Shown here piece by piece: positions 1 to 34,655 of a stretch of DNA of 34,655 nucleotides. Within the stretch, counting starts at the first letter, position 1; the number at the start of each line of letters is the position of its first letter. The DNA is from Chloroflexota bacterium (lineage in GTDB: Bacteria > Chloroflexota > Limnocylindria > Limnocylindrales > CSP1-4). The translations under genes were made by a program, and so were the position numbers. The notes under the pieces are model-generated. The model was given only the letters and a program-made list of their open reading frames with translations. It had not been told where the DNA came from and searched no databases. The stretch lies in the NCBI GenBank assembly GCA_027364875.1, contig DAHXON010000032.1:1-34655 (forward strand), given 5' to 3'.

Positions 1-36
1 GTACCTGCGTTACGTAGTCCGATTGGACCGTCATGA

Positions 37-55
37 GCCGCGGTTAGCCCGCGGC
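37..55 (-). terminator. possible hairpin terminator after the minus-strand glycosyltransferase
   Basis: A perfect 7-bp inverted repeat (GCCGCGG / CCGCGGC) with a 5-base loop lies 44 bases beyond the stop codon of the minus-strand gene. No T-run follows it on the minus strand, so it is at best a weak or factor-assisted terminator. Nothing else can be supported in the first 98 bases. Confidence 0.25.
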
Positions 56-98
56 GTTTGCTGCTGCGAGCTTTTCCAGTGGTCCGAGTTTCTTGCCC

Positions 99-1493
99 TC
101 AGAGGGAACGCCCCGGTCGGCGTCTCTCGAAACCGCCGGGGTTTCCGCCCCGGCCGCCGAAACCGCCGCCGAGTCCGCCGAATCCGCCGATCGCGCCGCC
201 CGCGCCGAGTACCGCGTGGATGTTGATCGTGTTCATCAGCCCGGTGCCGATGAACGCGACAACGCCACCGAGATACGGCGCCGCGAGCAGGGCCGCGGCC
301 GGGAAGAACGGGAACAGGTATCGCTCGTGGACGCGGGTGGGCAGGGCGTAGAACGCGAACGCCACGACGGCAAAGCCCAGAACGATCGAGATCCGGTCGT
401 CGCGGACCAGGAGGCCCCCGGCGACGAGGAGCCCCGCGCCGACCAGGAGGACCGCTCCGAGCTGGACCGCGCTGAGCCCTCCGAGCACCGGCAGCGAGTC
501 GGAGATCCACGAGCCGCTGCCTGCGGCGATAGCCGCGAGCGGCGGGTTGCCCACGAGAGCCCAGCCGTTGAAAGCGTTGGCCGACAGGACGCTGAACTCA
601 CCCGACAGCGACTCGAACAGGCCTGCCAGCCCTGCCGCCTGTCCGACGACCGGGGTGCCCGACAAACCGGCCGGTGCGAATCTGCCCAGGTCGAACGGCA
701 GGATCACGACCAGCGCCGCGATCGCCGAGAGGGCGAGCGCGATGCCGAGGCGCAGCGGTCCCTGGTCGGTGAGCCGGCCACCCGTGCGCGCGTCGAAGGC
801 GGCCAGGCGACGGCCCAGCCGCGGCACCGGGCCGGACCCAACACGCAGGACGTGGCGGCACAGGAGCACCGGCAGAACCACGACGAAGACGATCAGGTCC
901 TGAGGCTTCACGAGAGCGGACGCTGTGGAGAGAAGCAGAGCGGGTTCGGTCCAGCCGTCGGCGAGGGCGAGGATTGCCGCCAGCATCAGGAACGCGCCCA
1001 CCGCGTCCACCTGTCCCCATAGCGCGGAGTCGTACCAGGTCACCGGGATGAACAGGTAGAGCGCCGCCGCCACCACGCCCGAGCGGCCTCCGAACCAGGC
1101 CTGGCCGGCCCGGTACAGGAGCAGCGAGATGCCGGCGTCGGCGGCGATGGGTGGCAGCTTGAGCAGCGACAGGGTGGCCTGCGCGGAGGAGACCCCGAAC
1201 GGCGGGCCGATCAGCCGGCCGAGCTCGCCCAGAAGCCACAGCACGTACATGTAGCCCGGCGGGTAGTTGGCGTTGGAGCTCGCGTAGAAGGCGCCGGGCC
1301 CAACTCTGGCCAGCGCCTCGGCCCAGCTCGTGAACTGCTGCAGATCAGACGCGAAACCCTGATTCGGATAGGCCACGTAGGCCAATCCGAGTCGCAGCGC
1401 GATCCCACTCGAGAGGACGGCCAGGAAGAGGGCCGCCGGCGTCGACAACCCGGCGACGCCAAACCTTCGGGCCGGCTCAACCCCGCGCTGCAT
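99..1493 (-). CDS. GT-C fold membrane glycosyltransferase (GT87/GT39-like)
   Basis: This 464-residue, very hydrophobic protein has about ten membrane segments. It matches the layout of polyprenyl-phosphate-sugar-dependent GT-C transferases, which add sugars to lipids or proteins on the outer face of the membrane. The first outer loop after TM1 carries an acidic residue (D50 in ASDLQQF), the usual catalytic position. It is followed by PPGYMY near residue 77, a WGQVDAV motif, and VHERYLFP near residue 385, all recurrent in this superfamily. The last 40 residues are a glycine/phenylalanine-rich tail (GGFGGLGGGFGG) that is unusual for the family. The ATG start at 1493 gives a normal N-terminus. 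Transcription diverges from lemA. The donor sugar and acceptor cannot be told from sequence. Confidence 0.75.
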   Translation of the reverse strand: MQRGVEPARRFGVAGLSTPAALFLAVLSSGIALRLGLAYVAYPNQGFASDLQQFTSWAEALARVGPGAFYASSNANYPPGYMYVLWLLGELGRLIGPPFGVSSAQATLSLLKLPPIAADAGISLLLYRAGQAWFGGRSGVVAAALYLFIPVTWYDSALWGQVDAVGAFLMLAAILALADGWTEPALLLSTASALVKPQDLIVFVVVLPVLLCRHVLRVGSGPVPRLGRRLAAFDARTGGRLTDQGPLRLGIALALSAIAALVVILPFDLGRFAPAGLSGTPVVGQAAGLAGLFESLSGEFSVLSANAFNGWALVGNPPLAAIAAGSGSWISDSLPVLGGLSAVQLGAVLLVGAGLLVAGGLLVRDDRISIVLGFAVVAFAFYALPTRVHERYLFPFFPAAALLAAPYLGGVVAFIGTGLMNTINIHAVLGAGGAIGGFGGLGGGFGGRGGNPGGFERRRPGRSL

Positions 1494-1724
1494 ACCCGAA
1501 GAATCGAAGGATCTTCTGAAGCAGCTCTGAAGCGGCCCGGACCGAGTCAGAGCAAATCCGAGACGGTCCGAACCTTACCTTCAGGACGCGGGTCTACCGT
1601 TCGGTGGCCGGCGTCGCCGGGCGGCAACTCGCTCGGCGGCGCAAGGCCTGCCCGCAAAACCGGGCTGATAGACTGAAATCCCGCACGTGCTGTTGCGGCC
1701 CACATCGATCGGAGGAAGGGGACA

Positions 1725-2288
1725 ATGGAAGTCCCGCTAATCATCCTCGGGGTCATCGTCGTACTCGTCGTAGTCGTGATCCTGATCTACAACGGTCTGG
1801 TCGCGAAGCGGAACCGAGTCGACGAGGCCAACTCCCAGATCCAGGTCCAGCTCAAGCGCCGCCATGACCTGATCCCTAACCTGGTCAACGCGGTGAAGGG
1901 CTACATGGACTTCGAGAAGGGAGTCCTGACCCAGGTCACCGAGGCTCGCGCCGGCGCCATCGCAGCGGGAGCCCAGGGTCCCGTCGCACAGGCCCAGGCC
2001 GAGAACGTCCTCACGGGCGCCCTCCGCTCGCTGTTCGCCGTGGTCGAGAACTACCCGCAGCTCAAGGCCAACGAGAACGTCCTCGCGCTGCAGGAGCAGC
2101 TGACCACCACGGAGAATCAGATCTCCTTCTCCCGTCAGCACTACAACGCGACCGTGCTGGACTTCAACAACTCGCTGCAGGTCTTCCCGAACGTGCTGAT
2201 CGCCGGCCCGTTCGGCTTCACCAAGCGCGAGTTCTTCGAGGCCGAACCGGAGGCCGCGGAGGTTCCTGTCGTAAACCTGGGCTCATAG
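1725..2288 (+). CDS. lemA: LemA family protein
   Basis: This 187-residue protein has one N-terminal membrane anchor (about residues 4-22, rich in I and V), a short basic stretch (AKRNRVDEA), and a long helical domain with the family signature RRHDLIPNLVNAVKGY. LemA proteins are membrane-anchored helical-bundle proteins of uncertain function that often sit beside the HtpX protease, as here. The start is supported by a strong GGAGG at 1711-1715, nine bases before the ATG. The next gene is htpX after a 77-base gap with a hairpin, so the two are probably co-transcribed. Length is normal for the family. Confidence 0.93.
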   Translation: MEVPLIILGVIVVLVVVVILIYNGLVAKRNRVDEANSQIQVQLKRRHDLIPNLVNAVKGYMDFEKGVLTQVTEARAGAIAAGAQGPVAQAQAENVLTGALRSLFAVVENYPQLKANENVLALQEQLTTTENQISFSRQHYNATVLDFNNSLQVFPNVLIAGPFGFTKREFFEAEPEAAEVPVVNLGS

Positions 2289-2314
2289 AGGCACACAAGC
2301 ACAATCGGGCTGCG

Positions 2315-2337
2315 CGGCGGGCCACCACGGCCCGCCG
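2315..2337 (+). promoter_or_regulatory. hairpin between lemA and htpX
   Basis: A perfect 9-bp inverted repeat (CGGCGGGCC / GGCCCGCCG) closes a 5-base loop in the lemA-htpX gap. There is no T-run after it. It may attenuate transcription or stabilise the upstream mRNA. Function is inferred only from position. Confidence 0.4.
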
Positions 2338-2365
2338 GCGGAGCGATGCCTGAGGGCACCAATCG

Positions 2366-3358
2366 GTGACTACAACCTTCTATTCCGAGGAGTCGGCGAA
2401 TCGCCGCAACTCGTTCCTGCTCGCTCTCATCGTCGTCGCCTTCCTGGGCGTCTTCGGCTACATCGTCGGCTATGTAGTCGGCTACGGCAGCGGAGGCGGC
2501 GACCCGGTTCTGTGGGGCATCGGCGCGCTGGCCATTGCCATCGCGATCGGGATCCTGAGTGCGCTGGGTTCCTACTACGGCGGCGATCAGCTGGTCCTCG
2601 CCAGCTCGCACGCGCAGGAAGTGAACCCTACGCAGGCGCCGGGGCTGTTCAACGTGGTCCAGGAGATGTCCATCGCCGCGGGCGTGCCGATGCCCAAGGT
2701 CTACATCATCGACGACCCCTCGCCGAACGCCTTCGCCACCGGCCGCGATCCGCAGCACTCGTCCATCGCGGTGACCACGGGGCTTCTCCAGAAGATGACC
2801 CGCGAGGAACTACAGGGCGTGATCGGCCACGAGATGTCGCACGTCCGCAACTACGACATCCGCTTCACCCTGATAGTGGGGGTCCTGGTCGGCAGCATCG
2901 CGTTGCTCGCCCAGCTGTTCCTCCGCTACACGTTCTGGTTCGGGGGCGGAAGGTCCCGCGACAACGAACGGGGTGGGGGAGGAGGCTTCGCCGCCATCCT
3001 CCTCGTGATCGGGATCATCCTCGCCATCCTCGCCCCGATCTTCTCGGCCCTCGTCCAGATGGCCGTGAGCCGGCAGCGCGAGTACCTGGCGGACGCTTCG
3101 TCGGTCCAGCTGACGCGCAACCCGCACGGTCTCGAGAGCGCCCTGGCGAAGCTCGCCATGGACGGCGAGTCGCTGCACTCGGCCAACGGGGCAACGCAGC
3201 ATCTTTACATCGTCAATCCGCTCAAGAAGCTGGGCGGCGGTTCGGCCCTCTTCTCGACGCATCCGCCGATCGTCGATCGGATCAATCGACTTCGCGAGCT
3301 GACCGGCGATTCGCCGCTGCCGCCCAATGCCATCTCGCAATTGAGCGGCCTGGAATAG
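2366..3358 (+). CDS. htpX: HtpX-type membrane zinc metalloprotease (M48)
   Basis: HtpX is a membrane-embedded zinc endopeptidase that degrades damaged membrane proteins. The 330-residue sequence has two N-terminal membrane segments (about 20-40 and 50-68), the zinc motif HEMSH at H155-E156-H159, and the third ligand E239 in REYLADASSV. Two more hydrophobic segments lie between them (about 170-190 and 210-235), as in the family. The C-terminal FSTHPPIVDRINRL is also typical. The start is GTG at 2366. A glycine-rich cytoplasmic loop (GGGRSRDNERGGGGGF) is a common feature of HtpX homologues. It follows lemA closely and precedes the tRNA cluster. Confidence 0.95.
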   Translation: MTTTFYSEESANRRNSFLLALIVVAFLGVFGYIVGYVVGYGSGGGDPVLWGIGALAIAIAIGILSALGSYYGGDQLVLASSHAQEVNPTQAPGLFNVVQEMSIAAGVPMPKVYIIDDPSPNAFATGRDPQHSSIAVTTGLLQKMTREELQGVIGHEMSHVRNYDIRFTLIVGVLVGSIALLAQLFLRYTFWFGGGRSRDNERGGGGGFAAILLVIGIILAILAPIFSALVQMAVSRQREYLADASSVQLTRNPHGLESALAKLAMDGESLHSANGATQHLYIVNPLKKLGGGSALFSTHPPIVDRINRLRELTGDSPLPPNAISQLSGLE

Positions 3359-3440
3359 CCGGCGAATCCTCCGTCGGAAGGCTCCGCGGGGCGCCGCATG
3401 CCGGTCTCGCGGCGGGCAGGTCGGCAGTCGTTCGCCTGCC

Positions 3441-3470
3441 TTGCAGCGTTTCGGTTCGACGTGGTACCTT
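3441..3470 (+). promoter_or_regulatory. candidate sigma70-type promoter of the tRNA cluster
   Basis: TTGCAG (3441-3446), an 18-base spacer and TACCTT (3465-3470) lie 37 bases before tRNA-Phe. The hexamers are close to the -35 and -10 consensus, and the placement fits the first gene of a tRNA operon. Prediction by eye only. Confidence 0.4.
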
Positions 3471-3506
3471 TCGACGCGCCGACGGGCAGCCAGTTCGTCT
3501 GACAGG

Positions 3507-3582
3507 GCCGAGATAGCTCAGTTGGTAGAGCACGCGACTGAAAATCGCGGTGTCGCCAGTTCGATCCTGGCTCTCGGCACCA
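3507..3582 (+). tRNA. tRNA-Phe (GAA)
   Basis: Cloverleaf folded by eye: acceptor stem GCCGAGA / TCTCGGC, anticodon stem CGCGA / TCGCG with loop CTGAAAA (anticodon GAA), a T-arm with GTTCGATCC, discriminator A and encoded CCA. First of four tandem tRNAs. Confidence 0.97.
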
Positions 3583-3604
3583 ATACGGCTGGCGTGGTTT
3601 TCGA

Positions 3605-3680
3605 GCGGAAGTGGCTCAGTTGGTAGAGCATCACCTTGCCAAGGTGAGGGTCGCGGGTTCGAGTCCCGTCTTCCGCTCCA
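3605..3680 (+). tRNA. tRNA-Gly (GCC)
   Basis: Acceptor stem GCGGAAG / CTTCCGC, anticodon stem TCACC / GGTGA with loop TTGCCAA (anticodon GCC), T-loop GGTTCGAGTCC, discriminator T and encoded CCA. It lies 22 bases after tRNA-Phe. Confidence 0.97.
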
Positions 3681-3736
3681 CTTCTTTCCTTCCATGCTGC
3701 CGACCCGGACGGCGATCCGCCGAGAGCTAGACCCTC

Positions 3737-3810
3737 TGCCCCTTCGTCTAGTGGTAGGACAGCGGACTTTGGATCCGTTAGGCGAGGTTCGAATCCTCGA
3801 GGGGCAGCCA
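3737..3810 (+). tRNA. tRNA-Gln (TTG)
   Basis: Acceptor stem TGCCCCT / AGGGGCA, anticodon stem GCGGA / TCCGT with loop CTTTGGA (anticodon TTG), T-arm with GGTTCGAATCC, discriminator G and encoded CCA. The T1-A72 first pair is typical of bacterial tRNA-Gln. Confidence 0.96.
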
Positions 3811-3921
3811 GTCCTCGCGGGGAACCCGGGCAGGGACGAGCTCGGGGTCGGACTGAGTCGACACAGCGCCGGTTCCCCGCCGGCCGGTCGAGGCGCCGCA
3901 GGCGACTCGACAGCGCGTCGA

Positions 3922-3997
3922 GGCGACGTACCCAAGTGGTTAAGGGGGAGGTCTGCAAAACCTCTATTCAGCGGTTCGAATCCGCTCGTCGCCTCCA
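3922..3997 (+). tRNA. tRNA-Cys (GCA), integration target
   Basis: Acceptor stem GGCGACG / CGTCGCC, anticodon stem GAGGT / ACCTC with loop CTGCAAA (anticodon GCA), T-arm with GGTTCGAATCC, discriminator T as expected for Cys, encoded CCA. The 3' half from the anticodon loop onward (3953-3997) is repeated exactly at 16943-16987. The tRNA is therefore the attachment site of the element to its right and has been restored intact by the insertion. Confidence 0.97.
3953..3997 (+). repeat. attL core (45 bp, 3' half of tRNA-Cys)
   Basis: Starts at the anticodon loop (CTGCAAAACC) and ends at the CCA of tRNA-Cys. The identical 45 bases recur at 16943-16987. A one-mismatch 34-base fragment recurs at 17586-17619. 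Confidence 0.95.
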
Positions 3998-4044
3998 CTT
4001 CCCCCTAGTGAATTGGCCCTGCTGGGCTGTTCTGTGCTCTGTCC

Positions 4045-4084
4045 TGGTAGCAACGTGGTAGCAACAGGCGTACACTGGCGTACA
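4045..4084 (+). promoter_or_regulatory. left arm-type recombinase sites
   Basis: Two copies of TGGTAGCAAC (4045-4054, 4056-4065) are followed by two copies of GGCGTACA (4067-4074, 4077-4084). Each pair is spaced about one helical turn (11 and 10 bp). TGGTAGCAAC recurs inside the right end at 16827, as expected for integrase arm sites. The GGCGTACA pair may instead bind an excisionase. It overlaps -10-like sequences (TACACT, TACATA), so binding here could also control the integrase promoter. Role is inferred from layout. Confidence 0.6.
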
Positions 4085-4154
4085 TAGCGCGACGGCCCCC
4101 GGGGCGAACCGGAGGCCGTCAAGGAAGCGCTCCTGCAAGAGAGGACCGCTACCA

Positions 4155-5369
4155 ATGGGAGAGCTTACCGCCAAGACAGAGCGAAGGCGATCGCCTGGCG
4201 AGGGGTCCGTCTACGAAACCAAGGACAGACGTGGCTGGCGCGGAGCCGTCACCTGGACCGAACCCGACGGGCGCCGGCGCCGGCGCGTCGTTTCGGGCGA
4301 AACCTCCAAGATCGTCCGCGACAAGCTGGATGATCTTCGCCGGGAGCTGAGGCTCGGCACGATCGCCCCGGCAGGCAAGGCCGTCACAGTAGGGGAGTAC
4401 CTCACCGCCTGGATCGATCGCGACCGGACGCGTGTCCGCCCGTCGACGTGGAAGGGCCGCGAGACTCACGTTCGCTGCTACCTCATCCCGACGCTTGGGC
4501 GGCTGTCGCTGGCCCGGCTTGGGTCTCCGGACGTTGAGCGGGCGATTGCCGGGTGGATCGCCTCGGGCCGCCCCGTGACCGGAGACGAGCGCAAGCGTGG
4601 TCGCCAGGGTCATGCACCCGTATCCCCACTGACGGCACGACACATCCGCGCTACCTTGCGCCGGGCACTCGCCGATGCGGTGCGAGACGGGCTAGTGGGT
4701 CGCAACGCGGCGGGGGACGCCCGCCCGCCCTACGTGGCACACCGTCCCGTTGCCTACCTCGACGCGCCACTCGTTCGTCGCCTGCTCGAGGCCACGGTTG
4801 CGGACGACTACGGCAACCTCTACGCCGTGGCAGTTTCGACCGGTCTGCGGCTCGGAGAGATGCTCGGTCTGGCCTGGCCGGACGTTGACCTAGTCGCTGG
4901 CACCCTGACCGTGCGCCGGTCGCTGGCTATGGCCCGCGATGGCGGATGGGCGCTGGCGCAGCCCAAGTCAACGCGGTCGCGACGCACGATCCCGCTCCCC
5001 GGGCTTGCCCGTGATGCACTCGTGCGAGAGAGTGATCGTCAGGCCGACGCCCGGGCAGCTGCCGGGAGTGCCTCCTGGCAGGATCGGGATGGCCTCGTGT
5101 TCACGGACAGCGTGGGCCGGCCGCTTCGCCCGGAAGGAGTCTCCGCCGCGTTTCAGCGAGCCCGCGAAGCTGCTGGCCTGCCGCACGTCCCGTTCCATGC
5201 CCTCCGCCATAGCGCCGCGACGCTCATGCTGGCCGAAGGCGTGCCGTTGGCCGTTATCAGCGAATGGCTCGGCCACTCGGGGATCGCGATCACGGCGAGC
5301 AGCTATGCCGCGATCGTGCCAGCGCTCCGCCGCGATGCCGCGGACGCGATGGACCGGGCGCTCCGATGA
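4155..5369 (+). CDS. tyrosine recombinase / phage-type integrase
   Basis: This 404-residue integrase has the usual three parts. An N-terminal arm-binding (AP2-like) region spans about residues 14-75 (GSVYETKDRRGWRG). A SAM-like core-binding domain spans about 80-165 (TVGEYLTAWIDRDR). The C-terminal catalytic domain shows STGLRLGEMLGLAW (first Arg), HALRHSAATLML (HxxR) and WLGHSGI followed by the likely nucleophile Tyr in SSYAAI. It lies 157 bases inside attL and would integrate and excise the element at tRNA-Cys using the arm repeats at 4045 and 16827. Its stop overlaps the next start (ATGA). Confidence 0.97.
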   Translation: MGELTAKTERRRSPGEGSVYETKDRRGWRGAVTWTEPDGRRRRRVVSGETSKIVRDKLDDLRRELRLGTIAPAGKAVTVGEYLTAWIDRDRTRVRPSTWKGRETHVRCYLIPTLGRLSLARLGSPDVERAIAGWIASGRPVTGDERKRGRQGHAPVSPLTARHIRATLRRALADAVRDGLVGRNAAGDARPPYVAHRPVAYLDAPLVRRLLEATVADDYGNLYAVAVSTGLRLGEMLGLAWPDVDLVAGTLTVRRSLAMARDGGWALAQPKSTRSRRTIPLPGLARDALVRESDRQADARAAAGSASWQDRDGLVFTDSVGRPLRPEGVSAAFQRAREAAGLPHVPFHALRHSAATLMLAEGVPLAVISEWLGHSGIAITASSYAAIVPALRRDAADAMDRALR

Positions 5370-5848
5370 CGGCCCCGACGGTCTTTCGCTCCGTGTCCTG
5401 GTACGGCGATGACGATGGACCCTGGGACTTCGTGGCGGAGCCGCCGAAGAGCCTCAGGCCGGACCCGATCACGGGTCGCTCATCCTACCGAGTCACAGGA
5501 CGCTCGCGGTCGCGTCCGCCCGACCTTCATTTCGAACATGTCACCGTTGCCGACACTTTCACAGGAGCCGCAATAACGCTAACCACGGCCCCCGACCACG
5601 ACGGTCCGGCGTACATCGACCAGTTGTGGCGCGATGCCCGTCTCCTAGCCGGCGTGGCGCAGCGGCTCGGGCGGCCGCAGGGAACCACCGTCACGGAAGC
5701 CGAACTACGGCGGGTCATTGCCCTGCTGCAGAAGGCCGGGCGCAGAGTCACGCTCCAGACGATCGCGGACATGTCCGGCAGGTTCGATCGTGACAACCTC
5801 CGGTACTTCCTGAGGGTCAACCGCAGGCATCTGGCTGACTACCTCTAG
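5366..5848 (+). CDS. hypothetical element protein with HTH-like C-terminus
   Basis: A 160-residue protein whose ATG overlaps the integrase stop (ATGA), so it is translationally coupled to it. The N-terminal half has no recognisable domain and is rich in D, P, R and S. The C-terminal part (about 95-160: TEAELRRVIALLQKAGRRVT, then QTIADMSGRFDRDNLRYFLR) reads as a helical, winged-helix or HTH-like region of the type 'test each locus, one condition per helix'. A DNA-binding regulator is a reasonable guess, not shown. A longer upstream reading frame exists, but the overlap start is preferred. Confidence 0.7.
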   Translation: MTAPTVFRSVSWYGDDDGPWDFVAEPPKSLRPDPITGRSSYRVTGRSRSRPPDLHFEHVTVADTFTGAAITLTTAPDHDGPAYIDQLWRDARLLAGVAQRLGRPQGTTVTEAELRRVIALLQKAGRRVTLQTIADMSGRFDRDNLRYFLRVNRRHLADYL

Positions 5849-5900
5849 GTCGGACCTTTTCGCGCATATATCGCGCAGCCTGGTCCCGCATCGTCCGGGC

Positions 5901-6077
5901 ATGGACGAAACGATCAAGGTTCCGCTCGACGCCAAGACCCTGGAACGGCTGCGCGAGCGGGCAATCACGGACCGGCGAGCCACTTCTGACGAAGCCGCCG
6001 TCATCTTGACCCGCGTCCTCACGCCGCGACTACCTCGCCGGGCTGGACCACAGACACCGGGCGAACCCCAGCGATGA
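5901..6077 (+). CDS. small ribbon-helix-helix-like protein
   Basis: A 58-residue ORF that opens MDETIKVPLDAKTLERL and continues with RERAITDRRATSDEAAVILT. The pattern is a short beta strand with alternating residues (IKVPL) followed by two helices, as in Arc/MetJ-type ribbon-helix-helix proteins. These act as small dimeric DNA-binding repressors or antitoxin domains. Its TGA overlaps the ATG of the next gene (ATGA at 6074), which supports it as a real gene in the cascade. Candidate target: the AT-rich GCGC-ATATATC-GCGC sequence near 5873-5887, just upstream of this gene. That link is speculation. Confidence 0.68.
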   Translation: MDETIKVPLDAKTLERLRERAITDRRATSDEAAVILTRVLTPRLPRRAGPQTPGEPQR

Positions 6078-6328
6078 GCGACCGTCTTGACCTCGCGCTC
6101 CGCGAACTGGCCGAGGCTTTGCGTGAGGAACTCCGGTCGGAGAGCCGCAGTGCGCCCGCGCCAGACCGGCTCCTGGGTGTCGATGAGGCGGCTGGCCTCT
6201 TGGGGATCGGCCGAAGCGCGCTGTACGACGAGATCCGTTCGGGCCGCCTCAAGACGATCAAGGTCGGCCGGCGCCGCCTCGTCTCAGACACGGCGCTGCG
6301 TGAGTTCATCGCAGGCATGGCCCGATGA
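6074..6328 (+). CDS. excisionase-like / MerR-type helix-turn-helix protein
   Basis: An 84-residue protein. Residues 1-33 form an amphipathic helix (LALRELAEALREEL) and residues 34-80 carry the HTH_17 pattern LLGVDEAAGLLGIGRSALYD followed by IRSGRLKTIKVGRRRLVS. This fold is used by phage excisionases and by small DNA-binding regulators. In a recombinase-bearing element it is a good candidate for the directionality factor that would act on the arm repeats near attL. It overlaps both neighbours by 4 bases (ATGA), so it is made from the same message. Confidence 0.82.
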   Translation: MSDRLDLALRELAEALREELRSESRSAPAPDRLLGVDEAAGLLGIGRSALYDEIRSGRLKTIKVGRRRLVSDTALREFIAGMAR

Positions 6329-7212
6329 GCCGCTCTGACGGCTTCGACCACGCCGACATCGACGTGGGTCTGATGGCAGACCCGAAGGTCGTGGGCCTGG
6401 CCAGGTGCCTGCGTGATCCAGTGAAGATCGGCGCGGCAGTCACGCTCTACCAGGCCGCGGTCCTCGCGTCTTGGAAGGCGGGAGCCCGGCTCACGGCCGA
6501 AGAGGCGTTGCCAGCCTGGTGGCTCGACCTGCCCGGTCAACTGATCGACGCCCTGGTAGTTGCCAAGCTCCTGGATGCCGACCACCGCATCCCCGAGCAC
6601 GCCTTCGAGAGTTGGTTCGGCCCTGCTCGGGACCGGCGGGAGCACTATCGCGAACTCGGTGCTCGTGGCGGCAAGGCTAAGGCCAGCAACGCCGCAGGCT
6701 CTAGCGACGGCTCTGCCGACGGCTCTAGCGACGGCTCTGCCGACGGCTCTAGCGACGGCTCTACCGAGCGCTACACCGACGGCTCTACCGGCGGCTCTAG
6801 CTATACCAGTACCGACATACCCGACAGACCCGACAGGGAAGGTACCTCGCGCGAGCGCGCGAGGGACGACGATTGGCCGACCGAGCACTGTTGGGCATCC
6901 TTCCGGAAAGCCTGGGAGGCACGCGGCTTTCGGGCACCGCCAACCTCGAAACAGCTGGCAACACTCGGCGAAATCGTGGAACGCCGGCCTGCGTCGGCCG
7001 CTGGTTGGGTCGTTTCGGCGCCACCTGGTGCCAAGGCGGCCGAGGTCGTCGGCTGGGTCTTCAAGCAGTGCCGCGAAGCCGACCGGGAGGCGCAGGCCAC
7101 GGCGAAGGCCGAGGACGACGAGCAGGCTGCGCGTGCTGACGCAGCTGCGTCACGAGACGGCCAGAAGGGCCCCGAAAAGGCCGCAGATCTATTGAGGGTG
7201 GTGGGGCAATGA
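6325..7212 (+). CDS. replication-initiator / replisome-organiser-like phage protein
   Basis: A 295-residue protein in three parts. The N-terminal part (about 8-115: HADIDVGLMADPKVVGLAR) resembles the winged-helix start of phage replisome organisers. The central linker (about 125-160) is a Ser-Asp-Gly repeat encoded by 12-bp DNA repeats. The C-terminal helical part (about 183-250: CWASFRKAWEARGFRAPPTS) is reminiscent of DnaD-like or helicase-loader modules. Position after the regulators and before the phage-type genes fits a replication role. The acidic, alanine-rich tail (250-295) is likely disordered. No helicase or primase is encoded, so host replication proteins would be needed. Assignment rests on layout and weak similarity. 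Confidence 0.6.
   Translation: MSRSDGFDHADIDVGLMADPKVVGLARCLRDPVKIGAAVTLYQAAVLASWKAGARLTAEEALPAWWLDLPGQLIDALVVAKLLDADHRIPEHAFESWFGPARDRREHYRELGARGGKAKASNAAGSSDGSADGSSDGSADGSSDGSTERYTDGSTGGSSYTSTDIPDRPDREGTSRERARDDDWPTEHCWASFRKAWEARGFRAPPTSKQLATLGEIVERRPASAAGWVVSAPPGAKAAEVVGWVFKQCREADREAQATAKAEDDEQAARADAAASRDGQKGPEKAADLLRVVGQ
6697..6801 (+). repeat. 12-bp tandem repeat encoding a Ser-Asp-Gly linker
   Basis: GGCTCTAGCGAC and GGCTCTGCCGAC alternate from 6697 to 6756 (five 12-bp units, so a 24-bp higher repeat), then decay through three or four variant units. The repeat stays in frame and encodes SDGSADGSSDGS-type sequence. It is likely a flexible linker that can change length by slippage. Confidence 0.85.
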
Positions 7213-7376
7213 AGCCAGCCATTCACGCCATCGCCGTCGGCGCGAAAGGCCCGCGGCACGTCGCAGATCCAGCCTGCTGGTGCCACCCGAAGGCGTGCCT
7301 GCGGACGCTGGGTGACTTGACGTTGATCTGGCTCCACTCAGCCCCGACGCCGCCCGAACAGAAGGCGAAGCCATGA
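7209..7376 (+). CDS. small hypothetical element protein with CxC motif
   Basis: A 55-residue ORF that overlaps both neighbours by 4 bases (ATGA at 7209 and at 7373). It contains DPACWCHPKACL, with three Cys and one His in twelve residues, which could bind a metal. No family is recognised. The coupling on both sides is the main reason to call it a gene. Confidence 0.55.
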   Translation: MKPAIHAIAVGAKGPRHVADPACWCHPKACLRTLGDLTLIWLHSAPTPPEQKAKP

Positions 7377-7561
7377 GCGGCAAGCCGGCGATTCGCCATG
7401 TCGTCTCAACCTGGCGCCCGGCAGGCGGCGTGGACCACCGCGCCAGCCTCGGCTGCGCCTGCCACCCCAGCCTGTTCCACGACTTGTCGAACCCCAAGGT
7501 TCTGGTGCTCGTTCACCGAGACGAACCCCCGAAGGAGGAGGGACCCAAGTGCTCGAAGTAG
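7373..7561 (+). CDS. small hypothetical element protein
   Basis: A 62-residue protein (MSGKPAIRHVVSTWRPAGG...) with a central GCACHPSLFH segment that recalls the Cys/His cluster of the preceding small protein. The two may be related metal-binding products. It starts in the stop of its upstream neighbour and its last 13 bases contain the GTG start of the next gene. Function unknown. Confidence 0.58.
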   Translation: MSGKPAIRHVVSTWRPAGGVDHRASLGCACHPSLFHDLSNPKVLVLVHRDEPPKEEGPKCSK

Positions 7562-8532
7562 TGCCCGCAGCTGGCCCAGCTGTGTCTGCTGGGCGGTCTT
7601 TCGTGATGACGGCCGGTCAGACGTTCGAGGAGATCGCGCTTCGGCCCGGCGGCTGGTCCGAGATCCGGGACCGCGGCACGCCCGCCATGATCCGACGCGC
7701 CGAACCCGCCGATCCCGCGCTGCGCGTTTTCGTCGAGCGGGTGGCTAGGGAAGCCAGCATCGAGATGGGCCTGAACGGCAGGCTAGGCGTCGCCTTCTTT
7801 GTTTGCACCACGCCCACTGAGACCACGTCTGTGGGCGACGGCGGCCTTGGGCTGCGGTTCAGGCTTGATGGATTCTCGACCACCGCGACGGAGCCGTCGT
7901 CGATCTGGATCAGGCTCGACGGCCGCCGTGCGAACGTCGCGGAACTGCGCCACTTGGTCAGACACGAGATGGGACACCTCGGGGTCGAACTCGTCGGGCT
8001 TCCTTCTGGCCCCGTCGCCGAATCGGCCGCCGACCTTTTCGCGGACGGCGGCATGCCGGCGCTTGCCGCGGGTCTCGGCTTGGGTGCCGAGCGCCAGCAG
8101 CTGCCCGCGCCGCAGCCCGCACCTGCGCTAGGCGCCGGCGACCCGACGGGCACGATCATCATCGACGGCACCTCCGACATGTTCAAGATCGCGGCCACCG
8201 GGACGATCACCGTCAACGGGGTCGACGGCAGCGGCGCTGGTGGCGGAACCGCCACTGCCACCGTCACGATCACGACGGGCTTCACGTATCGGCCGGCGCA
8301 CCTGATCTACGCGCAGTTCGCGGGTGGCCTGGCGGGCCTGACGCCATCCGTGCAATGGGACGTCTCGAATGGCTTCCCCCAAAGCGGCCACATCACGGAT
8401 GCGTACAACGGGTGGGTAGAAGCTGTCATCGGGAACGCGACCAAGGTTACTTGCCGGTGGGCAACACGCCTGAACCGGTCCGGGTCTTCCGTTGACTTCC
8501 GGTACTACGTGCTCGTGGAGGCGGCGATCTAA
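7549..8532 (+). CDS. HExxH metallopeptidase-like protein fused to a tail-fibre-like C-terminal domain
   Basis: A 327-residue protein. The N-terminal domain (about 1-175) contains LVRHEMGHLGVEL, a zinc HExxH motif at H139-E140-H143. E158 in VAESAADLF is a possible third ligand, so a gluzincin-like fold is plausible. A proline/alanine linker (about 178-198) joins it to a beta-rich C-terminal domain (200-327) with alternating ATATVTITTGFTYRPAHLIY and a FRYYVLVEA end, a pattern seen at the C-terminus of phage tail tip and fibre proteins. The GTG start at 7549 is chosen because AGGAGG lies about ten bases before it. A virion-associated peptidase or adhesin are both possible. The protein may be a structural or cell-contact factor of the element or its helper. 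Confidence 0.6.
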   Translation: MLEVVPAAGPAVSAGRSFVMTAGQTFEEIALRPGGWSEIRDRGTPAMIRRAEPADPALRVFVERVAREASIEMGLNGRLGVAFFVCTTPTETTSVGDGGLGLRFRLDGFSTTATEPSSIWIRLDGRRANVAELRHLVRHEMGHLGVELVGLPSGPVAESAADLFADGGMPALAAGLGLGAERQQLPAPQPAPALGAGDPTGTIIIDGTSDMFKIAATGTITVNGVDGSGAGGGTATATVTITTGFTYRPAHLIYAQFAGGLAGLTPSVQWDVSNGFPQSGHITDAYNGWVEAVIGNATKVTCRWATRLNRSGSSVDFRYYVLVEAAI

Positions 8533-9087
8533 ATGGGCATGTTGCTGGCCTATACCCGCGACGGCACGATCGTCGCCACGCTGGATTCCTTGGTCATCCG
8601 CGACCCCCAGGGCAACGTGGTGGGCTTGGCCGACTTTGCCGCGCACGAAGCAGCCGGCAGGCCGTTGACCGACCTCTGGACGGTCAACTCAGGCGACCCT
8701 ACCAACCCAATCAAGGGCAGTAAGCACTGGCCGGAATGGCTGGGCGCCACTGCCCACGGCTACCGCGTCGAGCTTGACGGTCCGGCGGGGCAGAAGCACA
8801 TCGCGGCGCTGGTGCACCGCACGAGCGGCTACCGCCGTGGGCGGGCCGTGATCGACGCGGCCATAGCCGATGCGAACGCGCGGGGCGTTCACGACCTACG
8901 CCACCTCCTGGGCGACCCCGGGCACCCACTTGCCGTCGATGCCGAGGGTCGCACTTCACCCGCGGTGACGCCCGAACCTGCGCCGCCCACGATCCGACAG
9001 GCGGCCAGCACCATGACCGGTTTCGGACCACCCCCTGCGGCTGCATGCCCGCAGCGGCGTCGGCGGGCAGGGGGGAAGGTGTCGTGA
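8533..9087 (+). CDS. hypothetical phage-type protein
   Basis: A 184-residue protein whose ATG directly follows the stop of the peptidase/fibre-like gene. The first 125 residues look folded (MLLAYTRDGTIVATLDSLVI, then HWPEWLGATAHGYRVELDGP), while the last 55 are proline- and arginine-rich. The tight linkage suggests a partner of the upstream structural-type protein. No family is recognised. Its stop overlaps the next ATG (TGATG at 9085-9089). Confidence 0.65.
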   Translation: MGMLLAYTRDGTIVATLDSLVIRDPQGNVVGLADFAAHEAAGRPLTDLWTVNSGDPTNPIKGSKHWPEWLGATAHGYRVELDGPAGQKHIAALVHRTSGYRRGRAVIDAAIADANARGVHDLRHLLGDPGHPLAVDAEGRTSPAVTPEPAPPTIRQAASTMTGFGPPPAAACPQRRRRAGGKVS

Positions 9088-9506
9088 TGGACGACGACCG
9101 CTGCGTCTGTGGACCCTGCCAGGAACTGGACGTGGCTTTGACCCTCCTGGCCATCGCCGAAGGGCGCGCCCGTGCCCCCCGTCGCCGCGTGAGACGCGCC
9201 GCAACCCAAGTAGATGTCGTGCACCAGTTGGACCTGTCCAGCGTGCCACCTGACCAGACGCACGCAATGCATGCCGCCCTGGGGAGGGTGGGGGCCCAGG
9301 CCCGCTGGGGTGCCCCGGCATCGCAGTCGATAGTCGAGGCAGAGGCGTCGGCGTCGAAGGTCGAACAAATGAAAGTCGATCAAGGCACGGCCCCGTTTAC
9401 TAACACCCCCGGGGAGGGAGCCTCACGGAGCCCAGAAGGCGCTCGTCCACCCCGGCACTCACGCCTCGGAGGTGCCGCGAGGAAAACCGAACCGGGTGAG
9501 ACATGA
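9087..9506 (+). CDS. hypothetical element protein with N-terminal CxCxxC
   Basis: A 139-residue protein, start chosen at the ATG that shares one base with the upstream stop. The N-terminus MDDDRCVCGPCQELDVAL has three Cys in six residues, possibly a metal site. A helical middle follows and the last 40 residues are low-complexity. No family is recognised. It directly precedes, and overlaps by four bases, the small terminase gene. Confidence 0.55.
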   Translation: MDDDRCVCGPCQELDVALTLLAIAEGRARAPRRRVRRAATQVDVVHQLDLSSVPPDQTHAMHAALGRVGAQARWGAPASQSIVEAEASASKVEQMKVDQGTAPFTNTPGEGASRSPEGARPPRHSRLGGAARKTEPGET

Positions 9507-9841
9507 CCGCCAGGAGCCGGACGCCACGCCCGCCAGCCCACCTGAAAGAGGCCGGCCAGGTGTTATGGCGGGCCGTCACGCGCAGTTACGAGCTTGAAGA
9601 CCACGACCTGGCGATCCTCGCGGCTGCGTGCGAGGCGGCTGACCGCGCCGCAGCCGCCCGAGTCGAGATTGATCGCGACGGCATCACGATCGAAGGTCGC
9701 TACGGCAGACGCGCCAATCCGGCCATCCAAATCGAGCGAGATTCGCGCCTTTCGATGCTGAAAGCGCTACGCGAACTGGGCCTAAACGCGGAACCGGCGG
9801 CTGAACCCCGCCCGCTGCCGGCACAGCGAGGCAGGAGGTAG
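9503..9841 (+). CDS. phage terminase small subunit, P27-like family
   Basis: A 112-residue protein. The sequence opens PPAHLKEAGQVLWRAVTRSY, continues with LEDHDLAILAAACEAADRA, then a GITIEGRYGRRANPAI segment and ends ALRELGLNAEPA. This is the layout of P27-type small terminase subunits: N-terminal helical DNA-binding part, conserved G-x-x-NP, and a C-terminal ELGL-P motif. Small terminases recognise the packaging site of a phage genome. No large subunit follows, so the protein could redirect a helper phage's packaging machinery, as in some satellites, or be a leftover of a decayed prophage. Confidence 0.82.
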   Translation: MTARSRTPRPPAHLKEAGQVLWRAVTRSYELEDHDLAILAAACEAADRAAAARVEIDRDGITIEGRYGRRANPAIQIERDSRLSMLKALRELGLNAEPAAEPRPLPAQRGRR

Positions 9842-9843
9842 AC

Positions 9844-10074
9844 ATGGTTGCTAGACCCCGCCAGCCGCACGTCGCGGTGGCACGAACCGCGGACCATGAC
9901 CTGGCCGAGCGCGCGGGCTTCTTGGCGAATCGGTTGGACACCCTCGAACGGCTCGCCCAGATCGGCATGGGCAAGCCGTTGACCGCCGAGCGCGTCGCCT
10001 GGCTCCGGACCGCCTACAGGGTGCCGGCCGATTACCAGTTGCCAGCGCCCGTCCGACTCCGGGTGCAGCCGTGA
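9844..10074 (+). CDS. small hypothetical element protein
   Basis: A 76-residue protein with a helical middle (LAERAGFLANRLDTLERLAQ) and the end AYRVPADYQLPAPVRLRVQP. A Shine-Dalgarno AGGAGG overlaps the end of the terminase gene just before this ATG. No family is recognised. Confidence 0.55.
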   Translation: MVARPRQPHVAVARTADHDLAERAGFLANRLDTLERLAQIGMGKPLTAERVAWLRTAYRVPADYQLPAPVRLRVQP

Positions 10075-10298
10075 AGACGCCAGCGTCGGGTGGTGCAACC
10101 GCTCGCCTCGCCGCGGGCGCCCCACGCCTAGAGGACTGCGCCACTCGCGCCTCAAACACCGACAGCGTTGCCCCTAGGCGGGCAGCTCACCATCCGGCCG
10201 GCTGCCGGCGTCCAGGAAGGCCGCGTGGGCAGTGTGCGCGGCTTGGCCGACCCGGCAGCCGCCGGTCCACAAGGAGGGAACCATGGACCCCGAACTAG
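10071..10298 (+). CDS. doubtful small ORF in the 10075-10282 gap
   Basis: A GTG codon at 10071 overlaps the upstream stop (GTGA) and opens 75 codons, giving an arginine/proline-rich product with no fold-like pattern. It would overlap the next gene, which has a strong ribosome site, by 16 bases. The gap of about 208 bases otherwise shows nothing I can support. Reported only because the overlap start matches the habit of this cluster. Confidence 0.2.
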   Translation: MKTPASGGATARLAAGAPRLEDCATRASNTDSVAPRRAAHHPAGCRRPGRPRGQCARLGRPGSRRSTRREPWTPN

Positions 10299-10624
10299 AC
10301 CGCCAGCGCAGCGAGATGGAGGCCTTGCTGGGCACGTTGCAGCGCACGGCCGTCGAACTGACCTGCGCCCGTACCGCAGACGACCGGTTTGCCGCTGCCC
10401 AGCAGTGGCAAACCGCTCTGGCTCAAGTGGGCGCACTGTGGCGGAGACGCGGCTGGCAACCGCCCGTACCGTCCGGCAAGTTGGTGCACCCACTTCTGAT
10501 CCTGCGGCTCGTCGGCGCGATGATGGCCGGCCACAGTCTCAGTCCGGGCGCTTGGGATGCGCTCGAGAACGCGGTTGCGAGCGCTCTGCCGGCCCGCTTG
10601 GCGGGCCGCGCGGAGACCCGATGA
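10283..10624 (+). CDS. small hypothetical element protein
   Basis: A 113-residue, mostly helical protein (MDPELDRQRSEMEALLGTLQ, then HPLLILRLVGAMMAGHSLSP). AAGGAGG at 10271-10277 lies five bases before the ATG, which fixes the start. It overlaps the next gene by 4 bases (ATGA). No family recognised. Confidence 0.6.
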   Translation: MDPELDRQRSEMEALLGTLQRTAVELTCARTADDRFAAAQQWQTALAQVGALWRRRGWQPPVPSGKLVHPLLILRLVGAMMAGHSLSPGAWDALENAVASALPARLAGRAETR

Positions 10625-11154
10625 ACACCGTTCTGGTTGCGGTTCACGAACTGGGCCACTGGTTGGCTCAGATCGCGTGCGGCTGGCCGATCGATCTCGT
10701 GACGATCGTGCCCAGCGCCAGCGCTGCGGGCTGCGTTTTCCCGACATATCCACCGCCCGCGCATGTGACCAGGCTGGACCACCTCGTCATCCTCGAAGCC
10801 GGCGACGTGGCGCAGCGCCTCCTGACACCGGCAATGGCTGCACTCGCTGACAGTGCACGGGCAACCGATGCCACGGTCACGGCGTTGGCCAGCCTGCCCC
10901 CAGCGGACCGCCAATTCATCTCGGAGGTGATGGCATACCGCGCCCATGACGCCGACGAGGAGAAGGCAGCAAAGCTCGCAGCTGGCGACACCGATCTGCT
11001 TCGCCAGGCACGTATCCGGGCCTGGGAAGTTGTCGACGTGGGCTGGCCGCAATTGCTCATCGCCGTGCCGGTGCTGCTGGCACGGCGCACCCTGACCGGC
11101 GCTCAGCTCGAAGCGGCCCTCCGGGGCCAAGCAGGAGGACTCGACCATGCCTAG
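10621..11154 (+). CDS. stand-alone FtsH-peptidase-like (M41-type) metallopeptidase domain
   Basis: A 177-residue protein that begins almost at its catalytic motif: VAVHELGHWLAQ gives H9-E10-H13. The next segment, CGWPIDLVTIVPSASAAGCV, matches the G-x-P-V-x-x-V-T-I-x-P pattern that follows the zinc motif in the FtsH peptidase domain. The later LVILEAGDVAQRLL and acidic helical region also fit that layout. There is no AAA ATPase or membrane part, so it is an isolated peptidase-like domain. ATG 10621 is chosen because it overlaps the upstream stop. A role in processing an element, phage or host protein is possible. The third zinc ligand is not certain. Confidence 0.6.
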   Translation: MNTVLVAVHELGHWLAQIACGWPIDLVTIVPSASAAGCVFPTYPPPAHVTRLDHLVILEAGDVAQRLLTPAMAALADSARATDATVTALASLPPADRQFISEVMAYRAHDADEEKAAKLAAGDTDLLRQARIRAWEVVDVGWPQLLIAVPVLLARRTLTGAQLEAALRGQAGGLDHA

Positions 11155-11740
11155 CATCCCCTTCACCCACACAGGCCCGGACCCCGAGAAGCTGTACGCC
11201 GTCGTGGAGGGCTTCTCGGCCGATCTGCCCAGTTTCCCCGACTTCAGTCCGCGCATCGGCACGCGACTGCCGGGCGATCACCCGGCGGTTGTCGCGCTGT
11301 TCGAGGCCGGCTACTTCGCTGAGGTGGGCGGCAAGGACTACATCGTCGTGGGCGCGTTCTGCGCTGCGATGCCTGATGGCCACAACTTCGCGCCGATGCT
11401 CGGCACCCGTGTTCCTGCCGGTCACCCGTTGGCCGCGAAGCTGGCGAAGGCTGGCCTCCTGGTTCCTGCCGATGCCAGCGACGAACAGATTAGGGCAGCC
11501 AAGGCCGCCGTCATGGCGCCGGCTTTGGACCGCGTGCCAACAGCTGACCCGACTGCCCCGCGCGTTCTGGACGTACCACCGGAGCGCCTGGTTGTCTCGA
11601 CGTGCAACCTGTTTACACCTAGCGGCTGGCTGCCGGCTGGCAGCATCGCGGACAGCGCCAGCGAGTTCGTGAAGGCGAACCGCGAGCACTTCGTGCCGGT
11701 TCCGCGGCCGGTCGAGCAGGAAGAGGTGGAGGCCAACTAA
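11147..11740 (+). CDS. hypothetical element protein with internal duplication
   Basis: A 197-residue protein with AGGAGG at 11133-11138 before the ATG. Two parts resemble each other: RIGTRLPGDHPAVVALFEAG (about 36-55) and MLGTRVPAGHPLAAKLAKAG (about 84-103), suggesting a duplicated small domain. The C-terminal part (120-197) has no recognisable family. It is the last gene of the overlapping run and is followed by a structured intergenic stretch. Confidence 0.65.
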   Translation: MPSIPFTHTGPDPEKLYAVVEGFSADLPSFPDFSPRIGTRLPGDHPAVVALFEAGYFAEVGGKDYIVVGAFCAAMPDGHNFAPMLGTRVPAGHPLAAKLAKAGLLVPADASDEQIRAAKAAVMAPALDRVPTADPTAPRVLDVPPERLVVSTCNLFTPSGWLPAGSIADSASEFVKANREHFVPVPRPVEQEEVEAN

Positions 11741-11825
11741 TCGCACGGCCTCCCGGTCTCCCGCCGTTGGGCTCGTCTCGATTCGCGGTGTAGCTGGGGC
11801 GGGCCGACGGCGGGGTGGCAACGAC

Positions 11826-11863
11826 CAGTGTTGGAGTCTCCCGCGAGGGAGGGCGCAGCACTG
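11826..11863 (+). promoter_or_regulatory. two-stem RNA hairpin before the methyltransferase gene
   Basis: An outer 8-bp stem (CAGTGTTG / CAGCACTG, one G-U pair) encloses an inner 5-bp stem CTCCC / GGGAG with a GCGA (GNRA) tetraloop. No T-run follows. It may end the upstream operon or control the downstream methyltransferase. Structure folded by eye; function inferred. Confidence 0.4.
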
Positions 11864-11904
11864 ATCACGGCGTGAACGAGAGCCCGTCATAGTACTGACG
11901 AGCA

Positions 11905-13587
11905 GTGTCCGATCTGTGTTGCCAGGTCGATGCTCTGTTGCCCATGGTCACCAACGGCGGCAACAGGCTCTTCTACGGCGACAACCTGAAGGTTCTGCGT
12001 CGGTATGTTCGAGACGAGACAGTTGATCTCGTCTACCTCGACCCTCCGTTCAAGTCAAATGCCGATTACAACGTGCTCTTTGCCCAACATGGACAGAAGG
12101 CTGCCGCCCAGATCAAGGCGTTTGGCGACACATGGGAGTGGAACGAAGAGTCGGCCGCTTCCTACGAGGAGACCGTCGAGCAGGGTGGCGACGTGGCCAA
12201 CGCCCTCCGGGCCTTCCGGACCCTGCTCGGGACCTCCGACATGCTGGCCTACCTCTCGATGATGGCCCCCCGCCTCGTCGAACTGCAACGGGTCCTCAAG
12301 CCAACGGGCTCGCTCTACCTCCACTGCGACGCGACAGCGAGCCACTACCTAAAACTGCTCCTTGATGCCGCCTTCGGTCCGAGGAACTACCGCAACGAGA
12401 TAATCTGGCATTACGCCAAGTTCCAGATGCGAGCGATGCGGAAGTACGTCAAGAACACGGACCGGCTGCTCTTCTACTGCAAGGACGAGTCATCCGGGTA
12501 CACGTTCAACCCGCAGACGGTCAAGCTAGAGAAGCCGAAACGGTACCTGCGTAAGCATTGGAGCGCCGAACTAGGCCGGATCGTCAACTTCAAAGACGAG
12601 TATGGCCATACGGTTATGGACGAGTACACCGACCAGCGGGTCGATGACGTTTGGGACATTCCCTACATCGCCGCTCCATCCAAGGAGCGACTGGGCTACC
12701 CAACACAGAAGCCCGTGACGCTCCTCAAGCGTGTCATCGAAGCCTCGTCCAAACCGGGTGACCTTGTGCTCGACCCGTTCTGCGGCTGCGGCACAACGAT
12801 CGATGCCGCGCAGGCGCTCGGTCGCCATTGGGTAGGGATCGATATCACTCACCTTGCCACGGGGCTGATCAAGCACCGCCTGATTGGCGGCTATGGCCCA
12901 GAGATTGCTGCGACATTCATGGTCACAGGAGAGCCAGAAACGGCCGAGGATGCAGCCGAACTGGCTCGCGATGATCCTTGGCAGTTCCAGGCGTGGGCCC
13001 TGGGACTGGTAGGTGCAAGGCCGTTGGGCGAAACGAAGAAGGGCGGCGACAAGGGGATTGATGGCCGGCTCTTCTTCCACGAGGTATCCGGCGGCCCCTC
13101 GAAGGAAATCGTGATATCGGTAAAGTCCGGCCATCTGGTACCTGCGTTTGTGCGGGATCTCCGGGGAGTCATTGATCGAGACGAGGCGGCCCTGGGTGTG
13201 TTGATCTCGTTTGAGAAGCCGGGGCGCGGCATCCAGGCCGAGGCTGCATCCGCTGGCTTCTACGACTCGGCGCAAGGGAGGTTCCCGCGGATACAGCTCC
13301 GGACCATTGCAGAGCTGTTGAGCGGCCATCGGATTGCCTACCCGGTTACGGTCGAGCCCCCGCAAACGCTATGGCCGCTGGAGATGATCCCAACTGGCCC
13401 CAGGCAGGAGCACAAACGTGGGCGCCAGGCATCCAAGGTGGCGGTCCAACTTCCGCTCGTGCCCACTGAACACCAGGCCGTACGGCAGATCCGGGACGAC
13501 TACATGCGACGCGTGGCCGAGCCAACCGCGGCCGAGGGCAGCCCGGCGCACAAGCCTCAAGCGCCGCCGGTCTCTGAGGACCGCTAG
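11905..13587 (+). CDS. one-chain DNA methyltransferase and PD-(D/E)XK nuclease-like fusion
   Basis: A 560-residue protein. The methyltransferase part has the amino-methyltransferase motif DLVYLDPPF (41-49) before the SAM-binding motif LDPFCGCGTTIDAA (from D290) and HWVGIDI. That order is typical of beta-class N6-adenine or N4-cytosine enzymes. The C-terminal part (about 355-480) carries GGDKGIDGRLFF (D386) and EIVISVKSG (S405-V-K407), the Mrr-like nuclease pattern, though the middle position is Ser instead of Glu or Gln. Such proteins may act as self-contained restriction-modification enzymes or as lone methyltransferases. GTG 11905 is used; ATG 11944 is an alternative, and neither has a strong ribosome site. 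It is separated from the phage-type genes by 164 bases and is probable cargo. Confidence 0.85.
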   Translation: MSDLCCQVDALLPMVTNGGNRLFYGDNLKVLRRYVRDETVDLVYLDPPFKSNADYNVLFAQHGQKAAAQIKAFGDTWEWNEESAASYEETVEQGGDVANALRAFRTLLGTSDMLAYLSMMAPRLVELQRVLKPTGSLYLHCDATASHYLKLLLDAAFGPRNYRNEIIWHYAKFQMRAMRKYVKNTDRLLFYCKDESSGYTFNPQTVKLEKPKRYLRKHWSAELGRIVNFKDEYGHTVMDEYTDQRVDDVWDIPYIAAPSKERLGYPTQKPVTLLKRVIEASSKPGDLVLDPFCGCGTTIDAAQALGRHWVGIDITHLATGLIKHRLIGGYGPEIAATFMVTGEPETAEDAAELARDDPWQFQAWALGLVGARPLGETKKGGDKGIDGRLFFHEVSGGPSKEIVISVKSGHLVPAFVRDLRGVIDRDEAALGVLISFEKPGRGIQAEAASAGFYDSAQGRFPRIQLRTIAELLSGHRIAYPVTVEPPQTLWPLEMIPTGPRQEHKRGRQASKVAVQLPLVPTEHQAVRQIRDDYMRRVAEPTAAEGSPAHKPQAPPVSEDR

Positions 13588-13836
13588 CCCCACACAGTAG
13601 CTCCCTATCCCCACGAAGCCCGGCTCGCGGCAACGCCACCAGATGTGCCCGGGCGTGGAGCCGGGGGTGCATCAGGCGACCCGAACGGCATCGCCAGGAC
13701 TGGCCGCAGGTCGCGGGATCGTCGGCGCTGAGCAGAGCGGGGCAAGACGCAGGCTAGCGACAACGCCCTATCTGGCGCCTATCGACGAGATACGATTGCA
13801 GTTCAGCTCCCAGGCGAAGGTCCAGTTGGGAGGGGG

Positions 13837-15228
13837 ATGGCGATGGCGACCCACAGGGGCCACGAAGCGACGGTCTGGACGCGGCTATCCGGCGTGTCCC
13901 TGACCCCGGCAGGTTCTACGCCCGCGCAGTCCGCCACACCCGCAGGCTCTACACCGAGCATCCCGACGCCAAAGATATTCCGGAAATGGCGCTGGCGTTT
14001 GCTGAATGTTCTGGCCGTCCTGGCCTGGGTCTACATCTTCGCCAAACTGTTCGTGACCGACGTGGATCGCGAGTTCGTCTCGGCCGTGGCCCCGAGCGCA
14101 CTGCCGATGCTCGACTACCGAATCGTGTTCTTCCTCGTCCTCATAGGCGTGGTCCTGTGGCGGCATTGGGTCTTGGAAGCCCTCTACGTGGTCGGCTTTC
14201 CGCTAGTCGTGCTCTTCGCCTGGATACCTTGGCGCGTGATCCGGTACTTCTGGCGGCATCGCAGCTGGGGCGTGTTTCTGGGGATGCTGCAAGTTGGTGC
14301 GACCTTGCTGCGCGACGTTCGCTACAACATCATCACGAAGTCGCTGGCCCTGGCCGCCGGGATCTTGATCGTTACGACCGGTCCATCTCCGTTGTTGTGG
14401 GTCTGTGCCGCCTACATCACGTGGCTAATGGTCTGGTCGTTGATCCGACGCGTCCGCGGGACCTTTACTCGCCCGACCTTCGTGGCGCTCCAGGAGAAGT
14501 TCATCACCTCACTGATGAACTTTGGCTGGCTCCAGCGGGCGCAGTTGCTCAAAGAGGAACTCAAGGCAGCCGACCTGGAGAAGTACGATGAGACCCAGGC
14601 ACAGTCTGTAACCTCCGCGATCTCTATCGGAATTGGCCTCAACAAGGCGCTTTACTTGTATGCCTATCAGCTCGGCCGTTATAGGCGCCGCTACTCTCCG
14701 AGCGTGGTGTTCAACATCATCACGTTCGTTTGGGTCTTCTGCGCTTCCCTGGCTGGCCTTACGCTCCTAAATGTTGCCCTCTTGAAGCTGGCTCCCGACC
14801 AGTACGCGACCGCCCATCCGTGGGGTCCAGTGTCGCCGATGGTGTACTCGCTCAGCACCTTCACGCTTGGCAGTGCCGGTGGCATCCAGCCGATTGGACA
14901 GTTGGCCTACCTGCTGCAGTTTGCAGGCGCTATCACCGGAACGTTGATCCTCGCCACGCTAGGGGTGAGCGTCGTGCTCGGCTATCTGCGCGAGCGCGAC
15001 GACTCGGCTCTCAATCAGCTGATCCAAGACCTGAAAGAACAGGCGCGACTTCAAGAAGAGCGGTTCAAGGCTGAGTATGCGGTGACGATCGACGAGGCAT
15101 ATTCGCGGCTCCGGGATCTACGGGCTAATGCCGTGGGCATCCTGGCCTTCCTCATTCAAGCCCTCCCAACCAGTCCGCCTGATGAGGCGGAAGGGGACAG
15201 CACCGGGGCAGAGCTGACGCCGCCGTAG
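13837..15228 (+). CDS. multi-span membrane protein with ion-channel-like pore loop
   Basis: A 463-residue protein. Residues 1-50 are low-complexity (Thr/Pro/Ser). About six to eight membrane segments follow, at about 55-73, 91-111, 115-135, 165-200 (two), 287-312 and 355-380. Between the last two segments lies YSLSTFTLGSAGGIQP (337-352), which sits where the P-loop and selectivity filter sit in two-TM K+-type channels (S-x-x-T-x-T-x-G-x-G-x-I-x-P). The filter is altered (TLGSAGG instead of TxGYG). The C-terminus (about 385-430) is a charged helix (NQLIQDLKEQARLQEER), maybe a coiled coil. GGGAGGGGG immediately precedes the ATG. It may be an ion channel or a membrane-disrupting effector; neither is shown. 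Confidence 0.65.
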   Translation: MAMATHRGHEATVWTRLSGVSLTPAGSTPAQSATPAGSTPSIPTPKIFRKWRWRLLNVLAVLAWVYIFAKLFVTDVDREFVSAVAPSALPMLDYRIVFFLVLIGVVLWRHWVLEALYVVGFPLVVLFAWIPWRVIRYFWRHRSWGVFLGMLQVGATLLRDVRYNIITKSLALAAGILIVTTGPSPLLWVCAAYITWLMVWSLIRRVRGTFTRPTFVALQEKFITSLMNFGWLQRAQLLKEELKAADLEKYDETQAQSVTSAISIGIGLNKALYLYAYQLGRYRRRYSPSVVFNIITFVWVFCASLAGLTLLNVALLKLAPDQYATAHPWGPVSPMVYSLSTFTLGSAGGIQPIGQLAYLLQFAGAITGTLILATLGVSVVLGYLRERDDSALNQLIQDLKEQARLQEERFKAEYAVTIDEAYSRLRDLRANAVGILAFLIQALPTSPPDEAEGDSTGAELTPP

Positions 15229-15658
15229 CGAGTGTGCATCGTCAACAATGGTCGAATGACGGTATTGCGGCCGGGCATCTCCTCACGAAGAGAAACGCCC
15301 CGGCTGCCTGAGGGGGAGGACAGCCGGGGCGCCGGTAGATGCGGGTGGTGCGGATGCAGTGAGGGTGTTCCGAACTGATTCTCGGGCCCATGTCGGGGGC
15401 TGTTGTCGCGGCGTTGGTGCCGGCCCTGCAACGACCACCCGTCGGCCCGCGGCAAGCCCGCAGGCCGCCTACAGCCTGGTACAACCGGGCCCTCGGGGGC
15501 AGCGGAGACCAAAAGGGGAGATGCAGTCAACGGTCCTCGCTAATGACCCCCAGAATGGGTAGTCGTCCGGCTGGCACGCGGAACCTATGCTGCGCCCGGC
15601 CACAGTGGCCCTCGTCGCTGGACTATGATCGTGTGGAAGCCAACAGGGGAGGCGAGAC
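15229..15658 (+). other. 430-base gap before the protease pair
   Basis: No gene can be supported here. It holds a perfect hairpin (15296-15331) and TATGAT (15624-15629), a good -10 box 30 bases before the small coupled gene but without a clear -35. A promoter for the protease pair is therefore possible. Confidence 0.4.
15296..15331 (+). terminator. strong hairpin, possible terminator of the membrane-protein gene
   Basis: A perfect 11-bp inverted repeat (CGCCCCGGCTG / CAGCCGGGGCG) closes a 14-base purine-rich loop 67 bases after the stop codon. No T-run follows, so a Rho-independent terminator is only one option. Confidence 0.45.
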
Positions 15659-15844
15659 ATGGCGCATCGGCACAACAAAGACGTGGAGGACCGGCAGGCG
15701 GAGCAGGCCCGACTCGTCGAGTTGGCCCGCAAGGAGCCCGGAGTCGAAGAGGCCTTGGCGGCGTACCGGCGGCTCCAAGGGCAGGTCCCGAGTGTCGCCA
15801 TCTCCGGCTTTGTGGGTCGATACGCGACCGGCACGAACCGCTGA
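15659..15844 (+). CDS. small charged protein coupled to the ClpP-class protease
   Basis: A 61-residue protein (MAHRHNKDVEDRQAEQARLV...) with a highly charged helix in residues 5-42 and a less polar end (VPSVAISGFVGRY). GGGGAGG precedes the ATG. Its TGA overlaps the ATG of the protease gene (TGATG), so the two are made together in linked amounts. It could be an adaptor, inhibitor or antitoxin-like partner. No family is recognised. Confidence 0.65.
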   Translation: MAHRHNKDVEDRQAEQARLVELARKEPGVEEALAAYRRLQGQVPSVAISGFVGRYATGTNR

Positions 15845-16785
15845 TGCCAACCTGGGGGGAGATACTCGCGGAACTTGAGCAAGGCGAGCGCGAGACCGGG
15901 GTCCGCGACTACGATGGGGTGAGGCGCAAGTACATCGCGCGTCTCCACGAGATCACCGGTCGTGATGTCATTCTTTACGCGACAGACTGGCTCAGCGACA
16001 AGCCCAACACGGCCATAACCCTCGAAGATATGCAGGGTCTCATGGAGACGTGTAAGGGCCTCCACGGCCCCGGCCTAGATCTGATTCTTCATAGTCCGGG
16101 CGGCGATCCCAACGCCACCGCCAGCATCGTCAGGTACTTGCGGTCACGGTTCAAGAACATACGCGTTTTCGTGCCACTGGCGGCCATGTCGGCTGCGACT
16201 ATGCTGGCGCTATCGTCCAACGAGATCTGGATGGGTGCCCATTCGCAGCTCGGGCCAATCGACCCCCAGATGCTGATTGGCGGCCGCAGCTACCCGGCGC
16301 GCGCGATCCTTCAGCAGTTTGACAACGCCAAAGAAGAGCTGAGCAAGGACCCGAGCGGGCTGCTCGCCTGGGTCCCAATCCTCCAAGGCTATGGCCCCTC
16401 CCTCCTGGCGGAGTGCGAGAAGTGGACCGAGTTGTCGAAGAAACTGGTCCGCGATTGGCTGCGCCAGTACATGCTCCCGGCGACGCAGGATCGGTCCCTA
16501 AAAGCCAGCCGCATAGCCAACTACTTCGCTGACTACGACCGACACGGCTCGCACGCGATGGGAATCAGCCGGGAAAGCGCCCGAAAATGGGGCGTGGTCG
16601 TTCGCGATCTGGAGAGCGAACCGGTGCTCCAGGACGCTATCTTGAGCGTCCACCACGCCACGATTCACACGTTTAGTGGCCCGGCCGCCAAGATCATCGA
16701 GAACCACCTCGGCAAGGCGTTCGTGCGGTTGGCCATCAGCGTTCCATTTCAAGTAGTCCAACGGCCGGTGCAGGCAGAACGGTAG
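15844..16785 (+). CDS. ClpP/SppA-class serine protease (SDH_sah-like)
   Basis: A 313-residue protein of the serine dehydrogenase proteinase family in the ClpP/crotonase superfamily. LILHSPGGDPNATASI (80-95) is the oxyanion-loop glycine motif. AAMSAATMLAL (113-123) holds the probable nucleophile S116. EIWMGAHSQLGPIDPQ (127-142) is the segment after it, with H133 conserved in this group. The N-terminal 40 residues and the C-terminal helical part (from about 190) are family extensions. There is no signal peptide. The start overlaps the stop of the small upstream gene. Position at the element's right end, next to attR, marks it as cargo. Its target is unknown. Confidence 0.82.
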   Translation: MPTWGEILAELEQGERETGVRDYDGVRRKYIARLHEITGRDVILYATDWLSDKPNTAITLEDMQGLMETCKGLHGPGLDLILHSPGGDPNATASIVRYLRSRFKNIRVFVPLAAMSAATMLALSSNEIWMGAHSQLGPIDPQMLIGGRSYPARAILQQFDNAKEELSKDPSGLLAWVPILQGYGPSLLAECEKWTELSKKLVRDWLRQYMLPATQDRSLKASRIANYFADYDRHGSHAMGISRESARKWGVVVRDLESEPVLQDAILSVHHATIHTFSGPAAKIIENHLGKAFVRLAISVPFQVVQRPVQAER

Positions 16786-16826
16786 GCGCTCGGAGAGACG
16801 AAGCTGGTCTCCGCTCGGGGCGAGCC

Positions 16827-16848
16827 TGGTAGCAACAGCGGTAGCAAT
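16827..16848 (+). promoter_or_regulatory. right arm-type recombinase sites
   Basis: TGGTAGCAAC (16827-16836) and CGGTAGCAAT (16839-16848), spaced 12 bp, repeat the motif found inside the left end at 4045-4065. They lie about 95 bases before the attR core, as expected for the second arm of an attP site. Confidence 0.6.
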
Positions 16849-16942
16849 TGGGGCGCACCAGACCGGCCGCGAGGGCCACCAGGAGGCCGAGTTCGTGCTT
16901 GCGAACACCGTCAGCGGCCGTCGGCGTACGCCTCTGCGCACA

Positions 16943-16987
16943 CTGCAAAACCTCTATTCAGCGGTTCGAATCCGCTCGTCGCCTCCA
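16943..16987 (+). repeat. attR core (45 bp, 3' half of tRNA-Cys)
   Basis: Identical over 45 bases to 3953-3997. It contains only the anticodon-loop-to-CCA half, so it is not a working tRNA gene. It also forms the left edge of the older remnant to its right. Confidence 0.95.
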
Positions 16988-17620
16988 ACTTCCCCTCGTG
17001 AAATCGGATCCTGGGCCCCACTGTGCCCCATGCCGGCAGCAACGTGAATCGGCCACTCCATGCATCCCGGCGTGCTTCCCACCTCAGCGGGATTCCCGGT
17101 TTACCGATGGGGGCGGTCCAACGCAGGGCTGCGATGGGGCGGCGGCTGCATGGCCGTCCGTTTCTGGCCCAATTTGAGCGTCATGTTAGCCGCTTACGAC
17201 TGACAAATCGGCGATGCGGATGACTACCGCAGCATAACCGCGTCCCTTTTCCGGCTGCACCGCCACCATCGGTATTCCGGCATTTCGGGAGTCGGGCGAT
17301 CGAGATTGCGCCCGGGCGCACAACTTGCTGGCCCGCCGAATGGAGCCGGCAGCGGAGAGGAGCACAACTCGGTTCTTGGCGCGGGTGGTGGCCACAATCC
17401 GGGCCCATTCGGCCTCCGGTCGCCATCGCAGACGGACGTGGCGCCTGGTATCAACCGCGGTGGCCAACGGGAAGCCCATGCCCGGCCGCGAGTGCCGTCA
17501 AGAGGCCGATTCCACGTTTGGGTGCGCCGTCAGCGGCCGTCGGCGTATGCACCGCCAGGCGTGTGCACCGCCAACGGCAATGCCCCTATTCGGCGGTTCG
17601 AATCCGCTCGTCGCCTCCAA
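16988..17620. mobile_element. decayed remnant of a related tRNA-Cys element
   Basis: The sequence just after attR (16988-17046: CTTCCCCTCGTGAAATCGG, later CAGCAACGTG) resembles the left arm after the true tRNA-Cys (3998-4057: CTTCCCCCTAGTGAATTGG, later TAGCAACGTG). Its far end (17482-17620) resembles the right arm and core of the present element (16863-16988), sharing CGTCAGCGGCCGTCGGCGTA. So both ends of an older sibling element survive, with almost all of the interior deleted. Confidence 0.75.
17586..17619 (+). repeat. third tRNA-Cys fragment (old attR)
   Basis: Thirty-four bases matching the T-arm and acceptor end of tRNA-Cys with one mismatch (CTATTCGGCGG instead of CTATTCAGCGG). Preceded by a right-arm-like sequence shared with the current element. 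Confidence 0.85.
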
Positions 17621-18551
17621 ATCCCTCCGGCGTCCGCCGACCACCCGATTCATTTGGTTGGCCGGACCCGCGCCGTTCGATGACGCGCTGGACGAGGAGC
17701 CGCACGGCAACGATGGCGACGCCGAACGGGGCGAACACCGGGACCGAGAAGGCGATGGCGAGGACCCTCGAACGTCGGGCGGCCTCGATAGACCAGATGA
17801 AGTAGTGGTCCTGAGGGTGCGGCCACAGAGCCGGTGTCGCCACGAGCAGGCCGGCCCGGCGAAGCGAGAGCAGCAGCAGGAGCATCGGCGGTATGGCGAT
17901 CAGAGGCAGCTGGATCCCACTCGGAGACTGGGCCGCGAGCGTCGACGAGATCGTCCCGAACTCGGAGATGAAGCGGCTCCACGGGAGCAACGGGAAGGTG
18001 ACGGCCACGAGGACCGCGGCGCCCAGAGCCGCGCGCCATCTACCCTCGCCGAGCATCCCCGGCAGCGAGTACACCTTCGTTGCCCCGGAGATGGCGCCCG
18101 CGCCGAGGAGCGTGAGTCCCAGCAGGGCCACGTCCGGGCTGCCCGGCCAGATGCCGCCGGTGAAGGGCGGCCACATGATCCACCACCAGGGCAGCTTGTA
18201 GTGGCGAATGGCCAGGACCACGCTGGCCAGGCCCGCGATCGGCCAGAAAACTGCCGCGACGGTCTCGCCGAACGGGAGCAGCGGGAGATTCAGGAGCAGG
18301 CAGGGCGGCGGCGCGGCAAAAAGGAAGCCGGCGCTGCTTCGCACGGCCCATGGGTCTCCGCCGTTGACCCAGGCCTGCGTGGCCTGGAAGTAGAGCCGCG
18401 CGTCGTCCGACGAGCTGGCCGGATGGTTCAGGATGTAGATGGCCCGAGTTGCCATGCAGAACACGAACCAGGTCGGGACCGACAGGCGAACGAAGGTGTT
18501 CCACGCGAGCGCAATATCCGGCTTGCGGGGATGGAGGCGGGTGCTGGCCAC
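17586..18551 (-). CDS. GT-C-like membrane protein (DUF2029/GT87-like) ending inside the tRNA fragment
   Basis: A 321-residue hydrophobic protein with about seven or eight membrane segments. The first outer loop has ASSSDDARLYFQATQAWVNG, with acidic residues at the position of the GT-C catalytic site. This makes it a second likely polyprenyl-sugar-dependent glycosyltransferase in the window, shorter than most (around 400). It starts at GTG 18551 with AGAGGA upstream. The last ten residues (GGDERIRTAE) are the antisense translation of the tRNA-Cys 3' end, and the stop TAG lies in it. The same TAG would be read from the intact tRNA, so the gene may originally have ended against tRNA-Cys. Alternatively its true end was lost. 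Confidence 0.65.
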   Translation of the reverse strand: MASTRLHPRKPDIALAWNTFVRLSVPTWFVFCMATRAIYILNHPASSSDDARLYFQATQAWVNGGDPWAVRSSAGFLFAAPPPCLLLNLPLLPFGETVAAVFWPIAGLASVVLAIRHYKLPWWWIMWPPFTGGIWPGSPDVALLGLTLLGAGAISGATKVYSLPGMLGEGRWRAALGAAVLVAVTFPLLPWSRFISEFGTISSTLAAQSPSGIQLPLIAIPPMLLLLLSLRRAGLLVATPALWPHPQDHYFIWSIEAARRSRVLAIAFSVPVFAPFGVAIVAVRLLVQRVIERRGSGQPNESGGRRTPEGFGGDERIRTAE

Positions 18552-18696
18552 GACTGTCCTCTCGAGCGGCTCGACGGCGAGCCCAGGCGGCGAGCTACGT
18601 TAGCACAGCCCCGGGGCCCGACAGAGCTCCGTCCGAACCGGCTGGGCGCCCTGCCCTGGACCCGGCCAGACCTCCCGGATCAGCGGCGCGATTCCC

Positions 18697-19380
18697 CTAC
18701 GCGTCCGCCTCGGTAGCCTCCGGTCTCCACGCCCGCGGAACGAACTCGTCGTCCACGTCTTCGGCCAACTCGGCCAGAGCCTGGGCGAGCGACGCCTGGT
18801 CTTCCTGGCAGAGCCCCAGGAAATGAAGTCCGATCAAGCGTTGCCGACCGGACGGATCGTCGGGGTCCTTGTCGACTCGGACGACCTCGGCCTGGCAGTC
18901 GAACGTCGTTTCGGGAGTCAGCTGGAGCGAGGCGTCCACCCGCTGGGCCACCATGACGGGCAGCTCGGCGATGCAGAAGACGCCGCCGACGCTTACGTTG
19001 GTGCTCATTGCCGGTACCGGGTCGGCGCCTTCGTCGGCCCGCAGGTAGAGCGGTATCGAGAGCCGAACGCGGGAGTGTTCGCGCCGGGAGGGAGGGTCCC
19101 AGAGGCGCGGCCGCTTGAGGACGACGACCGCGCCGTTTCGGCCGATGTGCCACAGCACCACGGTGTCGGCGGTCTGCGTCGGACGGTTCGGATGACGGAG
19201 GACGAGCCGGACCTGCCGCCCGGGGTCGAGCGGGTCGCCGAGCTGGTGGTCGATGGCGACCCACAGCTCCTGGCGGGTGAGATCCGCGATTACGGCCGGG
19301 TGGGAGTGCCACTCGTCGCCGGCGAGCGTCTCCAGGCTCACTTGCGTGGCGATCGTCGGTTCCTGGTCATACTCCGTCAC
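18697..19380 (-). CDS. PilZ domain protein, probable c-di-GMP receptor
   Basis: A 227-residue protein. The C-terminal half shows the PilZ c-di-GMP motif: RREHSRVRL (RxxxR) followed by TNVSVGGVF ([D/N]xSxxG). An N-terminal YcgR-like barrel region precedes it (QVRLVLRHPNRPTQTADTVV). The C-terminal tail is acidic. GTG 19380 is chosen because AGGTGG lies just before it; a longer frame to 19551 has no ribosome site. It diverges from the HD-GYP gene, which would break down c-di-GMP, and a Flp pilin lies nearby. Likely role: turning c-di-GMP level into a change in motility, pili or secretion. Confidence 0.83.
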   Translation of the reverse strand: MTEYDQEPTIATQVSLETLAGDEWHSHPAVIADLTRQELWVAIDHQLGDPLDPGRQVRLVLRHPNRPTQTADTVVLWHIGRNGAVVVLKRPRLWDPPSRREHSRVRLSIPLYLRADEGADPVPAMSTNVSVGGVFCIAELPVMVAQRVDASLQLTPETTFDCQAEVVRVDKDPDDPSGRQRLIGLHFLGLCQEDQASLAQALAELAEDVDDEFVPRAWRPEATEADA

Positions 19381-19631
19381 GTCCCCACCTGCATGCACCG
19401 GTCTTCCTTTCAGAGAACTCGGCAAGTATGAAAGAGTGTTCGTGGCGCGTGGAAGTTGGCTAACTCCACCTGACCGCACCGACGTGTCGTCAGCGTCGTC
19501 GAGGGCATGGCGAAGGCGTGGCCAGAGAGCACCGTTCGTGTGTCGTTCCACCAGATCAAACCCGGTTGGCGCGCCGGGTTGCGGCCCTTACGATCGGCCG
19601 ATGCTGCGACGACCTCAGGTGAGGTAGGGGG

Positions 19632-20638
19632 ATGCCCACCACCGATCCGCTCAGGGCGACGTGGCCTGCCCGAATCCTCATCGCCGACGACGAGCCGCTG
19701 GCGCGCCGGTTGCTGCGGCGAATCCTGGAGCCGGCCGGCTACGAGGTCAGCGAGGCGGATACCGGCCGCGGCGCCCTCGAGGCCACGCGGCAGAGCCATC
19801 CGGACCTCCTGATCCTGGACATCTCCATGCCCGACATCGACGGCGTGGAGATCTGCCGCGCGGTCAAGAACGACCCCTCGATGTACCTGACGCCGATCAT
19901 TCACGTAACTGGCTCGACGGTCCGCGAAGAACGTCTGCGGGCGCTCGAGGCCGGCTCCGACGAGTTCGTGGGCAAGCCGTTCGACATCGAAGAGCTGCTC
20001 ATCCGCGTCCGATCGCTGCTCCGCACCAAGCGCGCGACCGACCACCTGGTCAGCAGCGAGGCCGTCGTGATCGCGCTCGCCAAAACCGTCGAGGCTCGCG
20101 ACAACTACACCGAGAGGCATCTTCGGCGGGTGGCCGACCGGGCGGTCGAAGTCGCCCGTCGGCTCGGCATGCCCGAGCGCGAGGTCGAGGCGTTCGAATG
20201 GGCGGTCTGCTCCACGATCTCGGCAAAATCGCCGTGCCCGATCGGGTGCTGCTCAAGCCGGGTCCCCTGGATCGCCGAGAGTTCGCCCTTGTGAGGAAGC
20301 ACCCCGAGGCCGGCGCGGAGATCGTCCGGCCCCTTCGCTCGTTCGAGGCGCCGGAGCCCGCCGTTCTGCACCACCACGAGCATTTCGACGGGACGGGCTA
20401 TCCGTACGGGCTTCGGGGGAACGAAATCCCGCTATCGGCGCGCATCGTCGCGGTCGCGGACTCGTTCGACGCGATGACGACCGATCGTCCGTACAGGGAG
20501 GGGCTGCCGGTCGCGGAGGCGTTCCAGCGGCTCGAGGACGGAAGAGGGGAGCAGTGGGATCCGGACGCGGTGGACGCCTTCCTGGCCGCCTATGCCGGTG
20601 CCGGCGAGCCGGACAGCATCCTCGAGCGCCGGCAGTAG
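19632..20638 (+). pseudogene. response regulator with HD-GYP domain, broken by a one-base frameshift
   Basis: The first part encodes a receiver domain (ILIADDEPLARRLL; phosphoacceptor D63 in LILDISMPDIDG; GKPFD near residue 115). A linker and the start of an HD-GYP domain follow (VEARDNYTERHLRRVADRAV). At about 20200-20202 the frame changes. The rest, GGLLHDLGKIAVPDRVLL and HHHEHFDGTGYPYGLRG, continues in the next frame to 20638. Adding one G in GAATGGGCGG would restore the normal W-G-G-L-L-HD reading. HD-GYP enzymes hydrolyse c-di-GMP. Either a sequencing or assembly error, or a real pseudogene. GYPYG replaces the usual GYPDG. Confidence 0.85.
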
Positions 20639-20714
20639 CCCAATCCGTCGGCCGATTGCTCCGAGGGGTTCCGACACGCGCCCGGGCCGCGGCCACGCTA
20701 ACCTTGCCTCTCCG

Positions 20715-20804
20715 GCCGGAGTGGCGGAATTGGCAGACGCGGCGGACTTAAAATCCGCGGCCCCCCAGTGGGGCGTCAGGGTTCGAGACCCTGCTCCGGC
20801 ACCA
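20715..20804 (+). tRNA. tRNA-Leu (TAA)
   Basis: Acceptor stem GCCGGAG / CTCCGGC, anticodon stem GCGGA / TCCGC with loop CTTAAAA (anticodon TAA), a long variable arm (CCCCCAGTGGGG) as in class II tRNAs, T-arm GGTTCGAGACC, discriminator A and encoded CCA. Confidence 0.97.
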
Positions 20805-20868
20805 GGCGAGGCATGACGGCTGCCGGCTCAGCGACGAGCGAGGAGCCTTCGCCCCCGCATACCCCCAG

Positions 20869-20906
20869 ACAAACAAGAAGCGGGCTCGCCCTTCCAGGCG
20901 GCCCGC
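20869..20906 (-). terminator. intrinsic terminator of the pilin gene
   Basis: On the minus strand a GCGGGC / GCCCGC stem with further inner pairing is followed by TTCTTGTTTGT. It lies 27 bases after the pilin stop. Stem plus T-rich run is the best intrinsic-terminator match in the window. Confidence 0.65.
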
Positions 20907-20932
20907 CGCTTGCTCCGAAGCCTGAGCTGGAC

Positions 20933-21091
20933 TCAGAGAGTCCCAAACGTGGTCGCGATGTTGCTCATCATGGACTGCACGGTTGTTCCGAACGCCATGA
21001 CTCCCGCCACGACTGCCAGGCAGATGAGTGCGAGGATGAGTGCGTACTCCGCGAGACCCTGTCCTTCCTCGCGGCGAAGGACCGAGAACAA
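20933..21091 (-). CDS. Flp/Fap-type pilin
   Basis: A 52-residue protein with the Flp pilin pattern: a short basic leader, EEGQGLAEYALILALICLAV (G then E five residues after it), and a hydrophobic helix. Flp pilins are processed by a TadV-type peptidase after the G and assembled by the Tad system. TTG 21091 is chosen because AAAGGAGG lies five bases before it; a longer version from ATG 21121 would lack a ribosome site. Tad assembly genes are not in this window. The neighbouring PilZ and HD-GYP genes suggest c-di-GMP control. Confidence 0.87.
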   Translation of the reverse strand: MFSVLRREEGQGLAEYALILALICLAVVAGVMAFGTTVQSMMSNIATTFGTL

Positions 21092-21445
21092 CGAGGCCTC
21101 CTTTCTGATCCGCGGGGGCATCAGTTCTTCGGGCCGCCGAGCCTGGATGAATGATGAACTTGGCCCGGCATCCCAGATGGCAGCATAGGCCTCGGCCGGG
21201 GACCCGCCGCCATAACTTTCGTACCGGCCTTGCCCGTTGCCACGGGTACTCGCACCATTGGAGCACACAAGGTGGTGCCAGGCTGCGCCACCGACCCTCC
21301 ACGCACGGAGCGGCTGCCGTCGCCGAAACCGGCGAGGAGCCGCAGAGGGCCGAGCCTGGTATCATTCGCCGGTCCTTTCGGCTCCGACCGACCGGCGTTG
21401 CCGCTCGCGCATCGGGGCATACCCATGGGAAGGAGACACTGGCGC
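21092..21445. other. 354-base divergent region between pilin and rpsF
   Basis: No gene supported. It should hold promoters for both directions. The clearest is TGGTATCAT at 21357-21365 for rpsF. Nothing distinct is seen for the pilin beyond its ribosome site. Confidence 0.5.
21357..21365 (+). promoter_or_regulatory. candidate extended -10 promoter of rpsF
   Basis: TGGTATCAT gives an extended -10 (TG-n-TATCAT) about 80 bases before the rpsF start. No good -35 is visible, which extended -10 promoters tolerate. Confidence 0.4.
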
Positions 21446-21874
21446 ATGCGCCGATACGAACTCATGCTCGTCCTGCGTCCGGACTTGCCGGACGACAAGG
21501 TCCAGGGGACCCTGGAGCGAACCGCCCGAGCCATCGCGGCCGGCGGCGGCCAGATCGTCAAGCAGGCCCCGTGGGGCCGCCGCCGACTGGCCTATCCCAT
21601 CGACCACCATCGCGAAGGGTCGTACTACGTTCTGCTCTTCGAGGCCCCGGCGACGGCGATCTCGGAGCTCGAGCGCGGTCTCCTCATCAGCGAGGAAGTC
21701 CTCCGCCATCTCGTCACGCGCGTCGAGCGGCCTGTCCGGGCAGCTCGCGGCCGCGGCGCCGAGGCTGAGGCCGACGTGGATGTGACGTTGCCCGCCGACG
21801 AGGAAGAGCCCGAGGATCAGGGCGAGTTCATCGACGAGTCGGAGAGCGAAGCGGCGCCAGCCGCGATCGACTAG
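21446..21874 (+). CDS. rpsF: 30S ribosomal protein S6
   Basis: A 142-residue S6. MRRYELMLVLRPDLPDD at the start, GQIVKQAPWGRRRLAYPIDH in the middle and the YYVLLFEAPATAISELER strand-helix are classic. S6 binds 16S rRNA with S18. The start ATG 21446 has GAAGGAG about ten bases upstream; ATG 21425 is possible but less likely. About 40 extra residues at the C-terminus are strongly acidic (DEEEPEDQGEFIDESESE), longer than in most bacteria and reminiscent of the Glu tail added to S6 in enteric bacteria. First gene of an rpsF-ssb-rpsR operon. Confidence 0.95.
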   Translation: MRRYELMLVLRPDLPDDKVQGTLERTARAIAAGGGQIVKQAPWGRRRLAYPIDHHREGSYYVLLFEAPATAISELERGLLISEEVLRHLVTRVERPVRAARGRGAEAEADVDVTLPADEEEPEDQGEFIDESESEAAPAAID

Positions 21875-21905
21875 AACCGCTCGCAGCGGTACGGAGGGAA
21901 GCTCG

Positions 21906-22364
21906 ATGTCGCTCAACAAGGCGATGATCATCGGCAATCTCGGCCGCGATCCGGAGATGCGGTATACCGCCAACGGCCAGGCCGTCACGCAGTTCACGGT
22001 CGCCGTGAACCGCAACTACAAAGACGCCAGCGGCGAGTGGAAAGAAGAGACGGAGTGGTTCCGCGTCGTGGCCTGGGGACCCCTGGCCGAACGGACCGCC
22101 GAGTACCTGCGCAAGGGCCGCAAGGTCTATGTGGAAGGACGCCTGCAGACTCGCAACTGGGAAGGCCAGGACGGCCAGAAGCACTACACCACCGAGCTGA
22201 TCGCCAGTACGGTCACCGGCCTGGATCCGCGGCCGCGCGAGGAAGGGGCCCCCGAGTTCGCGGGCGCCCGACCGAGCCGGAGCGGCGGACCAGGCGAATC
22301 GGGCGCACCGAGTGGATCGGGCGACGATTTCGGCTCGAGCGACCTGGACGAACTGCCCTTCTAG
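21906..22364 (+). CDS. ssb: single-stranded DNA-binding protein
   Basis: A 152-residue SSB. The OB-fold part (1-110) has MSLNKAMIIGNLGRDPEMRY, then WFRVVAWGPLAERTAEYLRK and KVYVEGRLQTRNWEGQDG. A Gly/Ser/Pro linker leads to the conserved acidic tip DDFGSSDLDELPF that recruits repair and replication proteins. Between rpsF and rpsR, the common bacterial order. The start follows ACGGAGGGAAGCTCG. Confidence 0.97.
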   Translation: MSLNKAMIIGNLGRDPEMRYTANGQAVTQFTVAVNRNYKDASGEWKEETEWFRVVAWGPLAERTAEYLRKGRKVYVEGRLQTRNWEGQDGQKHYTTELIASTVTGLDPRPREEGAPEFAGARPSRSGGPGESGAPSGSGDDFGSSDLDELPF

Positions 22365-22445
22365 CCGCACCTGGCGCCCGATCGGCGCCGGCAACGAGAC
22401 CAAACCGCCGCGTTTGACGCGGTCCACGACAAAGGAACGCGAAAT

Positions 22446-22724
22446 ATGCCCCCGAGCACCCGAGAGAAGACCCGAACCAAGCGTGACGAGTACTACCGCG
22501 ATCGCCGCCGCCGCAAGGTCTGCACGTTCTGCGCGGACAAGACGGTCATGATCGACTACAAGGAAGTCAACAGGCTTCGCCGCTACCTGTCGGAGCGAGC
22601 CAAGATCGAGCCCCGCCGAAAGACCGGCACCTGCGCGAATCACCAGCGCCAGCTGGCGGTGGCCCTCAAGCGGGCGCGGATCGTAGCCCTCCTCCCTTAC
22701 GCCCCCCAGCACGTCCGCCCCTAG
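22446..22724 (+). CDS. rpsR: 30S ribosomal protein S18
   Basis: A 92-residue S18. [20 protein letters not shown] (Cys-x-x-Cys) and [20 protein letters not shown] are the family core, with the C-x-x-C...C form that may hold zinc. The N-terminus is longer than in E. coli and rich in R, K and E. Binds 16S rRNA with S6, which is encoded two genes upstream. Confidence 0.96.
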
Positions 22725-22863
22725 CCGCTCTGACGGCTCAGCGCGGCGTTGTCGCCTGCGCGGCTCGCTCACGGACGTTGAAGTCCGCTCGCTTCTCTGC
22801 TCGGCTCCGCCTGGCGCTGAGCTCGCCATAGCGGCTGGGGATCACGTGGACGGAGCCCCGCAT

Positions 22864-22895
22864 GGATCTCGCCGTGCGGTCGAATGGCGAGATCC
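22864..22895 (+). promoter_or_regulatory. inverted repeat before the exchanger gene
   Basis: A perfect 10-bp inverted repeat (GGATCTCGCC / GGCGAGATCC) with a 12-base spacer ends 28 bases before the exchanger's ATG. It may be an operator or a leader hairpin. Its position also allows it to end the rpsF-ssb-rpsR message. Confidence 0.4.
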
Positions 22896-22923
22896 CTGAT
22901 CCACGGCGTCTTGCGGAGACTGA

Positions 22924-23967
22924 ATGGACATCGTCATCCTCGTCGTGTCGTTCGCGGTGATACTGACCGGCGCGGAGCTGTTCACCAACGGCATCGAGTG
23001 GTTCGGCCACAAGCTCGAGCTCGGCGAGGGTGCCATCGGGTCGGTACTTGCCGCCGTGGGGACGGCCCTCCCCGAGACGATGATCCCGTTCATCGCCATC
23101 GTCTTCGGGGGCGGCGGATCGGGCAGCGAAGTGGGCGTCGGGGCCATCCTCGGCGCCCCGTTCATGCTCAGCACCCTGGCCATGTTCGTTACCGGCGCGG
23201 CCATCATCCTGATGCGGCGGCAACGGTCCACCGGCGAGACCCTCAGCGTCGACACGGGCGTGCTGGGCCACGACATGGCCTACTTCGCGGTCGCCTACGC
23301 GATCGCCATCGGCGCGGCATTCCTCCCCGTCGAGTGGCAATGGCCCCGGCACCTGATCGCCCTGGCCCTGCTCGGTACATACGTCTACTACGTCTGGGGC
23401 CATCTCCGGGCCGACGCCGCCGAACACGAGGGTCTGGCTCCGCTTCGTTTCCACAAGCTGGATCGCCGCGGACCCCAGCACCCCGAGCCACCCAGGCTCG
23501 TCATCGTGACCGTCCAGGTCATCTTCTCGCTGGGTCTCATCATCGGCGGCGCCTTCGGCTTCGTCCGAGGCGTCGAGGACATCGCGTCCTCCTTCGGACT
23601 CGATGAAACGCTTCTGGCGCTGGTCATCGCCCCGATTGCGACGGAGCTGCCCGAGAAGCTCAACAGTGTGCTGTGGGTCAGACGCGGCAAGGACACCCTG
23701 GCCATGGGCAACATCACCGGCGCAATGGTCTTCCAGAGCGCCATCCCGACCTCTATCGGGCTGGTGTTCGCCGCGTCCTCCTGGACGGTTGTGGGAGCGG
23801 GCGTTGCGTTCACCTCGGCCGTCATCGCCTTCGCCTCGTCCGCTTGCATCTTCCTGCCCATGGCCCGGCGGAACAGATTGACCGCCAGGGTCCTGCTCGT
23901 CGGCGGGATCTTCTACCTCGCCTACCTGAGCCTGGTCGTCTTCACGCTCGGTCAGACGCGCGCCTGA
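22924..23967 (+). CDS. CaCA-family cation/calcium exchanger-like membrane protein
   Basis: A 347-residue protein with about ten membrane segments and the two inverted alpha repeats of Ca2+/cation antiporters. Repeat one is GSVLAAVGTALPETMIPFIA (about 39-58). Repeat two is LVIAPIATELPEKLNSVLWV (about 233-252), followed by GNITGAMVFQSAIPTSIG. The paired acidic residues (E in LPET and LPEK) are the ion-binding sites of the family. A charged loop (150-190) separates the halves. It probably exports Ca2+ or Na+ against protons or Na+. Substrate not determinable. Confidence 0.88.
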   Translation: MDIVILVVSFAVILTGAELFTNGIEWFGHKLELGEGAIGSVLAAVGTALPETMIPFIAIVFGGGGSGSEVGVGAILGAPFMLSTLAMFVTGAAIILMRRQRSTGETLSVDTGVLGHDMAYFAVAYAIAIGAAFLPVEWQWPRHLIALALLGTYVYYVWGHLRADAAEHEGLAPLRFHKLDRRGPQHPEPPRLVIVTVQVIFSLGLIIGGAFGFVRGVEDIASSFGLDETLLALVIAPIATELPEKLNSVLWVRRGKDTLAMGNITGAMVFQSAIPTSIGLVFAASSWTVVGAGVAFTSAVIAFASSACIFLPMARRNRLTARVLLVGGIFYLAYLSLVVFTLGQTRA

Positions 23968-24025
23968 CCGGCGGACTGCGAACGAGCCTGCCAGGCGGCC
24001 CGGTCGAGTGGGGGCGAGGGCTGGG

Positions 24026-24031
24026 TATACT
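24026..24031 (+). promoter_or_regulatory. candidate -10 box of the ilvE operon
   Basis: TATACT, one base from consensus, lies 50 bases before the ilvE start. No convincing -35 is seen 17 bases upstream. Confidence 0.4.
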
Positions 24032-24080
24032 TGGCCTTCGCCGGTAGAGCCGGCGGTTCAAGTACAGGGAGCGGCAAGAA

Positions 24081-25052
24081 ATGGTCACCGAGAATGCTGA
24101 GGCCACAGCTGCCAACTTCGCGGCAAAGCCCAATCAGAACAGCTACACCTGCTTCTTCCAGGGCAACTACGTACCGCTTGGCGACGCCCGCATCTCGATC
24201 ATGACCCACGCCTTCCTCTACGGGACGGGCGTCTTCGAAGGCATTCGAGCCTACTGGAATGCCGACGAGCAGCAGCTCTACGCCCTTCGGGTCAGGGAGC
24301 ACATCGTTCGGCTGCGCAACTCCAGCAAGATCATGCTGATGTCGGACCTGCCCTCGGTGGACGAGTTCACCGACATCGTCCTGGAGGTCCTGCGCCGCAA
24401 CAACTTCCGAGAGGACGCCTACTGCCGCCCGTCGGTCTACAAGACGACCGAGGCGATCGGTGTCCGCCTGCACGGCCTGACCCACGACTTCTACGTCCTG
24501 GCCATCCCCATGGGCGACTACATCGACACGGAGAAGGGCATCTCCACCTGCACCGTCTCCTGGCGCCGCACCAGCGACGTGTCCATCCCGTCGCGCAGCA
24601 AGATCACCGGCAGCTACGTCAACCCCGCCTTCTCGAAGAGCGAGGCCATGCTGAACGGCTTCGACGAGGCGATCGTGCTGACCAACGACGGCCACGTGGC
24701 CGAGGGTTCCGCCGAGAACCTGTTCATGGTTCGCGACGGCGTCCTGATCACGCCTCCGGTGAGCGAGGACATCCTCGAAGGCATCACCCGGGCCGGCATC
24801 CTCGAAATCGCCGGTTTCCTGGGCATCCCCACCAGGGAGCGCCAGATAGACCGGACGGAGCTGTACATCGCCGACGAGGTCTTCCTGTGCGGCACCGGGG
24901 CGCAGGTTTCGCCAGTCGCATCTGTGGATCACCGTCCGGTCGGAGACGGGCACGTCGGTCCGATCGCGCGGAATATCGGCAAGACCTATTTCGACGCAGT
25001 CCGCGGACGGCTGCCTGAGTTCAAGCACTGGGTGCTACCCGTCTACAAGTGA
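24081..25052 (+). CDS. ilvE: branched-chain amino acid aminotransferase
   Basis: A 323-residue class IV PLP-dependent transaminase. It moves the amino group between glutamate and the keto acids of Leu, Ile and Val. Visible motifs: MTHAFLYGTGVFEGIRAYW (N-terminal active-site loop), SRSKITGSYVNPAFSKSEA with the PLP-binding lysine, GFDEAIVLTNDGHVAEGSAE with the cofactor-binding Glu, and CGTGAQVSPVASVDHR near the end. GGGAGCGGCAAGAA precedes the ATG. Its stop overlaps the start of the next gene (GTGA), an unusual pairing with a glycosyltransferase. Confidence 0.95.
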   Translation: MVTENAEATAANFAAKPNQNSYTCFFQGNYVPLGDARISIMTHAFLYGTGVFEGIRAYWNADEQQLYALRVREHIVRLRNSSKIMLMSDLPSVDEFTDIVLEVLRRNNFREDAYCRPSVYKTTEAIGVRLHGLTHDFYVLAIPMGDYIDTEKGISTCTVSWRRTSDVSIPSRSKITGSYVNPAFSKSEAMLNGFDEAIVLTNDGHVAEGSAENLFMVRDGVLITPPVSEDILEGITRAGILEIAGFLGIPTRERQIDRTELYIADEVFLCGTGAQVSPVASVDHRPVGDGHVGPIARNIGKTYFDAVRGRLPEFKHWVLPVYK

Positions 25053-26761
25053 GCGAGCTAGCGGCGCGAGACTCCTCGGCCCTAAGGCCGGCGGTTGCGC
25101 AGAACCAGCCGGCAGCGACCAGACGAAGAGCCTCGCTTCTCGTCCTGGAGAAGATCCCGGGCGTGGTGACGTGGGTACTGATCCTCGCCATGGTTCCGCT
25201 TGCCATCAAAGCGCCGTATGCGCTTGGGATCTTCGTCCTCTCGTTCGACTTCTACTGGCTTTACCGGGCCGTCACGTTGTCCGTCAGCGTGGCGATCTCG
25301 TTCCGCCGCATCCGGAGGGTCGTGGCCGTCGACTGGCGCCAGCGAGCTTTCGCGCTTGCCGATCCGCCCGGCCGATTTGCGGAGCTGGGCGTGCTCATCG
25401 AGATGGTCCAGCTGCGGATCGCGGAGCTCGACGCGGCGGGCAACAAGCTGGCCGCGCGCGGTGGCAGGCGCGAGCTCCATCGCCTGATCGAGGAGAGGCG
25501 GAGCCTGGAACGCCTGCTGGCGCTCGACGAGAAGTTGCCGAACCCATACGAGCTATGGCATGTGGCCCTGATCCCCACGTACACCGAGCCCTACGAGAAA
25601 CTGTACGAGACGGTCAAGGCACTGGCGGACTCGGACTACCCGAAGGACATGCGGATGGTGGCCATCATCACCCGCGAGACGGACCTCCAGGGTCGAGAGA
25701 ACGTAGCCAGGCTCAAGGAGGTCTTCGGGCCGCAGTTCCGCCATTTCTTCCACATCCTGGATCCGCTGGAGCCCGGCGTGGTCGTGGGCAAGTCGAGCGC
25801 GATGGCCTACGGCGGCCGCTGGCTCTACAAGGAGCTGACCCGCCTCGGCTTCGACCCTCGCAAGGTCATCGTCACGGACCTCGACTCGGACTACCGGGTT
25901 CATCGCCAGTACTTCGGCTACCTGACACACCAGTTCATCACCAATCGCGACCGGTATCGCCGCCTCTACCAGCCCGTCCCGATGTTCCACAACAACCTCT
26001 GGAAGTGCCCGCTGCCTGTCCGCCTGATCGCGGTCGGATCGACCCATGTCCAGATGTGGCACCACCTGACCCCCGAACGGCTCGTGAGCTTCAGCTCCTA
26101 CGCGGTTTCGCTCCAGACCGTCCACGAGGTCGACTACTGGGCGACGGACGCCATCCCGGAGGACAGTCGCTTCTACTGGAAGAGCTTCTTCCGGTACAGC
26201 GGTCAATTCCGCGCGGAGCCCCTCTTCATCCCGGTATACGGGGATGCCGTCAGGGCCAGGTCGTACCCGCGCAGCCTCATGCAGCAGTACACCCAGATCC
26301 GACGCTGGGCCTGGGGCGTTACGGACATCCCGTTCTTCATCGGCAACGCTCTCACCCACAACGAGATCCCGTTGCGAGAGCGGATAGCGCGCCTGGTCGA
26401 CCTCTGGGTGGAGCACATCAACTGGGCCATCGCCCCGTTCGTCATCGTCCTGGGCGCGACGCTGCCGGTCGCCCTCAACCAGACCTTCGCCCAGTCGTAT
26501 TTCGGACAGCAGCTGCCGATCTACGCTTCGTGGCTGCTGACCGGGGCCCTCGCGGCGCTCATCGTCCTGATCTTCATCGAGGATCAGCTGGCGCCGCCGC
26601 GGCCGCCGGAGTGGGGGATTGGGATGTACATCGTCTCGTGGGTGCAGTGGGTCACCCTGCCGGTGGTAGGGGCCATCTTCACGAACCTGCCCGCTCTCGA
26701 CGCCCAGACGAGGCTGCTCACCGGCCGTTACCTGGAGTACCGGGTCACCGAGAAGGCCTGA
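25049..26761 (+). CDS. cellulose-synthase-like family 2 membrane glycosyltransferase
   Basis: A 570-residue processive-type glycosyltransferase. Two membrane segments lie at about 35-75. The cytoplasmic GT-A part has LIPTYTEPYEKLYETVKALA, VTDLDSDYRVH (DxD motif), EDSRFYWKSFF (catalytic ED) and QQYTQIRRWAWG (QxxRW), the D,D,D,QxxRW set of GT2 synthases. Two to four membrane segments follow at the C-terminus. It may build or export an exopolysaccharide. It begins at GTG 25049, overlapping ilvE by four bases. The linker between the first membrane segments and GT part contains a long charged helix (90-160). Product unknown. Confidence 0.83.
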   Translation: MSELAARDSSALRPAVAQNQPAATRRRASLLVLEKIPGVVTWVLILAMVPLAIKAPYALGIFVLSFDFYWLYRAVTLSVSVAISFRRIRRVVAVDWRQRAFALADPPGRFAELGVLIEMVQLRIAELDAAGNKLAARGGRRELHRLIEERRSLERLLALDEKLPNPYELWHVALIPTYTEPYEKLYETVKALADSDYPKDMRMVAIITRETDLQGRENVARLKEVFGPQFRHFFHILDPLEPGVVVGKSSAMAYGGRWLYKELTRLGFDPRKVIVTDLDSDYRVHRQYFGYLTHQFITNRDRYRRLYQPVPMFHNNLWKCPLPVRLIAVGSTHVQMWHHLTPERLVSFSSYAVSLQTVHEVDYWATDAIPEDSRFYWKSFFRYSGQFRAEPLFIPVYGDAVRARSYPRSLMQQYTQIRRWAWGVTDIPFFIGNALTHNEIPLRERIARLVDLWVEHINWAIAPFVIVLGATLPVALNQTFAQSYFGQQLPIYASWLLTGALAALIVLIFIEDQLAPPRPPEWGIGMYIVSWVQWVTLPVVGAIFTNLPALDAQTRLLTGRYLEYRVTEKA

Positions 26762-26841
26762 CGTTTTCCCGGAGGCCGGCCTGCGAGGCCCTCGCGTCCG
26801 GCCCGGACCCGACGCCGCCGCGCCGCGGGCGGTCGGTCCGT

Positions 26842-26923
26842 TAGGATAGGGGCAACACGTCCCCTCGCCGCGGGCAAGGGCCAGCCCAGCTGTCGGCTCG
26901 ACCACTCCGTGCGGGCGAGGGGA
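26842..26923 (+). promoter_or_regulatory. ileS leader: -10-like box and long inverted repeat
   Basis: TAGGAT (26842-26847) is a possible -10 box. It is followed by TCCCCTCGCC (26860-26869) and its exact complement GGCGAGGGGA (26914-26923), 44 bases apart, in the 234-base leader of ileS. I do not see a T-box consensus. The leader may fold into a regulatory structure. Confidence 0.35.
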
Positions 26924-26995
26924 TCGTCGAATCTGCGACGCAGCGCCGCTGACCCCGAGCGGGGCCATAGCATCAACGCGACAGAACCGAGGACG

Positions 26996-30356
<3,361 letters not shown>

Positions 30357-30367
<11 letters not shown>

Positions 30368-31067
30368 GCTTGCGGAACACTCTGGAGGCAGGAAGCTGAA
30401 CCCTAGCGAAGCGCACCCCACCAGGCCTGCGGCGAGCTCTCAGGAAGGCGATTCCTGGTTTCGACGCCGCGCCGCTCTGACCGCCTTTCTGCTCATCGCC
30501 CTGACCATCGCGGTCAGCGACCAGCTTCTCAAGCACTGGGTGGTCGCCAACTACGCGCTGGATGTGCCGAGCCCGGTCATCGGCGACTGGCTCCGCATCG
30601 ACTACATCCACAACCGGGGCGGTCTCTTCGGCCTGTTTCAGGGTTCGGCGCTCCTGTTCGCGTTCATCACCCTCGCCGTGGCGGCCGTGCTCGCCGGGCT
30701 CGAGTTCAGTTCGGGCTGGCGCAGCTGGATCGTGACCGTGACGCTGGGATTGCTCCTTGGCGGTGCGATCGGCAACTTCATCGATCGGATCACCGTTGGC
30801 TACGTGGTGGACTTCGCCGACATCGGGATCGGGACGTGGCGTTTCTACATCTTCAACATCGCCGACTCGGCGGTCACTGTGGCCATCCTGCTGATGCTCG
30901 GGATCTGGATACTGGGTCCCTTCATCGGGCTCCACGTCAATCTCGACGTGCCCGGGGCACGGCATGACGCGGCGGAGGCGGCGCGGCATCAAGAAGCGGT
31001 GGCGGCCGAAGACGCGAAGGCCGGGGTGGTCGTTCGGGACCGGACCCCACACGGCGAGGGCCGCTAG
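30357..31067 (+). CDS. lspA: lipoprotein signal peptidase (signal peptidase II)
   Basis: A membrane aspartyl protease that cuts signal peptides from lipoproteins after lipid attachment. Four membrane segments are visible. IDYIHNRGGLFGLFQG, GNFIDRITVGYVVDFADI (D143) and FNIADSAVT (D170) carry the conserved residues and both catalytic aspartates. TTG 30357 overlaps the ileS stop. CTG 30396 has CTGGAGG upstream and is an alternative start. An Ala/Glu/Arg-rich tail of about 35 residues follows the last membrane segment. Followed by the pseudouridine synthase after three bases. Confidence 0.93.
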
Positions 31068-31070
31068 CCG

Positions 31071-32027
31071 ATGAAGCGGCTGACGATCGCCGTGCCCGAT
31101 ACGGCCGACGGCCGCATCGACCGGCTCGTCGCGGACTTGTCCGGATTGTCGCGCAGCTACGTCCAGAAACTGATGTCGGAGGGACACGTCACCCTCGACG
31201 GCGATCCGGTCAAGGCCAACGAGGCCGCGGTTCGGGGATCCGTGATCGAGCTCGACGTCCCGGATCCAAAGCCACTCGAGCTGGAGCCGGAGGCGATCCC
31301 GCTGTCCGTCGTCTACGAGGACGACGACATGCTGATCATCGACAAGGCGGCCGGCCTGGTCGTCCACCCCGCCCCCGGCCACTCGGGCGGCACCCTGGTG
31401 AACGCACTGCTCGCCCGCGACACGGAATACGGGGGCATCGCCGGCGTCGCCCGACCGGGCATCGTCCACCGCCTGGACCGGGACACGAGCGGCCTTCTCA
31501 TGGTCGCGAAGAACGACCGAGCCCAGGCGAGCCTGATGGCCCAGCTCAAGGCTCGTGGGATCAAGAAGACGTACCTGGGTCTGGCGCTCGGTGCGGTGGC
31601 GGCCACGGCGGGCCGGATCGAAGCCCCGATCGGCCGCGACCCGCACCACCGGACCAGGATGGCCGTGACCCCGGGCGGAAGAGACGCCGTGACTGGCTAC
31701 CGCGTCCGCGAACGGCTGCCCGGATGGACCCTGCTCGAGCTGGACCTGATCACCGGCCGGACCCATCAGATCCGCGTCCACCTCGCCGCTCTGGGTCATC
31801 CGCTCGCGGGCGATCCGTTGTACGGCACCGGCACGTCGCGGCGCGGCCCGGAAGGTCTGTCACGTCTCTTCCTCCACAGCTGGCGGATCGAGCTGCAGGC
31901 GCCGGCCGACGGCCACCTGATCCGGGCCGAAGCGCCGCTGCCACCTGAGCTCGAGTCGGTGCTCGAGGATCTGCGAATCGTGGCCACCGGCCTGCCGCGG
32001 CGGGTCGTGGACGGAGCGAGCGCATGA
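31071..32027 (+). CDS. RluA/RluD-family pseudouridine synthase
   Basis: A 318-residue protein with an N-terminal S4 RNA-binding domain (RLVADLSGLSRSYVQKLMSE) and a catalytic domain with PGIVHRLDRDTSGLLMVAKN, catalytic D138. RTHQIRVHLAALGHPLAGDP further along is the second family motif. It turns specific uridines into pseudouridine, most likely in 23S rRNA. Downstream of lspA, as is common in bacteria. Four-base overlap with gmk. Confidence 0.94.
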   Translation: MKRLTIAVPDTADGRIDRLVADLSGLSRSYVQKLMSEGHVTLDGDPVKANEAAVRGSVIELDVPDPKPLELEPEAIPLSVVYEDDDMLIIDKAAGLVVHPAPGHSGGTLVNALLARDTEYGGIAGVARPGIVHRLDRDTSGLLMVAKNDRAQASLMAQLKARGIKKTYLGLALGAVAATAGRIEAPIGRDPHHRTRMAVTPGGRDAVTGYRVRERLPGWTLLELDLITGRTHQIRVHLAALGHPLAGDPLYGTGTSRRGPEGLSRLFLHSWRIELQAPADGHLIRAEAPLPPELESVLEDLRIVATGLPRRVVDGASA

Positions 32028-32713
32028 GCACCCCGTTCGAGCAGACTTCGGCGGCCGATCCGGAAAAGGGTCTGCGAGCTCCGCGCTCGGCCACGGTGAC
32101 GGCCCAGCCCGGCGACCCGAACCCGATGCTCGTGATCATCTCCGGCCCATCGGGGGTGGGGAAGGACACGATCATCACCGCTCTGCAAAGGCGCGGGCAT
32201 GTCCCCGCCTACCACTACGTCGTGACCTGCACGACCCGCGCGCCGCGCCTCGGCGAGGTTCAGGGCGTCTCCTACGAGTTCGTGGGCATCGAAGAGTTCA
32301 TGCGACTGCGGGACGCGGGAGAGCTGCTCGAAGCCAACGAAGTCCACGGCAACTGGTACGGCACCCCGCGCGCGGGTGTCCGGCGGGCTCTCGCGAACGG
32401 GCAGCACGCGATCCTCAAGATCGACGTCCAGGGCGCCCAGGTCGTCAAGAGCTGCGTTCCCGAGGCCCTTCTGATATTCGTAGTTCCGCCCTCGATGGAC
32501 ACGCTAGTCGAGCACCTGAAGGCGCGCCGTACCGAGTCGGCCGAACAGCTCGAGCTTCGGCAGCGAAATGCGGCCATCGAGCTCGCCCGCAAGGACGACT
32601 ACGACTACGTAGTGGTCAACGAGGAGGGCCGTGTGGACGTCACCGCGGCCCGGATCGAGCAGATCATCACCGAGGAAGAGCGGCTCGGATCGCGACGGGT
32701 GGTCACGGTCTGA
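32024..32713 (+). CDS. gmk: guanylate kinase
   Basis: A 229-residue kinase that phosphorylates GMP to GDP. The P-loop is SGPSGVGKDTII, with Asp after the Lys where most have Ser or Thr. The GMP-binding part shows TCTTRAPRLGEVQGVSYEFV and GNWYGTP, and the later KIDVQGAQVVK is typical. About 35 extra residues precede the P-loop. The start overlaps the previous stop (ATGA). Confidence 0.95.
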   Translation: MSTPFEQTSAADPEKGLRAPRSATVTAQPGDPNPMLVIISGPSGVGKDTIITALQRRGHVPAYHYVVTCTTRAPRLGEVQGVSYEFVGIEEFMRLRDAGELLEANEVHGNWYGTPRAGVRRALANGQHAILKIDVQGAQVVKSCVPEALLIFVVPPSMDTLVEHLKARRTESAEQLELRQRNAAIELARKDDYDYVVVNEEGRVDVTAARIEQIITEEERLGSRRVVTV

Positions 32714-32727
32714 CCTCCACTGGCGGC

Positions 32728-34655
32728 GTGGACCGGGGGCGTGAAGTGACCGGCGAAACCGAGGAGCTGGGGCTGGATCTGGGACCCGCGCAGGATGAGG
32801 CCCCCGGGCCCGATGCCCTTGACTCTTCTCGGGAGCCGGGCGCGGTGGCGTTCGTCGAGGTCGCCGTGGACGCGCCCGGAGCGTCGCGAACCTACACGTA
32901 CGCCGTGCCGGTACGGCTCGCCGGAGTCGAGGCCGGAGAGGCGGTTCTGGTCGAATTCGGGCGAGGCCGGCAAGCCCTCGGCGTCGTGATGGGCGAGGCC
33001 GCCGATCCGGCACGCGCCGCCGGCGAGGCGCCCGCCAAGCCACTGCTCGCGCGCGTCCACGCCGACGGGCCGCTCCTGCCGCCGCTTTCGCTCACGCTGG
33101 CTCGCTGGATCGCGGCCGAGTATCTGGCGCCCCCGGCGGCCGTGCTCCGCTCCATGCTGCCGCCGGGGATGCTCGAGCGCCTGGACCTGGTCGCGGAGTG
33201 GTCGCCGGCACCGACCGAAGCCGATGGAGGAGCCCTCGGTGCCGAGCCGATCGGGGCCGCCGAGGTGGCGATCCGGGACAAGCTCGCTGACGGGCCGCGG
33301 CCCGTTCCGGCGCTCGAAGGTGACGACGGCCGGGCCGCGACCCGCAGGCGGCTGCGATCCATGGCCGCCCGGGGCCTGCTTCGACTCGACTGGACTCTCA
33401 CGGCTGCCACGGCCGGGCCGCGCTACGAGCGTTGGATCAAGCTCACCGACGAGGGGCGCGCCGGCGGCGCGGGCGTGGCCGCCGGCAGCACCACCGGAGG
33501 CCGGCTGGGGCCCCGGCAGCGTGCTCTCCTCATCGAATTGGCCGCAGCCGGCGAGCTCGGCGTGGCCGCGGCGGACGCGGCCCAGCGCCACGGCTCAGGT
33601 ACGGCCACGAGCCTCGTCCGCCGCGGCCTCGTGACCGCGGAGATACGGGAACGGCCGCGCCGGCCGCTGGAGCACCGGCGGCCCGGCCGGCGCGGCACCC
33701 GGCCGGAGGGAGCGGCGCTGACCGAACCGCAGTCCGCTGCCCTCGCGCTGGTGCTCCGAGCGGCCGCGGCCCACGACCCGACGCCGCTGCTCCTCGCGTG
33801 GATCACCGGTTCGGGCAAGACGACCATCTACGCGGAGGCGATCGCCGAGGTCGTCTCTGCCGGCCGGCCCGCGATGGTCCTCGTGCCGGAGATCGCCCTG
33901 GCGATGCCACTCGTGGATCGTCTCCGGGCCGATCTCGACGCGGAGATCGCCGTCCTCCACTCCGGTCTCGGGGAGGGCGAGCGGGCCGCCGAATGGCGCC
34001 GGATCCGTGCCGGAGGTGCGGACGTCGTGGTGGGCACAAGGATCGCCCTGACGGCGCCCCTCGCCGACGTCGGGCTGATCGTCGTCGACGAGGAGCACGA
34101 CGCCGCCTACAAGAGCGATCGAACGCCCCGCCTGCAGGCCCGCGACGCGGCCGGGGCGCTCGCCCGGATCGCTGGTGCGGCGGTCGTCCTGGGCAGCGCG
34201 ACCCCCTCCGTGGAGAGCGTCGGCCGAGCTCGTGAGGGGGCGTACGTGCGGGCCGTTCTCCCGGACCGGCCTTCTGGCGCCCCGCCGCGAGTGGAGGTCG
34301 TGGACCTTCGGGCAGAGCTGGCGTCCGGAAACCGCGGTCTTCTGTCCGCCGCGCTCACCTCGGCGCTCGATTCGCTGCCGGAAGGCGAGCAGGCGATCCT
34401 GGTCATCAACCGCCGGGGGACCGCTTCGGTAGTCATCTGCCGCGATTGCGGCTACGTCCAGCGGTGCCCGGAGTGCGAACGGAGCCTGGTCTATCACCAG
34501 GCCGGTGTGACTCTGCGCTGCCACCACTGCGGGACGGCTTCGCCGCTGGCCACGCGCTGCCCGCTCTGCCGCTCCCCGCGCATCCGCTACCTGGGCGCCG
34601 GCACGCAGCGAGTGGAGGACGAAGTCAGTGCCGCCTTTCCCCACCTTCGGATCGG
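32728..34655 (+). CDS. priA: primosomal protein N' (PriA helicase), 3' end outside window
   Basis: The start of PriA, open to the window edge (642 codons seen). PriA restarts stalled replication forks. Order visible: N-terminal DNA-binding part (VAFVEVAVDAPGASRTYTYA; GEAVLVEFGRGRQALGVVMG), Walker A ITGSGKTTIYAEAI, DEEH box (IVVDEEHDAAYKSDRTPRLQ), GSATPSVES, then the zinc-binding cluster CRDCGYVQRCPECERSLVYH and CHHCGTA...CPLC. GTG 32728 is used; GTG 32746 is an alternative. A long acidic extension (about 35 residues) precedes the conserved start. Confidence 0.93.
   Translation, partial: MDRGREVTGETEELGLDLGPAQDEAPGPDALDSSREPGAVAFVEVAVDAPGASRTYTYAVPVRLAGVEAGEAVLVEFGRGRQALGVVMGEAADPARAAGEAPAKPLLARVHADGPLLPPLSLTLARWIAAEYLAPPAAVLRSMLPPGMLERLDLVAEWSPAPTEADGGALGAEPIGAAEVAIRDKLADGPRPVPALEGDDGRAATRRRLRSMAARGLLRLDWTLTAATAGPRYERWIKLTDEGRAGGAGVAAGSTTGGRLGPRQRALLIELAAAGELGVAAADAAQRHGSGTATSLVRRGLVTAEIRERPRRPLEHRRPGRRGTRPEGAALTEPQSAALALVLRAAAAHDPTPLLLAWITGSGKTTIYAEAIAEVVSAGRPAMVLVPEIALAMPLVDRLRADLDAEIAVLHSGLGEGERAAEWRRIRAGGADVVVGTRIALTAPLADVGLIVVDEEHDAAYKSDRTPRLQARDAAGALARIAGAAVVLGSATPSVESVGRAREGAYVRAVLPDRPSGAPPRVEVVDLRAELASGNRGLLSAALTSALDSLPEGEQAILVINRRGTASVVICRDCGYVQRCPECERSLVYHQAGVTLRCHHCGTASPLATRCPLCRSPRIRYLGAGTQRVEDEVSAAFPHLRI

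Follow-up and report, generated by a model that had tools for sequence, protein, structure and literature searches.

The window analyzed here, a stretch of 34,655 nucleotides from a Chloroflexi bacterium, carries a mobile element of 12,990 bp that is integrated in a tRNA-Cys gene and spans positions 3953-16987. The target, tRNA-Cys (gca), was located by ARAGORN on the plus strand at 3922-3997, and a direct-repeat analysis revealed that its 3' part (3953-3997) forms a 45-bp attL core with an identical attR core at 16943-16987, both on the plus strand; the element length is the distance between attL and attR. Two GTAGCAAC repeats on the same strand at 4047-4065 are candidate arm sites of the integrase, and a further copy is found at 16829, near the right end of the element. 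Directly adjoining attR, repeat and sequence comparison identified a 632-bp remnant (16988-17619, plus strand) of another, related element inserted at this site. The right end of the remnant matches that of the present element at 74% over 177 bp, and it contains a third copy of att as a direct repeat (17575-17619, plus strand). Several congeners have an empty tRNA-Cys site with the same flanks and in others the same tRNA-Cys is occupied by different elements with integrases related to that of the window. In genome G014 no tRNA is close to the orthologue of the right-flanking gene, and the empty sites were therefore demonstrated via the tRNA itself. With an integrase gene beside attL in a tRNA, a matching attR and an empty site in relatives, the element is a site-specific integrative element. 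A preliminary description of this DNA had placed the gene set at 6325-11740, which does lie within the element but covers only its middle.

All genes of the element are on the plus strand, in the order integrase, overlapping gene, ribbon-helix-helix gene, excisionase-like HTH_17 gene, replisome-organiser-like gene, small genes, small terminase subunit (TerS) and cargo. The tyrosine integrase of 404 aa (4155-5369; PF00589, 4.7e-24; PF14659, 2.5e-6; phrog_1, 8.9e-64) is followed by a gene for a 160-aa protein with a weak HTH hint (5366-5848), the start of which shares the tetranucleotide ATGA with the stop of the integrase gene. Next come a ribbon-helix-helix-like protein of 58 aa (5901-6077; PF22513 at 0.0088, below the cut-off) and an excisionase/AlpA-like HTH_17 protein (6074-6328; PF12728, 1.2e-10; phrog_66); the related element L040 has a gene of ribbon-helix-helix size at the matching position as well as a close homologue of the HTH_17 protein (2.4e-25). 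The 295-aa protein encoded at 6325-7212 is probably a replisome organiser or replication initiator, judging by its context: it has a homologue in the TerS element L038 (3.6e-23), and distant homologues in L175 and L174 adjoin genes that were named by eye as DnaC-like loader, SSB and RusA-like. Its gene contains a 12-bp in-frame repeat at about 6691-6810, and the AF2 model is poor (pLDDT 59.6, too low for use).

As the preliminary description had stated, the frames around TerS are short, intact and coupled; they are co-oriented, and most overlap by 1-4 bases. The weak points are 9087-9506, a doubtful ORF of 139 aa that is open but was passed over by the codon-based gene caller, and 10075-10282, which holds no convincing gene. 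Small ORFs of 55 aa (7209-7376; open frame and codon-based caller) and 62 aa (7373-7561; codon-based caller, and by sequence comparison weakly like its neighbour) precede a 327-aa protein (7549-8532) that has an HExxH-type motif (HEMGH) in its N-terminal half and matches no family in Pfam or PHROGs. Its C-terminal domain is common to L008 (38%), where the gene is likewise paired with a homologue (53%) of the adjacent 184-aa protein (8533-9087; weak 'beta flower' hint, PF21784 at 0.0055, below the cut-off). A single-sequence scan of the genome contigs with the 327-aa protein gave no match, as did one of the viral contigs with TerS; searches with the alignments A1/A2 succeeded.

The gene at 9503-9841 is a genuine and intact P27-type TerS gene, as the first reading of the sequence had proposed. 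The encoded protein of 112 aa was recognized by three profile libraries, namely by PF05119 (Terminase_4; E 2.6e-11, 44.2 bits at a cut-off of 24.7), by phrog_83 'terminase small subunit' (1.6e-12) and by TIGR01558 sm_term_P27 (1.2e-10; 41.4 bits, slightly under the cut-off of 45.6). The AF2 model is confident (pLDDT 89.1), and comparison of the fold with the HK97 TerS 6z6e gave an insignificant match (E 2.4-2.8, TM 0.36-0.48). Directly 3' of TerS lies a 76-aa gene (9844-10074), the positional counterpart of the small post-TerS gene of relatives; its assignment to their 'small2' family found no support, with homology that is not significant. It is followed by a 113-aa protein (10283-10624; codon-based caller), a 177-aa protein with a second HExxH-type motif (HELGH) that is weakly M50-like (10621-11154; PF02163 at 6.3e-4, below the cut-off) and a 197-aa protein (11147-11740; codon-based caller).

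The cargo starts with an N6/N4 DNA methyltransferase (11944-13587; PF01555, 1e-44; PADLOC MTase_II, 4.1e-56) with an Mrr-like nuclease-fold C-terminal part (PF04471 at 0.0053, below the cut-off). A 463-aa membrane-type protein without a family match (13837-15228) comes next, and a 61-aa gene that is weakly like a gene of the TerS element L006 (15659-15844) is coupled to the gene of a ClpP-like SDH-type serine protease (15844-16785; PF01972, 5.9e-15; phrog_11747, 1.2e-78). The protease is 49% identical to gene 31 of Gordonia phage BeeGee, which adjoins a minor tail gene.

The preliminary description had also noted that no large terminase (TerL), portal or capsid gene is visible and had suggested profile searches on each small protein, and the absence was borne out: Pfam and PHROGs detected none of these families among the predicted proteins of the element, and none was found in six frames of the whole draft assembly, which is 90% complete (PF03354, PF04860, PF05065). 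In addition, Pfam and PHROGs revealed no prophage head, tail or lysis modules in the element. The gene set of an autonomous particle is thus missing, as expected of a satellite, and since one packaging gene is kept in the absence of genes for shell and motor, the element is most likely a small parasite that is packed in the particles of another phage. A temperate phage that lost its structural genes and left the remaining ones as neutral leftovers is an unlikely explanation. TerS and the replisome-organiser-like gene are phage genes, ClpP-like proteases are present in phage genomes too, and the stretches 9087-9506 and 10075-10282 appear non-coding, which speaks for it, but the main frames are intact and coupled and both att cores are perfect. 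Furthermore, TerS homologues with 40-50% identity remain intact in TerL-less elements of several phyla, whereas the complete prophages of the class have TerS of other branches, which are longer at the C-terminus and located directly before TerL; the Chloroflexi prophages L030 and L026 have a P27-type TerL.

A phylogenetic tree placed the window TerS in a well-supported group (99/98) of 46 members, 40 of which have no adjacent TerL, although on short contigs a missing TerL may reflect truncation. With TerL next door in the other six, the group is not purely satellite, and the search for TerL in relatives, which used only P27-type seeds, may have overlooked TerL of other families. Many members belong to elements with integrase and primase, often with a capsid or tape-measure gene of their own, and 17 are on loci with a capsid gene, counting any capsid gene on the locus including that of a helper. 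Two TerL-less contigs, both from a viral collection, are circular and complete, with lengths of about 9.5 and 8.1 kb and terminal repeats of 125 and 127 bp. In Sphingomonas laterariae LNB2 (L047/L081) a member of the group is inserted in a prophage equipped with its own TerL and portal, within the head-protease gene; Bradyrhizobium also has members (L083, L084). A search of 50,697 phage records with the window TerS gave no match.

The nearest relatives of the element within the class (L038, L040, L041 and L006, the last of which runs out at a contig end) combine an integrase or recombinase with TerS and lack TerL; a search of the ends of L040, L041 and L038 gave no att repeats of at least 20 bp. 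Integrase, HTH_17 and TerS occur together in L040, the replisome-like protein and TerS in L038, which also has a DarTG-like pair, and TerS is found in the independent small TerL-less elements L006 and L041. Related genes are therefore located outside complete prophages, and the idea of a satellite family with conserved order stands in so far as part of the order is seen again in small elements without TerL from other genera within the class; the same element beside tRNA-Cys in congeners was not found, as their site is either empty or taken by a different element.

The elements with the closest integrases at the tRNA-Cys also carry a divergent HTH_17 gene and, in at least one case (L149; PF20199, 4.8e-131), a pSAM2-type RepSA, so the integration module is not specific to satellites. 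These pSAM2-like elements (AICE) share with the window a related integrase, the HTH_17 excisionase and the att core, but differ by RepSA, seen in L149, in place of TerS and a phage-type replication gene. They lend some weight to the alternative of a non-phage AICE- or IME-like element that moves by conjugation and acquired TerS by chance. We regard this as improbable, as no RepSA, FtsK/TraB, relaxase or conjugation family matched the proteins of the element, and TerS and phage-type replication genes recur in several independent elements.

We assume, with a probability of roughly three in four, that the element is a phage satellite integrated in the chromosome, that it follows the logic of PICIs, and that its own TerS would divert the packaging motor of a helper. 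The satellite interpretation of the preliminary description is supported by the TerS recognized by three libraries in a genome where no TerL, portal or capsid gene was found, and by the identical att cores, the remnant of a second element and the empty sites in congeners. It is also in line with the recurrence of its parts in L040, L038, L006 and L041, with a TerS group mostly without adjacent TerL and often beside integrases and primases, and with the circular relatives, the L047 insertion and the lack of matches in phage records. Upon infection by, or induction of, a tailed helper, the integrase and the HTH_17 protein would excise a circle, perhaps joined by the overlapping 160-aa protein, and the 295-aa protein would start its replication. 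The TerS would then mark the element DNA and link it to the large terminase of the helper, whose motor would thus fill helper particles with satellite DNA. Once the element is integrated in a chromosome again, cargo such as the methyltransferase-nuclease fusion and the ClpP-like protease may guard its host against other phages. Such defence-like cargo would also suit a defence island with a decoy TerS that blocks helper packaging while the element itself stays unpackaged, and the C-terminal tail of the satellite-type TerS is indeed shorter than in most phage TerS. We consider this very improbable, because in many elements TerS is coupled to integrase, excision and replication genes, which fits packaging better, and the circular relatives belong to a viral collection.

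Known satellites match the element in part. With PICIs such as SaPIs it shares a size of about 13 kb, site-specific integration, integrase, small regulators (including one of the AlpA/excisionase type), its own TerS, a replication gene, whose role is inferred from context, and the lack of TerL, portal and capsid. Gram-positive PICIs have a divergent integrase/repressor arm opposite a rightward replication-packaging operon. In contrast, the genes of the window element are co-oriented, without an Stl-like repressor, and both the strand arrangement and the absence of a recognizable capsid-resizing or TerS-inhibitor gene count against the satellite reading. For CpmAB, Ccm and Ppi/Rpp no family match was obtained in the element, many of whose small proteins match no family. 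Its TerS is of a separate, P27-type lineage in a different phylum; some SaPIs redirect packaging by TerS (PMC10690885). Capsid-forming PICIs are also integrative satellites with packaging genes, but they encode TerL, portal, protease and capsid (PMC10690885), all of which are absent here. The TerL-less TerS elements of Alphaproteobacteria, Acidobacteria and viral contigs (among L043-L050 and L070-L111) have the same TerS group, an integrase, phage-type replication and, in most cases, no TerL, but many carry Phage_capsid, and a prohead protease, tape measure or tail fibre occurs in some; none of these is present in the window. The capsid gene of many relatives was lost by the window element or never part of it, a further point against the satellite reading.

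It is quite possible, if slightly against the odds, that the window element represents a stripped form within a widespread and so far undescribed class of satellites, recognizable by a lineage of short P27-type TerS that is missing from sequenced phages. Its members would borrow TerL and portal from a helper, many would bring a capsid, head protease, tape measure or fibre of their own, and some would reside in head genes of the presumed helper. Such a class would be intermediate between TerS-only and capsid-forming PICIs and include Chloroflexi among its hosts, for which we found no paper on phage satellites in the open-access literature. If the satellite reading is right, TerS-based packaging piracy extends to the mostly uncultured Chloroflexi. 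The TerS lineage, with its HPA[VI]AIERD motif, short C-terminal tail and no adjacent TerL, also provides a sequence handle by which such satellites can be sought across many phyla, and a collection for the study of part-borrowed heads and tails.

The PICMI satellites of Vibrionaceae resemble the element in integrase, HTH_17/AlpA-type regulator, small size and defence cargo. The PICMI family model comprises int, AlpA, a DUF3987/DUF5906 primase and Fis, with primase and Fis demanded and no terS, and PICMI115 has no terS homologue (PMC10803314). The window element differs by its TerS and another replication gene, and has neither a primase nor a separate Fis gene. A further likeness is the gene with the ATGA overlap at the integrase: the position of the 160-aa gene resembles that of the PICMI 'iolg' (PMC10803314), a likeness of position.

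The window is one entire contig of a 3.82-Mb draft genome and contains four tRNA genes. The last of these, tRNA-Cys (3922-3997), ends in 45 bases (attL, 3953-3997) that recur without mismatch at 16943-16987 (attR), and dinucleotide shuffles gave no match to the last 25 bases of this repeat. As the att repeats bound it at tRNA-Cys and at 16943-16987, the element has a length of 12,990 bp; its integrase starts 158 bp past the tRNA, and GTAGCAAC repeats are located close to its left and right ends. A third, less complete copy of the 45-base end was found at 17575-17619. The 632 bp that directly follow attR, up to this third copy (16988-17619), are what remains of a related element: over 177 bp their right end is 74% identical to that of the 12,990-bp element (E 2.5e-27), and the left ends of the two are weakly alike. 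This stretch represents an integrase-less, internally deleted copy at the same tRNA-Cys.

From left to right the element encodes the integrase, a 160-aa protein whose gene overlaps that of the integrase (ATGA), a small RHH-like protein, an excisionase-like HTH_17 protein and a 295-aa protein (6325-7212), followed by small ORFs, a 327-aa/184-aa pair (7549-8532 and 8533-9087), a P27-type terminase small subunit (TerS, 9503-9841, 112 aa), a 76-aa gene (9844-10074) and three further genes without assigned role. The cargo, in the right part, comprises a methyltransferase that carries an Mrr-like nuclease portion, a protein of membrane type and a ClpP-like protease; the last shares 49% identity with a gene of Gordonia phage BeeGee that adjoins a minor tail gene. 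No known family matched the 295-aa protein. Distant homologues of it stand with phage-type replication genes: the one at locus L175 has a helicase-loader-like gene and SSB for neighbours, the one at L174 a RusA-like gene (neighbours named by eye). We read it as a putative replisome organiser. In-frame 12-bp tandem repeats at 6691-6810 encode a DGSS/DGSA-rich linker in this protein. The 327-aa/184-aa pair also occurs in an integrase-bearing region of a congener (L008), with no TerS recognised beside it.

The preliminary description had noted a small terminase without large terminase (TerL), portal, capsid, tape measure or lysis gene, and this observation was right, as none of the element's predicted proteins matched such a family. 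TerL_ATPase, Phage_portal and Phage_capsid likewise gave no hit when the complete draft genome was searched in six frames, with positive controls. A helper, if any, must lie outside the assembly, belong to a type missed by the models or be an infecting phage. A decayed prophage would not explain the intact att sites, the coupled frames and the recurrence of parts in other elements.

The 3' part of tRNA-Cys is present in 17 of the 21 genomes of the genus. Several of these sites (L143, L144, L153, L154, L157) are not followed by an integrase, and the flanking host genes are those of the window: one side has, in most cases, a counterpart of the left-hand protein (2366-3358), the other has genes matching 21446-22724 (rpsF, ssb and rpsR, named by eye). 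In three genomes (G019, G010 and G006; L141, L148, L149, L155) this tRNA-Cys is occupied by other elements whose integrase and HTH_17 gene are related to those of the window, and a broken integrase is found in G018. These empty sites and the reuse in congeners mark tRNA-Cys as a hot spot, and elements of another kind share the integration module. On a G010 contig ending in an att copy (L149), integrase and HTH_17 are accompanied by a pSAM2-type RepSA (PF20199, 4.8e-131), the only one detected by Pfam among the four loci; a similar gene is present in G019. The window's element has neither RepSA nor conjugation genes, which opposes its assignment to the AICE-like elements.

Within the host class, Terminase_4 was detected in 12 of 177 genomes and TerL_ATPase in seven. 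Two kinds of loci occur: prophages with TerS directly before TerL (L026, L027, L028, L030, L033, L034, L039) versus small elements without TerL. The latter comprise L040 (integrase, overlapping 159-aa gene, RHH, HTH_17, Prim-Pol/DUF3987 primase, TerS), L041 (integrase, Prim-Pol/D5 primase, TerS), L038 (serine recombinase, replisome-like protein, TerS, DarTG-like pair) and L006 (integrase, TerS, prohead protease, contig end). The HTH_17 protein of L040 is close to that of the window (2.4e-25), and the nearest TerS proteins in the class are those of L038 (1.6e-21) and L006 (1.7e-19), whereas prophage TerS are further away (1.1e-7). The same gene order beside tRNA-Cys, as expected for a satellite family, was not recovered in congeners, where the site is empty or holds other elements; parts of it recur in TerL-less elements such as L040 and L038. 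The cargo pair of L038 (10976-12699), a small Chloroflexi TerS element, was named by eye as DarT-like and macro-domain DarG-like. Genome G030 has TerS without TerL near a ParB/methylase-like gene (L031:5690-6187, L032:9844-10350), which also precedes TerS in prophage contig L027; these loci are either satellites or remnants.

Beyond the class, TerS alignments led to loci in Bradyrhizobium, Mesorhizobium, Sphingomonas, Rhodobacteraceae, Acidobacteria, Mycobacterium bins and IMG/VR. In a tree built, like the profiles, for this analysis and from few alignment columns, the window's TerS falls within a group of 46 (support 99/98). P27-type TerL, the only type sought, adjoins TerS in 6 of these and is absent beside it in 40, some on contigs too short to judge; 17 of the 40 have a Phage_capsid gene on the locus. 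The usual layout is integrase, primase, (protease), (capsid), TerS, small gene, (tape measure), (fibre). Terminal repeats of 125 and 127 bp mark L045 and L049 as complete circles; both contain primase, TerS and capsid together with an integrase or recombinase, and neither has TerL. TerS without TerL mostly extends about 7 residues past the conserved domain, compared with a median of 19 for TerS with TerL, and the TerS of the window and of L046 had no match among 50,697 phage records. Plasmid pMNOD03 of Methylobacterium nodulans (L165, 40 kb) has a satellite-type TerS beside a P4-type primase and no terminase large subunit listed nearby. These loci show that the TerS lineage lives mostly in bounded mobile elements without TerL. 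Among L043-L050 and L070-L111, TerL-less elements often encode a tape measure themselves (about 500-790 aa) and in some cases tail fibres as well; such elements may determine how long the particle's tail is or which hosts it can infect. As a lead, this wider class of elements that combine TerS, capsid and tape measure but lack TerL is more surprising than the window's element itself.

The window thus contains a bounded mobile element with an intact TerS and no particle genes, and the satellite meaning first given to it is probably right: we assume a PICI-like satellite. The element would be excised by its integrase and HTH_17 protein and replicate from its own initiator, and its TerS would steer the TerL of a helper, which would then package it. 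This proposed role follows some SaPIs, in which the element's own TerS redirects packaging (PMC10690885). In open-access literature, no report of phage satellites was found for the Chloroflexi, the phylum to which the host class belongs.

Integration of satellites into prophages has already been reported (PMC11389934). In Sphingomonas laterariae LNB2, a prophage equipped with TerL and portal has its ClpP-like head-protease gene split by an element (L047:7429-17664, same contig as L081) that encodes TerS, a capsid protein, a tape measure and an integrase. The protease halves match adjacent stretches of the intact L101 protease (44% and 37% identity) and meet at a common TGGACGTT, and a satellite residing in its helper would look like this. 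Another example of such an element in or adjoining a likely helper is L101 (578-13789), where the head genes of the prophage (TerL, portal, protease, 321-aa capsid) run directly into an excisionase-like gene, another capsid gene with a similar start, a satellite-type TerS and a tape measure.
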